Source: Desulfuromonas sp. TF (GTDB taxonomy: Bacteria; Desulfobacterota; Desulfuromonadia; Desulfuromonadales; ATBO01). From it: a stretch of DNA of 49,556 bases. Position numbers and translations under genes: made by a program. The notes beneath the pieces are model-generated. The model was not told the DNA's origin. It did no database searches and saw only the letters and a program-made list of their open reading frames with translations. The DNA lies in the NCBI RefSeq assembly GCF_000472285.1, contig NZ_KI421412.1, positions 1-49,556 on the forward strand, read 5' to 3'. This document shows positions 1 through 49,556 of this stretch, piece by piece (position 1 is the stretch's first letter; every line of letters starts with the position of its first letter).

Positions 1-2975
1 AGCACCGTTCCGAGGCTCATCCCCCCCACGATGACCCAGCCGATGGCTTGGCGGCTCTCCGCTCCGGCGCCGTGGGCCAGGGCCAGGGGAAGGGCACCCA
101 GAACCATGGCGCCGGTAGTCATGAGGATGGGTCGCAGGCGCAGGGAGGCCGACTCGACGACGGCGTCGAACTTGCTCCACCCCTCCTCCTGCAGCTGGTT
201 GGCGAACTCGACGATGAGGATGCCGTGCTTTGTGATCAGTCCCACCAACGTCACCAGGCCGATCTGACTGTACACGTTGAGGGTGTGGCCGCTGAGGTTG
301 AGAGCCAGCAGGGCCCCGGTGACGCTCAAGGGGACCGAGAGCATGATGATGAAGGGATCGACGAAACTCTCGAACTGCGCCGCCAGCACCAGGTAGATGA
401 ATCCCAGGGCGAGCAGGAACGTTACGTAGAGGCTGGCGCTCGACTCCTTGAATTCCCGGGAGGGGCCGTCGTAGTCGACGATGGCGTTGCCGGGCAGGAC
501 CCGGGCGGCGACCTCCTCGAGTTGGGCGATTCCGTCGGAGAGGGCATAGCCCGGCGCCAGGCTCGCGGTGACTTTGGCGGCGCGCAGCTGGTTGAAATGG
601 TTTAGCTCCTTGGGAGCCACCGTCTCATCGACGGTCACCAGGTTGGAGAGCTGAACCATCCTGCCCCCGTTTCCCCGCACATAGATGGCGGAGAGATCCG
701 AGGGGGTGACCCGCTCGACGTCCTCGATCTGGACGATGACGTCGTACTGCTTCCCTTCGCGCTTGAAGCGGGTGACCTGCCGTCCGCCGAGCATCGTCTC
801 GAGGGTGCGTCCGACGGTGGCGACATCGGCGCCGACGTCCACTGTCTTCTCCCGGTCGACCTGGACGGAGAGCTGGGGCTTGTTCAGCTTCAGGTCGGAA
901 TCGAGGTTCTGGAATCCCGGCCACTTGCGGGCCTCGTCCATGACCGCATCGGTCATCTTCTGCAGCTCCCCGTAATCGGCGTTGGTCTGGATGACGAACT
1001 GCACCGGCTTGGACAGGGCGCTCTGCCCCAGGGAGGGGGGGTTGAGGGGAAAGGCCATGATCCCCGGGATGCCGCCGAAAAGCTTGGGCTGCATCTCCTG
1101 AACGATGGCCTGCTGCTTGCGATCCCGCTTGTTCCAATCCTCGAGGCCGGCGAAGGCAATGATCTGTGAGACCACCGGCCGGCCGGTCAGCACAAAATAA
1201 CGCTCCACCTCGGGGGTCTCGGCATAAACCTTTTCGATCATGCGGGCGTACTTGTCGGTGTAGGCGATGGTCGACCCTTCCGGGGCGATGCCGACGCCGA
1301 TGATGGTCCCCCGGTCCTCGGTGGGAGCGAGTTCGGACTTGAGGGTGCCGAAGAGGAACCAGGCCGCTCCGGCCGTCCCCAGGGCGAGCAGGATCACCAC
1401 CACGCTTCCGCGCAGGGACCAGCGCAGCAGGGCGCGGTACCCGTCGGTCATGGACACCATCCCCCGCTCGATGAAGTTGTAGACGGCCGAATGCTTCTTC
1501 TGGTGACGCAGCAGCTTGGAGCACATCATCGGCGAGAGGGTCAGTGCGACGAAGCCCGAGATCAGAACCGCACCGGCGAGGGTCAGCGCGAATTCGGTGA
1601 AAAGCCGGCCGGTGCGCCCTTCCATGAAGCCGATGGGAGCGTAGACCGCCGCCAGGGTCAGGGTCATGGCGATGACCGCGAAGGCGATCTCGCGGCTCCC
1701 CTTGAAGGCCGCCTCCCGGGTGGACATCCCCGCCTCGATGTGACGGTGGATATTCTCCAGCATCACGATGGCGTCGTCCACCACCAGGCCGATGGCCAGC
1801 ACCATCGCCAAGAGGGTGAGGGTATTCACCGAGAAGCCGAGGACGTACATGACGCCGAAGGCGCCGACCAACGAGACCGGAATGGTGACCAGCGGGATGA
1901 GGGTGGAACGGAAGCTGCGCAGGAAGATGAAGATCACCAGGATGACCAGAAGGACCGCTTCGCCGATGGTCCGGAAGACGTTCTGGATGGAGCGGTCGAT
2001 AAAGATGGCGCGATCGTAGGCGACGGCGACCTTCATCCCCTCGGGGAGGCCTGCCTCGATTTCGGGGACCATGGTACGCACGGCCTTGGAGATGTCCAGG
2101 GGGTTCGCGGTGGCCTGTTTCACCACACCGAGCGCCACGGCGGCGTTTCCCTTGAAGCGCACCACGCTGCGCTCGCTCTCGGCGCCTATTTCGGCCCGTC
2201 CCACATCCCGGAGACGCACCAGGTAGCCGCTTTGGTCCTGCAGGATCATCGTCTCGAACTGTTCAGGGGTGCGCAGGTCGGTTTCCGCAAGGACCGTGAA
2301 TTCCCGCTCCGTCGACTCGATGCGCCCGGAGGGGATTTCAACGTTCTGCCTCCGCAGGGCGTTCTCCACGTCCTGGGGGGTCATGCCGTAGGCGGCCAGG
2401 CGCGCCGGGTCGAGCCACAGGCGCATGGCGTAGCGCCTCTCTCCTAGGATCAGTACGTTGGCGACGCCGCTGATGTTCTGCAGCTGGTCCTTGACGTAAC
2501 GGTCGGCGTAATCCGTGATCTCCAGCGGCGTGTGGTTGCTGGAGGAGAAGGCCAGGTAGATGGTCGGCTGGGCGTCGGCCTCCACCTTGCTGATCACCGG
2601 CTCGCTGATTTCATCAGGAAGCCTGTCGCGCACCCGCGAAACGCGGTCGCGCACGTCGTTGGCGGCCTGGTCGGGGTTGCGGCTGAGGCGGAATTTAACC
2701 GTGATCTGGCTCGTCTCCGGCCGGGAGAGGGAGGTGAGAAGGTCGATGCCGTCGATGCCGGCGAGGCTCTCTTCCAGGGGCTGGGTGATCTGCGACTCGA
2801 TGATCTCGGCGGTGGCCCCCGGGTAGCGGGTCTCCACATTCACCACCGGCTCGTCGATGTTGGGATATTCGCGCACAGACAGCCGCTGATAGCTGATCAG
2901 GCCGATCAGGATGATCACCAGGCTCATCACCGTCGCCAGGACGGGGCGTTTAATGGAAAGATCGGATAGAACCAT
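1..2975 (-). CDS. RND efflux pump permease (HAE1/AcrB type), 3' end cut by window edge
   Basis: Inner-membrane proton-driven pump subunit, continuous from an ATG at 2975 to the left edge (about 991 residues, C-terminus missing). It begins MVLSDLSIKRPVLATVMSL, a transmembrane segment, followed by the porter-domain sequence SVREYPNIDEP and PGATAEIIESQ. TM4 carries the paired aspartates in GLVVDDAIVMLEN (about residues 395-407), the proton-relay signature of AcrB-like pumps. It lies 40 bp downstream of a membrane-fusion protein gene and after a TetR gene on the same strand, so the three form a regulated drug/solvent efflux operon. No outer-membrane TolC-like gene is in view; it could lie beyond the left edge. 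The exported substrate cannot be read from sequence. Confidence 0.95.
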   Translation of the reverse strand, partial: MVLSDLSIKRPVLATVMSLVIILIGLISYQRLSVREYPNIDEPVVNVETRYPGATAEIIESQITQPLEESLAGIDGIDLLTSLSRPETSQITVKFRLSRNPDQAANDVRDRVSRVRDRLPDEISEPVISKVEADAQPTIYLAFSSSNHTPLEITDYADRYVKDQLQNISGVANVLILGERRYAMRLWLDPARLAAYGMTPQDVENALRRQNVEIPSGRIESTEREFTVLAETDLRTPEQFETMILQDQSGYLVRLRDVGRAEIGAESERSVVRFKGNAAVALGVVKQATANPLDISKAVRTMVPEIEAGLPEGMKVAVAYDRAIFIDRSIQNVFRTIGEAVLLVILVIFIFLRSFRSTLIPLVTIPVSLVGAFGVMYVLGFSVNTLTLLAMVLAIGLVVDDAIVMLENIHRHIEAGMSTREAAFKGSREIAFAVIAMTLTLAAVYAPIGFMEGRTGRLFTEFALTLAGAVLISGFVALTLSPMMCSKLLRHQKKHSAVYNFIERGMVSMTDGYRALLRWSLRGSVVVILLALGTAGAAWFLFGTLKSELAPTEDRGTIIGVGIAPEGSTIAYTDKYARMIEKVYAETPEVERYFVLTGRPVVSQIIAFAGLEDWNKRDRKQQAIVQEMQPKLFGGIPGIMAFPLNPPSLGQSALSKPVQFVIQTNADYGELQKMTDAVMDEARKWPGFQNLDSDLKLNKPQLSVQVDREKTVDVGADVATVGRTLETMLGGRQVTRFKREGKQYDVIVQIEDVERVTPSDLSAIYVRGNGGRMVQLSNLVTVDETVAPKELNHFNQLRAAKVTASLAPGYALSDGIAQLEEVAARVLPGNAIVDYDGPSREFKESSASLYVTFLLALGFIYLVLAAQFESFVDPFIIMLSVPLSVTGALLALNLSGHTLNVYSQIGLVTLVGLITKHGILIVEFANQLQEEGWSKFDAVVESASLRLRPILMTTGAMVLGALPLALAHGAGAESRQAIGWVIVGGMSLGTV

Positions 2976-3015
2976 TATCTACTTATCCTTGATGGCGCAG
3001 CCATCCTCTGAGTTA

Positions 3016-4173
3016 TCATCCTTCGGTCTTCGCTGGTTTTACATCGGCGGCTACGGTGGGGAGGACGGTCACGGGCATGCCCGGCCGCACCTTGAGATGG
3101 CCGGCGGTGATGACGGTGTCCCCCGCCTGCACCCCTTCCATAATTTCCACCCGCCCCTTCTGCCGAATGCCCAGTTTCACAGGGGCCGCCTCAACCTTGC
3201 CGTCCACCACCTTGTAGACGAGCTGGCTGTCCCCTTGGGCGATCAGCGCCTCCTCCGGAATCATGAGGGCTTCGGCCTTCTCCTCGAGGACCAGTGTGAC
3301 CCGGGCGAACATGCCTGGGTTGAGCAGCTTTTCTTCATTGGACAGGCGGGCTCGCAGCAGCATGCTTCGCCCCTGGGCGTCAAGCTGGGGGGAGACGGCG
3401 ATCACCTCCCCGGAAAAGGTGCGTCCAGGGACGGCATCGACGTTCACCTGCAGGCTCTGACCGACCTTTACCTGCCGGGCGAAACCTTCCGGAACCCTGA
3501 AATCGACCTTGATGGGATCGATGGCATCGAGGGTGACGATGGAATCGCCGGGGCGCAGGTAGCTGCCGGGACTGACGTTGCGCAGCCCGAGGCGGCCGGT
3601 GAAGGGAGCGCGGATGACCGTTTTGGCCCGATTCGCCTCCGCCAGCCGCAGGGTGGCTTCGTCCAGCTGCCACTTGGCATAAGCCTCGTCCCGCTCTCGT
3701 TCGGAGATGGCCCGGTCCTTCAGGAGCGTCTCGGCCCTCTTGTAATTGGCCCGGCTGAGCCCCAGACTGGCGGCCGACCTGTCGAGCTCCGCCTTCAGGA
3801 CCGAATCATCGAGCCGCAGGAGCACCTGGCCGGCCTTGACCTGCTCCCCTTCGGAGAAGGCGATCTGTTCCACCCGACCGGCGATCTCGGCGCTGACCAC
3901 CACGGACTCATCCGACTGCAGCGTCCCCACGGCGCTCAGCTCGCGGTTTACCGGCGCCGTCGTGACCAGCGCCGCTTCCACCGGCATCCCCGGCGGCGCT
4001 CCGGCCGGCGCAGGCGCCGCCTTCTCCGCCTCTACCCCGGAGGGACCGAGGGAGAAGACCAGCAGACTGAGCATGAGGATGCTCGTTATCCCTGCCGGCC
4101 AGAGAAATTTCATCCAGGCGGGACGTCGCAGCTTCAGTGGAGAAACGCTCTTCTTCTCTATCTCTCTTGTCAT
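3016..4173 (-). CDS. RND efflux periplasmic adaptor (membrane-fusion protein, HlyD/AcrA family)
   Basis: 385-residue adaptor linking the RND permease to an outer-membrane channel. The ATG at 4173 is preferred over an upstream in-frame TTG (4218) because AGGTGA lies just upstream. An N-terminal hydrophobic segment at about residues 20-45 acts as signal anchor. The biotinyl-lipoyl half (SAEIAGRVEQIAFSEGEQV), an alpha-helical hairpin (about 115-175), the second lipoyl half (RAPFTGRLGLRNVSPGSYL) and beta-barrel/membrane-proximal domains (VTAGHLKVRPGMPV) follow in the usual order. Most like MexE/MexH-type adaptors by motif. The gene follows the TetR gene by 64 bp and precedes the permease by 40 bp. 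Confidence 0.95.
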   Translation of the reverse strand: MTREIEKKSVSPLKLRRPAWMKFLWPAGITSILMLSLLVFSLGPSGVEAEKAAPAPAGAPPGMPVEAALVTTAPVNRELSAVGTLQSDESVVVSAEIAGRVEQIAFSEGEQVKAGQVLLRLDDSVLKAELDRSAASLGLSRANYKRAETLLKDRAISERERDEAYAKWQLDEATLRLAEANRAKTVIRAPFTGRLGLRNVSPGSYLRPGDSIVTLDAIDPIKVDFRVPEGFARQVKVGQSLQVNVDAVPGRTFSGEVIAVSPQLDAQGRSMLLRARLSNEEKLLNPGMFARVTLVLEEKAEALMIPEEALIAQGDSQLVYKVVDGKVEAAPVKLGIRQKGRVEIMEGVQAGDTVITAGHLKVRPGMPVTVLPTVAADVKPAKTEG

Positions 4174-4237
4174 CCTCGTCACCTTTGGAAGTGGGTGTTC
4201 ACTCCGAAAGAAAAACAAACCGGAAATTATCTTTTAT

Positions 4238-4804
4238 CTAATACCGCTTCAAACCATCCCAGGAAGCCTCGACGGTCTGTCGGATCATCTCCTCATCCAC
4301 GGCCAGGCTCCTGTTGATATGCTCCTTGGCCAGAGCGACGATCGGGCCGAAGGCCAGGGCCTGCAGAACGGAGAGGTGCGCCTCCTTCACAACCCGCTCG
4401 GTCCGGGCCGTAATCAGCAGCTGTCGGATGGTTTCATTCTCTTCCGGAGCGGCGCAGTCGTCGTCACTGGAGAAGGGGGAGAAGTAATACTGCTCCATGA
4501 ACCGGAACTCCAGGGGATTCTCGAGGAAAAAACGCAGCAGCCGGGACATGGCCCGGACATAGCGTTCGCGCACCGGCAGCCCGGGCGGGGAATCCCCGTA
4601 GACGCGGGCCTGGACACGCTCGAGTACCTCCCGGTACAGTTCGCGGATGAGCTCGTCCTTGTCCTTAAAATAACGGTAGATGGTCCCCACCCCCACCCCC
4701 GCCGCCTGGGCCAGCAGGGAAGTGGGCGCTCCGTGGAACCCCTTCTCCGCGAAGAGGTCCAGAGCTGCATTCAAAATGATGCTTCGTTTGCCGTTTTTTT
4801 CCAT
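4238..4804 (-). CDS. TetR/AcrR family transcriptional regulator
   Basis: 188-residue repressor. The N-terminal helix-turn-helix is plain: ILNAALDLFAEKGFHGAPTS then LLAQAAGVGVGTIYRYFKDK (residues 9-50), followed by an all-helical ligand-binding domain. First gene of the efflux operon, so it most likely represses itself and the downstream adaptor and pump until an effector binds. A perfect 10-bp palindrome of a type seen in TetR-family operators lies 18 bp before its start codon. The ligand is unknown. Confidence 0.93.
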   Translation of the reverse strand: MEKNGKRSIILNAALDLFAEKGFHGAPTSLLAQAAGVGVGTIYRYFKDKDELIRELYREVLERVQARVYGDSPPGLPVRERYVRAMSRLLRFFLENPLEFRFMEQYYFSPFSSDDDCAAPEENETIRQLLITARTERVVKEAHLSVLQALAFGPIVALAKEHINRSLAVDEEMIRQTVEASWDGLKRY

Positions 4805-4821
4805 ATGCTCTCCTCGCGGAG

Positions 4822-4831
4822 TGAATATTCA
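4822..4831. promoter_or_regulatory. Candidate TetR operator, palindrome TGAATATTCA
   Basis: The perfect palindrome TGAATATTCA sits inside GAGTGAATATTCAGTC, 18 bp upstream of the TetR start. TGAATATTCA-centred sites are typical of many TetR/AcrR operators. The position fits autorepression of the efflux operon. Binding itself is inferred. Confidence 0.5.
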
Positions 4832-5020
4832 GTCCGGTTATTTAGAAGGGAGAATTCTCGCGATGTCAAGTGAGAATCATTTTACAAAAATGGCTAGACA
4901 AAAGGTTAAGTGACAAATTTAGTGAGGCTTTTATGATTTAAAGACTTTACCAGGGGGAATGAAATGCACTATTCTGAGGGTGCGATCTAAATAATAGACT
5001 GATATGCAGGAGGCTGGCGG

Positions 5021-5995
5021 ATGATCCGTCGCGACGAAAAAATGCGGGAGGAGTCCTTTCACGGCGAAGCCGTCATCGGACGCTGGATATCACCCGAGTG
5101 GCCCAGGCATCTTACCCCAGTTCGTCTGCTGATTATTCTTGCGGTGGCCGTCTTCGTCGCCGAAGTCGTCATCATGCTGATCATGTCGCAACTGCCTCCC
5201 GTCACCGGGGTGATCCAGCCGATCATTGATGCCACCATCCTGCTGCTGCTCCTTTCCCCCTCCTATTATTTTCTTTTCCTGCCGCTGAAAAAGCATTACG
5301 CCGAACATCTCAGGTCTGATCTGGAGATCCAGCGCCTTTCGAGTCAGATGATCCGCGCCATCGAAAGCGAGAAAAAACATCTCGCCCGGGAACTGCATGA
5401 TGAGTTCGGCCAGACACTGACGGCGCTGCAGTTCGGAATTGAATCCATCCGCAGCTCCCAGCCGGGAGCCGGAGCCGAAGAGCGGCGTCAGCTCGACTAC
5501 CTTCGGAAACTGGTGGGCCGGCTCAGCGATCACATCCGGGATATCACTTCCGACCTGCGTCCTCCCCTTCTGGAAAACTGCGGTCTTGGCGACACCCTGC
5601 AATGGCATGTCGAAGAGTTGAAAACCAATGGCTGCGGCTTCGAAATAGAGACGGAGCTGGAGGAGTGCCCCCGCCTTGATCCGGATATCGAGATCACGAT
5701 TTTCCGGATCTGTCAGGAGGGGCTGAATAATGTCTCCAAGCATGCGGGAGCCAGCCGCGCCAGGGTTCGTCTGTTCTATGATTCTCACCGGGTGGGTCTG
5801 ATTCTGGAAGATGACGGGCGGGGGTTCTCCGATTCGGGACAGCCGAAAATGGCTGGAACTCCCCCGGGAGTGGGTCTCATCGGCATGAGGGAGCGCATCG
5901 CGGCCGTGGGGGGACGCCTGATGATCAGTTCGACCCTCGGGAAAGGTACCCGGATATGGGCCAGAATCCCCCTTGCCTACGGGAGCTTGCCGTAA
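5021..5995 (+). CDS. Sensor histidine kinase, NarX/DegS type (HisKA_3)
   Basis: 324-residue membrane kinase. Two transmembrane helices (about residues 32-56 and 69-90) are separated by a loop of only about a dozen residues, so no sizeable periplasmic sensor domain exists. The dimerisation/phosphoacceptor motif is ARELHDEFGQTLTAL with His126. The HATPase part follows, with the N-box (FRICQEGLNNVSKHAG), the G1 box (LEDDGRGF) and the G2 box (GVGLIGMRERI). AGGAGG at 5008-5013 supports the start. The regulator gene begins 1 bp after the stop, so the two are translated together. The signal is probably sensed in the membrane or through a partner. Confidence 0.95.
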   Translation: MIRRDEKMREESFHGEAVIGRWISPEWPRHLTPVRLLIILAVAVFVAEVVIMLIMSQLPPVTGVIQPIIDATILLLLLSPSYYFLFLPLKKHYAEHLRSDLEIQRLSSQMIRAIESEKKHLARELHDEFGQTLTALQFGIESIRSSQPGAGAEERRQLDYLRKLVGRLSDHIRDITSDLRPPLLENCGLGDTLQWHVEELKTNGCGFEIETELEECPRLDPDIEITIFRICQEGLNNVSKHAGASRARVRLFYDSHRVGLILEDDGRGFSDSGQPKMAGTPPGVGLIGMRERIAAVGGRLMISSTLGKGTRIWARIPLAYGSLP

Positions 5996-5996
5996 C

Positions 5997-6662
5997 ATGA
6001 TCCGGATTTTCATCGCGGACGATCACGTCCTCATTCGAAACGGGCTGCGCGAACTGCTGGGAACCCATGCCGACATTGAGATCGTCGGCGAAGCCGCCGA
6101 CGGCATCGAAACCCTGAAGAAAACCCGGCAGCTTCGCCCCCATGTGCTCATCCTCGATGTGGCCATGCCTGGGATGAACGGGCTGGAAACCGCCAAACTG
6201 GTTCACGAGATCGTCCCCGAAACCCGGATCGTGATCCTCTCCATGTTCGAAAAAGAGTCTTTCGCCCGCCAGGCCCTCCAGGCGGGAGCCAGCGGCTACG
6301 TCCTCAAGGGGGCGAGCCACTCCGACATCGTGGCCGCCATCCGCGCAGTACATGCCGGCGGATATTATTTCAGCGCCCGCATCACCACGGACCTCATCCG
6401 GAGCTACCTCGACACTACCCCCCCCAAGCAGCCCTCCCGGGGCAAATATGAACTGCTCACCGACAGGGAACGTCAGGTGTTCGGCCTGCTGGTCGAAGGC
6501 CATTCGACGACGGCCATTGCCCAGATCCTCTGCGTCAGCTACAAGACCGTGGAAAAGCACCGGGGGAGCATCTCCCGCAAACTGGACATCGCTAACCCTA
6601 TTGAAATGCTCAAGTACGCAGTACGCCTGGGCCTGGTCGATCCTGAATTCTGGGAGAGCTGA
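5997..6662 (+). CDS. NarL/FixJ-family response regulator
   Basis: 221-residue DNA-binding regulator paired with the preceding kinase. The receiver domain has acidic residues at IADDH and the phosphoacceptor Asp54 in LILDVAMPGMNG. The C-terminal LuxR-type helix-turn-helix is LTDRERQVFGLLVEGHST followed by SYKTVEKHRGSI. The start ATG at 5997 is taken because the receiver fold begins there (MIRIFIADDH) and it nearly abuts the kinase stop. It lies 231 bp upstream of, and on the same strand as, the oxidase operon at 6894, so that operon is a natural candidate target. This is inference. Confidence 0.94.
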   Translation: MIRIFIADDHVLIRNGLRELLGTHADIEIVGEAADGIETLKKTRQLRPHVLILDVAMPGMNGLETAKLVHEIVPETRIVILSMFEKESFARQALQAGASGYVLKGASHSDIVAAIRAVHAGGYYFSARITTDLIRSYLDTTPPKQPSRGKYELLTDRERQVFGLLVEGHSTTAIAQILCVSYKTVEKHRGSISRKLDIANPIEMLKYAVRLGLVDPEFWES

Positions 6663-6893
6663 CGAAAATCTTTCGCTCTCACGGAAAGTTACAAGCCGAA
6701 AAATTTATTTTCCCACCGCTCCAGGCATTTCAACATGTTAGCCCCAAGGCGGGAATCCCCTCCCCCCAATTACGTGCAATCCCCCATAGACCGAGACCTT
6801 CCAACCGGTCATATTTAATATAAACCCACTAAGAATATAGGATTAGTAATCAATAATATCATGATTGAATGAAGGTATGGGAGCAGTTGCAGT

Positions 6894-8891
6894 ATGAGAT
6901 TGTATCTGGCCGTTCCGGCAATCCTTTTCTTCCTTGTCCATGTCTCGATCGTACACGCCGGGCTGACCGGCATCTCGGGAACTCCTGACCCGGCCTTCGA
7001 TGTGGTGGGGCTCTCCGGAGAGCCGGATGCCGTTGCGGTGAGCCTGGCCCATGGCTTTCCCCTCTGGTTCGAAGACAGCAACGGACTGAGGCTGCAGCTT
7101 TGCCTGGACCAGTCTGTGGAGACTGCTGTCGGTCCCGCCAGGCCCTGCCTGACGGAGGAGTTCTTCCCCGGCGCGCCGATATCGTTTCCCGGCAACTTCG
7201 GACCCGAGGCCTTCTGGTGGTCCGCCGTCGCTTTTGACACCTTCACCAGCACCGTCGGAGGCGGCGACGCATTGCTGGTGCTGGCTCAGGAGGCGGCGTT
7301 CGCCGACGACGTGACCGTCGACGGCGACCAGGTGGCCTTTGGCCGCATCCGCATCCGGATCAACGTTCCCGTCCCGGGCACCTACCGGGTGACCCATCCC
7401 TACGGCGAACGCGACTATGTCGTCAGCACCGTCTCCGCCGACCGCGAGATCAATCAGACCCAGGACATCGGCAACTTCCTCCAGCCGGGCCCCCCGCCCG
7501 CCGGCAATTTTCTCCTGGCTTTAGGAAACGGGCCCGATCCGGCAGACGTCCTGATCCCTGCAGGTTTCCCGGCAGAGAATGCCCCCCTGGTCTCTACAGA
7601 GGCAACGGGTATCGGCCCCTTCCTGGTGGCGGCCGACGCGCCCGGAGGCAATCCTCTCGCTTTCCTGCAGGCCCTTGACGGACGGCAATACCTTGCCAAC
7701 CCGGGGACGGAGCTGAATCCCATCACTTCTCCGGTTGCGGGCAGCGCATTCATCCCCGAGGGAGAGGCCGGATTCGCCAATTTCTTCCGTATCCGGCTCC
7801 TCGACCCTCCGGCCAATTTCTTCCTGAACGCCGCCGCCGGCTCCCAGGAGATCCTCATTGAGGATTTCCAACTGACGGGGAAGATTTTCAACGACGCGGC
7901 GAACGCGCCGCCGGTCGCGGCGAATGATTCCGCGGTTACCGCCATGAACGTTCCGGTCTCTATCGACGTTCTCGCCAACGATACCGACGTGATCGGTCCC
8001 GAAAATGCTCACGGCATCGATTCGCGGGCGCTCGGCCTTCCCGTCGGTCCGGCGGAAGATCCCCTGTCAGAAATCCTGCTCACGGAAACCCTGACGACCG
8101 AAAACGGGGGTACCGTACGCCGTACCACCGTCATTGCTACCGGAAATACCACCTTCACCTATACGCCTGCCGCAGGGTTCACCGGGACCGACACCTTCGA
8201 GTATGTGGTCCAGGATGCAGGAGGTCTGATTTCTGCTCCCGCGGTCGTCGAGGTGCTCGTCGAAAAACTCGAGATCTCCAGGGCCGACTATCGGCCGAGA
8301 ACGGGCAGATGGCACATCGGCGGCACCAGTTCGAATGTCGTTGAAAACACCCTTCAAGTGTTTGGCGGACCGAGAGCGCACCTGGCGCCGACGGAAGCCG
8401 GCGCATCCACCGGTCAACTCGATTTGAGATTGTCTGAAATCGCTCTTCCCTTTGCCCTGACGGTCTCTCCCCTGCCGCAGAGCGAGGTGGTTGAGATCAA
8501 TATCTTCCTGGAGGCCGAACAGGGGGTGGATCCTATCCTTTTCAACCTGTATTTCGACCTGTTCGATGGAGATTTCAGCGGCAGCTTTGATAGAACCCTG
8601 AGCATCTTCGAGTTCCAGCCGCGCCCGGCCCAAGGCATCAGCACCTTTACCGACGCGCTGGAGGCGATTCGAAATGGACGTACCTACGTCAAGGTCCACA
8701 CCGTCGCCTTCCCCGACGGCGAACTCCAGGGACAGATCACAAGACCCCTGCTCGGAAGGGCCGACGTGTCCGGGGACGGTCAGTGGGAGTTCAGGAGCAA
8801 GTCTCCCGTGGCCCCGGGCTTGATATCCAGCGTGAGCATACAATCCGGCAGCGGCGTCCAGACTCTGGATACCCCCCTGCGGATGAAATAA
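6894..8891 (+). CDS. Secreted repeat-domain protein with cadherin-like and CHRD-like domains; first gene of the oxidase operon
   Basis: 665 residues with a clear signal peptide (hydrophobic, ending VSIVHAG). Residues about 53-330 form a module defined by FPLWFEDSNGLRLQLC, EAFWWSA, FGRIRIRIN and GTYRVTHPYG; two copies of the same module are in the protein at 15302-17659. From about 339, PPVAANDSA and VLANDTD begin a cadherin-like/VCBS-type domain that ends near VVQDAGG. From about 460 a C-terminal module starts (ISRADYRPRTGRWHIGGTSS). It appears interrupted by a CHRD-like segment (TYVKVHTVAFPDGELQGQI) and resumes at GDGQWEFRS, ending TPLRMK. No enzyme motif is seen. A surface or matrix role in the oxidase assembly is inferred. 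GGGAG precedes the ATG. Confidence 0.9.
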   Translation: MRLYLAVPAILFFLVHVSIVHAGLTGISGTPDPAFDVVGLSGEPDAVAVSLAHGFPLWFEDSNGLRLQLCLDQSVETAVGPARPCLTEEFFPGAPISFPGNFGPEAFWWSAVAFDTFTSTVGGGDALLVLAQEAAFADDVTVDGDQVAFGRIRIRINVPVPGTYRVTHPYGERDYVVSTVSADREINQTQDIGNFLQPGPPPAGNFLLALGNGPDPADVLIPAGFPAENAPLVSTEATGIGPFLVAADAPGGNPLAFLQALDGRQYLANPGTELNPITSPVAGSAFIPEGEAGFANFFRIRLLDPPANFFLNAAAGSQEILIEDFQLTGKIFNDAANAPPVAANDSAVTAMNVPVSIDVLANDTDVIGPENAHGIDSRALGLPVGPAEDPLSEILLTETLTTENGGTVRRTTVIATGNTTFTYTPAAGFTGTDTFEYVVQDAGGLISAPAVVEVLVEKLEISRADYRPRTGRWHIGGTSSNVVENTLQVFGGPRAHLAPTEAGASTGQLDLRLSEIALPFALTVSPLPQSEVVEINIFLEAEQGVDPILFNLYFDLFDGDFSGSFDRTLSIFEFQPRPAQGISTFTDALEAIRNGRTYVKVHTVAFPDGELQGQITRPLLGRADVSGDGQWEFRSKSPVAPGLISSVSIQSGSGVQTLDTPLRMK

Positions 8892-8941
8892 AGCCTGGCT
8901 CCTTCAAGAAGGAAACAGGCGAATTCCAGGATGGAGTGAGC

Positions 8942-10570
8942 ATGAAAAGACGTGATTTCATAAAATTCACCTCAACGGGGCTGGCCGTCGTGGCGGTCGG
9001 CACCATGGCCGAGTGGCCGGCCTTCTGGGGCGCCGGGCAAGCCCATGCGGCGACCCTGCCCGGCCGTGGCGTGGTCCGGCTGGAAATGGCCGAGATCCAA
9101 GCCGAAATGGTCGACCTGCGCGCGGTGCCCATGTGGTCCTTCCGCCTGACCACGGGCGACCGCGACCGGGACGAGGCGCACATCGCCGCCAACCCCTACG
9201 ACTCCCCCTACATTCCACGCATCCCAGGCCTGACCCTTGTGGCCCTGGCGGGAGACCGGGTTCGACTGCGCATCGCCAATGACATCAACCGCGGAGGCGA
9301 CATCAAGCGGTTCGCCATCCCCGGCGTGCCCCTCACCGTCGACGGAGAGCAGGTCCAGCAGGTGAGCATCGAGCGGGGAGAAGACGACGTGGAGATCGAG
9401 TTCACCGCGCCGGCGCCCGGAACGTACGTCTATCTCGATCCGACCAACGCTCCCGTCAACCGAATGATGGGTCTGCACGGCGTGCTGGTGGTGCTCCCCC
9501 ACCCCGTGGGGGCCAACGGCTCTCCCTACGACGCTCCGACTCAGAACGTGCGGCAGCTCTTCGAAGACCTCGGTCGTGCGCCTCATTTCCCGGGCCATCC
9601 CTGGAACGGCGAGCGCAACGCCGTCTGGGTGACCAACACCATCGATCCCGACAAATGCGAGCAGGTGGCCGAGACCTCCGGGACCGTTTCGTCGCAGCAG
9701 TTCCTCAGCGGCATCCTCCCCCAGTACTTCACCCTCAACGGCAAGAGCGGCTTTTTCGCCGCCCAGCACGGCCAGTCGCTCTTCCCCACGCTCAACCCCG
9801 GCGGACTGCGTGATCAGAGGCACGACGTGGAACATCTCAACTGGGCCGCGATCGAGAAGGGCATTTTCGACACCCAGTCCAATGTCGCCATCCACGGCAA
9901 TGTCGGGCAGCCCGCCGTCATCCGCTGCGTCAACGCCGGCCTCATGTGGCATTCGCTGCATATCCACGGCAACCACCTCTACCCCCTCAGCCACGCCAAC
10001 TACCTGAACGGCTCGCGCATGATTTCAAACAATCTGACCATGCTCGATGCCTGGACCCTCGCCCCCGGCGACATCAAGGACATGCTGATCCCATTCATTC
10101 AGCCGCCGGACATTCCGCCAGCCAAGTGGCCGCCGCAGCAGGAGTTCTTCCCTCTGCTCTACCCGATGCACGACCACAACGAGATCTCCAATACGGCGGC
10201 GGGGGGAAACTATCCCCATGGGCTCTCCACCCACTGGGAGATCTCCGGCCCGATGGACCCTCATAATCTGGTGATTTTCGTGGATCGCGCTGACTTGAGG
10301 GTCAGAACAGGACGCTTTGAGCTCAAGGGACGCCTCTCCAGCGTCCCCCAGAGCGGACTCACTGTCGACATCCATGCCGGCGGCGCCGATGGCGAAATCC
10401 TTCTGGAAGGCTTGCCTGTGGACAGCCAGGGACGCTGGGAGTGCCGAGGAAGGGCCCTCAAGGCCTTCTCCGGAGGCGGCTTTGTCACCGCGGTCTATCA
10501 TCGACCCGACGAAAACGGCGATCAAAGTCACGCCCGCGTATCGCGTACCGTACCCCTGCGTGCACGGTAG
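8942..10570 (+). CDS. Multicopper oxidase half 1, Tat-exported, with C-terminal surface module
   Basis: 542 residues. The N-terminus MKRRDFIKFTSTGLAVVAV is a twin-arginine signal with likely cleavage after AHA. A first cupredoxin-like domain (about 45-190) has no evident copper ligands. A second (about 290-440) has WHSLHIHGNH (His337, His340, His342), like the third HxH motif of multicopper oxidases, and MHDHNE (His410, His412), like the fourth but without the type-1 copper cysteine. Residues about 446-542 are an extra module (RADLRVRTGRFELKG, SQGRWECRG, ending VPLRAR) also found at the C-terminus of the secreted proteins at 6894 and 15302. The other two HxH motifs and the cysteine are in the next gene 38 bp on, so this is probably one subunit of a heteromeric oxidase. 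Confidence 0.9.
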   Translation: MKRRDFIKFTSTGLAVVAVGTMAEWPAFWGAGQAHAATLPGRGVVRLEMAEIQAEMVDLRAVPMWSFRLTTGDRDRDEAHIAANPYDSPYIPRIPGLTLVALAGDRVRLRIANDINRGGDIKRFAIPGVPLTVDGEQVQQVSIERGEDDVEIEFTAPAPGTYVYLDPTNAPVNRMMGLHGVLVVLPHPVGANGSPYDAPTQNVRQLFEDLGRAPHFPGHPWNGERNAVWVTNTIDPDKCEQVAETSGTVSSQQFLSGILPQYFTLNGKSGFFAAQHGQSLFPTLNPGGLRDQRHDVEHLNWAAIEKGIFDTQSNVAIHGNVGQPAVIRCVNAGLMWHSLHIHGNHLYPLSHANYLNGSRMISNNLTMLDAWTLAPGDIKDMLIPFIQPPDIPPAKWPPQQEFFPLLYPMHDHNEISNTAAGGNYPHGLSTHWEISGPMDPHNLVIFVDRADLRVRTGRFELKGRLSSVPQSGLTVDIHAGGADGEILLEGLPVDSQGRWECRGRALKAFSGGGFVTAVYHRPDENGDQSHARVSRTVPLRAR

Positions 10571-10608
10571 GCACCCGGAAGTTTTCAAAAGACCAAGGAG
10601 GATGATTC

Positions 10609-11895
10609 ATGGCGAATGACATAGATTTCATCGGGCGCGACCTCGGCACCCCTTTCAACCCTGAAGATACCCTGGAACAGCGGGACTGGGACGATTGGAC
10701 CGTCCCTCCGACCGCCGGACAGCTAGCCGAAGACCTGCAGGGGCTGACCCCCATGAGTCGTGCGGTGCGCATGCTCGATCCCGCGCTGGTGGCGGGGCTG
10801 CCGCTCATCGACGCCGAAAACGAAAATGAGGCCCTGGATTTGGACCTCCCCACCCCCGACGAGGTGACGCCGGACCGCTCCTTCGAACGCCGGGGAATCC
10901 ACGACAGCATCGACCTTCCCCTCATTGTCCCCGGCCTCGGGCCCGTCAATATGTGGAGTTTCCGCGACAACCTCGACGGCACCTCCTCCTGGCCGGCCAA
11001 GACCATCCGCGTCAAGGAGGGCGAAGTCATCCACAGCCGCATGTCCAACCGGCGCGGTCCGCATACCATTCATCACCACGGCATCGAGCCGACGCCGATG
11101 AACGACGGCGTGGGGCATCTCACCATGGATATCGGCGGCGGCCTCCGCTACAAGTACCAGTGGCTGGCCGGAGAGTCGGGGACCTACTTCTACCACTGCC
11201 ACGTCAACACCGTGCTGCACTTCGAGATGGGGATGTACGGCATGCTCATCATCGATCCCGACGTCCCCGGGGCTCCCTTCACCGATGGCGGGCCGGGAGC
11301 CGTGATGATGCGTGACGAACCGGTCTCCTATGATGTCGAAGCCATCTGGGTCCCGGACGATATCGACCGACGCTGGCATATCCTCAACCAGCCCAACTAC
11401 CACGAGCGGGCCGGGATCGTGCGAGGTGAGTTCGTTTCGATAAACAATCCGGTAAACCCCCGGCTGCACGATTTCAACCCCGATGTCTTCGTCGTCTCGG
11501 GCGTGGCGGCACCCTTCGGACAGGACGGGGCCCTTCTCTCCGGCGCCCAGGCCACCGCGACCCTGGGGGACAAAGTGCTGGTCCGAGCCCTGAACGCCGC
11601 CTACTGCACCACCCGCTGGCGCTTCCCCGCCACCGTGCAGGGGACGGTGGTGGCGGTGGACGGCCGGACTCTGGGGCGCTCCCCCTTCGGCCGGTATTCG
11701 GAGCCATACTCGCTGGCCAGCATCAACCACCAGTTCGAGCTCACCACCGCTCAGCGATGGGACATTCTCATCGACACGGGGACCGCCTCCCGACTCGGCC
11801 AGCATGTGGTGGAAGTGGACTTCCTCCACTGGTACACGAAAAACCGACTATTTACGGTGCGCATGCCTATCCAGGTCAACTCGGCCGGGGCGTAA
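10609..11895 (+). CDS. Multicopper oxidase half 2, type-1 copper subunit without signal peptide
   Basis: 428 residues with a good ribosome site (AAGGAGGATGATTC before ATG). The N-terminus (MANDIDFIGRDLG) is hydrophilic and has no signal peptide. The first cupredoxin domain has HTIHHHGIEP (His155-157), the HxHG motif, and FYHCHVNTVLHFEMGMYG (His196, Cys197, His198, His204, Met209), an HCH type-1 copper motif placed where classical enzymes have the second, cysteine-free motif. A second cupredoxin-like domain (about 290-420) lacks HxH motifs. The HCHxNTVLHFEMGM pattern resembles MofA/MnxG-class enzymes as I recall them. It complements the two HxH motifs of the preceding protein. Export probably occurs by hitch-hiking with that Tat substrate. 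Substrate unknown. Confidence 0.9.
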   Translation: MANDIDFIGRDLGTPFNPEDTLEQRDWDDWTVPPTAGQLAEDLQGLTPMSRAVRMLDPALVAGLPLIDAENENEALDLDLPTPDEVTPDRSFERRGIHDSIDLPLIVPGLGPVNMWSFRDNLDGTSSWPAKTIRVKEGEVIHSRMSNRRGPHTIHHHGIEPTPMNDGVGHLTMDIGGGLRYKYQWLAGESGTYFYHCHVNTVLHFEMGMYGMLIIDPDVPGAPFTDGGPGAVMMRDEPVSYDVEAIWVPDDIDRRWHILNQPNYHERAGIVRGEFVSINNPVNPRLHDFNPDVFVVSGVAAPFGQDGALLSGAQATATLGDKVLVRALNAAYCTTRWRFPATVQGTVVAVDGRTLGRSPFGRYSEPYSLASINHQFELTTAQRWDILIDTGTASRLGQHVVEVDFLHWYTKNRLFTVRMPIQVNSAGA

Positions 11896-11924
11896 TTGGA
11901 AGTCTTTCCAGAGGATACTATTTG

Positions 11925-13919
11925 ATGAAAGCAGTTCTTCGAACCGTTCTTCCAGTTCTCCTGCTGTCGATGCTGGCGGCTCCGGCCCCGGCGGCCGACC
12001 CCGTGCCTCTGAGTCAGGTGCCGGTGCCCGAGCCGGTCAACCTGGGTCGCTTCGTCCAGGACCGCAATGCCGCCATCCGCCTGGGAAAGGCCCTGTTCTG
12101 GGATATGCAGGTGGGAAGTGACGGGCGGACCGCCTGCGCAAGCTGCCATTTCCATGCCGGTACCGACAACCGAACCCGCAACACCCTGCATGCCGGCATC
12201 AACGGGAGTTTCGATGAGGGCAGCGGCTCTAATGCCGACCTGACTTTGGTTGACTTTCCCTTTGTTGCCTTCGCCGATCCCGAAGACCGCTCATCGGCCA
12301 GAACCGTTCGTGACGACCGCGTCGGCGCCCAGGGGGTGAATAAGACCCGGTTTCTAGGGGTTGGTTCCGGACAGGCCGCAGAACCGGGGCGCATCGTTCG
12401 CGATCCCGATTTTACCAGGAATGGCCGCAACGTTCGCCAGGCCACCGGACGCAACGCACCGAGCGTCATCAACGCCGTCTTCAACTTCGCCAACTTCCTG
12501 GATGGGCGCGCCAACCATTTCTTCAATGGCGTGGATCCTTTCGGGCCCATGAATTCCGAGGCGAGGGTTTATATCAACACCGGCAATGGACTGGCGCTCC
12601 TCGACATGGTCGACCTTCGGCTGGATGCTCAGGGACAGGCGACCAATCCCTACGCCCTGAACAACGCCAGCCTTGCCTCTCAGGCCACGGGTCCGGTGCT
12701 CTCCGATGTCGAGATGTCCTGGATCGGGCGCACCTGGCCCGAAGTCGGTCGCAAGATGCTGAGCCTTCGCCCTCTGGCGGCCCAGGAGGTCCATCCCCAG
12801 GACAGCCGTCTGCAATTTCTGCGGCAAGGCAGCGGAAAAGGGCTGAGCACCACCTACGACGCCATGATTCGCGCCGCCTTCCGGACCGAGTTCTGGAACA
12901 GCGCCGCCACCGTGGACGGCTTCAGCCAGATGGAGAACAACTTCTCCCTCTTCTTCGGCCTCGCCCTTCAGCTCTATCAGGCGACCCTCATATCCGACCA
13001 GACCCCTTTCGACAGGTTCCTGCAGGGGGATACTCTGGCCATGAGCGAGAGCGCCCAGCGCGGCTGGAGCGTCTTTTCCGGCGGCGGCAAATGTCTCGAC
13101 TGCCATGTCGGGGCCGAACTCACGGGCGCTTCGGTCTCTTTTGCCCGCGCCGAAGGGGAGCCGGGACTCGTCGAACTGATGACGATGGCTGACGGTCTTC
13201 AGGCCAATTACGACATCGGCTTCTACAACATCGGTGTAACCCCCACAGAGGACGATCCCGGACGAGGCGGCACGGCCCCGTTTTCCATGGCCAACGGTGA
13301 ACCCATGCCCCTGTCCTTCACCGGGCAGCATTTCGCCGGAGAAGCCAACCTGGGCTTTACCCCCATCGCCCAGCCTGGGTGCATCAACGACTTCTTTGCC
13401 GATCCGCCGAATATCTGCCCGGATGCCGAAGACATCAATTCCCGACAGGCCGCCGATGGGGCTTTCAAGACCCCGGGCCTGCGCAACGTGGAGCTCACCG
13501 GCCCCTACATGCACAACGGCGGCATGCTCTCCCTGATGCAGGTGGTCAACTTCTATGCGAGAGGGGGGAATTTCCACGACGAAAATCTCGCCGATCTTGA
13601 TCCTGCCATCGCCGCCACGGGAACCCTGATTGGAAATGAAGAACGGAAGGCAGAGCTGGTGGATTTCCTGCTGGCGCTGACCGACGAAAGAGTCCGGTGG
13701 GAGAGGGCGCCTTTTGACCACCCCCAGCTCCTGATTCCGGACGGTCACGACAACCGGATCGAGGGGAACCCCAAGCGCACCCGGGTCCTGTCCGATCGGC
13801 TGCGGGAGATCCCCGCCGTCGGAGCCGGAGGACGCACCGCGGGCCAGGGGCCGCTCAAGCCCTTTCTGGCCGACAACCTGGAGGGAGCCGAACTGGAAAA
13901 CTTTCATTACAACCCTTGA
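11925..13919 (+). CDS. Di-heme cytochrome c, MauG/cytochrome-c-peroxidase superfamily, unusually long
   Basis: 664 residues with a Sec signal peptide (MKAVLRTVLPVLLLSMLAAP). Two heme c sites are visible: CASCH (Cys71, Cys74, His75) inside LGKALFWDMQVGSDG...CASCH, the family's N-terminal signature, and CLDCH (Cys390, Cys393, His394). The C-terminal signature TPGLRNVELTGPYMHNGG and FYARGGN is also typical. Ordinary bacterial cytochrome c peroxidases have roughly 320-350 residues, so this one has large insertions between and after the hemes. It begins 29 bp after the copper oxidase half 2. It may pass electrons to or from the copper enzyme, reduce peroxide, or oxidatively modify a partner as MauG does; sequence alone does not decide. 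Confidence 0.92.
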   Translation: MKAVLRTVLPVLLLSMLAAPAPAADPVPLSQVPVPEPVNLGRFVQDRNAAIRLGKALFWDMQVGSDGRTACASCHFHAGTDNRTRNTLHAGINGSFDEGSGSNADLTLVDFPFVAFADPEDRSSARTVRDDRVGAQGVNKTRFLGVGSGQAAEPGRIVRDPDFTRNGRNVRQATGRNAPSVINAVFNFANFLDGRANHFFNGVDPFGPMNSEARVYINTGNGLALLDMVDLRLDAQGQATNPYALNNASLASQATGPVLSDVEMSWIGRTWPEVGRKMLSLRPLAAQEVHPQDSRLQFLRQGSGKGLSTTYDAMIRAAFRTEFWNSAATVDGFSQMENNFSLFFGLALQLYQATLISDQTPFDRFLQGDTLAMSESAQRGWSVFSGGGKCLDCHVGAELTGASVSFARAEGEPGLVELMTMADGLQANYDIGFYNIGVTPTEDDPGRGGTAPFSMANGEPMPLSFTGQHFAGEANLGFTPIAQPGCINDFFADPPNICPDAEDINSRQAADGAFKTPGLRNVELTGPYMHNGGMLSLMQVVNFYARGGNFHDENLADLDPAIAATGTLIGNEERKAELVDFLLALTDERVRWERAPFDHPQLLIPDGHDNRIEGNPKRTRVLSDRLREIPAVGAGGRTAGQGPLKPFLADNLEGAELENFHYNP

Positions 13920-13979
13920 TAGATGAGACAGCTGTTGTTCGGAACACATATTCAGATTCACGGAAAGAGGGAGGACCTT

Positions 13980-15149
13980 ATGAAACGTTTTAAACTTCTT
14001 ATGCTGATCGGCCTCGTGACGGCCCTGGCGTTCGGGCTTCCGGGATGCAGTGGCGGTGGAGGAGGCAGTGACAGTGGTGCTGCGAATCCCGCCGGCAACA
14101 GCGACAGCGACGGCGACGGTATCCCGAACAGCGATGATACTCTTCCGAACGACGACACCCGTTTCGCCGCCTTCACCCGGATTCTGCTCGACACCCTGGA
14201 CGGCGTGTTCAGCACCGGCGTCGACATCAACGACAACGATCAGGTGGTCGGCTTGGCAGATGACGGAACCTCGATCAAGGGTGTGCGCTGGGCTGTCGAT
14301 GCGGACGCCGGGACGGCCGGTGCTCCCGCAGTGCTCGCCCCCATCGGTGAAAACGATTACAGCGCCGCCTACGGCAACAACGACACCGGGGTTGCTGTCG
14401 GCGAATCGGAGAAGGACGGATCCGACTTCGTGGCGGTCCTCTGGGGCGCCGGCGAAACGACACCCGCGGAGTTGAGCCTTTCCGGCGGCTTCGGGCCGAC
14501 GAGCGCAGCCTACGCCATCAATAATGAGGGTCAGATCGTCGGCGAGGCCCTGACCGACAGCGGCCTGGTCGCGGTGTTGTGGAACGCCGGCGGCGCCGAC
14601 CCGGTCTCCCTGGGCACCCTCGGCGGCGCCTTCAGCGCGGCCTACCATATCAGCGACAACGGACTGATCGTCGGAGAAGCCGAGCTGGAAAATGGCAACA
14701 CCTCCGCCGTGGTCTGGATGGTCGATGCGACCGGAGCGATCACCCATGGCCCCATCGCCCTGGGAACCGCCGGCGACGATTTCATCTCCAGCATCGCCTT
14801 CGGCGTGGACAACTTCGGCCGGGTGTCGGGCGAATCCGAAACAGCGGACGGTGAAATCCACGCCACCCTGTGGACCCTCGATCCCGCCACGCTCGTCCCC
14901 TCCGAAATCGCCGATCTCGGCGTCGCCGGAGCCGACAGCAGCGCCTACGCCGTCAACGAATCCGGCCGTATCGCCGGGTGGGACGGCCGCGACGGGGTCT
15001 CCCTGGCCAGCGTCTGGGATACCCGCAACACCTCCTTGGTTGACCTCATCCTGGAAGAGGGCAGCTTCAGCCAGGCGTACGGCCTGAACGAACAAAACCT
15101 GACCGTCGGTGTCTCTGCCGGTCAGGCCTTCGTAGCGGTGCCGCAGTAA
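13980..15149 (+). CDS. HAF-repeat outer-membrane lipoprotein with TSP3-like calcium motif
   Basis: 389 residues. The lipobox GLPGC follows a hydrophobic signal, so the mature protein starts at a lipidated cysteine followed by a Gly/Ser-rich linker. DSDGDGIPNSDDTLPND is a thrombospondin type-3-like calcium-binding segment. From about residue 75 onward six or seven repeats of about 45-50 residues follow, each with a core like AYAINNEGQIVGEA and a later LW or VW (AYGNNDTGVAVGES, AYHISDNGLIVGEA, AYAVNESGRIAGW). This is the HAF-type extracellular repeat, probably a beta-propeller-like fold. It is paralogous to the lipoprotein at 17674. GAGGGAGG precedes the ATG. Confidence 0.88.
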   Translation: MKRFKLLMLIGLVTALAFGLPGCSGGGGGSDSGAANPAGNSDSDGDGIPNSDDTLPNDDTRFAAFTRILLDTLDGVFSTGVDINDNDQVVGLADDGTSIKGVRWAVDADAGTAGAPAVLAPIGENDYSAAYGNNDTGVAVGESEKDGSDFVAVLWGAGETTPAELSLSGGFGPTSAAYAINNEGQIVGEALTDSGLVAVLWNAGGADPVSLGTLGGAFSAAYHISDNGLIVGEAELENGNTSAVVWMVDATGAITHGPIALGTAGDDFISSIAFGVDNFGRVSGESETADGEIHATLWTLDPATLVPSEIADLGVAGADSSAYAVNESGRIAGWDGRDGVSLASVWDTRNTSLVDLILEEGSFSQAYGLNEQNLTVGVSAGQAFVAVPQ

Positions 15150-15165
15150 TAACAGTTCAAAAAGG

Positions 15166-15188
15166 GTCGCGGATGCGTCATCCGCGAC
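15166..15188 (+). other. Perfect 10-bp stem-loop in the operon spacer
   Basis: GTCGCGGATG and CATCCGCGAC flank a 3-nt loop, with no T-run afterwards. It lies in the 152-bp spacer between the lipoprotein and the second large secreted protein. It is probably an RNA-stability or processing element rather than an intrinsic terminator. Confidence 0.6.
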
Positions 15189-15210
15189 TCAGTCAGTCGG
15201 GGGTCTCGGC

Positions 15211-15240
15211 CCCGCCCGGCGATGTCGATGCCGAGGCGGG
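15211..15240 (+). other. Second GC-rich stem-loop in the operon spacer
   Basis: CCCGCCCGGC pairs with GCCGAGGCGGG (one bulged A) around a 9-nt loop, 22 bp after the first hairpin and about 60 bp before the next start codon. No T-run follows. Confidence 0.5.
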
Positions 15241-15301
15241 CCGTCAAACCTCTCAATCCTTTTACAGGGAAAATGAAGGTTTCAGGAAAGGAGAAATACA
15301 G

Positions 15302-17659
15302 ATGGTGAAGAGATTTCTTTCAATTATGGCGGTACTGCTCTTTGTAGCACTCGCCGCCCCGTCGGCCTGGTCGGCTCTGGCAGACCTGGGTACCCCCATC
15401 GACCCCCACGGCTACCCGGTCTGGTATGAGGACGCCGCAGGTCTGCAACTGGAGCTTTGCGTCCCTCCGCCCGCCGGCAACGCCTCCCGGCCGGACCTGT
15501 GCATTGGTGATCCCCTTGAACTGGATGAAAACGGTGATCCGATCAATCCCCTGGTTCTCACCGGCGAGAGTTTCTGGTGGCTGGCGGAAACAGCTATCGA
15601 CGTCCCCGGCGGCAAGGCTCAGCTGACTCTGGCCGTCGAGGCCACCTTCGGTGGGGCCGAGGCCCCGATCGACGGGCAGCAGATCTCCTTCGGCCGCACC
15701 CGCATCCGCATCGACACCCCGGTCGCCGGCACCTATACGGTGAACCACCCCTACGGCACCCAGATATTCGAGGTGGCGGATCCAGAGGAAGGGATCAACT
15801 ACACCGCCGACATCGGCGCCGCAAACTTCCTTTTCCCGGCTCTCGGCTTCCAGGGGACCCTGGCGGCTTTCGGTCCCGATGAGGTTCCCTTCCTGACATG
15901 GCCCGATTATCAGAACAATCCGTCCCTGCAGGTGCGCGGCCCTGTCGATCCCGAGAACCCCGAGGAACCCGGACCTCTCCTGGAGCAGTATGTCGGCAAC
16001 CCCAACGTCGCCAGCACCGTAGTGGGCGGTACAAACGGCAACGTCTTCCGCGTTGACGGCCCCGCGGGTTCGAACCTCGGCGGAGTGGGGATCGATTTCG
16101 TGGAGACCGACCAGTTCTTCGTCATGGGCAAGGTGTACGACACCACGGTTCCCCTCGTCGCCCATGTCTTCCCCGGCGTCCCGGAACAGAACCTTTTCGC
16201 CGTCGGCCCCGTGAACCGCGTGGACCCTTTCAACCCCGCCTCGACCGCCGAAGTCACGGGTGAAGAATTCGACTATGCCTTCGGCTACCCGCTCTGGTAT
16301 CAGGAAAAACTGCCGGTGATTGACCCGGAGACGGGAGAGCAGGCCATCGATCCTTTGACCCAGCTTCCGCTGTTTGAAGGCGGCCTGCAGCTCACCCTCT
16401 GCACCCCGGGAGACGCCATGTGCATCTCCGACCCCATCGACCCCAATGATCCGAACCAGCTCGACTTCCGCACCGGCGGCGAGAGCTTCTGGTGGTCGGC
16501 CGACGCCGTCATCGACGATCTTCCGGCCGGCCGGGCCATCCTGGTGCTGGGCCTGGAAGGAACCTTCGGCGGCGACGAATCGATCACCGACGGCGGCCAG
16601 GTCTCCTTCGGCCGGGTGCGCGTCCGCGTCGACACGGACCGTGCAGGAACCTACCGGATCACCCACCCCTACGGCGTGTTGCTTTTCGAGGACGTGCCCG
16701 TGGACGACAATGGCATCAACTACACCGCCGACATCGGCATCTTCGATTCTTCCGATCCGGACCTCGGCTTTGCTGGAACCCTGTACAGCGACATCGGCCC
16801 GACCGTCCTCAAATGGACCACCTTCGTCGATCCTGCCACACTCGAACCGGAGGCCGTTTATCCTGAACCCCTTCTGGTCACTCCCAACGCGGCCAATCCC
16901 GAGTTGAACAACTATCACGTCGGCAACCCTGGGGTCGAACATGAAGTCACGGGCAGTCCCTTCGGCACCAACTTCTTCCGCGTCGAGTACCTGAATGACG
17001 GGGACTGGGAAGTCGTGGCCGAATCTGACCTCTTCGCGGTTTCGGGCAAGCTCTACGATCCGGCGACCTTCGAGTTCTCCATCAATCCCGATGCGCCGGT
17101 GGCGGTCAACGACGCGGCAACGCTGAGTATCGCCACAGCCACTTCGGCAACGGTTAACGTCACGGCAAACGATACCTTCGCCGAGGGGGCTCTCGTTGAC
17201 ATCACCGTGCTCCCCGCCGGCGAGACCTTCGGCCCAGAGAACGGCACGGCCGTCGCCAATGATGCTGCCGGCACCGTGACCTACACCCCCAGCGCAGCGT
17301 TTGCCGCCTCTGGCGGAGTCGACACCTTCGGCTACAACATCGTCGACAGCACCGGGCTGACCTCGAACAACGCCATCGTGACCATCACGGTTGTCCCGGT
17401 GGAAACCATCACCGTCAACCGGTCGCAGTTCCGGACCCGCAATCTCAGCATCAACCTGCGGGGGACCAGCAACGTTCCGGGAAGCACCCTGACCATCCAC
17501 GCCGGAACGGCTGAAGGAGCGCTCATCGGCACGGCCCTGGTGGACGACAGAGGTCGCTGGAGCTTCCGCGGCACGTCGACGACCAACATCACCGAGGTGA
17601 CTCTTGTTTCCGACTCTCCCGACGCGACGACGGTTACCCAACCGCTCGACGTGCGCTGA
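15302..17659 (+). CDS. Large secreted protein with two copies of the operon-specific module, cadherin-like domain and shared C-terminal module
   Basis: 785 residues with a signal peptide (MVKRFLSIMAVLLFVALAAP...AWSA). Two tandem modules occupy about 36-290 (YPVWYEDAAGLQLELC, ESFWWLAETA, FGRTRIRIDTP, GTYTVNHPYG, INYTADIG) and about 328-590 (YPLWYQEKLP, LQLTLC, ESFWWSADA, FGRVRVRVDTD, GTYRITHPYG, INYTADIG). The protein at 6894 has one copy. A cadherin-like domain (APVAVNDAA, VTANDT, TYTPSAAF) spans about 597-700. The C-terminal module (VNRSQFRTRNLSINLRGTSN, DDRGRWSFRG, ending QPLDVR) matches the tails of the proteins at 6894 and 8942. No catalytic motif is visible. Probably an extracellular structural partner of the oxidase. 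GGAAAGGAG precedes the ATG at 15302. Confidence 0.9.
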   Translation: MVKRFLSIMAVLLFVALAAPSAWSALADLGTPIDPHGYPVWYEDAAGLQLELCVPPPAGNASRPDLCIGDPLELDENGDPINPLVLTGESFWWLAETAIDVPGGKAQLTLAVEATFGGAEAPIDGQQISFGRTRIRIDTPVAGTYTVNHPYGTQIFEVADPEEGINYTADIGAANFLFPALGFQGTLAAFGPDEVPFLTWPDYQNNPSLQVRGPVDPENPEEPGPLLEQYVGNPNVASTVVGGTNGNVFRVDGPAGSNLGGVGIDFVETDQFFVMGKVYDTTVPLVAHVFPGVPEQNLFAVGPVNRVDPFNPASTAEVTGEEFDYAFGYPLWYQEKLPVIDPETGEQAIDPLTQLPLFEGGLQLTLCTPGDAMCISDPIDPNDPNQLDFRTGGESFWWSADAVIDDLPAGRAILVLGLEGTFGGDESITDGGQVSFGRVRVRVDTDRAGTYRITHPYGVLLFEDVPVDDNGINYTADIGIFDSSDPDLGFAGTLYSDIGPTVLKWTTFVDPATLEPEAVYPEPLLVTPNAANPELNNYHVGNPGVEHEVTGSPFGTNFFRVEYLNDGDWEVVAESDLFAVSGKLYDPATFEFSINPDAPVAVNDAATLSIATATSATVNVTANDTFAEGALVDITVLPAGETFGPENGTAVANDAAGTVTYTPSAAFAASGGVDTFGYNIVDSTGLTSNNAIVTITVVPVETITVNRSQFRTRNLSINLRGTSNVPGSTLTIHAGTAEGALIGTALVDDRGRWSFRGTSTTNITEVTLVSDSPDATTVTQPLDVR

Positions 17660-17673
17660 TCAAGGAGGTATTG

Positions 17674-18810
17674 ATGAACTCATTTATTAAGAACCTGAGC
17701 GTATTATTCCTTGCAACCCTGTTGCTCGCCGGTTGCGGAGGGGGAGGCAGCAGCTCCTCCGCACCTCCCGCAGGAGGCGGTGGTGGTGGCGTCGCAGGCG
17801 CCCTGGATGCCGGGGGAACCGGGGTAAGCACCGGTGAAGTGGCCGACAACGCGGGCAATCCCGTAACGGCCAACTTCACCAGCGCCCTCGACATCAACGA
17901 CCTTAACCAGGTCATCGGCTTCGCCGAAGTCACGGCGGGTGCCCCCTTCACCGCCGCCCTGTGGACCGTGGACGCCGCCGGCGACGCAGCGATCGCTCCC
18001 GCGGCCCTGAACCCCATCGACGGCAACACCTTCAGCGCGGCCTTCGCCATCGACGAGAACGGAAACGCCGTGGGGCAGTCCGCCAAGGGGACGCAACTCG
18101 TGGCCGTCATCTGGCCTGCCGGAGCGACTCCGGTTCAACTCCCCGCTCTCACCGCCGCCGGCAACAGCAAGGCTCTAGCCATCAGCGCCGACGGCACCCT
18201 GATCGTCGGTGAAGCACAGGATGCCAGCTCGCGCACCCGCGGAGTCCTCTGGATCGCGGATACCCCTGGGGTTTTCACCGCTGCTCCCACGGTTCTTCCC
18301 TTTGCGGCCTTTGCCAGCGGCTCGGACCTGAGTCCCTTTAGCTCCGCCAGCGGAGTCGCCCGCGTGGGCGATACGGAAATCCTGGTCGTCGGGGAAGCCG
18401 AAGCCGGAAACGGCGATCTCCACGCGGCCCTGTGGCGCTCGGTCAATGGAGGCACCACCTTTGCCGCCAGCAGCCTGGGTATTGACCATATCGCCTTTGC
18501 CGTCAACGGTGCCCGTCAGGTCGTCGGGGAGTCCGACGCCGGCCTCTCTCCCGTTTCCTGGACGATCAGCGACCTGGGAGTCGCCTCGGCCCCCGCTTCG
18601 CTGGCCACCGCCGGCAGCGCGGTGGCGATCAACGAAAACGGCCGCATCGCCGGCTGGAGCGGCGCCGCCAGCCTCGCCACGGTATGGGACGGCGCAACCC
18701 CGGTCACCCTGTCCGAGAATTCCGGTCAGGCCTATGGCCTCAACAATGACGCCCAGCCCCTGGTCGTCGGCCGCGAAGGCGCCCAGGGCTTCGTGAAACG
18801 AGTCAACTGA
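17674..18810 (+). CDS. HAF-repeat outer-membrane lipoprotein, paralogue of the one at 13980
   Basis: 378 residues. The lipobox LLAGC is followed by a Gly/Ser/Ala-rich linker. About six repeats follow with cores such as ALDINDLNQVIGFAE, AFAIDENGNAVGQS, ALAISADGTLIVGEA, AFAVNGARQVVGES and AVAINENGRIAGWS, then AYGLNNDAQPLVVG at the end. The same repeat architecture, without the calcium motif, is in the lipoprotein at 13980. AAGGAGGT at 17662-17669 fixes the ATG at 17674 rather than a TTG 3 bp earlier. It starts 14 bp after the preceding gene and is the last gene before the terminator. Confidence 0.88.
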   Translation: MNSFIKNLSVLFLATLLLAGCGGGGSSSSAPPAGGGGGGVAGALDAGGTGVSTGEVADNAGNPVTANFTSALDINDLNQVIGFAEVTAGAPFTAALWTVDAAGDAAIAPAALNPIDGNTFSAAFAIDENGNAVGQSAKGTQLVAVIWPAGATPVQLPALTAAGNSKALAISADGTLIVGEAQDASSRTRGVLWIADTPGVFTAAPTVLPFAAFASGSDLSPFSSASGVARVGDTEILVVGEAEAGNGDLHAALWRSVNGGTTFAASSLGIDHIAFAVNGARQVVGESDAGLSPVSWTISDLGVASAPASLATAGSAVAINENGRIAGWSGAASLATVWDGATPVTLSENSGQAYGLNNDAQPLVVGREGAQGFVKRVN

Positions 18811-18827
18811 GTTCCCCTTTTACAATA

Positions 18828-18852
18828 GGGAACAGGCCTTGCGCCTGTTCCC
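18828..18852 (+). repeat. 10-bp-stem hairpin after the operon
   Basis: GGGAACAGGC and GCCTGTTCCC pair around a CTTGC loop just after the last lipoprotein gene. No T-run follows. Together with the next hairpin it forms a double barrier or 3'-end stabiliser. Confidence 0.6.
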
Positions 18853-18864
18853 TCTCTGCAATCA

Positions 18865-18900
18865 AGCAGGAGAGGACGCCATGTCCTCTCCTGCTTTTTT
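18865..18900 (+). terminator. Strong intrinsic terminator of the oxidase operon
   Basis: A 13-bp perfect stem (AGCAGGAGAGGAC / GTCCTCTCCTGCT) with a 5-nt loop is followed by six T. It ends the run of genes starting at 6894. Confidence 0.92.
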
Positions 18901-19040
18901 AGTATCGGCCCACCGAATCACTATAAAGAGAGTCCCTTGCAACCTCCGGGCGATCTGATATGGATTGAGGGGGTATGCCTCTCGGTGCACGAAAGATGCT
19001 CGGATGCTTTCGGCAGCGCAATCACAAGGTAGATATCCCC

Positions 19041-21737
19041 ATGCAGGAAGCCCGCAAAAACCACTCGGAACTTCCGTCATCCCCCTGGTCCCTGTCCGCC
19101 GAGGAGATCGCCGCCCATTTCGGGGTGGAACCCGAACGGGGGTTGAGTCCGGATCAGGTGCGGCAGAGGCTTGACTCCTTCGGCTCCAACCGGCTGCGGC
19201 AGAAAAAAAGGGTCGGCGCCTGGAAGATTCTTGCCGAACAATTCAAGGACCTGATCATTATTCTGCTCGGGGTCGCGTCCATTGCAGCCTTTCTCTTCGG
19301 AGAATGGCTGGAGGGGGTCGCCGTGGCCGTGGCCCTGGTGATCAACGGTGCCATCGGATTCTTCACCGAACTGAAGGCGACCCGCTCGATGGAAGCGCTG
19401 CACAAACTGGGAGAGACCAGAGCCCGCGCCCGGAGAGACGGCCGGAGTGCCGAAATCTCCGCCGACGATCTCGTTCCCGGGGATATCATCCTGATCGACG
19501 CGGGCGACCTCGTCCCGGCCGACCTGCGCCTGCTGGAATCGAACAACCTCCAGGCGGATGAATCGGCCCTCACGGGAGAGTCCGTCCCGGCAAACAAAGG
19601 AACCGAGCCCCTGGAGGGCGACATCCCTCTGGCCGAGCGGTCGAACATGCTTTTCCGGGGGACGGCCGTCACCACCGGTTCCGGGTCCGGAATCGTCACC
19701 GCCACCGCCATGAAGACGGAGTTGGGGAATGTCGCCGATCTGACCCAGGGGGCCGAAGAGGAGGCGACCCCCCTGGAGCGGCGGCTGGAGCGCTTGGGGT
19801 ACCGTCTGATCGCGCTGACCTTCGTCATGGGCGTCATCGTCGCCGCGGCCGGGCTTATCGGAGGCAGGGACATGGCGCTGGTTCTCAAGACGGCCATCGC
19901 CATGGCCATCGCAGCCGTCCCGGAAGGACTGCCGGTGGTGGCGACCATCGCCCTGGCGCGCGGCATGTGGCGCATGGCTAGGCGCAACGCCTTGATGAAT
20001 CGCCTCTCCGCGGTGGAGACATTGGGGGCGACGACGATCATCTTCACGGACAAAACCGGCACCTTGACGGAGAATCGCATGACGGTGCGGCAGATCGCTC
20101 TGCCGGAGGGGAACATCGAATTGAAGGAAGAGGAATTCCTTCTGGACGGGGAAAAGGTCGATCCTTCGGAAAACGAGCACCTTCGGCAGGCGCTGGAGGT
20201 GGGGGTCCTCTGCAACAATGCGTCGCTGGATGAAGAGGGCGAGATCGGAGACCCGATGGAGACGGCCCTCCTGCGCGCGGGGCGGGCCGCCGGGATCGAA
20301 AGGCAGCGCCTGCTGAACGAAAATCCCGAGATCCGGGAAGAGGCGTTCAGCACCGAAACCAAGATGATGGCCACCGTCCACGAACATGAGGGTCAATTTC
20401 TCGTCGCCGTCAAAGGGGCGCCGGAGGCGGTTCTGAAGGTCTGCTCGCGGGTGGCCGCGGAGGGCGGAGAAAAGGAGTTCGGAGAAGAGGATCGAAGCGA
20501 ATGGCTGGAGCGCAACCGGGATCTGGCCGAAGGGGGACTGCGCCTCCTCGCCCTGGCCCGGAAGGAGGCGGCGAGTGAAGACGAAGAACCCTATCGGGAC
20601 CTTACCCTCCTCGGGTTTGCAGGTCTTCTCGACCCTCCCCGCAAGGACGTGCAGGGGGCCCTCGAAGAATGCGGCAAGGCGGGGATCCGGGTGATCATGG
20701 TCACCGGCGACCAGCCCGCTACCGCCCTGGGGATCGCCGCGGCCATCGCCCTGGAATCGGAGGAGTCCCAGACCCTGAGAGGGGAGAGCCTGCGGAAGCC
20801 GGAGGAGCTCTCCGCCGGGGAGCGGGAAAAGATACTGGGCGCCTCCATCTTCGCCCGGGTCACCCCCGAGCAGAAACTCTCCCTCATTGCCCTGCACCAG
20901 GAAAACGGAGAGATCGTCGCCATGACAGGAGACGGGGTGAATGACGCCCCGGCGTTGAAGAAAGCCGATATCGGTATAGCGATGGGACAACGGGGGACCC
21001 AAGTGGCCAAGGAAGCGGCCGACATGGTGCTGAAGGACGACCGATTCTCCACCATTGTCGCCGCCGTCCGCTACGGCCGGGCCATTTTCAACAACATCCG
21101 AAAATTTATCTTCTATCTCATCTCGGGAAACGTCAGCGAGGTGCTCATCATCACCCTGGCGACGGTGGCCGGCGCTCCCCTACCCCTCCTTCCCCTTCAG
21201 ATCCTCTACATCAATCTCATCGGCGACGTCTTTCCCGCACTGGCCCTGGGGATGGGAGAAGCGACCTCCGGCATCATGGAGCGCCCGCCGCGCGACCCGA
21301 AGGAGCCGGTCCTCACCCGATCTCACTGGCTGGGGATCGGAGGCTATTCGCTGGTCTTCGCCGCCGCCGTTCTGGGGGCTTTCGCCGTCGCCCTCTACCT
21401 CTTCGAGCTTTCCGCCGAGCGCGCGGTTACGGTCTCCTTCACCTCCCTCGTCCTCGCCCGGCTGTGGCACGTCTTCAACATGCGCGATCCCGGAACCGCC
21501 CTGCTGCGTAACGAAATCACCACGAACCCCTACGTCTGGGGCGCCCTCGCCCTTGGCCTCGCCATGCTGCTGGGGGCCGTCTACCTGCCGATCCTCGCCG
21601 GAGTGCTCGGGCTGACGCCCCCCGATGGTCGCGAATGGCTGCTGATCCTGACAGCGAGCCTCGTGCCTCTTGCGGTGGGACAGGCGGTGAAGTTCAGATC
21701 CGCGGTGAGCCCTACCCCTGTCCGGCCAGCCTCTTGA
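19041..21737 (+). CDS. P-type cation-transporting ATPase, calcium (P2A) type
   Basis: 898-residue ion pump. Order of motifs: N-terminal cation-ATPase domain (GLSPDQVRQRLDSFG), actuator loop TGES, VPEGLPVV in TM4, phosphorylation site DKTGTLT (Asp337), hinge TGDGVNDAPALKKADIGIA. Ion-site residues match SERCA-type pumps: glutamate in TM4 (PEGLP), Asn and Glu in TM5 (SGNVSEV), Asn and Asp in TM6 (NLIGDVFPALALGMG), which supports calcium, though Mn or another cation is possible. The start ATG at 19041 gives the usual short N-terminus; an in-frame ATG at 18975 would add 22 residues. Its 3' end overlaps the convergent pfkB gene by 26 bp. Confidence 0.94.
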   Translation: MQEARKNHSELPSSPWSLSAEEIAAHFGVEPERGLSPDQVRQRLDSFGSNRLRQKKRVGAWKILAEQFKDLIIILLGVASIAAFLFGEWLEGVAVAVALVINGAIGFFTELKATRSMEALHKLGETRARARRDGRSAEISADDLVPGDIILIDAGDLVPADLRLLESNNLQADESALTGESVPANKGTEPLEGDIPLAERSNMLFRGTAVTTGSGSGIVTATAMKTELGNVADLTQGAEEEATPLERRLERLGYRLIALTFVMGVIVAAAGLIGGRDMALVLKTAIAMAIAAVPEGLPVVATIALARGMWRMARRNALMNRLSAVETLGATTIIFTDKTGTLTENRMTVRQIALPEGNIELKEEEFLLDGEKVDPSENEHLRQALEVGVLCNNASLDEEGEIGDPMETALLRAGRAAGIERQRLLNENPEIREEAFSTETKMMATVHEHEGQFLVAVKGAPEAVLKVCSRVAAEGGEKEFGEEDRSEWLERNRDLAEGGLRLLALARKEAASEDEEPYRDLTLLGFAGLLDPPRKDVQGALEECGKAGIRVIMVTGDQPATALGIAAAIALESEESQTLRGESLRKPEELSAGEREKILGASIFARVTPEQKLSLIALHQENGEIVAMTGDGVNDAPALKKADIGIAMGQRGTQVAKEAADMVLKDDRFSTIVAAVRYGRAIFNNIRKFIFYLISGNVSEVLIITLATVAGAPLPLLPLQILYINLIGDVFPALALGMGEATSGIMERPPRDPKEPVLTRSHWLGIGGYSLVFAAAVLGAFAVALYLFELSAERAVTVSFTSLVLARLWHVFNMRDPGTALLRNEITTNPYVWGALALGLAMLLGAVYLPILAGVLGLTPPDGREWLLILTASLVPLAVGQAVKFRSAVSPTPVRPAS

Positions 21738-22647
21738 AAAGCCGTTCGACATCATCCTTCCGGCAAAGTTCGGTTCCGGGCGTCATCACCGCGGCCGTTC
21801 CCGCCGCCACTCCATAGACGAACGCCTCTTCGGCGGACTTCTCGCGGGCCAGGGCCAATGCCATGGCTCCCATGAAGCTGTCTCCGGCGCCTACGGGGCT
21901 GACCACCTCGACCTTCGGAATGGCCGCCCGGCGGGTCCTCTCCCTGGTGACCAGCAGGGCCCCCTTGTCGCCCAGAGTCAGCGCCACCATTTCAGCGTTT
22001 CGCCGCAGCACCAGCTCCCGGCAAGCCTCTTCCTGCTCCTGCTCGCTCTCTATTCCGCGGCCGGTCAGCTCCCGCAATTCACGCAGGTTCGGCTTTATCA
22101 AATAAACTCGTTCCTCCAGAGCCGCACCGAGCGCCTCGCCCGAGGTGTCCAATAGGAGGCGCCCGCCCCTGGCTTCGAGCATCCGTGCCATCCGGGCATA
22201 GATGTCGTCGGGAACTCCCGGGGGCAGGCTGCCGCTGGCCACCAGGAAATCCGGAAAAGGCTCAAGAGCTTCCAGCACCTTCAGGCATCTTCGCCATTCT
22301 GCTTCCTGCAGTTCGGGGCCGGTCAGAACGAAGCGGAACTGCCGTCCCGAGGAGGTTTCATTTACAGTAAAGCTCTCCCGGGTAGGATTCGCGATTTCCA
22401 CCGGCACAGCGTCAATTCTTTCCCGGTCCAGAAGGTCCAGCAGTAATTTCCCCAGGCTTCCTCCTTCTGTGTAGACAGCCGTTGCACACCCCCCCAACTC
22501 GCCGATGACCCTTGCCACGTTGATGCCTCCGCCACCCGGGTCCATCTTGAGCTTCTCGCATCTGATCTTGCGGATCGGTTTCACCTGCTCGGCATCGGCA
22601 GCCAGATCGATGGCGGGATTCAATGTCAAGGTCACAATTCTTTTCAT
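21712..22647 (-). CDS. pfkB: 6-phosphofructokinase II (PfkB family)
   Basis: 311-residue ribokinase-fold sugar kinase. MKRIVTLTLNPAIDLAADAE, the substrate motif PGGGGINVARVIGELGG and the catalytic SPVGAGDSFMGAMALALA match E. coli PfkB closely along the whole length, including LVASGSLPPGVPDD and VAAGTAAVMTPGTELC. Expected reaction: fructose 6-phosphate plus ATP to fructose 1,6-bisphosphate; related family members act on fructose 1-phosphate or tagatose 6-phosphate. The gene stands alone and converges on the ATPase gene with a 26-bp overlap. Confidence 0.9.
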   Translation of the reverse strand: MKRIVTLTLNPAIDLAADAEQVKPIRKIRCEKLKMDPGGGGINVARVIGELGGCATAVYTEGGSLGKLLLDLLDRERIDAVPVEIANPTRESFTVNETSSGRQFRFVLTGPELQEAEWRRCLKVLEALEPFPDFLVASGSLPPGVPDDIYARMARMLEARGGRLLLDTSGEALGAALEERVYLIKPNLRELRELTGRGIESEQEQEEACRELVLRRNAEMVALTLGDKGALLVTRERTRRAAIPKVEVVSPVGAGDSFMGAMALALAREKSAEEAFVYGVAAGTAAVMTPGTELCRKDDVERLFKRLAGQG

Positions 22648-24420
<1,773 letters not shown>

Positions 24421-24441
24421 TCGCCGGCTTTCGCGAGTGAT

Positions 24442-24471
24442 AAAAAGGCCCGGCAATTGCCGGGCCTTTTT
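24442..24471. terminator. Bidirectional intrinsic terminator between gdhA and the PEP-synthase-like gene
   Basis: A 13-bp perfect stem AAAAAGGCCCGGC / GCCGGGCCTTTTT with an AATT loop has T-runs on both strands and lies between convergent genes. Confidence 0.92.
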
Positions 24472-24505
24472 GCATCCTAATGGAAATTTTACAGCTTCGG
24501 CCTTT

Positions 24506-27103
24506 CTACCCCTCCTCCATGAAACAGATCACCTTCTGTCTCACCACATCCGCTGTCAGCCGCATGCCGGTATCCGGCGCCCGGTAGACCTTGACCACAT
24601 TCTTGTAACGACTGCTCGCCGGCAGCAGGCCTTCGAGGGCGTTGCGCTGGGAGTGCATCCAGGCTTCGTTGAAGAAGCAGTTCCTGTTTTCGGGGAACAG
24701 GGCCACATAGAAGATGTCAGTTTCGACCAGGTCCTGGAAGAAATGGGAGCCGAAGGAGAGCTCCGGCATCAGGTCGCCGCTGGTGAAGGCGACCTCGGCG
24801 ATGGCGGTGAAATTGTTGATCTCGGCGAAGGTGGTCGGCACCCCCAGCATCGGAGTCGATGTCCCCCAGCGTCCCGGGCCCAGAAGGATGGTGTGGTTTT
24901 CAGTTCTGTCGGCGATGCGCTTGTTGAGGCGGCCCACCAGACGGGCCACCTCATATTTATGAGCCAGGGGCAGCCGGAGGTATTCAGCCGGTTCGATCCA
25001 GATGATCCACTTGATCGCCTGGGAGATGTTGCCGCCCATGAAATTGCCTTCGGAACGAAAGACCGTGGCCGCTTCAGGAACAGATTCGGGGATGTCGACC
25101 TGAGCCTCCTGACCCTCCAGGCCCTTGGTCTGGAGCGGGCGGCATTGAACGACATCGATTTTGGCTGTTCCTTCGGCGGTGAAGTTGATCGTGAATTCCA
25201 CGTCGACCGGATATTGGTAGGCTTCCTCAAGCGTTTTCAGCATCTTCCGCATGAGCCCGGTAAAGGAAATATCGGCGAGGAGGTTGTCGAACGTCAGCAG
25301 CCACACATCCCCCTTCCCCCCCCGTGATTTGAGAAGACGGGTGGTTTCATGGTCCTTGACGGCGTACCTGTGCCAGGGGATGTCGGACACCTCCCGGGTC
25401 AGATCCAGCAGCGACACGGTCTGCAGTACGTTGTCGTCAATGTTGAGCAGGTCGACGTCGCGCTGGGAGAATTTGCGGGCGTCCTCAAACCCCTTATGCG
25501 GCTTTTTCAGGGGCGCATCGAGAGCCACAATGCACGGGTAGTCGCCCTCGACCCGGTCCACCGCCCTGGTGCCGAGGCCGAGGACAAGCCGCAGCATTCC
25601 GGCCCTGGGATCCATCCCTTTGTCCCAGACGAAGGTATTGTAGGAGACTCCGACGCCGGCCAGATCGGGGAAGTAGCAGTGTTTGTGGTAGGCTCCGGAA
25701 ACCCTCTGGATGAGCAGGGCCATCTGCTCGTCCTGCTGGTCGAGACCGCGCTGAAGACGGTAGGCGAGGGCCTCCTCGCTCATGGTGCTGGCGAAAATCT
25801 TGCGCACCGCCTCCTCGAATTGTCCGAGACGCTCCTCGGGCGAGCCCTGGTTGACGCAGAAGAAGCTGTCGTATTTGCCGGCGAAGGCGTTTCCGAAGCC
25901 GTCCTCGAGCAGGGAGCTGGAGCGGACGATGATCGGATATTGGCCGTAGTACTCGAGCATCTTGTGGAAACCCTCGCGGATCGTCTCCGGAAAGGTGCCG
26001 CGCAACATCTGCTCCCGCAGTTCGGCGGCCGCGCTGAAGTAGCCCTCCCGGGTCTTCTGCTGCATGAAGGGCTTCCACCAGCCGTTGTGAACGATGTAGG
26101 AGTAATAGACGTTGGAGCCGACGAAGAAGGAGTCGTGGGTTTCCAGATGTTCCTGCCAGTGGTAGAGAGGATCGTCGAGCAGGATGTTGTGGGCCAGCAG
26201 CATGCCCACCGCCTTGCCGCCGATGAATCCGGTGCCGATGAGGCGCGACTTGATATTGAGCAGATCCTGCAGGGAGAGGTGCTTCCTGGCCAGGGCGAGG
26301 ATACGCTCTTCGCGGCCGATCATGTGCCGGCAGATGTGGTTCACCATCTCGGCTTCCTCTTCGGCCGAAGGAGCAGCTGTCAGGGTCTCGGCCTGGAGAA
26401 AGAGGCGGTGCCAGTGGTCGAGCTGGCGGTGGGTGCTGCCCGTCCTGCTCCTGGCGATGGTGCTCAAAAGCTCGGTGGCTTCATAACTGTTGGCCAGGGG
26501 GATGAACTGCTCGCCCTCCTTGCGGTGGGGCAGGAACATCGTCGGCGATCGGCGTTTCCACACCTTGAGAGGGTGGATGTGAAAGCTGTTGTCCTGGTTG
26601 TAGACATCGATCAGCACCTGGGTGGTGTCGCGGATGCGCTCGATGGTCTGAAAGGAGTGGCGGTCGCGGAACAGGGCGAAGTACGCCACCGTGTCGAGTT
26701 CGTAGAGATAGGGGCAGGTCACCCGGAAAAAGTTGCCCACCATGAAGTCGGTGGCCCAGGCGGAGAGCAGGTCGGAGAGGCAGTCAAAGACATAGAAGGC
26801 GTTGTGCCCCTCCTCTGTGAGGATGGTGTGGATGCGGGCGGCGAAGGACTCGAAGCCGCGACGGGCGTCGAGCTGGTACAAGGTGACGCGGGGCGATTCG
26901 CCGATCAGCGGTTCGTGGTCTCCGAATCGGATGTAGATGACCCTCTTGCCTTCCTTCAAGGCGTGGTCGACGAAGGGTCCGATAAAATAGCGGTAGTCCT
27001 CGATCGAATCGACTTTCCAGACGACATTGTCGCCGATGCGCAGGCCGTCGAGGATATTATCCAGGCCGGCATAGCCGGTCGTGATCCGGGTGACGTTCTC
27101 CAT
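24506..27103 (-). CDS. PEP synthase/PPDK N-terminal (ATP-grasp) protein fused to a KaiC-like domain without a P-loop
   Basis: 865 residues. The N-terminal ~220 residues resemble a RecA/KaiC domain (TGYAGLDNILDGLRIGDNVVW, then Walker-B-like FYVFDCLSDLL) but have no GxxxxGKT. From about residue 290 a pyruvate-phosphate-dikinase ATP/pyruvate-binding region follows, with GGKAVGMLLAHN, IVRSSSLLEDGFGNAFAGKY and VDVEFTINFT...VVQCRPLQ. A C-terminal part (LLGPGRWGTSTPMLGVPTTF) follows. The phosphohistidine swivel domain and the PEP-binding TIM barrel of true PEP synthases are absent, so it cannot do the full reaction alone. Substrate and role unknown. AGAAGGAGT precedes the ATG. It stands alone. Confidence 0.85.
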   Translation of the reverse strand: MENVTRITTGYAGLDNILDGLRIGDNVVWKVDSIEDYRYFIGPFVDHALKEGKRVIYIRFGDHEPLIGESPRVTLYQLDARRGFESFAARIHTILTEEGHNAFYVFDCLSDLLSAWATDFMVGNFFRVTCPYLYELDTVAYFALFRDRHSFQTIERIRDTTQVLIDVYNQDNSFHIHPLKVWKRRSPTMFLPHRKEGEQFIPLANSYEATELLSTIARSRTGSTHRQLDHWHRLFLQAETLTAAPSAEEEAEMVNHICRHMIGREERILALARKHLSLQDLLNIKSRLIGTGFIGGKAVGMLLAHNILLDDPLYHWQEHLETHDSFFVGSNVYYSYIVHNGWWKPFMQQKTREGYFSAAAELREQMLRGTFPETIREGFHKMLEYYGQYPIIVRSSSLLEDGFGNAFAGKYDSFFCVNQGSPEERLGQFEEAVRKIFASTMSEEALAYRLQRGLDQQDEQMALLIQRVSGAYHKHCYFPDLAGVGVSYNTFVWDKGMDPRAGMLRLVLGLGTRAVDRVEGDYPCIVALDAPLKKPHKGFEDARKFSQRDVDLLNIDDNVLQTVSLLDLTREVSDIPWHRYAVKDHETTRLLKSRGGKGDVWLLTFDNLLADISFTGLMRKMLKTLEEAYQYPVDVEFTINFTAEGTAKIDVVQCRPLQTKGLEGQEAQVDIPESVPEAATVFRSEGNFMGGNISQAIKWIIWIEPAEYLRLPLAHKYEVARLVGRLNKRIADRTENHTILLGPGRWGTSTPMLGVPTTFAEINNFTAIAEVAFTSGDLMPELSFGSHFFQDLVETDIFYVALFPENRNCFFNEAWMHSQRNALEGLLPASSRYKNVVKVYRAPDTGMRLTADVVRQKVICFMEEG

Positions 27104-27463
27104 TGAGACTCCTTCTGTAGCCGGGTTCAGCAGGGAGGGGGCTTGAATCGTGATTTCGCCTCTTTTTATAGCATGGCAAGGAAAGAACTGCCAGGAGATT
27201 CAACCGGGACCCCGGGAGAGCAGGAAGGAACGCCACAAATGCCTAAATATTGTTCAACGCCGCCGTGCGTGGAACGCTTCGACAAGTTTGCCGAGAGACT
27301 CGTCCCATGGAGGACCGCCGACGTTCCTGGCTCCTTCCGGATCGTCAGAGCTCGTTGCCTGCAGCAAAATAGGATGGATTAATGGATCTGTTTGTGGAAC
27401 TATGCCGGGAGACGAAGTCGATGCAGGCTGTGTGAAATCGGCGGTGTCCAGAAAGGCGGGATC
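27104..27463. other. 360-bp intergenic region without a supported gene
   Basis: Lies between the divergent PEP-synthase-like and NfeD genes. Short open frames exist but have no recognisable product or ribosome site. A TATAAA on the minus strand near 27165-27170 could be a -10 element for the minus gene. Nothing else is seen. Confidence 0.4.
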
Positions 27464-27952
27464 ATGGAAAATCTTCTCTGGTGGCATTGGATTTTACTGG
27501 GAATCGTCCTGGTGATTCTGGAACTGGCGGTCCCCTCCTTCACCATCTTCTGGTTCGGCCTCGGAGCCATCCTGACCGGACTGCTGGTGGCCGCGCTTCC
27601 TAATTTTTCCATCGCATGGCAACTGCTCGTCTTTTCCGCTTCGAGCATCGGTTTCACCTTCCTGTGGTTTCGCTACTTCCGTCCCGGAAAAAGGGACGTG
27701 CCGGCGGCGACAGGCGAACAACTCGCCATCGGCCAGACCGGAATTGCCGCCACCCGGGCACTGACGCCCGGGGAGGTCGGACAGGTGGTGTTTTCCGTTC
27801 CGGTCATGGGGCATGAATCGTGGGAATACACATCCGGCGAACCGATCAACACGGGGGAACGACTCAGGGTCATAGCCGTCCTGACCGTGGAAGGGGAGGA
27901 CGGAGCCGGCAGCGCACCGCATCGGATTCTCAAGGTCGAAAAAATCAGATGA
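27464..27952 (+). CDS. NfeD-family membrane protein
   Basis: 162 residues. Two or three transmembrane helices in the first 80 residues (LLWWHWILLGIVLVILELAV, IFWFGLGAILTGLLVAALP, AWQLLVFSASSIGFTFLWF) are followed by a soluble OB-fold NfeD domain (IGQTGIAATRALTPGEVGQV, YTSGEPINTGERLRVIAV). This is the short, protease-less form. NfeD proteins partner SPFH/stomatin proteins in membrane quality control, and an SPFH gene follows 31 bp later. Confidence 0.9.
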   Translation: MENLLWWHWILLGIVLVILELAVPSFTIFWFGLGAILTGLLVAALPNFSIAWQLLVFSASSIGFTFLWFRYFRPGKRDVPAATGEQLAIGQTGIAATRALTPGEVGQVVFSVPVMGHESWEYTSGEPINTGERLRVIAVLTVEGEDGAGSAPHRILKVEKIR

Positions 27953-27983
27953 ACACTGTCAACCCAAACCGAGGGGAAAAAGA

Positions 27984-28877
27984 ATGAATATCGCTCTTAT
28001 CATCATTGGCGCCATTTTAGTTCTGGTCATCGTCACGATCTTCGCCGGAATCAAGATCGTTCCGCAAGGGTATGAATATGTCATCATGCGACTCGGAAAA
28101 TATCAGGTGACACTGAAGCCGGGTCTGAACATCATCATTCCGTACATCGATACCATTGCCGCCAAGGTAACCCGAAAGGACATCTCCCTGGACATCCCCA
28201 GCCAGGAGGTCATCACCAGGGACAATGCGGTGATCATCACCAACGCCATCGCCTTCGTCAACATTCATACCCCCCATAAGGCCATTTTCGGGATCGACCA
28301 CTACGAGCATGCCACCCGCAATCTGGTGATGACCAATCTTCGCGCCATCGTCGGGCAGATGGACCTCGACGACGCTCTCAGCTCGCGGGAGCAGATCAAG
28401 GTCAAGCTGATCCAGGCGATCGCGACCGATCTTGAGGACTGGGGTTTGACCGTCAAAAGTATCGAAATCCAGGACATCAAGCCTTCCTCGACCATGCAGG
28501 CTTCCATGGAGCGGCAGGCGGCGGCGGAGCGGATCCGCCGGGCGGCCATAACCGAAGCCGAAGGAGAGAAGCAGGCCGCCATCCTGACCGCCGAGGGGAA
28601 AAAACAGGCGTCTATTCTGGCTGCGGAAGGGGACCTGGAAGCCTCCCGGCGCCAGGCCGAAGCCCGCATCGTGCTTGCAAACGCCACCAAGGATGCCCTG
28701 TCGCTGGTGCAGCAGGGGATCGGCTCCGAACAGCTGCCGGCCCTGTACCTGCTGGGGGAAAAATATATCGCCGCCCTGCAGGAGCTGGGCGTCTCCACCA
28801 ATGCCAAAACGGTGGTCCTGCCGGCGGATCTCCCGGCGGCCCTCCAGGGGATGTTCGGACTCAAAGCCGTAAAATAA
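27984..28877 (+). CDS. SPFH/band-7 (stomatin-like, paraslipin/QmcA type) protein
   Basis: 297 residues. One N-terminal membrane helix (IALIIIGAILVLVIVTIF) is followed by the band-7 domain (IVPQGYEYVIMRLGKYQVTL, PGLNIIIPYIDT, VITRDNAVIITNAI, LRAIVGQMDLDDALSSRE), then an alanine/glutamate-rich coiled coil (ERIRRAAITEAEGEKQAAIL) and a C-terminal oligomerisation segment. Forms large membrane-bound rings with NfeD. The order NfeD-SPFH is a standard operon. Confidence 0.94.
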   Translation: MNIALIIIGAILVLVIVTIFAGIKIVPQGYEYVIMRLGKYQVTLKPGLNIIIPYIDTIAAKVTRKDISLDIPSQEVITRDNAVIITNAIAFVNIHTPHKAIFGIDHYEHATRNLVMTNLRAIVGQMDLDDALSSREQIKVKLIQAIATDLEDWGLTVKSIEIQDIKPSSTMQASMERQAAAERIRRAAITEAEGEKQAAILTAEGKKQASILAAEGDLEASRRQAEARIVLANATKDALSLVQQGIGSEQLPALYLLGEKYIAALQELGVSTNAKTVVLPADLPAALQGMFGLKAVK

Positions 28878-28910
28878 CCGCCTTCCCCTTCTCCCGAACG
28901 AGGAACGTCC

Positions 28911-29276
28911 ATGGCACTGAACCGCCGCACCGTACGTGATTTCTCCTATACAGGGGACGTCTGGCCCCTTATCGAGAGCTGGGCCGCGCAGACCGGCTTC
29001 GTCGAGCTGGACAAATCGTCGATCAGGCGGCTCTATCGGAAAGGAGGGGGGCTCCTCATGGCTCCGGCCTTTCTGGAGATCCGGCACGAAGGGGGCAGGG
29101 TCGTCCTGGAGGCCTGGGTAAAGGCGGACTTCTTTCTGATCCTGAGCGTTCTCGCCGGGCAAAAGCCGGAAACGGCCATCGAGTCCGGGGGGCTGACCGC
29201 CGCGCTCCCGCGCAAGAGGGCGCGCGAGGCGATCAATGAGCTCCTCTCACGGCTGGGTCAGCAACCGATCGCCTGA
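28911..29276 (+). CDS. Conserved-looking small protein of unknown function
   Basis: 121 residues, not recognised. Soluble-looking with one hydrophobic stretch (ADFFLILSVLAG) and a basic C-terminus (LPRKRAREAINELLSRLGQ). GAGGA lies 8 bp before the ATG, and the gene follows the SPFH gene by 33 bp on the same strand, so it is probably co-transcribed and may act with the NfeD/SPFH pair. No function assigned. Confidence 0.65.
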   Translation: MALNRRTVRDFSYTGDVWPLIESWAAQTGFVELDKSSIRRLYRKGGGLLMAPAFLEIRHEGGRVVLEAWVKADFFLILSVLAGQKPETAIESGGLTAALPRKRAREAINELLSRLGQQPIA

Positions 29277-29297
29277 TCCTTGAGCTCCGGGGCGAGG

Positions 29298-29768
29298 TTA
29301 TTCCTTCATCTGGGCGGAAAAGGCTTGCGCGCCCTGCCGGATCTCCTCCGGCGTCAGATCCCTGGTGTGGGTGGCCAGACTCCAGCTGTAACCGAAGGGG
29401 TCCTGCACGGTTCCGACCCGGTCCCCCCAAAACATCTCCTGGACGGGCATCCGGGCCTCGGCCCCTGCGGCGACGGCGACGCGAAAAGCCTCGTCGACGT
29501 TCTCAAGATAAAGGTAGAAGCTGACCGGGGAGCCTCCGATGGTTTCCGCGCTTCTGCAGGCCTGCTCCGGATGCTCCTCGCCCATCATGACGACCGAGTC
29601 GCCGATCAGGATCTCGGCGTGCATCACCCCCTTGCCGTCGGGCCCCGGCATGACATACCGCTCCTGCGCGCCGAAGGCCCGCTTGTAGAAATCGATGGCC
29701 TTTCGGGCGTCCTGGAATGTGAAATAGGGTGTGATACTGTGATATCCTTCCGGGATTGTTTTTATCAT
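29298..29768 (-). CDS. VOC-superfamily protein (PhnB/glyoxalase-like)
   Basis: 156 residues, two beta-alpha-beta-beta-beta units: TIPEGYHSITPYFTFQDARK, AIDFYKRAFGAQE, MHAEILIGDSVVMMG, then FYLYLENVDEAFRVAVAAGA, GDRVGTVQDPFGYSWSLATH. This is the PhnB-like branch, often annotated glyoxalase/bleomycin resistance; the true substrate is usually unknown. AGGAGA precedes the ATG. It converges on the upstream plus-strand gene and lies downstream of the selenoprotein GST on the same strand. Confidence 0.9.
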   Translation of the reverse strand: MIKTIPEGYHSITPYFTFQDARKAIDFYKRAFGAQERYVMPGPDGKGVMHAEILIGDSVVMMGEEHPEQACRSAETIGGSPVSFYLYLENVDEAFRVAVAAGAEARMPVQEMFWGDRVGTVQDPFGYSWSLATHTRDLTPEEIRQGAQAFSAQMKE

Positions 29769-29839
29769 GGATATTCTCCTGCCTTAAAATCCTAAGAACC
29801 TTCACCACCTTCGATTATCGCCCCTCCTCTGAAAAGAAC

Positions 29840-30508
29840 TCAGCTCCCCCCCGCTCCGCGCGCCAGGTAGCCGCCGCCGGTGGCGAGGTACTCCCGGAAG
29901 AGCTGCGGAAACTCGGGGACGACCGAGGTGCGGACCGAATCCCGTCCGAGGAGGGCTTCGCTCCAGCGCTGCACCTTCGGCAGGCGGTCGAGGAGCCCGA
30001 GGGGCCGGAACTCCTCCATCAGGGCGATCCGCATGAATGCCGGGGCGATGGCGGCATCCATCAGGGAGAACCGCGGACCGTTGAAGAACGGACCCTCTCC
30101 GAGCTGTTTCTCCAGGCGTTCCAGCTTCTGCCGGGCCTCCCGGCGGCTCTCTTCGGACTCCGCCTCCTCCCCGGCCGTGTAAAGGCGGTACAGATCCACG
30201 AAAAGCTCGGAGGAGAATTCCATCCATCCCCGGTTGACTGCCTTACGCAGGGGATCCGGGGGATGCAGGGTGGGGGGATGGACCTCATCGAGATATTCGC
30301 AGATGACGGCCGATTCGAACAGGACCGCCTCCCCCACCTTGAGGACGGGCACCTTGCCCAGGGGCGAGAGACGCAGGAACCAGTCGGGCTTGTTTTTCAG
30401 GTCGATGTAGGTGACGTCGTGCTCGACCCCTTTTTCGTTCAGCAGGACGACCGCCCTCTGGACGTAGGGTCAGAGCTTGAAGCTGATCAGTTCGGGTCTG
30501 CCGGTCAT
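29840..30508 (-). CDS. Selenocysteine-containing glutathione S-transferase (in-frame UGA at 30470-30472)
   Basis: 222 residues if the UGA is read as Sec. The frame opens at 30508 after AAGGAGGCGGCT and reads MTGRPELISFKL-U-PYVQRAV, continuing without a break through the thioredoxin-fold domain (GKVPVLKVGEAVLFESAVIC) and a helical GST C-terminal domain (GEGPFFNGPRFSLMDAAIAP). Omega/beta-like GSTs have CPY/CPF-x-QR here, so the UGA sits exactly at the catalytic cysteine (Sec13). A hairpin with a GGUC loop follows 9 nt after the UGA. Reading UGA as stop would leave a 12-residue peptide and a domain starting mid-fold. A pseudogene is the alternative, but everything else is intact. Confidence 0.88.
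30440..30460 (-). promoter_or_regulatory. Bacterial SECIS hairpin of the Sec-GST
   Basis: On the transcript: CAG-AGGGC, loop GGTC, GTCCT-G-CTG (one G-U pair, one bulged G), starting 9 nt after the UGA. Bacterial SelB recognises a short hairpin with a GGU-type loop at this distance, as in E. coli fdhF. Confidence 0.8.
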
Positions 30509-30650
30509 AGCCGCCTCCTTTTTTCCCTGACAGTAGCACCCGGCGGGCGGATGTCAATAAAGACCGGGCCGGGCTTTTGCGGTGAATCCCACGTCGGCAG
30601 TCAGGCTCCGCCAAGCCACCAGCGAGGACTGAGCTTCCGTCCCGGGGAGT

Positions 30651-30980
30651 TCAGTATCCGTATTCTCCCGTTTCGATCTCCACCAAACGACCGTTTTCGA
30701 ATCGCAGAATCCTGACGAACATATTCGGGCCGAGATTATAGGTCCATTCCTCGACAGTGACTTCCTGAAGCACTTCGAAAAACCCTCCCTCTCGGAAGAC
30801 GCGGAAATAGCGCTTCTCAGGACGCTCTTCTCTTTCATCGGGCTCGCCGCATTTGCTCAGGACATCGTGGTGCCGGTCGCCGATGAGCACAAGCTGGCTG
30901 CCGCACCGCATTGCCGAAGCATTGCCGGCGCCAAGGAGCAAGCCCGAAACCAGAACCGAGACCACAGCGAGACGTTTCAT
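30651..30980 (-). CDS. Small secreted DUF2845-type protein
   Basis: 109 residues. Signal peptide MKRLAVVSVLVSGLLLGAGN ends near ASA. The mature part has MRCGSQLVLIGDRHHDVLSKCGEPD and WTYNLGPNMFVRILRFENGRL, the pattern of DUF2845 periplasmic proteins; the two cysteines may form a disulfide. The ATG at 30980 is preferred over upstream in-frame TTG/GTG codons. It is divergent from the sugar dehydrogenase gene. Function unknown. Confidence 0.85.
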   Translation of the reverse strand: MKRLAVVSVLVSGLLLGAGNASAMRCGSQLVLIGDRHHDVLSKCGEPDEREERPEKRYFRVFREGGFFEVLQEVTVEEWTYNLGPNMFVRILRFENGRLVEIETGEYGY

Positions 30981-31114
30981 CACCAATCCCTTTACCCTCA
31001 GTTTAGATGATTCTCCTGGGTAAAGGGTAAGTCAGAGGCTGTGCCATGCACTTCTCCCAACCAGGGCGACTACGGCCAAAGGAAACTGATAGACTGTGGA
31101 ATGGGAGGTACACC

Positions 31115-32236
31115 ATGTCCGCAGGCAAGAGGATTGCAGCAGTCCTTATCGTTCTCGTCTCTGCCGGTTTGGCTTTCTTCTGGTACGACTTCATGGGCCA
31201 GAGGGAAAGATGTCTGTCGTTAATGGCGCCGGAGGTTCTGTCGGAGAAGACTCTCGACGAGGGTCATGGCGTGCTCGCCGCCAATCTCGAGATTCCGTGG
31301 AGTCTCGACTTTCTGCCGGATGGGCGGATCCTGGTCACCGAGAGGCCGGGACGGGTCAGGCTCCTGCATCCGCAGACTGGCCTGGCGACGGAACCGGTTC
31401 TGGTGGTGGAGGAAGTCCGGCATCAGGGAGAAGGAGGACTTCTCGGCTTGGCGGTTCATCCCGATTTCGGGAACAACCGCCTGGTTTACCTCTACTACAC
31501 CTATGAGAGCGGGCAGGGCCTCGCCAACAGGGTGGTCGCCTATACATTGGAGAATCATGCCTTGTCCGGGGCGCGGACCATCATCGAAGGCATCCCCGGA
31601 GCGCAAATCCACAATGGCGGACGGGTCAGATTCGGACCCGACGCCATGCTGTACGTCACTACCGGCGATGCGGGAACTCCCGAGGCCGCCCAGGACCGCT
31701 CTTCACTGGCGGGAAAGATCTTGCGGCTGCGCGATGATGGTTCCATCCCCGCCGACAACCCTTTTGCCGGCTCCCCGGTTTATTCCTCCGGTCACCGCAA
31801 TCCGCAGGGGCTTGCCTGGGACAAGGGCGGCAATCTCTGGGCTACCGAGCACGGGCCGAGGGGACATGACGAAATCAACCGGATCGAACCTGGAAAAAAT
31901 TACGGCTGGCCGGCCATTAAAGGCGATGAGCGAGCGCCGGGCATGGAATCACCCGTGCTGCACAGCGGCTCCGACACGTGGGCGCCTTCCGGGGCCGATA
32001 TCCTCGGTGATTCGATGTTCATTGCGGGTCTGCGGGGGAGAGCGCTCTACCGGTTCAATCTCGATGCGGAGAACCCCGTCCTGACCGCCCGTCTCGAAGG
32101 GGCCTTCGGCAGACTGCGGACCGTGGCAGCCGGCCCGCGCGGGCTTCTCTATATCCTTACCAGCAATCGAGATGGCAGGACCATGCCCGCAGCGCAGGAT
32201 GACCTGCTTCTGGTGGTGAATCCGGCACTGTTCTAG
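31115..32236 (+). CDS. PQQ-dependent sugar (aldose) dehydrogenase family protein, membrane-anchored or secreted
   Basis: 373 residues. N-terminal hydrophobic segment (IAAVLIVLVSAGLAFFW) followed by a six-bladed glucose/sorbosone-dehydrogenase propeller: LEIPWSLDFLPDGRILVTER, GEGGLLGLAVHPDF, GAQIHNGGRVRFGPDAMLYV (catalytic His), SSGHRNPQGLAWD, ATEHGPRGHDEINRI, GKNYGWPAIKGDE. Oxidises aldoses in the periplasm with soluble PQQ; PQQ supply genes are not in the window. GGGAGG precedes the ATG at 31115. Confidence 0.92.
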   Translation: MSAGKRIAAVLIVLVSAGLAFFWYDFMGQRERCLSLMAPEVLSEKTLDEGHGVLAANLEIPWSLDFLPDGRILVTERPGRVRLLHPQTGLATEPVLVVEEVRHQGEGGLLGLAVHPDFGNNRLVYLYYTYESGQGLANRVVAYTLENHALSGARTIIEGIPGAQIHNGGRVRFGPDAMLYVTTGDAGTPEAAQDRSSLAGKILRLRDDGSIPADNPFAGSPVYSSGHRNPQGLAWDKGGNLWATEHGPRGHDEINRIEPGKNYGWPAIKGDERAPGMESPVLHSGSDTWAPSGADILGDSMFIAGLRGRALYRFNLDAENPVLTARLEGAFGRLRTVAAGPRGLLYILTSNRDGRTMPAAQDDLLLVVNPALF

Positions 32237-32436
32237 GCTGGAGTCTCTCGCACTCTCCAGGAAGGATAAGAACAGTGAGCGAAAACAAGCAGACCGTGCA
32301 GCGGTACTCTCCACAATCCTCTAGTCACTGCCGGTTGCAAGACCGCCGTCAGGTGATAGATTGCTGGCAGACAGTCCGCACGGAGCCGACGGCGGAGCTG
32401 CGATCATTTTCTCAACCGCGCGAAAGGAGACGAGCC

Positions 32437-33018
32437 ATGGCGGAGATCAAGTGGGAAAGGGACTTCAGCGTCGCGCTGGCGCGGGCGAAGGCGGCGAAAA
32501 AGCCGATCTATCACGATTTCTGGTTCGAGGGGTGACTGGGCTGCATCGCCATGAATACGGGTCCGTATTCGAGCCAGGAAGTGAAAAAATACATCGAAGA
32601 GCGGTTCATCCCAGTGAAGAGCGAGTGTTTCTGGGACAAGCGGACCGACCTCATGAAGCGGTTCGCCGTCAAATGGACCCCCACCCTGCTGGTTCTCGAC
32701 GCTGGGGGGGAGGAGCACCACCGGGTAGTGGGGTATGTCCCCGATGACGACTTTCTCGCCCACCTGGAACTGGGCCTGGGGAAGATCGCCTTCGACCGGG
32801 ACCGGTATGCTGAGGCGGGAAACCATTTCCAGGCAGTCGTCGACCGGCATTCGGAGGCGGGAGCGGCCCCCGAGGCGGTTTTCCTGCATGGCGTAGCCGG
32901 CTACTGGAAGACCCATGACGCCAAGGCGCTGCGCCGAATCTTCGAGACGCTGTCGGCCAGGTACCCCCAGAGCGAATGGGCGCGAAGGTCAAGGCCCTAT
33001 GAGCAGGTCCCCCTGTAA
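32437..33018 (+). CDS. Thioredoxin-fold selenoprotein (UxxC, in-frame UGA at 32533-32535) with C-terminal helical region
   Basis: 193 residues with UGA read as Sec. The ATG at 32437 follows AAAGGAGA. The frame gives KKPIYHDFWFEG-U-LGCIAMN: a UxxC motif (Sec33, Cys36) at the place of the CxxC of thioredoxin_7-type proteins, after the usual KP-I-x-x-D-F strand. Later WTPTLLVLDAGG contains the cis-proline loop (about 85-95). Residues 105-193 look like TPR-type helices (GKIAFDRDRYAEAGNHFQAV, AVFLHGVAGYWKTHD). The UGA is followed by a SECIS hairpin with a GGTC loop. No signal peptide, so cytosolic. Probable thiol/peroxide redox enzyme; partner unknown. Confidence 0.9.
32553..32570 (+). promoter_or_regulatory. 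Bacterial SECIS hairpin of the UxxC thioredoxin-like selenoprotein
   Basis: Perfect 7-bp stem GAATACG / CGTATTC closing a GGTC loop, 17 nt after the UGA. CTGG-G-CT just after the UGA can pair with AGCCAG after the hairpin (32572-32577) to form a lower stem. Size, spacing and loop match bacterial SECIS elements. Confidence 0.85.
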
Positions 33019-33122
33019 ACCCGGCGCGGGGCATTCGGTGAGTCGGAGCCGAAGGGTAAGGCCGGAATCCGGCAAAGGTCGCTGTCAGGTGACCGGGACC
33101 GAGGTGGCCGAGCTGGAGGCGG

Positions 33123-33638
33123 TCATTTTTCCAGCAGGTCCTTCAGCGCCCTTAGATCGCGCTCGACCAGCCACATATCCTCGGCGTACTTCTCATCCGA
33201 CATGTCGGGGAGCCGGAACAGGGTGAAGATGACCTCGCTGCCGGAACCGTTGGCGAGAATGCGCATGGGGACATGGACCTCGTCCCCGGATGGCGTGGTC
33301 ACGTAATGGTCCATCACCCCGAAACTGTTCCTGTCGGCGAACCGGATTTTCATCGGCCCTTGCGGCGTGTCGACCATCCAATCGGGGCCTTGTTTTCTTA
33401 CCGACCCGCCCAGTCCCTGCGCCCACTTCGGCAGATTCTCGGGGTTTGTTACAAATTCATACACTTTGCCGGGATCACATCGGATGGTTACACTCAAGGT
33501 CCGGGAGGACAAAATCGTCTCCATCTCGGTTTCTCCTCTCCCGGCCGTTTCGGGGCCGGCATGATCGATCTTGCTCCCAGCGGCGGCGCATCCCATCACC
33601 AGTCCCGCCGCGACCATCACCAGCAGGGTTGTTTTCAT
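33123..33638 (-). CDS. SRPBCC-domain lipoprotein
   Basis: 171 residues. Lipobox-like VMGC after a hydrophobic signal (MKTTLLVMVAAGL), then a START/SRPBCC ligand-binding fold: LSVTIRCDPGKVYEFVTNPE, LPKWAQGLGGSVRK, MKIRFADRNSFGVMDHYV, SGSEVIFTLFRLPDMSDEKY. Polyketide-cyclase-like proteins bind hydrophobic ligands; none can be named. Most SRPBCC relatives are cytosolic, so a lipidated form is a little unusual. A half-length riboswitch-like element lies 20 nt before the ATG at 33638. Confidence 0.85.
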   Translation of the reverse strand: MKTTLLVMVAAGLVMGCAAAGSKIDHAGPETAGRGETEMETILSSRTLSVTIRCDPGKVYEFVTNPENLPKWAQGLGGSVRKQGPDWMVDTPQGPMKIRFADRNSFGVMDHYVTTPSGDEVHVPMRILANGSGSEVIFTLFRLPDMSDEKYAEDMWLVERDLRALKDLLEK

Positions 33639-33657
33639 GCTGACCACCCTTCCCCTC

Positions 33658-33698
33658 GCTTTCCGTCCCTGCCTTTCCGCAGGTTCGGCTCGGTCGGA
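33658..33698 (-). other. Truncated GEMM-like riboswitch copy (5' half only)
   Basis: Over 46 aligned positions (extending a few bases past this span) 38 match the GEMM-like element at 38861-38942, including AACCTGC, the GNRA-type hairpin and GGCAGGGACGGAAAGC. The sequence then departs and runs into the ribosome site and start codon of the lipoprotein. The hairpin's loop-closing pair is mutated (G opposite G). It is probably a degenerate remnant or a minimal translational control hairpin. Confidence 0.55.
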
Positions 33699-33920
33699 AC
33701 CGGCAAGGCGCCCGTTTCACTTTATTCCCAATTCACGACCATTCAAGCCGTCCCTTTGTTGCGACGGTTCCCGCCGTCACGGGACACTTGGCCAAGGGGC
33801 GAGAGCGAGCTGGGCACTTGGAAACTTGGACCCTATGCCCCCCTTACTTGAAAAAGATTGATATTCTGAGTGACTAAAGGTAACCTTCTGATATTGTAAG
33901 CTATTCGGGAAGGATCTGTC

Positions 33921-34214
33921 ATGTCGAGCGCCGATCGGATTTTGGACGACCTGCATCGAGCCAAATCAGAGTTAACAGCCCGTTTCAAGGTTCATGAAAT
34001 CGGAGTCTTCGGTTCCGTGGTCCGGGGAGAGCAGCGGGAGGAAAGCGACATCGATATCCTGGTCGATCTGGGAGAAGGCGCCGATCTGCTCGATCTCATC
34101 GGACTGAGCCAGTTCCTCGAAGAGCGGCTCCATCATAAGGTCGATGTGGTGCCGAAGTCCGCTTTGCGGAAGGAAATCCGGGAAAGGGTGCTCAAAGAGG
34201 TGCGCTACCTGTGA
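33921..34214 (+). CDS. mntA: MntA-type nucleotidyltransferase antitoxin
   Basis: 97 residues. GSVVRGEQREESDIDILVD is the GSx10DxD motif of minimal nucleotidyltransferases; KVDVVPKSALRKEIRERVL closes the domain. MntA antitoxins AMPylate and neutralise the HEPN toxin encoded next door. GGAAGGA precedes the ATG, and the stop overlaps the toxin start by 4 bp, so the two are translationally coupled. Antitoxin first is the less common gene order of TA systems but is seen in this family. Confidence 0.93.
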   Translation: MSSADRILDDLHRAKSELTARFKVHEIGVFGSVVRGEQREESDIDILVDLGEGADLLDLIGLSQFLEERLHHKVDVVPKSALRKEIRERVLKEVRYL

Positions 34215-34552
34215 GAGACCGGTCACTCTACCTGAAGGACATCCTGCGCGCAATCGAGAGCATCGAGACGTTCACGGCAGGGATGGACTTCGACACATTC
34301 CGGGCTGATGACAAGACGGCCAGCGCTGTGATCCGGAAACTCGAAATCATCGGCGAGGCCGTCAAGCAAATCCCTGAAGAGGTTAGAGAACGGTACCCCG
34401 ACATCCCCTGGAAGCAGGTTGCCGGGATGCGGGACAAGTTGATCCATTTCTACTTCGGCGTCGACCCCGCCCTTATCTGGCAAACCATCGACAGACGTCT
34501 TCCACTGCTGAAGACGACCATCCGGAAGATGTTGGAGTCCGGAGTGCTCTGA
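34211..34552 (+). CDS. hepT: HepT-type HEPN toxin
   Basis: 113 residues starting at GTG (34211) within the GTGA overlap with mntA. The HEPN ribonuclease motif is RDKLIHFYF: Arg74, His79 and Tyr81 fit RX4HXY, whose tyrosine is the AMPylation target in characterised HepT. Other conserved parts are KTASAVIRKLEIIGEAVKQI and VDPALIWQTID. Acts as an RNase toxin held in check by MntA. Confidence 0.93.
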   Translation: MRDRSLYLKDILRAIESIETFTAGMDFDTFRADDKTASAVIRKLEIIGEAVKQIPEEVRERYPDIPWKQVAGMRDKLIHFYFGVDPALIWQTIDRRLPLLKTTIRKMLESGVL

Positions 34553-34754
34553 TCGATTTCGATTCAGGCAATCAATCCAATATCTTCCCAACCCGGCCTC
34601 CCTCACGATATCGGAAAAATAAATTCATCCCCTTTTCGGGGAGGAGAGCTTCGGCTCGGAATGGGAAGCGTGGTGCGCCACCGGTCTTTATCGAGAAGCG
34701 GCTTGCCCGGCCGAAGCAGGGTGAACGGGGCCGGTAGCTTGACCTCCATCGCGT

Positions 34755-35309
34755 CTATTTCAGACGCCTCGCCCACACAATCAGCGCCTCGACCAATTCC
34801 GCGATCTTCTCCCTCGTCTTCGGGTCGGTCAGCCGGCCCTTCTCATCGATCTTCTCCTGAGCAAAGGGGACCATCACCTCCGGACGGTTCAAGGGGTACA
34901 TATTCAGAAAGACGCAGCTCTGGCGCAGGTGGTACTGGGCCCTCGCTGTGCCGAGCATGCCGATGGAGGCCCCCATGATCGCCACGGGTTTTCCCTCCAG
35001 GGCGTTGTCGCCGTAAGGCCGGGAAGCGCAGTCCAGGGCATTCTTCAAGACCCCGGGCATTGAGTAGTTGTACTCGGGGGTGACGATCAGCAGGGCATCG
35101 GCGGCGCGAATGGCCGCCTTGAACTCCCTGACTTTCTCCGCCGGCTGATTCTCCAGGTCCTGGTTGAAGAGAGGGATCCCTTCAAGGTCGAAAATCTCCA
35201 GTTGCGCCCCGGACGGAACCATTTCCTGCGCCGCCTTCAAGATGGCCCTGTTGTAAGATCCCCGGCGAAGGCTGCCGGCAAAACCTAGAATTGACAATTC
35301 CGAAGCCAT
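34755..35309 (-). CDS. NADPH-dependent FMN reductase (ChrR/YieF family)
   Basis: 184-residue flavodoxin-like quinone/chromate reductase. Phosphate-binding loop GSLRRGSYNRAI (about 12-23), LIVTPEYNYSMPGVLKNALD (family signature) and PVAIMGASIGMLGTARAQ are typical. Cytosolic, reduces quinones, chromate or flavins with NAD(P)H. AAGGAGAGG precedes the ATG. It is the last gene of the minus-strand block. The 200 bp between it and hepT show no gene. Confidence 0.92.
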   Translation of the reverse strand: MASELSILGFAGSLRRGSYNRAILKAAQEMVPSGAQLEIFDLEGIPLFNQDLENQPAEKVREFKAAIRAADALLIVTPEYNYSMPGVLKNALDCASRPYGDNALEGKPVAIMGASIGMLGTARAQYHLRQSCVFLNMYPLNRPEVMVPFAQEKIDEKGRLTDPKTREKIAELVEALIVWARRLK

Positions 35310-35447
35310 GATTTCCTCTCCTTATTCCCGGCAGTCCTTTCCCCGTCGATGACGAACCACATCGGCATCGGCAGGTCCTGTGAAATTCCGGCCGATGCCC
35401 CTCCCCCATTCGACCTGCACAAAATTGCCGGAAAGCTCTCGTGCCTG

Positions 35448-36227
35448 CTATTGACCCTTCTCTTCCGGCAAACACCACTCCTCTTTGATCTCGCAGAGTC
35501 TTGCAAGCATCTCTTCGTACTCTTTGTTAATTGCCGCCCTTTCCGTCAGGTCGAGAGGCTGGATCATGTATCCATGGGGGCCGGGAAGTATGATAAAAGG
35601 ATACATGCCGCCGAGTTCCCCGCCGCCGATGTCATCCTTGGATACATTGGGGGCATAGTACATGACGTGCGGGTAGTTAATGATGACGACACGGTCGCTT
35701 TCTTCCGGGTTGTCGTACGTTCTCAGTATGGGAGACAGCATGTATGAGATGCCGGCTCGTTCCGGCGCTTTGTAGTATCCTGCTTTGTGACGGTCCTGCA
35801 TGATTCTCTTCAGTTCACCGGGAGGAGTACCCTTGGCCTGCATCTCTGCTGCGTCAAAGAAGATCCGCATCTGCGCCTTGGAGCCCGCGTTGTCAAAGGA
35901 AATCGGGTAGAGAATATCGTCTCTATATTCCGTCAAGGGCCAGGACCCCCTGAACGCATCATCGCCGGTTCGAGCAACAAAGGCGTGGAATCCATTCGTA
36001 CCCTTGCGGGCAACTTCGAAGCCCTTGTCAAGGTTTAGTACATAGACTGTTGCGTTATCCCTGAGGTGCGGCGGCAACGCGCTCATCGCCAGCTGGATTT
36101 CCAGATCCCGCGGCAACGGCTCGATTTTCTTCATTGCTTTGGGAGTCTGTTTATCCTCGGCGCCCGCTGCAAGCGAGAACAATAGACCTGCAATTACGGC
36201 AATTGCCTGAACCTTTATCATCTCCAT
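35448..36227 (-). CDS. Secreted protein of unknown function
   Basis: 259 residues from the ATG at 36227 (another ATG 6 bp later is possible; the ribosome site is weak). Signal peptide QAIAVIAGLLFSLAAGA. The mature part begins KMKKIEPLPRDLEIQLAMSA-like sequence and contains LRDNATVYVLNLDKGFEVAR, NGFHAFVARTGDD, YPISFDNAGSKAQMRIFFDA, HVMYYAPNVSKDDIGGG and GPHGYMIQPLDLTERAAINK. I do not recognise the family. Periplasmic location is likely. The gene and its upstream neighbours are visibly more AT-rich than the core genes. Confidence 0.8.
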   Translation of the reverse strand: MEMIKVQAIAVIAGLLFSLAAGAEDKQTPKAMKKIEPLPRDLEIQLAMSALPPHLRDNATVYVLNLDKGFEVARKGTNGFHAFVARTGDDAFRGSWPLTEYRDDILYPISFDNAGSKAQMRIFFDAAEMQAKGTPPGELKRIMQDRHKAGYYKAPERAGISYMLSPILRTYDNPEESDRVVIINYPHVMYYAPNVSKDDIGGGELGGMYPFIILPGPHGYMIQPLDLTERAAINKEYEEMLARLCEIKEEWCLPEEKGQ

Positions 36228-36295
36228 GATCTGGGCTTTATTACTTGGTCTTGCAGTCTTCTGTTGCCATATCTTCCCCCTGTTTATTGGCGATC

Positions 36296-36664
36296 TCAGT
36301 TTGTCATTTGCTTTCCCTCTGTGCTCATGACAAAAGATCTCAATTCGACGATCCTGTCGCCACGGAAGCGGTAGATGTCGCAATAGGAGTATGGCGCCGT
36401 TTTTCCATCCTTGTCCTTCATCGTCATGTCGCCGTGGGACGCAACCAGGTCACCCTCGGCGATTACGTTGTCGACGGTAAACTTTGGCGGCTCAAAGTCC
36501 ATTGATGCCAGCCATTGGCGAATATCATTCTTTCCGGTAACGGTCTTGTCGCCGACCATCGTCCACTTCACGTCGTCCGCGCAGAACGACAGAAATCCTT
36601 CCACGTCGTTTTGGGCAAAGGCGGCGTTTACCTTTTCCACGATTTCTTTGTTTCTGGCTGACAT
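36296..36664 (-). CDS. NTF2-like/SnoaL-type protein
   Basis: 122 residues. KVNAAFAQNDVEGFLSFCAD, DVKWTMVGDKTVTGKNDIRQ, VIAEGDLVASHGDMTMKDKD and YCDIYRFRGDRIVELRSFV fit the cone-shaped NTF2 fold of ketosteroid-isomerase/SnoaL proteins. Ligand unknown. AAGGAGAGGG precedes the ATG. It follows the DHFR-like gene by 29 bp. Confidence 0.88.
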   Translation of the reverse strand: MSARNKEIVEKVNAAFAQNDVEGFLSFCADDVKWTMVGDKTVTGKNDIRQWLASMDFEPPKFTVDNVIAEGDLVASHGDMTMKDKDGKTAPYSYCDIYRFRGDRIVELRSFVMSTEGKQMTN

Positions 36665-36693
36665 GTGACCCTCTCCTTTTTCAGGTAGATGCC

Positions 36694-37392
36694 TTAACCA
36701 GGCGTTTTCTCTTTTGGCTGATCAGTATCTTCCGCGGCAAGCCGCTTGCGGCGAGCAAGCTCGGCCTCAGTGGGGACCTCAAGCGCGAACGATCCGGTCT
36801 TGACTTCTCCTGAGCGGACGTACGTGGCAACGATGACTCCACTTGGTGAAAACGCGCTTTCAAGCAATTTGAATCCGACCGGAATCGTGCCTTCGGCGAA
36901 CAGGCGCTTGCCCCTGCCGAGAGTGATGGGAAATATTTTCAGCCGCAGCTCGTCGACCAGGTCATGATTCAGTAGTGTTTGAATGAGATTGCCGCTGCCA
37001 TGAACTTGTATTTCCGGCCCGTCCTGTTCCCTCAGTTTCTTAATTTCCGTCGCGACATCTCCCTTGATGAGCTTGGAATTGCTCCAGTCGAGCCTTGTCA
37101 GGGTCTTTGAAGCCACATATTTTTTCGCCTTGTTAAATCCGGCTGCAATGAGATTTTCATCGGTTTTCCTGTACGGCCAGTACGCCGCGAATATCTCATA
37201 CGTCTTTCTGCCGAGCAGTAAATCGAAGGGCTTGTTCATTTGCCCGTCCATCACTTTTCCAAGGAAGTCATCAAAGTAACCGGCAACCCACCCGCCGTGC
37301 TCGAACCCGCCAGTGGGATCTTCTTCAGGCCCGCCGGGAGCCTGCATCACTCCATCAAGGGTTATGAAAGACAGAACAACCAGTTTTCTCAT
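36694..37392 (-). CDS. Dihydrofolate reductase family protein (RibD C-terminal domain)
   Basis: 232 residues. MRKLVVLSFITLDGVMQAPG is the YyaP/YwjB-type DHFR-like start; LLLGRKTYEIFAAYWP and GSGNLIQTLLNHDLVDELRL complete the NADPH-binding fold. These are RibD-like reductases, not FolA; the substrate is unknown. The C-terminus after about 205 is a charged tail rich in Glu/Lys/Arg. GAGAGGAT precedes the ATG. Confidence 0.9.
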   Translation of the reverse strand: MRKLVVLSFITLDGVMQAPGGPEEDPTGGFEHGGWVAGYFDDFLGKVMDGQMNKPFDLLLGRKTYEIFAAYWPYRKTDENLIAAGFNKAKKYVASKTLTRLDWSNSKLIKGDVATEIKKLREQDGPEIQVHGSGNLIQTLLNHDLVDELRLKIFPITLGRGKRLFAEGTIPVGFKLLESAFSPSGVIVATYVRSGEVKTGSFALEVPTEAELARRKRLAAEDTDQPKEKTPG

Positions 37393-37433
37393 ACTATCCT
37401 CTCGCGTATGCCTGCTTGAGGGCTGCAATGTCC

Positions 37434-37883
37434 CTATAGCACCCTGACGTTGGAAGGCAACTGTTGAAAATCATCGGTCCTTGGCAGCGCTTTAACAGCT
37501 TCGAGAAGTCCCGCCGGCGCGGCGACAAGTTTCCTGGCCGACAGGTCGAGCCAACCTCCTGCACTGGTCACCCTGGCTGCAAGCTTACCGTCGGGACGGA
37601 AAAACTCGTTCCGAATGATCCATCGGCTTCCATCTTCGGCAAGCCCGGCGATGGAGAGAGTAATCTTGAGTTCGTCCAGAAGGTTGACTTCGCGGAAGTA
37701 CTCGATCTCGTCCTTTTGGATGACCGGCCCTAGCCGCAGTCGAGAGAACTCGCTCATTGGAAAACCATGTTCCGAGAAAAATATCATGCGTACATCGCCG
37801 GACTTGTCCAGATAGGCCGTGTTCCTCATATGTGCGTTGAAGTCCATGTCGCCCCAGCCCGCCATCAGTTTTTTCTCGTACAT
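37434..37883 (-). CDS. Acyl-CoA thioesterase, hot-dog fold (4HBT family)
   Basis: 149 residues. GWGDMDFNAHMRNTAYLDKS carries the D-x-N-x-H pattern of 4-hydroxybenzoyl-CoA-type thioesterases; the later part (VIQKDEIEYFREVNLLDELK, RWIIRNEFFRPDGKLAARVT) is the second half of the hot-dog fold. AGGAG lies 7 nt before the ATG at 37883. Hydrolyses an acyl-CoA in the cytosol, substrate unknown. Confidence 0.88.
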   Translation of the reverse strand: MYEKKLMAGWGDMDFNAHMRNTAYLDKSGDVRMIFFSEHGFPMSEFSRLRLGPVIQKDEIEYFREVNLLDELKITLSIAGLAEDGSRWIIRNEFFRPDGKLAARVTSAGGWLDLSARKLVAAPAGLLEAVKALPRTDDFQQLPSNVRVL

Positions 37884-38105
37884 CTCATTGCTCCTGAGAC
37901 GCCTTCCGCGCCTTCGATCCAAACCCGAATCAGGGTAAAAAACCACGCACGACTCTCATTATTGACATGACGTTTCTCCTTTAGCTTCTCGCGGAAAGTC
38001 AACCGCCCCCGAGCGAACTGGTCGGAAAGCCTCCAGAGCTGTGATTTTTCGCGCACACCTTCCGAAAACTTTGCCCCCGGCCTGTTGAGGTCCTCCCGGC
38101 GGGCT

Positions 38106-38732
38106 TTACGGATTTCTGGTGAAGTAGCTCGTCATGAGGTTCCGGTAGTTTGGAATGTGGTTTGAAAAAAGCGTGCCCAGACCCTCGATGTCGTTGCGCC
38201 AGTCCCGGTGCAGTTCACACGCCATGGCGAACCAGTTCATCAATTGCACGCCCGCGGCCTGCATCCGCAACCAGGCACTGTGACGGGTGACCTCGTTAAA
38301 GGTTCCGGAGGCATCGGTAATCACGTAAACCTCGTATCCTTCCTCAATCGCGGAAAGTGCCGGGAAGGCCACGCAGACTTCCGTCACCACACCGGCGATG
38401 ATGAGCTGCTTGCGTCCGGTCTGCTTGATCGCCCTGACGAAATCCTCGTTATCCCAGGCATTGATGTTCCCGGGCCTCGCAATGTAAGGCGAGTTCGGGA
38501 ACATCTCCTTCAATTCCGGCACCAGTGGTCCGTTAGGGCCGTTCTCGAAGCTGGTGGTCAGAATCGTGGGCAGCTCGAAGTACTTGCCGCAGGCAGCCAG
38601 GGCCAGGACGTTGTTCTTGAACTCGCCAGGAGAAAAGTCCTGAACCAGCGAAATCAAGCCTGCCTGATGGTCCACCAGCAACAAGGCGGCATCGTCTTTA
38701 GAAAGCCGGATGTACGTGAACGATTTACTCAT
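38106..38732 (-). CDS. Isochorismatase-like hydrolase (YcaC family)
   Basis: 208 residues. ALLLVDHQAGLISLVQDF (catalytic Asp), then GVVTEVCVAFPALSAIEEGY (catalytic Cys) and TDASGTFNEVTRHSAWLRMQ match YcaC-type cysteine hydrolases; they fall in the isochorismatase fold but usually do not act on isochorismate. AGGAGGAG precedes the ATG at 38732. A GEMM-like riboswitch lies about 130 nt upstream in the same orientation, so it is probably in this gene's leader. Confidence 0.9.
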   Translation of the reverse strand: MSKSFTYIRLSKDDAALLLVDHQAGLISLVQDFSPGEFKNNVLALAACGKYFELPTILTTSFENGPNGPLVPELKEMFPNSPYIARPGNINAWDNEDFVRAIKQTGRKQLIIAGVVTEVCVAFPALSAIEEGYEVYVITDASGTFNEVTRHSAWLRMQAAGVQLMNWFAMACELHRDWRNDIEGLGTLFSNHIPNYRNLMTSYFTRNP

Positions 38733-38860
38733 GATGACTCCTCCTACGGTTGATCGATGGGTGGAAGATCTCCAGGCCTTCGATCTTCGCGGCCTGCAGC
38801 GGGTGTATCGTCCGGAAAATTCCCAAAAACAATGACCGAACCACCTCTCAGGATATCCAT

Positions 38861-38942
38861 CCTTCGGCAGCTCGGCCATCTTCTCGCCTCGGAGACCCGT
38901 GGCTTTCCGTCCCTGCCTCTCGGCAGGTTTGGCGTTGTCGGG
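38861..38942 (-). ncRNA. GEMM-I-like cyclic-dinucleotide riboswitch (diverged)
   Basis: On the minus strand the sequence has CAAACC, a hairpin CCTGCC-GAGA-GGCAGG with a GNRA loop, GGGACGGAAAGCCACGGGTC, a variable arm, then GATGGCCGAGCTGCCG. This is the order of the c-di-GMP-I/cGAMP (GEMM) aptamer. Two differences from the usual pattern are GACGGAAAGCC instead of GACGCAAAGCC, and a C instead of the usual G/A just before CAAACC. Ligand specificity is thus open. It sits in the leader of the YcaC-like gene, with further hairpins (CAGGCC...GGCCTG near 38776-38800) but no T-run before that gene. Confidence 0.7.
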
Positions 38943-39171
38943 ATCAGCCATCTCTTGCGAATTCACTGTATCCCGCTTTTCCAACCCGTCAAGTCATCCC
39001 CTGTTCATCGGGTCGGAAGGTGTCAGACTGATCCTGAGTCGGCCTGCGTGAACCTTGCGAAGGGTGGTGTCCGCATTTGGAATAATCCATTGCAGTTACA
39101 GTCCAGGTGGTACTTCAGCCGTGCCCTTATATACTTAAGAAGCGTACTCATCTTCGACCGGGTGAATTCTC

Positions 39172-40350
39172 ATGCTGAACAGAGCGCAGGCCATCGCCGC
39201 GGACATCATCCGCATCCGTCGGGAGATCCACCGTCACCCCGAACTCGGATATCGGGAAGAGCTCACCTCTGCCTTGATCGCCGGCGAACTGGCGGCGCTC
39301 GGCATCCCCTGCCGACGGGGAGTCGCCCGCACCGGCGTGGTGGCGGAGATCGGGCAGGGCGACGGCCCGACGGTCGCTCTGAGGGCCGACATGGACGCCC
39401 TGCCTATCACCGAGGAGACCGGCCTCCCCTTCGCCTCGGAGCATCCGGGGCTCATGCACGCCTGCGGTCATGACGCGCATGTGGCCATGCTGCTCGGCGC
39501 GGCGCGGCTGCTGAAGGGGGCATCCTTCACGGGCCGGGTGCGCCTCCTCTTCCAACCCTCGGAAGAGGACAACAAAGGGGACGCGGAGGGCTTCTCCGGT
39601 GCGAAGAGGATGTTGATGGAAGGGGCTCTGGAGGGGGTCGATGCGGTGCTGGGGCTGCATCAGGCGCCGATGCTCCCCACCGGAATCATCAGCCTGCGCG
39701 ATGGGCCGGTGCTGGCCGCCGCCGACCGCCTCAGCTTCGTGGTGCACGGCCGCTCGGCCCATGCCGGGGTCAATCCCGAGGCCGGAATCGACGCCGTGGT
39801 CATCGCCGCCGAACTGGTGACCCTGCTGCAGACGGTGGTCTCACGCAACGTGGGTCCCAACGACCAGGCCGTCGTCAGCATCGGCACCATCGCAGGGGGA
39901 TCTAACTACAACGTGGTCGCCGACCGGGTCGTCCTCTCCGGCACCACCCGCGCCCTCAATGACGAGACTTACGACAGGAATATCGGCCGCATCGAGAGCA
40001 TCTGCCGCAACCTGGCCCGGATGCATGATACCGCCATCGACTTCAAGGTGGAGCACGCCGTGCCCGTCACCCGCAACGACCCCCGAGTCACCGCGGTCGC
40101 CAGAGAGGCGGCGGCGAAGATATTCCCTACGCCGGGGATCGTCGCCGTGCCGCCGATGCTGGGCGGCGAGGATTTCGCCTATATCGCCGCACGGATCCCG
40201 TCCTGCTTCGCCCTGCTCGGCACGAAAGATCCGCAGCAGGATGCGACCTCCCTGCACCATCCCCGGATGCTTCTGGATGAAGCCGCCCTCCCTTTTGGTG
40301 CGGCGTTCCTTGCCCAGGCGGCAGTGGACGTGCTGGCGAGTTTTCCGTAA
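39172..40350 (+). CDS. M20-family amidohydrolase (IAA-amino-acid hydrolase / hippurate hydrolase type)
   Basis: 392 residues. REIHRHPELGYRE, ALRADMDALPI, MHACGHDAHVAMLLGAARLL and FQPSEED give the metal-binding Cys/His/Asp/Glu set; dimerisation domain with HGRSAHAGVNPEAGIDAV and GGSNYNVVADRVVLSGTTR; late MLGGEDFAYIA. Hydrolyses an N-acyl amino acid in the cytosol. The start has no strong ribosome site. It ends 6 bp before the convergent MFS gene. Confidence 0.93.
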   Translation: MLNRAQAIAADIIRIRREIHRHPELGYREELTSALIAGELAALGIPCRRGVARTGVVAEIGQGDGPTVALRADMDALPITEETGLPFASEHPGLMHACGHDAHVAMLLGAARLLKGASFTGRVRLLFQPSEEDNKGDAEGFSGAKRMLMEGALEGVDAVLGLHQAPMLPTGIISLRDGPVLAAADRLSFVVHGRSAHAGVNPEAGIDAVVIAAELVTLLQTVVSRNVGPNDQAVVSIGTIAGGSNYNVVADRVVLSGTTRALNDETYDRNIGRIESICRNLARMHDTAIDFKVEHAVPVTRNDPRVTAVAREAAAKIFPTPGIVAVPPMLGGEDFAYIAARIPSCFALLGTKDPQQDATSLHHPRMLLDEAALPFGAAFLAQAAVDVLASFP

Positions 40351-40356
40351 CCCGCC

Positions 40357-41592
40357 TTATTCACATTCCGCCTGCCCCGCAATGGGTGTCGCCGGCGCTG
40401 CCTCCCGGGTCAGGGCCATAAGGCGCATCCCTGCAATTCCCGCCAGGCCTATCAAAAGCAGGATCAACAGCACGACTCCGTTCCATCCCCACAGACCGTA
40501 GAAAAAACCGCCGCCGGTTCCGGAGACGCTCGACCCGAGGTAATAGGAAAACAGGTAAAGGGAAGACGCCTGGGCCCGGTAATGGGTGGCCAGGAAGCCG
40601 ACCCAGGCCGAGGCTACCGAGTGGGCGCCGAAGAATCCGATGGTGAAAATCACGATGCCGATCACGACGGCGGGCAAACCGGAAAACATGGTTAGAATGA
40701 GCCCTGACGCCATGATCGAAAAGGAGGCGAAGAGGATCGTGCTTCGGCCGAACCGGTTGACCAGGGAACCCATGAAACTCGAACCGAAGGCGCCGAACGC
40801 ATAGGCGAGGAAGATGGAGGCCACCTGGGTCTGGCTCAGACCGAATCCCGGGCCCAGGAGGCGGAAGGTGACATAGTTATAGAGGGTGACGAATCCTCCC
40901 ATGCAGGTGAAGGCTACCAGGAAGAGACAAAACAATCCGGGGTTTCGCAGGTGACTCAGAAGTGACGTCGTGAGCTGCCCCGGGTTGAAGGAGCGGCGCT
41001 CGAAATTGCGCGAGGGCGGCAGCAGGAGCAGAAAGAGCAGCCCCAAGGCCAGGCTGATCATCCCGATGACCCCGACGGCCGGCCGCCAGGGCATGAAGTC
41101 GGCCAGCCAGGCGGTAAGGATGCGCCCCGTCATGCCGCCGAAGGCGTTCCCGGCGATATAGAGACCCATGGCGCTTCCGACCGCCCGAGGTTCCATCTCT
41201 TCGCTCAGGTAGGCCATGGCTACCGCCGGAACGCCGGCCAGAACGATCCCCTGTACCAGACGCAGGGCGAGGAGAGTCGACAGGGACTCGCCGTAGGCGG
41301 TGGCGAAGGTCAGCAGAGAGGTCAGGATGACCGCCAGTCCCATCAGAGGCCGCCGCCCCAGGGCGTCGGAGAGAGTTCCGGAGAGCGGCAGCGTACAAGC
41401 CAGGGCGAAGGTGGCAAAGGAAAGGGAAAGGCTGGCTACAGTCGGGGTAATCCCGAATTCACTGACCAGATTCGGAAAGAGGGGCTGAAAATCATAGAGG
41501 GTGGAAAAGGTAACGAATCCGGCAATGAAAAGAGCGAAGTTGGCCCTCCTGTACTCCCTGGTTCCCCGGAAAATAAGTTTTGCATTCCCCAT
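40357..41592 (-). CDS. MFS transporter (YnfM-like efflux)
   Basis: 411 residues from the ATG at 41592 (AGAGG upstream; an in-frame TTG at 41598 is less likely). About 12 transmembrane helices. FATFALACTLPLSGTLSDAL GRRP (antiporter-type loop, written here with a gap) and MGGFVTLYNYVTFRLLG resemble YnfM/arabinose-efflux-type exporters. Divergent from a LysR gene 115 bp away, which probably controls it. Substrate unknown. Confidence 0.92.
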   Translation of the reverse strand: MGNAKLIFRGTREYRRANFALFIAGFVTFSTLYDFQPLFPNLVSEFGITPTVASLSLSFATFALACTLPLSGTLSDALGRRPLMGLAVILTSLLTFATAYGESLSTLLALRLVQGIVLAGVPAVAMAYLSEEMEPRAVGSAMGLYIAGNAFGGMTGRILTAWLADFMPWRPAVGVIGMISLALGLLFLLLLPPSRNFERRSFNPGQLTTSLLSHLRNPGLFCLFLVAFTCMGGFVTLYNYVTFRLLGPGFGLSQTQVASIFLAYAFGAFGSSFMGSLVNRFGRSTILFASFSIMASGLILTMFSGLPAVVIGIVIFTIGFFGAHSVASAWVGFLATHYRAQASSLYLFSYYLGSSVSGTGGGFFYGLWGWNGVVLLILLLIGLAGIAGMRLMALTREAAPATPIAGQAECE

Positions 41593-41656
41593 GCTCAACC
41601 TCTTTTTTCACCTTTCAATACTATCCATCAAAAGCTTACTTCCAGGCTATGCATAA

Positions 41657-41682
41657 GTAAAATATATTGTTATTATTTTTAC
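41657..41682. promoter_or_regulatory. Candidate LysR operator in the MFS/LysR divergent region
   Basis: GTAAAA and TTTTAC form a perfect inverted repeat across a 14-bp AT-rich centre, inside the 115-bp region between the divergent genes. Location and AT-rich dyad fit LysR-type control of both genes. Confidence 0.45.
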
Positions 41683-41707
41683 GATATAAATTTTTTATGG
41701 ATATCTG

Positions 41708-42595
41708 ATGGACTTGCGCCAACTCCGTGTTTTCGTCGAGGTCGCCCGCCAGGGAAGCTTTACCCGGGCCGCTGAATACCTGCGCGTTGCCCAGCCGGCG
41801 GTCAGCATCTCGATCCGCAAACTCGAGGAGGAACTCGATCTCATCCTCCTGAACCGCCAGGAAAAACGCGTGAGCCTCACCGCCGAAGGAGAAGCCCTGC
41901 TGATCCATGCCAGGGGAATCCTCGAGAATTTCAGGGCGGCCGAGGCGGAGATGGCTGAATTGCGGGGGCTGGGCGGCGGTGAGGTGCGGGTCGGAATTCC
42001 TCCGATGATGAGTTCATACTGTTTCCCGCTGATCATCAGGGATTTCCGAGTGCGCTATCCGAACCTGAAACTGTCCGTCAATGGCGAGGGAGCCGCAATC
42101 ATCCAGAGGATGATCTCCAAGGGAGAGATCGATATGGGCGTAATCGCCGGACACAAGATTCCGGAGGGCCTTGAGTATCAGCACTTCCTGCGCGAGGAGA
42201 TCGTCGCCTGCGTGCCGGCAAACCATCCTCTGGCCGGACACGATGCGATCGCCTTTTCAGACTTTCTGCAGGAGCCCCAGATTGTTTTCAAAAAGGGATA
42301 TTATATGCGGGAGCTGATGGACGAGCTGGCGGAGAAGATCGACCTGAAACCGAAGGTCGTCTTCGAAACAAACCTCTTCTCCCTGGTGCGGTCGCTGGTG
42401 AAAGAGCGGCTGGGAATCTCGACTTTTCTGCGTATGGTCGTCAGCGGAGATCCTGAATTGGCGGCCGTTTCCTTTAATCCGCCGCTTCACCTGGACCTTG
42501 TGATCGCCTGGAAAGCGAACAGGCACCTTTCACGGGCCAACCGTGCGTTCATCGATTTTCTGCACGAAAACACCAGAGGTCGGGAGAGTATTTGA
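41708..42595 (+). CDS. LysR-family transcriptional regulator
   Basis: 295 residues. N-terminal winged helix-turn-helix: MDLRQLRVFVEVARQGSFTR, AAEYLRVAQPAVSISIRKLE (residues 1-58), then a linker helix and a periplasmic-binding-like effector domain (GEVRVGIPPMMSSYCFPLII, HPLAGHDAIAFSDFL, VKERLGISTFLR). CynR/CbL-like group by motif; effector unknown. Probably regulates the divergent MFS exporter. Confidence 0.94.
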   Translation: MDLRQLRVFVEVARQGSFTRAAEYLRVAQPAVSISIRKLEEELDLILLNRQEKRVSLTAEGEALLIHARGILENFRAAEAEMAELRGLGGGEVRVGIPPMMSSYCFPLIIRDFRVRYPNLKLSVNGEGAAIIQRMISKGEIDMGVIAGHKIPEGLEYQHFLREEIVACVPANHPLAGHDAIAFSDFLQEPQIVFKKGYYMRELMDELAEKIDLKPKVVFETNLFSLVRSLVKERLGISTFLRMVVSGDPELAAVSFNPPLHLDLVIAWKANRHLSRANRAFIDFLHENTRGRESI

Positions 42596-42610
42596 TGCCC
42601 GTCCGAATTC

Positions 42611-42626
42611 AAAGAGAGTGCTCTTT
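42611..42626 (+). terminator. Weak hairpin after the LysR gene
   Basis: AAAGAG and CTCTTT flank an AGTG loop, followed by CTCGTTTC. The short stem and poor T-run make it a doubtful terminator. Confidence 0.3.
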
Positions 42627-42766
42627 CTCGTTTCACTCCTAGATCTTTAAACGGCCACATTCAACCCGATATTGACGTTTTTCGGGGCAGAACCTGCGTT
42701 CCGCCTGCCCGTTTCCGGGAAATCGGTGGAATTTGTGTTAATTTTAAAGAAAAGACCGGGCGAATA

Positions 42767-43933
42767 ATGGAGAACACCAGCAGCGATATCCATTCGGAAA
42801 AAGAAGATGATCCCCCGCGTCTGGAGATGAGCCGGGAGGGGGAGACCTTGTGGCTGCGCATCGCCGGAACTTGGCGCAGGGATTTTCGCCTGCCGCCGGC
42901 GGAAGCGGTAGAAACGCAACTCCGTGGCGCCCCCGAAGTGCGTCGTCTCGCCTACGACTCGGGAGATATGGGAGAATGGGACAGTCTTTTGCTGACTTTT
43001 CTGCTGCAGGTTGACGCCCGGTGCGCCGAACGAGGGATATCGGTGGACGCGGCCGGTCTGGCCGAAGGGGTGCGAAGGCTCCTTGCCCTGGCAGAGGCCG
43101 TACCGGAGAAAAAGGAGATGCGCCGGGGCGCGAGGCGCCCTTCCTATCTGATCCGGCTCGGCGAGAGGACCATGGCCCTTGGCAGTTCCACCGCCGGCAC
43201 CCTGGCATTCATGGGAGAGACCTTCCTGAGCGTGACTCGCCTTGTAGCCGGCAAGGGGCGGTTCCGCGGCTCCGACCTGCTTCTCTACATCCAGGAGAGC
43301 GGCGCCGGAGCCCTGCCGATCATCACCCTGACCAGCCTTCTGGTCGGGCTGATACTGGCCTTCATGGGGGCGGTTCAGCTGCGGGTATTCGGGGCCGAAA
43401 TCTACATCGCCAACCTGGTGGGCCTGGGGATGGCCCGGGACATGGGGCCGATGATGACAGCCATCATCATGGCCGGCCGCACCGGGGCGGCCTACGCCGC
43501 GCAGCTGGGCGCCATGCAGGGCAACGACGAAATCGACGCCTTCCGCACCCTGGGCATCTCGCCCGTGGACTACCTGGTGCTGCCGCGGCTCATTGCCCTG
43601 ACCCTCATGGTACCGCTTCTGACCGTCTATGCGGACGTGATGGGGATCCTGGGGGGCGGACTGGTCGGGGTGGCCATCTTCGATATCACTCCCATCCAGT
43701 ACCTGGTGCAGACGCGGGAGTCGGTGGCGCTGACGCATTTCTGGGTGGGTCTGACCAAGAGCGCGGTCTATGGCGGGATCGTGGCATTTTCCGGCTGCCT
43801 GCGGGGGATGCTCTGCGGCCGCAGCGCCGCCGATGTCGGCACGGCGACGACATCGGCGGTAGTCACGGCCATCGTCTGGATCATCATCGCCTGCGCCATT
43901 CTCACCGTCATATTCCATGTACTCGGCCTCTGA
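42767..43933 (+). CDS. MlaE-family lipid ABC transporter permease with N-terminal STAS-like domain
   Basis: 388 residues. Residues about 15-115 are soluble and STAS-like (LEMSREGETLWLRIAGTW, VRRLAYDSGDMGEWDSLLL, AAGLAEGVRRLLAL). From about 140 the MlaE fold follows with GSSTAGTLAFMGETF, AGALPIITLTSLLVGLILAF, MARDMGPMMTAIIMAGRTGA (family signature) and YAAQLGAMQGNDEIDAFRTL. It is the inner-membrane core of an MCE phospholipid transporter. The ATPase gene starts 11 bp later. Confidence 0.93.
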   Translation: MENTSSDIHSEKEDDPPRLEMSREGETLWLRIAGTWRRDFRLPPAEAVETQLRGAPEVRRLAYDSGDMGEWDSLLLTFLLQVDARCAERGISVDAAGLAEGVRRLLALAEAVPEKKEMRRGARRPSYLIRLGERTMALGSSTAGTLAFMGETFLSVTRLVAGKGRFRGSDLLLYIQESGAGALPIITLTSLLVGLILAFMGAVQLRVFGAEIYIANLVGLGMARDMGPMMTAIIMAGRTGAAYAAQLGAMQGNDEIDAFRTLGISPVDYLVLPRLIALTLMVPLLTVYADVMGILGGGLVGVAIFDITPIQYLVQTRESVALTHFWVGLTKSAVYGGIVAFSGCLRGMLCGRSAADVGTATTSAVVTAIVWIIIACAILTVIFHVLGL

Positions 43934-43944
43934 AGGGACGCCGC

Positions 43945-44718
43945 ATGACCACAGAGAAATTCCTTGCCGAACCTCCCATCACCGTTCGAGAGCTGACCAT
44001 GGCCTACGGGGATACCGTCATCCAGCGCGATCTCGACTTCACGGTCAATCGCGGGGACATCTTCATCATCATGGGCGCCAGCGGCAGCGGAAAAAGCACC
44101 CTGTTGCGCCACATGATAGGGCTTAATGCCCCCGTTCACGGGCAGGTCCTCTTCCATGGAACCGATTTCTGGGCGGCGGATGAAGGGGAACGCAACCGCA
44201 TTCGCCGTTCGTGCGGTGTTCTCTATCAGAGCGGCGCGCTCTGGAGTTCCATGACACTGGCCGAGAACGTGGCCTTTCCCCTGCAGGAGCATACGAATCT
44301 TGCGCCGCCCCGGATCCGCGAAATCGTCGCCCTCAAACTGGCCCTTGTGGGGCTCTCCGGCTTCGAGGGTTACTATCCGGCCGAGCTCAGCGGAGGCATG
44401 CAGAAGCGGGCCGGTCTGGCGCGGGCCATGGCTCTCGATCCCGAGATCCTCTTCTTCGACGAGCCCTCCTCCGGTCTGGACCCGGTAAGCGCCCAACTGC
44501 TGGACGAGCTAATCCTGGAGCTGCGCAACAGCCTTTCCGCCACCGTTGTAGTGGTCACCCACGAACTGGCCAGCATCTTCGCCATCGGCACCAATTCAAT
44601 CTTCCTCGATGCCGAGTCCCACACCATGATCGCCCGGGGAGCGCCGAAAGAGCTGCTGAGTTCGTCGGACGACCCCCGGGTGCGCCGTTTTCTGACTCGC
44701 GGCCGGGAGGCGGCATGA
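43945..44718 (+). CDS. MlaF-like ABC transporter ATPase
   Basis: 257 residues. Walker A GASGSGKST, the signature ELSGGMQKRAGLARAMALDP (SGGMQKR is typical of MlaF), Walker B EILFFDEPSSGLDP and switch histidine VVTHEL. Energises the MlaE permease. Its stop overlaps the next start (ATGA). Confidence 0.95.
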   Translation: MTTEKFLAEPPITVRELTMAYGDTVIQRDLDFTVNRGDIFIIMGASGSGKSTLLRHMIGLNAPVHGQVLFHGTDFWAADEGERNRIRRSCGVLYQSGALWSSMTLAENVAFPLQEHTNLAPPRIREIVALKLALVGLSGFEGYYPAELSGGMQKRAGLARAMALDPEILFFDEPSSGLDPVSAQLLDELILELRNSLSATVVVVTHELASIFAIGTNSIFLDAESHTMIARGAPKELLSSSDDPRVRRFLTRGREAA

Positions 44719-45707
44719 GCAGAAGAGCCAACCCGGCCCTGATCGGCGCCTTCGTCCTCGGGGCCATCGCCCTGGTGGTGGCCGGCATCATGGTCTTCGG
44801 CAGCGGCCGGTATTTCACCGACACGCGCACCTTCATCCTCTTCTTTCCCGGATCGGTGCGCGGCCTCAATGAAGGGGCTCCGGTGCTCCTGCGGGGTGTC
44901 CGGGTCGGCTCGGTGGTGGACGTCAATATCTTGCTGGACCCCGAGAAGATGGGCTTCCGTATTCCCGTGCTCATCGAGATCGATCCCGAGCACATCAGCG
45001 TACTCGACGGCCCCCCGATTGGAAAGGAGCGATCTCCTGACGAAATGGCGCGTCTCCTCATCGCCCGTGGGCTGCGCGCCCAGCTGCAGCTGCAGAGCTT
45101 CCTCACCAGCCAGCTGCTCATCAACCTGGACATTTATCCCGATACGGAGCCGCGTCTCGTCGATGTGGATACGCCCCACATCCAGATCCCCACCATTCCT
45201 TCCAATCTGGAGAGGCTCTCACAGACCCTCGGGGAAATCCCCCTGGAGGAAATGGTCCGGAAAACGTTCCTGACCCTGGAAGGAATCGAGCGTTTCGTCA
45301 ACGCCCCCGAGCTGACCAGCAGCCTGCGCTCCCTGGACTCCACGCTGAGGGAGGTCCATGAACTTGTGGGGACCCTGGATCAGCGTCTCGGTTCGACGGA
45401 CCAACGCCTTGAATCAACCCTGCGGGAAGCGCAGGAACTCCTTCAGAATCTGAACCGCCAGGTCGAACCGCTGATGAGCACGCTGCGGGAGACATCCAGG
45501 ACCGGCCGGCAGACCCTGGAGAGCGCGGAGCAGTTCATGAATTCCCTTGAGGGAATGACCGGAGAAGATGCTGAGATCCGCTACCGGCTGACCGAAACCC
45601 TTCGGGAAGTCGCCCTGGCCGCCCGCTCCCTGCGCAGCCTCGCCGATTTTCTGGAAGCGAATCCCGATGCCCTGCTGCGAGGCCGGCGGACGATAGGAGA
45701 ACCCTGA
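44715..45707 (+). CDS. MlaD/MCE-domain lipid-binding protein
   Basis: 330 residues. One N-terminal membrane anchor (PALIGAFVLGAIALVVAGIM), then an MCE domain (FFPGSVRGLNEGAPVLLRGV, GSVVDVNILLDP, LIARGLRAQLQLQSFLTSQL) at about 35-165, and a long helical coiled-coil region (LDSTLREVHELVGTLDQRLG onward) to the end. This is longer than E. coli MlaD (183 residues) and like PqiB/LetB-lineage or Mycobacterial-type extensions. It bridges the inner membrane to the periplasm in the lipid transporter. Confidence 0.93.
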   Translation: MSRRANPALIGAFVLGAIALVVAGIMVFGSGRYFTDTRTFILFFPGSVRGLNEGAPVLLRGVRVGSVVDVNILLDPEKMGFRIPVLIEIDPEHISVLDGPPIGKERSPDEMARLLIARGLRAQLQLQSFLTSQLLINLDIYPDTEPRLVDVDTPHIQIPTIPSNLERLSQTLGEIPLEEMVRKTFLTLEGIERFVNAPELTSSLRSLDSTLREVHELVGTLDQRLGSTDQRLESTLREAQELLQNLNRQVEPLMSTLRETSRTGRQTLESAEQFMNSLEGMTGEDAEIRYRLTETLREVALAARSLRSLADFLEANPDALLRGRRTIGEP

Positions 45708-46325
45708 ATGCGCCATCCGATGATTTTAGCCGGCGTCCTGATCCTGCTGTCCGGCTGTATCAATCTGGGAGAGGGAACCAGGCAGCGGATCCGTCTGTAT
45801 ACCCTGCAGCCGACGGTCTCCGCCGCCGAGCCCCGTTTCGGCCTGGCGGGACAGAGCGTGGGGGTCGGGCCTGTTTATCTTCCGGACTATCTGCAGCGCA
45901 CCCAGGTGATCACCCTCGATGCGCCCAACGAGTACCGGCTTGCAGAATTCGCCAAATGGGCCGAGCCCCTGGAAGAGAATATCCTGCGGGTGACGGCGGA
46001 GAACCTTTTCCGGCTCCTGGAGAGCGAACGCATCCTGACTTTCCCCTGGCGGAGCGGCCGGAAGCCGGGTTACCTGATCCGCATGGATATCAGGCGCTTC
46101 GAGGCCGTCACCGGTGATGCCGCCCATCTCACCGTCCAGTGGACCATCGAGCCGCAGGAGAGCGAAAAAGCCCCCCGCAACGGTCTTTTTCAAGGGAAAT
46201 CGCCGCTTCAGGGGGAAGGGACCGAGGCAGTTGTGGCAGCGATGAGTCGCACCCTCGGCGATTTCAGCCGGCGGATGGCGGAGGAGCTGGCGCGGTTTGC
46301 GGAGCAGGGAAAAGCCGGGTCATAG
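45708..46325 (+). CDS. ABC-type transport auxiliary lipoprotein (PqiC/LptE-like, DUF330)
   Basis: 205 residues. Lipobox LLSGC, then RIRLYTLQPT, SVGVGPVYLPDYLQRTQVIT, EYRLAEFAKWAEPLEENILR, the pattern of PqiC outer-membrane lipoproteins. Starts immediately after the MCE gene stop. Completes a four-gene MCE lipid transport operon, probably as the outer-membrane partner. Its last 6 bp overlap the convergent EamA gene. Confidence 0.92.
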   Translation: MRHPMILAGVLILLSGCINLGEGTRQRIRLYTLQPTVSAAEPRFGLAGQSVGVGPVYLPDYLQRTQVITLDAPNEYRLAEFAKWAEPLEENILRVTAENLFRLLESERILTFPWRSGRKPGYLIRMDIRRFEAVTGDAAHLTVQWTIEPQESEKAPRNGLFQGKSPLQGEGTEAVVAAMSRTLGDFSRRMAEELARFAEQGKAGS

Positions 46326-47183
46326 CTGCAGAAAGGCAACGGCCAGGAGCGTGAGGCCGATTCCGAGAATCCGACGGGGGGTCATCCTCTCCCGGTAGAG
46401 CAGGACCGAAAGAGCGACGGCGATGACGAAATGCATCCCGGTGATGAGGGCGATGACCGACAGAGGACCGCTTTCGAGGGCGGTCAAAAAGGCATAGAAT
46501 CCGAAAAAATTGAGCACGCCCATACAGAGGCCGATCCAGACGGCCTCGCCGGACTTTACCCCGGGGCTTTTCCCGCCCCGATTCTTCCTCTCCAGAGCCA
46601 GCGCGAAAAGGGTCCCCAGCAGGTACGACAGGGCCATGAATCCTGCCTTGCTGGTGGAGACCGCCGCGAATTTGCTCGATATGGATGCGACGGCGCCGCA
46701 GAGCACGCATGCCGCGGCAAAAAGAAAGCCGGTACGGGGGTTGCCCCGGTGCCCGGATTTGTCTCCGGCTTCCCCGGCAAACACGAAGACCACCGAGAGT
46801 CCCAGAAGCATTCCCGCCATCTGCAGCGGCTGCGGCCGCTCACCGAAGTAAACAATGGAAAAAAAAATCACCACCAGGATGCTCAATCGGGTGATTGGAA
46901 AGGTGACTGTCGCCGGCAGATGTTTGAGGGCCTCCATATGAGCGACGGTGGCCAGGGCGAAAGAGGCGCTGTTGACCAGCGCCAGCATGAGGAGGATGGA
47001 AATTTCGCCGGCGCTTTCACCCGAGGCGAGGAAGGCGGCGCCGCTCAGCAGGGTGACGGTTCCCATGAAAACGGCGGTTGTCAAAGCCGAGCTGCAGTTT
47101 CGCTCCGCCGCGACCTTGTAGAGAAAACGCTGAGCCCCCAGAAGAACCAGGGCGGCGATACTGAAAAAATACCAGTCTGTCAT
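46320..47183 (-). CDS. EamA/DMT-family transporter
   Basis: 287 residues with about ten transmembrane helices in two EamA halves (VTFPITRLSILVVIFFSIVY, QPLQMAGMLLGLSVVFVFAG; then SVIALITGMHFVIAVALSVL, ERMTPRRILGIGLTLLAVAF). Exporter of small metabolites in general; the substrate is not predictable. GAAGGGGC precedes the ATG. Confidence 0.92.
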   Translation of the reverse strand: MTDWYFFSIAALVLLGAQRFLYKVAAERNCSSALTTAVFMGTVTLLSGAAFLASGESAGEISILLMLALVNSASFALATVAHMEALKHLPATVTFPITRLSILVVIFFSIVYFGERPQPLQMAGMLLGLSVVFVFAGEAGDKSGHRGNPRTGFLFAAACVLCGAVASISSKFAAVSTSKAGFMALSYLLGTLFALALERKNRGGKSPGVKSGEAVWIGLCMGVLNFFGFYAFLTALESGPLSVIALITGMHFVIAVALSVLLYRERMTPRRILGIGLTLLAVAFLQL

Positions 47184-47365
47184 TGCGCCCCTTCAAGGAT
47201 GAACCATCGTTGCAGAAAGCTTCGGGAAATTGGGCCTGTAGAGCTTTAATGCCGGAGGAAAGACTTGACCCGAGATCGAGAAAAGCGGAGAATCGGGTGA
47301 GTTGCCGCACGACAAGATGGCTAAACCTTACACGAACAGACTTTGAAAGATAAGGAGAATTATCG

Positions 47366-49396
47366 ATGCAATGGATTAAATCCCGGCGTCTGCGTTATCT
47401 GGCCGGGTCCACCGCAATACTGCTGCTCACCCTGGCGCTGTTGCGCTTTGTCTTTTTGTTCGGCTTCGCGGATATCGACCTTCGCACGATCGACAGTTCC
47501 GCCTTGTGGAAGACCGTGGGAATCGGCCTGCGTTTCGACCTGCGGCTGGCGCTGCTGATCATGCTGCCGCTCGCCCTGCTGTGCTATCTTCCATTCTGGA
47601 ATATGTCCGGAAGCCGACGCGCGCGCCTTCTCGGCAATGTGTATCTGGCCGTGGCGCTGCTGGCTGTCGGCCTGGTCTATGTCATCGATTTCGGCCATTA
47701 CAACTACCTGGGCGTGCGGATCAACGCCACCGTATTGCGTTTTGCCGGCGATGCGGACATATCCGGCACCATGCTCTGGCAAAGCTATCCGGTGGTGTGG
47801 ATCACCCTGGGCTGGCTGGGAGGCTGCGCCGCCGTCCTGCTCGCCCTGTTTTCCCTCGAGCGGGTCACCCTGGAGCGCCGGCCGGTCGGCATATCCCGCA
47901 AGTCCGCCGCCCTCGGCAGCGCCGTGGTTGTTCTGCTGGTCTTTCTCGGCGTGATGGGCCGGGTGAGCGACATCAATATCAAAAATCCCATCCCTCTGCG
48001 CTGGAGCGACGCCTTCTTCTCAGGCGACCGGCAGCTGGCCGCAGCGGGTTTGAATCCGGTCATTTTCCTCTATGACACCCTGCTGATACCCCAGGATCCC
48101 TACGACCGTGAGACAGTTGCAAATTATTACGACACCATGGTCGACTACCTGGGCATCGACCAGCCGGACCGGAAGGCGTTGAACTTCGTTCGCCACATCG
48201 GCACTCAGCCGCACCGGCTGTCGGTCGAGCGTCCGCCGAATGTGATCTTCATCATGCTCGAATCACTCGGCGCCAGCCGGGTAGGCGCCTACGGCAATCC
48301 CCTGAAACCGACCCCCAATCTGGATGCCATCGCCGCGGACAGCTGGTTCTTCCGTCATTTCTATATCCCGGTGGTGAGCACGGCGAAGACGGTATGGGCC
48401 AGCATCACCGGAATCCCTGACGTCTCCCGGGAGGAAACGGCGTCGCGAAACCCTCTGATTACCCGCCAGCATACCCTGCTCAATGCCTTTGAGGGTTATC
48501 GCAAACTGTACATGATCGGCGGCAGCGCCGGCTGGGCCAACCTGAGCGCCCTCATCCGCGAGAGCACGGGGATGGAGCTTATCCAGGAAGGCGACTGGCA
48601 GTCGCCCAATGCCGATGTGTGGGGAATCTCGGATCTGAACTTGTTCAAGGAGGCGGACCGCATCCTGCGCGACCTGCCGGCGGATGAGCCTTTCTTCGCT
48701 TATATCCAGACGGCCGGCAATCATCGCCCCTTTACAATTCCCACGGACAACGATGATTTCAAGACAGTCGAACTGCCCCTCGAGGAAGTTCAAAAGTGGG
48801 GCTTTCGCTCCGTGGAGCAGTTCAATGCCGTGCGTCTCATTGACTACGACATCGGCCGGTTTCTCCAGATGGCTCGCGAGAGCGGCTATTTCGACAACAC
48901 CCTCTTCGTCTTTTTCGGCGATCACAACAACAGGATCACCACCATTCCCCATATGCCCCCTGCTTTCGAGCAGCTGGGGCTTGAAAGCAACCACGTCCCG
49001 CACATGATTTATGCGCCGGCCCTGCTGCAGCCCCGGGTGATCGACGAAGCGGTCAACCTGGTGGACGTTCTGCCCACCGTCGCCGGTCTGGCGGGGCTGG
49101 AGTACACCAACCGGACCATGGGGCGCGATCTGCAGCTGTCTTCCCAAGGACGTGACCGGGCGGTTCCGCTGGTGCTGGAGGAGGGGAGTTTTCCTGTCAT
49201 CGGAGCGGTGACCAGCGAATACCTGGTCAAAATGAACTGCGACGGCAGCGAGGCCACCCTGCATGAGCTGTCTTCGGATTCGCCCCTGGAGGATGTGTCC
49301 GGACGTCATCCGGAAGAGTTCGATCGCCTCAGGAAAGTTGCGCACGGCGCCTATGAAACCTCGCGCTACATGTTGTACGATAATGCGAGAAAATGA
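47366..49396 (+). CDS. LTA-synthase/sulfatase-type membrane phosphoglycerol (or phosphoethanolamine) transferase family protein
   Basis: 676 residues. Four or five N-terminal transmembrane helices (LAGSTAILLLTLALLRFVFL, LALLIMLPLALLCYLPFW, NVYLAVALLAVGLVYVIDF) up to about residue 200, then an extracytoplasmic sulfatase fold: NVIFIMLESLGASRVGAYG, VVSTAKTVWASITGIPDVS (likely nucleophile Thr), FAYIQTAGNHRPF, FVFFGDHNNRI, NLVDVLPTVAGLAGL. Gram-negative members add phospho-substituents to glycans or lipids; the exact acceptor is unknown. AAGGAGAA precedes the ATG. The gene stands alone. Confidence 0.92.
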   Translation: MQWIKSRRLRYLAGSTAILLLTLALLRFVFLFGFADIDLRTIDSSALWKTVGIGLRFDLRLALLIMLPLALLCYLPFWNMSGSRRARLLGNVYLAVALLAVGLVYVIDFGHYNYLGVRINATVLRFAGDADISGTMLWQSYPVVWITLGWLGGCAAVLLALFSLERVTLERRPVGISRKSAALGSAVVVLLVFLGVMGRVSDINIKNPIPLRWSDAFFSGDRQLAAAGLNPVIFLYDTLLIPQDPYDRETVANYYDTMVDYLGIDQPDRKALNFVRHIGTQPHRLSVERPPNVIFIMLESLGASRVGAYGNPLKPTPNLDAIAADSWFFRHFYIPVVSTAKTVWASITGIPDVSREETASRNPLITRQHTLLNAFEGYRKLYMIGGSAGWANLSALIRESTGMELIQEGDWQSPNADVWGISDLNLFKEADRILRDLPADEPFFAYIQTAGNHRPFTIPTDNDDFKTVELPLEEVQKWGFRSVEQFNAVRLIDYDIGRFLQMARESGYFDNTLFVFFGDHNNRITTIPHMPPAFEQLGLESNHVPHMIYAPALLQPRVIDEAVNLVDVLPTVAGLAGLEYTNRTMGRDLQLSSQGRDRAVPLVLEEGSFPVIGAVTSEYLVKMNCDGSEATLHELSSDSPLEDVSGRHPEEFDRLRKVAHGAYETSRYMLYDNARK

Positions 49397-49413
49397 GATA
49401 CCGGTAAAAGAAA

Positions 49414-49556
49414 CTGACTAGGAGGGTGTCGGACTATACGGGCCGAAGCGAAAATTTGGAAGCTTGAGACCAGATTTCGGCTCGTTTGAGAGCTCATAGC
49501 CATAGCTATGGGCCGAAAAGGAGCTGAAATATGGGCCAAGCAGCCGAATTTGCAGC
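49414..49556. repeat. Possible repeat or mobile-element end at the right edge
   Basis: After the last gene the sequence has no open frame and carries the perfect 12-bp palindrome CCATAGCTATGG (49500-49511) among several GGCCGAA/TTCGGC and GAGCTC/GAGCTG words. This looks like structured repeat DNA; it is cut by the window and cannot be named. Confidence 0.3.

Follow-up and report, generated by a model that had tools for sequence, protein, structure and literature searches.

Adjacent paralogous multicopper proteins with complementary ligand losses in a conserved envelope gene locus of Desulfuromonas

Two neighboring genes of a seven-gene locus in Desulfuromonas sp. TF, here called G2 and G3, encode what on sequence grounds are paralogous multicopper subunits with complementary ligand losses: G3 keeps a type-1 copper site and four histidines of the trinuclear cluster, and G2 keeps the other four cluster histidines. 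The best reading of this pattern is an obligate G2-G3 heteromer that would share one trinuclear site and be co-exported by the Tat pathway. The explanation that we propose for the locus as a whole, to which we give about an even chance of being right, is a regulated oxidase system in the cell envelope that depends on O2 and combines the heteromeric copper enzyme with a MauG-like protein (G4) and a surface scaffold. One ancestral two-domain multicopper subunit would have given rise to G2 and G3, with opposite halves of an inter-subunit trinuclear site being lost; because the half-site losses are opposite, the three coppers would be bound only at the G2-G3 contact. The type-1 copper of G3 would take electrons from the substrate, and the two subunits might come together in the cytoplasm and then be carried across the membrane jointly on the Tat signal of G2. 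G4 could be a peroxide-driven, Tyr-ligated di-heme oxidase that most likely acts on a protein partner, the first candidates being the module proteins of the operon, G1 foremost. G1, G6 and the HAF lipoproteins would form the surface scaffold.

The window, meaning the whole stretch of DNA analysed, comprises 49,556 nucleotides. As a sequence-only reading of it had described, seven same-strand genes stand between a two-component system and a strong terminator; their intergenic gaps are 50, 38, 29, 60, 152 and 14 bp:

5021..5995, + strand, histidine kinase of the adjoining two-component system (HisKA_3/HATPase_c, by domain match)
5997..6662, + strand, LuxR-type response regulator (by domain match)
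6894..8891, + strand, G1, secreted repeat-module protein with Big_9 and CHRD
8942..10570, + strand, G2, predicted two-domain multicopper subunit with Tat-type signal, Cu-oxidase_3
10609..11895, + strand, G3, multicopper subunit, Cu-oxidase_3, no evident signal peptide
11925..13919, + strand, G4, 664-aa di-heme CCP/MauG-type protein with Sec-like start
13980..15149, + strand, G5, HAF-repeat lipoprotein
15302..17659, + strand, G6, secreted, two module copies, Big_9, C-terminal domain related to that of G2
17674..18810, + strand, G7, HAF-repeat lipoprotein
18864..18896, + strand, intrinsic terminator with a 15-pair stem and a T-run (terminator scan)

The two-component system ends 231 bp before the start of G1. 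In our gene-order survey of 59 loci, kinase and regulator genes directly precede the locus in the same orientation in 11 (the window, L026, L027, L028, L034, L035, L037, L038, L040, L041 and L147), L035 having the regulator only. Purine-rich stretches upstream of G1-G7 are possible ribosome sites. The remaining four + strand terminator-like sites between 5000 and 20500 have stems of 5 or 6 pairs, and the terminator scan overall returned 9 sites against 12.6 expected from shuffles, that is, no excess. A scan for sigma-70-type promoters on the + strand of 5000-20500 gave none; the 152-bp gap upstream of G6 leaves space for a second promoter.

Residues 59-336 of G2 are homologous to residues 110-334 of G3 (hhalign 98.5%, E 3.6e-15), a span that takes in domain 1 and reaches into the beginning of domain 2. 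The export and copper motifs of the pair are as follows:

8948..8953, + strand, twin arginine of the G2 Tat motif (MKRRDF); RRxF/V in 42 of 46 G2
9950..9970, + strand, G2 copper motif HSLHIHG (H337, H340, H342); H340 and H342 in 20 of 20 aligned G2
10169..10177, + strand, G2 copper motif HDH (H410, H412); both histidines in 20 of 20 aligned G2
11062..11082, + strand, G3 copper motif HTIHHHG (H152, H155, H157); 18 of 18 aligned G3
11194..11235, + strand, G3 copper motif HCHVNTVLHFEMGM (H196, C197, H198, H204, M209); 18 of 18 aligned G3, M209 in 16 with Leu in the other 2

Each subunit lacks what the other holds. The columns of G2 H340 and H342 are occupied in the 18 G3 by Thr, Arg, Lys, Ser or Leu and by Pro, Asp, Glu, Gly or Ser, respectively, and 17 of the 18 are gapped at the HDH columns. 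Histidine is absent from the H155 and H157 columns in all 20 aligned G2; the four cluster histidines and the type-1 Cys are found in 18/18 G3, while the same five columns in the 20 G2 hold no Cys, and His in 3 rows at one column only. No HCH occurs in the first half of any G2 (0/46). D411 of G2 stands where a type-1 site usually has its Cys, and this middle residue is Asp in 13, Cys in 5 and Ser in 2 of the 20 sequences. All trinuclear-site ligands of G2 lie in its second domain. The split copper oxidase proposed from sequence alone has to be amended, in that the split lies between complementary paralogues and not within a single divided gene. We rejected a frameshift or sequencing error in one gene, given that G2 and G3 are separate genes at 44 of 45 loci and that their products are paralogous.

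Some observations weigh against the heteromer. At the type-1 column of H152 in G3, 17 of 20 G2 have His as well, the detected G2-G3 homology ends at the start of domain 2, stray HxH motifs occur at varying positions in the second half of 11 of 45 G3, and in Paenarthrobacter (L155) a G2-like gene has no G3 directly downstream. The mainly anaerobic character of the host class tells against the proposed O2-dependent system. Structural comparison predicts two cupredoxin domains in the G2 chain: its model aligns with 3g5w over 238 residues (VIA Z 16.5, rmsd 3.4, model range 35-417) and with 2zwn at Z 16.2, two-domain oxidases being tied with CotA-type oxidases, although the model is weak (mean pLDDT 58) and G2 past residue 419 is barely covered by the alignment. 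This structural alignment was used in place of Foldseek alone, which gave long, badly superposed matches for the G2 model. Pfam detects the first domain of G2 only. G3 is probably two-domain as well, by its homology to G2 up to the start of domain 2, and its best sequence matches are 2zwn and 3g5w.

The two subunits also differ in their export signals. The four G2 without RRxF/V comprise three that lack a start at a contig end and one from Arthrobacter, so that the motif is present in 42 of 43 with an intact start. By a simple hydropathy measure, 44 of 45 G3 have no comparable hydrophobic stretch in their first 50 residues, the exception being L027, with one at about residues 35-48. By motif and hydropathy, the pair thus follows the Tat hitch-hiker pattern, in which a subunit with a Tat signal is accompanied by a signal-less partner. 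The earlier suggestion that all or nearly all products are extracytoplasmic needs a correction at G3, which has no evident signal peptide of its own.

The closest comparison is with two-domain multicopper oxidases (3g5w, 2zwn, 7rab), which likewise have two cupredoxin domains per subunit and stand, with ties, among the best fold matches to G2. In these enzymes domain 1 of each subunit forms a trinuclear site together with domain 2 of its neighbor, and every subunit carries both halves. G2 and G3 differ in being non-identical, with one half-site each and one Tat signal for two proteins, and because of this complementary loss we file them as a heteromeric variant, outside the two-domain homotrimer group. 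In MnxG of the Bacillus manganese oxidase MnxEFG, copper motifs C and D precede A and B, according to PMC3618234, and the G2-then-G3 gene order gives the same C, D, A, B when compared by published motif order. MnxG is, however, described there as a single chain of 1217 aa with all four motifs, and in PMC5622069 it sits in an MnxGE3F3 complex, whereas G2 and G3 are two chains. OmpB of Geobacter and MofA of Leptothrix are surface multicopper proteins whose genes have a cytochrome gene, and in some cases one for a copper chaperone, in their neighborhood (PMC5566968), and the motifs of MofA run A, B, C, D (PMC3618234); judged by motif order from these papers, they are large single chains with A and B at the N-terminal and C and D at the C-terminal end, unlike G2 and G3. 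L132 and L133, two class members that are about 800 aa long and have their motifs in the order A, B, C, D, match the G3 profile over about 100 residues only. Several multicopper oxidase genes stand side by side in the window, an arrangement shared with Sideroxydans lithotrophicus ES-1, for which PMC5566968 reports three in tandem. A class relative (L134) also has motifs A/B and C/D on separate genes, but there A/B comes first and all three proteins have Sec-like starts by eye, without the Tat hitch-hiking pattern. The iodide oxidase IoxA/IoxC is a multicopper oxidase that co-purified with a second protein and has SCO1/SenC genes in its cluster; in that account (PMC9415286) IoxA alone holds all four copper regions, unlike G2 or G3.

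We tentatively suggest, at somewhat less than an even chance, a distinct class of multicopper oxidase: an obligate heteromer that would be characterized by complementary loss after duplication of a two-domain subunit, an O2-reducing trinuclear site found only between the two unlike proteins, assembly ahead of export, one Tat signal, and, in these bacteria, coupling to a MauG-like enzyme that finishes surface proteins. A search of a limited collection of papers with limited terms, covering titles and abstract openings, returned no account of this operon or of a multicopper oxidase with complementary half-sites. If G2 and G3 are one enzyme, they would be a natural case of an O2-reducing copper site split between individually useless paralogues. 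If true, this would offer a textbook route from a homo- to a hetero-oligomer, as well as a folded, metal-bound cargo for Tat export in which a test of the partner is built in. In metal-cycling bacteria, it would point to a conserved locus for a surface oxidase, equipped with a two-component system and a di-heme enzyme of its own.

At all 45 examined loci with G3, the gene that immediately precedes it is G2, with gaps of at most 345 bp, and the pair ranges from Desulfobacterota to plasmids of Indioceanicola and Arthrobacter. A module protein, G2, G3 and G4 are contiguous in 11 loci, and loci with this arrangement come from five families of the order and from two more elsewhere in the class. Within the order, 13 of 136 genomes, from 10 families, hold module, G4 and G3, whether contiguous or not; at the thresholds used, 118 have none of the three parts and 18 have any, a co-occurrence with Fisher P of 1e-13 to 7e-18, uncorrected for kinship. 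Conservation of the gene neighborhood had been named as a check, and genes not conserved together as grounds for giving up the idea of a joint system; contiguity in several families and co-occurrence in 13 genomes set that outcome aside. The locus is nevertheless modular, since the pair occurs without the rest and the rest without the pair. G4 is present at 22 and a module protein at 20 of the 45 pair loci, the lack of G4 at the other 23 being partly due to contig ends. The pair stands without other parts at, for example, L030, L042, L044 and L049, whose genomes hold parts elsewhere, and at L147 and L149 the rest of the operon including G4 is present and the oxidase pair missing. The genes are thus conserved together, but one machine in the strict sense finds no support. 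At L089 the G3 open reading frame call overlaps G2, yet the record annotation has two separate genes, and the Arthrobacter plasmid locus L093 is the sole case resembling a continuous G2-G3 chain, interrupted by a frame change.

Gene neighborhoods suggest that the system may oxidize metals, and a reduced metal, Mn(II) or Fe(II) over Cu(I), is weakly favored as the small substrate, which is the weakest step of the argument. Two Micrococcaceae plasmids, close kin and counted as one case, carry an Nramp gene no more than about 2.2 kb from a G2 relative. In Skermanella, a module protein adjoins multicopper oxidase and SCO genes. It is also conceivable, though unlikely, that the pair serves copper detoxification as a heteromeric envelope Cu(I) oxidase with a role like that of CueO or PcoA, the rest being an envelope-stress package. 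Tat export is typical of copper oxidases, and RND and membrane-fusion genes, which we read as probable Cus/Czc-like heavy-metal efflux (the one RND protein checked has the Pfam name ACR_tran), adjoin seven pair loci (L078, L083, L084, L085, L086, L087 and L127); these neighbors fit copper handling equally with Mn or Fe. SCO-like matches lie near the pair in L044, L076, L125, L126 and L136, the weaker of which are perhaps not SCO because the query also contains a cytochrome c part. No RND, fusion or SCO-like gene is, however, found inside the operon. The window begins with a truncated RND gene on the minus strand, which reaches 2975 and matches the L084 query at 8.5e-80, whereas six of the seven RND loci match it better, at 0 to 8e-266. 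The CopA/PcoA model TIGR01480 gives G3 53.5 bits against a cut-off of 478.95 and has no match to G2.

The long di-heme cytochrome anticipated from the sequence is G4, whose conserved sites are:

12135..12149, + strand, first heme site CASCH; C, C and H in 13 of 13 aligned
13092..13106, + strand, second heme site CLDCH; C, C and H in 13 of 13 aligned
13554..13556, + strand, Tyr544; Tyr in 13 of 13, at the place of Met in cytochrome c peroxidases

Besides its two CxxCH sites, G4 scores 76.4 bits with CCP_MauG (PF03150; gathering cut-off 25.6) over a match that contains a long insertion, and its 664 aa compare with 308-477 for the matched solved chains. It falls below the cut-offs of the MauG and MbnH models (TIGR03791, 93.5 against 443.85; TIGR04039, 103 against 362.85). 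Tyr544 aligns with MauG position 294 and with a Tyr of 6e1c, which we take to be MbnH. Like MauG, MbnH and BthA, G4 has two c-type hemes and a Tyr at the axial-ligand place, which suggests a putative Tyr-ligated chemistry of this type; a Tyr at the Met-ligand place of peroxidases, as in MauG, points to protein oxidation. MbnH acts on a protein partner. So does MauG, as stated in PMC6405878. The inter-heme Trp is present in only 6 of 13 G4, with Leu at its place in the window; this counts against a MauG-type assignment. BthA, described in PMC6405878 as Tyr-His ligated and without this Trp, still forms bis-Fe(IV) and is also good at peroxide reduction. A RoxA-type rubber oxygenase, considered because of the length of G4, was rejected, since by sequence comparison no RoxA-named chain was among 30 distinct G4-profile matches.

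We regard as improbable an O2 and peroxide defense, in which the pair would reduce O2 to water and G4 remove peroxide at the surface of an aerotolerant anaerobe, the scaffold merely holding both. Both enzyme families reduce O2 or H2O2, the host class is mainly anaerobic, and the G4 heme sites are accompanied in 13 of 13 sequences by Glu263 of an EM motif. The axial-place Tyr is, however, the MauG/BthA pattern and not that of canonical peroxidases, peroxide reduction by BthA notwithstanding; the patchy spread over the genomes of the order sits poorly with a supposedly general need, and module proteins accompanied by an oxidase also occur in Arthrobacter and Skermanella, which are aerobes.

Surface redox proteins accompanied by placement proteins remain a fair description of the locus, and both predicted paralogous pairs are there. 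G1 and G6 have a common module with 45% identity over about 150 residues, and by eye the C-terminal ends of G1, G2 and G6 look alike. G5 and G7 each match relatives of the other, have lipobox-like starts by eye and score 47.5 and 43.6 bits with the HAF repeat model TIGR02913 (cut-off 22.65). Least probable is matrix maturation, in which G4 and the copper pair would oxidize aromatic residues of G1 and G6 and so cross-link a surface layer: G1 and G4 do stay together where the pair is missing (L147, L149) and MauG and MbnH have protein partners, but no target residue was identified and the module fold prediction is of low confidence. That model of the G6 module (pLDDT 53, pTM 0.30), with Foldseek matches to generic Ig-like and surface proteins, was too weak, and the fold was left unassigned.

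The 59 surveyed loci were those left after removal of L036, L043, L045, L046, L071, L072 and L073 as same contigs, with L132-L135 (other multicopper types) and L155-L157 standing outside them. All places with E <=1e-30 were taken in except G064 C162, probably the missing end of the L047 G3. Five of 7 plasmid records with a long G4 were examined, as were 3 of 36 with a G3 match; among the remaining 33, the 22 listed are mostly from Haloarchaea, plus one from Deinococcus.

The sequence-only reading described seven same-strand genes lying between a two-component system and a strong terminator, and this description is borne out by gene calls and Pfam/NCBIfam searches, which place gene row, domains and terminator in the window as follows.

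5021-18810, plus strand: the gene row HK-RR-G1-G2-G3-G4-G5-G6-G7 (gene calls)
HK and RR: HisKA_3 kinase and LuxR-type regulator
G1: secreted repeat-module protein, Big_9 and CHRD
G2 and G3: multicopper subunits, both Cu-oxidase_3
G4: di-heme protein, CCP_MauG
G5 and G7: lipoproteins with HAF repeats
G6: secreted repeat-module protein, Big_9
18864-18896: terminator with a 15-pair stem, closing the gene row

G1 and G6 have in common a module (45% identity across ~150 residues) that matches no Pfam family in either protein and is present in two copies in G6. The C-terminal domain of G2 is akin to that of G6, since the G2 proteins of loci L026, L027 and L041 match the G6 end (E 7e-6 to 7e-7); judged by eye, the C-terminal end of G1 is similar too. 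The 152-bp gap before G6 contains an inverted repeat with a 10-pair stem and no T-run on the plus strand (15166-15188), possibly a processing or regulatory site. Elsewhere, the window carries an RND-family transporter gene truncated by the window start (1-2975, minus strand), a TetR-like regulator recognized by eye (4238-4804) and a glucose/sorbosone dehydrogenase-type (GSDH) protein (31046-32236).

The copper subunits form a constant pair. G2 is the immediate upstream, same-strand neighbor of G3 in 45/45 examined G3 loci, some found by searching with G2 and others with G3; gaps between the two reach 345 bp, and the ORF calls overlap in L089 and L093. Profile comparison identifies the subunits as paralogues across domain 1 and the beginning of domain 2, and a joint alignment of 20 G2 and 18 G3 proteins reveals complementary ligands (numbered as in the window's proteins). 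H155, H157, H196, H198 and C197 are invariant in G3 (18/18), while the commonest G2 residues at these columns are Ala, Pro, Leu, Pro and Asp, with His at the H196 column in 3/20. H340, H342, H410 and H412 are invariant in G2 (20/20); in G3, the first two columns are occupied by Thr/Arg/Lys and by Pro, and the last two are gapped in 17/18. An HCH motif was found in the first half of none of 46 G2 proteins, and a stray HxH of varying position occurs in the second half of 11/45 G3 proteins. Two-domain oxidases build their trinuclear site where domain 1 of one subunit meets domain 2 of its neighbor. By this geometry, the half contributed by domain 1 is retained in G3 and that contributed by domain 2 in G2, and we consider it likely that the trinuclear site is heteromeric, formed between G2 and G3. 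The G2 model superposes on two-domain oxidases (3g5w, Z 16.5; 2zwn, Z 16.2) and matches the first part of CotA-type enzymes, to about residue 330, equally well. Copper motifs read through G2 and then G3 run C, D, A, B, the order of MnxG and the opposite of that in MofA, MoxA and CotA, as described in PMC3618234.

At the type-1 site, the G3 column H152 is also His in 17/20 G2 proteins, but G2 does not share the Cys, second His and Met of this site. G2 has its own position where a type-1 site would carry Cys, and there the residue is Asp (13/20), Cys (5/20) or Ser (2/20), so a second type-1 copper may be present in some relatives.

Only one G2-like gene was seen that lacks an immediately following G3; it is on Paenarthrobacter aurescens plasmid pTC1 (L155, 4093-7945), where a G2-like Tat protein lies near mntH and a second match occurs on the same record. 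On an Arthrobacter plasmid (L093, 4538-6882), the G2-G3-like oxidase reads as a single chain broken by a frame change, and genes for an Nramp protein, a module protein and a metal-dependent regulator are close by. Multicopper genes also stand in tandem in L134 (4602-8961) and L135 (5813-9500), and similarly spaced paired matches occur in eight further genomes. In L134, one gene carries motifs A/B with the type-1 Cys, the next C/D and a third none; the proteins have Sec-like starts by eye and could possibly constitute another heteromeric oxidase.

The subunits also differ at their N-termini. RRxF/V occurs within the first 120 residues of 42/46 G2 proteins as called; of the other four, one is the Arthrobacter protein and three are cut off at the N-terminus by a contig end. 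On a simple index, the mean hydropathy of 12 charge-free residues in the first 50, 44/45 G3 proteins score <= 0.82 and 44/46 G2 proteins > 0.85, the one G3 exception (L027) having its stretch away from the very start. A G3 without a signal beside a Tat-signal G2 matches the pattern of Tat hitch-hiking, of which PaoABC is a natural example (PMC4273604). Given a heteromer, Tat co-export of G2 and G3 is likely, and copper loading would precede export.

The genes are conserved together, so the refuting outcome named by the sequence-only reading, lack of such conservation elsewhere, does not hold. Module protein, G2, G3 and G4 are contiguous in 11/59 loci compared: the window, L026, L028, L035, L037, L038, L039 and L040 within the order, and L129, L130 and L131 outside it in the same class. 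In the neighborhoods read, most complete loci keep the window's gene order; L027 is without G1, L034 places G1-G4-HAF ahead of the oxidase pair, and the contig of L041 ends after G2. Outside the class, G2-G3-G4 are consecutive in L029, L031, L032, L074, L080 and L084. Protein searches across 136 genomes of the order recovered the module (E up to 1e-10) and long G4 (E up to 1e-60) from 16 genomes each, and G2 (E up to 1e-10) and G3 (E up to 1e-30) from 15 each. Module, long G4 and G3 occur together in 13 genomes and any of the three in 18 (Fisher 1e-13 to 7e-18, values that ignore kinship); the 13 span 10 families and are therefore not a single clade. The parts sit on different contigs in G025 and G095, and the pair of G105 is a diverged lipoprotein type.

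A strict reading of the proposal that these genes build one machine is too strong, since either gene set occurs alone. L147 (9373-15675) reads HK-RR-G1-G4-HAF-module-module without an oxidase pair; its genome, with six module matches in all, carries a pair ~2 Mb or more away. L149 has G1-G4-HAF only. Among the 45 G3 loci, G4 was seen in 22 and a module protein in 20; the 23 showing no G4 include some explained by a contig end. The window's own genome has a second, pair-only locus (L049; contig C1, about 501.9-505.0 kb). Diverged G4 stands alone in L148, L153 and L154, and L150-L152, on short or edge contigs, are little informative. We therefore regard the locus as two combined modules, G1-G4-HAF and G2-G3, which are together often, not always. 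In the L049 G2, a lipobox-like VGGC accompanies the Tat motif, and the product of the gene after this pair has a beta-helix region and a single c-type heme.

G4 exceeds the CCP_MauG cut-off but falls short of the MauG and MbnH ones. Its Tyr544, a Tyr in 13/13 G4 proteins, aligns with a Met of 1iqc that is presumably a heme ligand and with a Tyr of 6e1c, which we take to be MbnH; G4 509-549 is matched to MauG 259-299, which from the ranges only puts Tyr544 at position 294 if ungapped. PMC6405878 gives Met-His ligation for peroxidases and Tyr-His for MauG, and describes BthA as Tyr-ligated, without the inter-heme Trp and nonetheless forming bis-Fe(IV). At the inter-heme Trp place, 6/13 G4 proteins have Trp (L 4, H 1, V 1, F 1 in the others). 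On balance, MauG-type chemistry is slightly favored. Long G4 relatives (91-93% query coverage) also occur in seven plasmid records from Burkholderiales, Nostoc and Indioceanicola, and an oxidase adjoins in 2/5 looked at. On a Paraburkholderia plasmid, two PKD repeat proteins flank G4, followed by a single-chain multicopper oxidase; on a Comamonadaceae plasmid, an oxidase and SCO protein precede G4. No oxidase was recognized beside G4 in L092, L094 and L095, whose neighbors were not run against Pfam. The occurrence of the long di-heme protein beside differing oxidase types lends some support to a functional link between the two.

Manganese or iron is a tentative, rather doubtful assignment for the substrate, and the neighboring genes point to metals generally, without choosing among manganese, iron and copper. 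An Nramp gene lies within about 2.2 kb of G2 relatives in Paenarthrobacter aurescens TC1 and in Arthrobacter sp. FW305-BF8, where a module protein and metal-dependent regulator are also present. Oxidase, SCO and module protein are consecutive in Skermanella. SCO-like matches also occur close to the pair in L044, L076, L125, L126 and L136, the weaker ones being uncertain. Seven pair loci (L078, L083-L087 and L127) carry RND and membrane-fusion genes, which we read as heavy-metal efflux.
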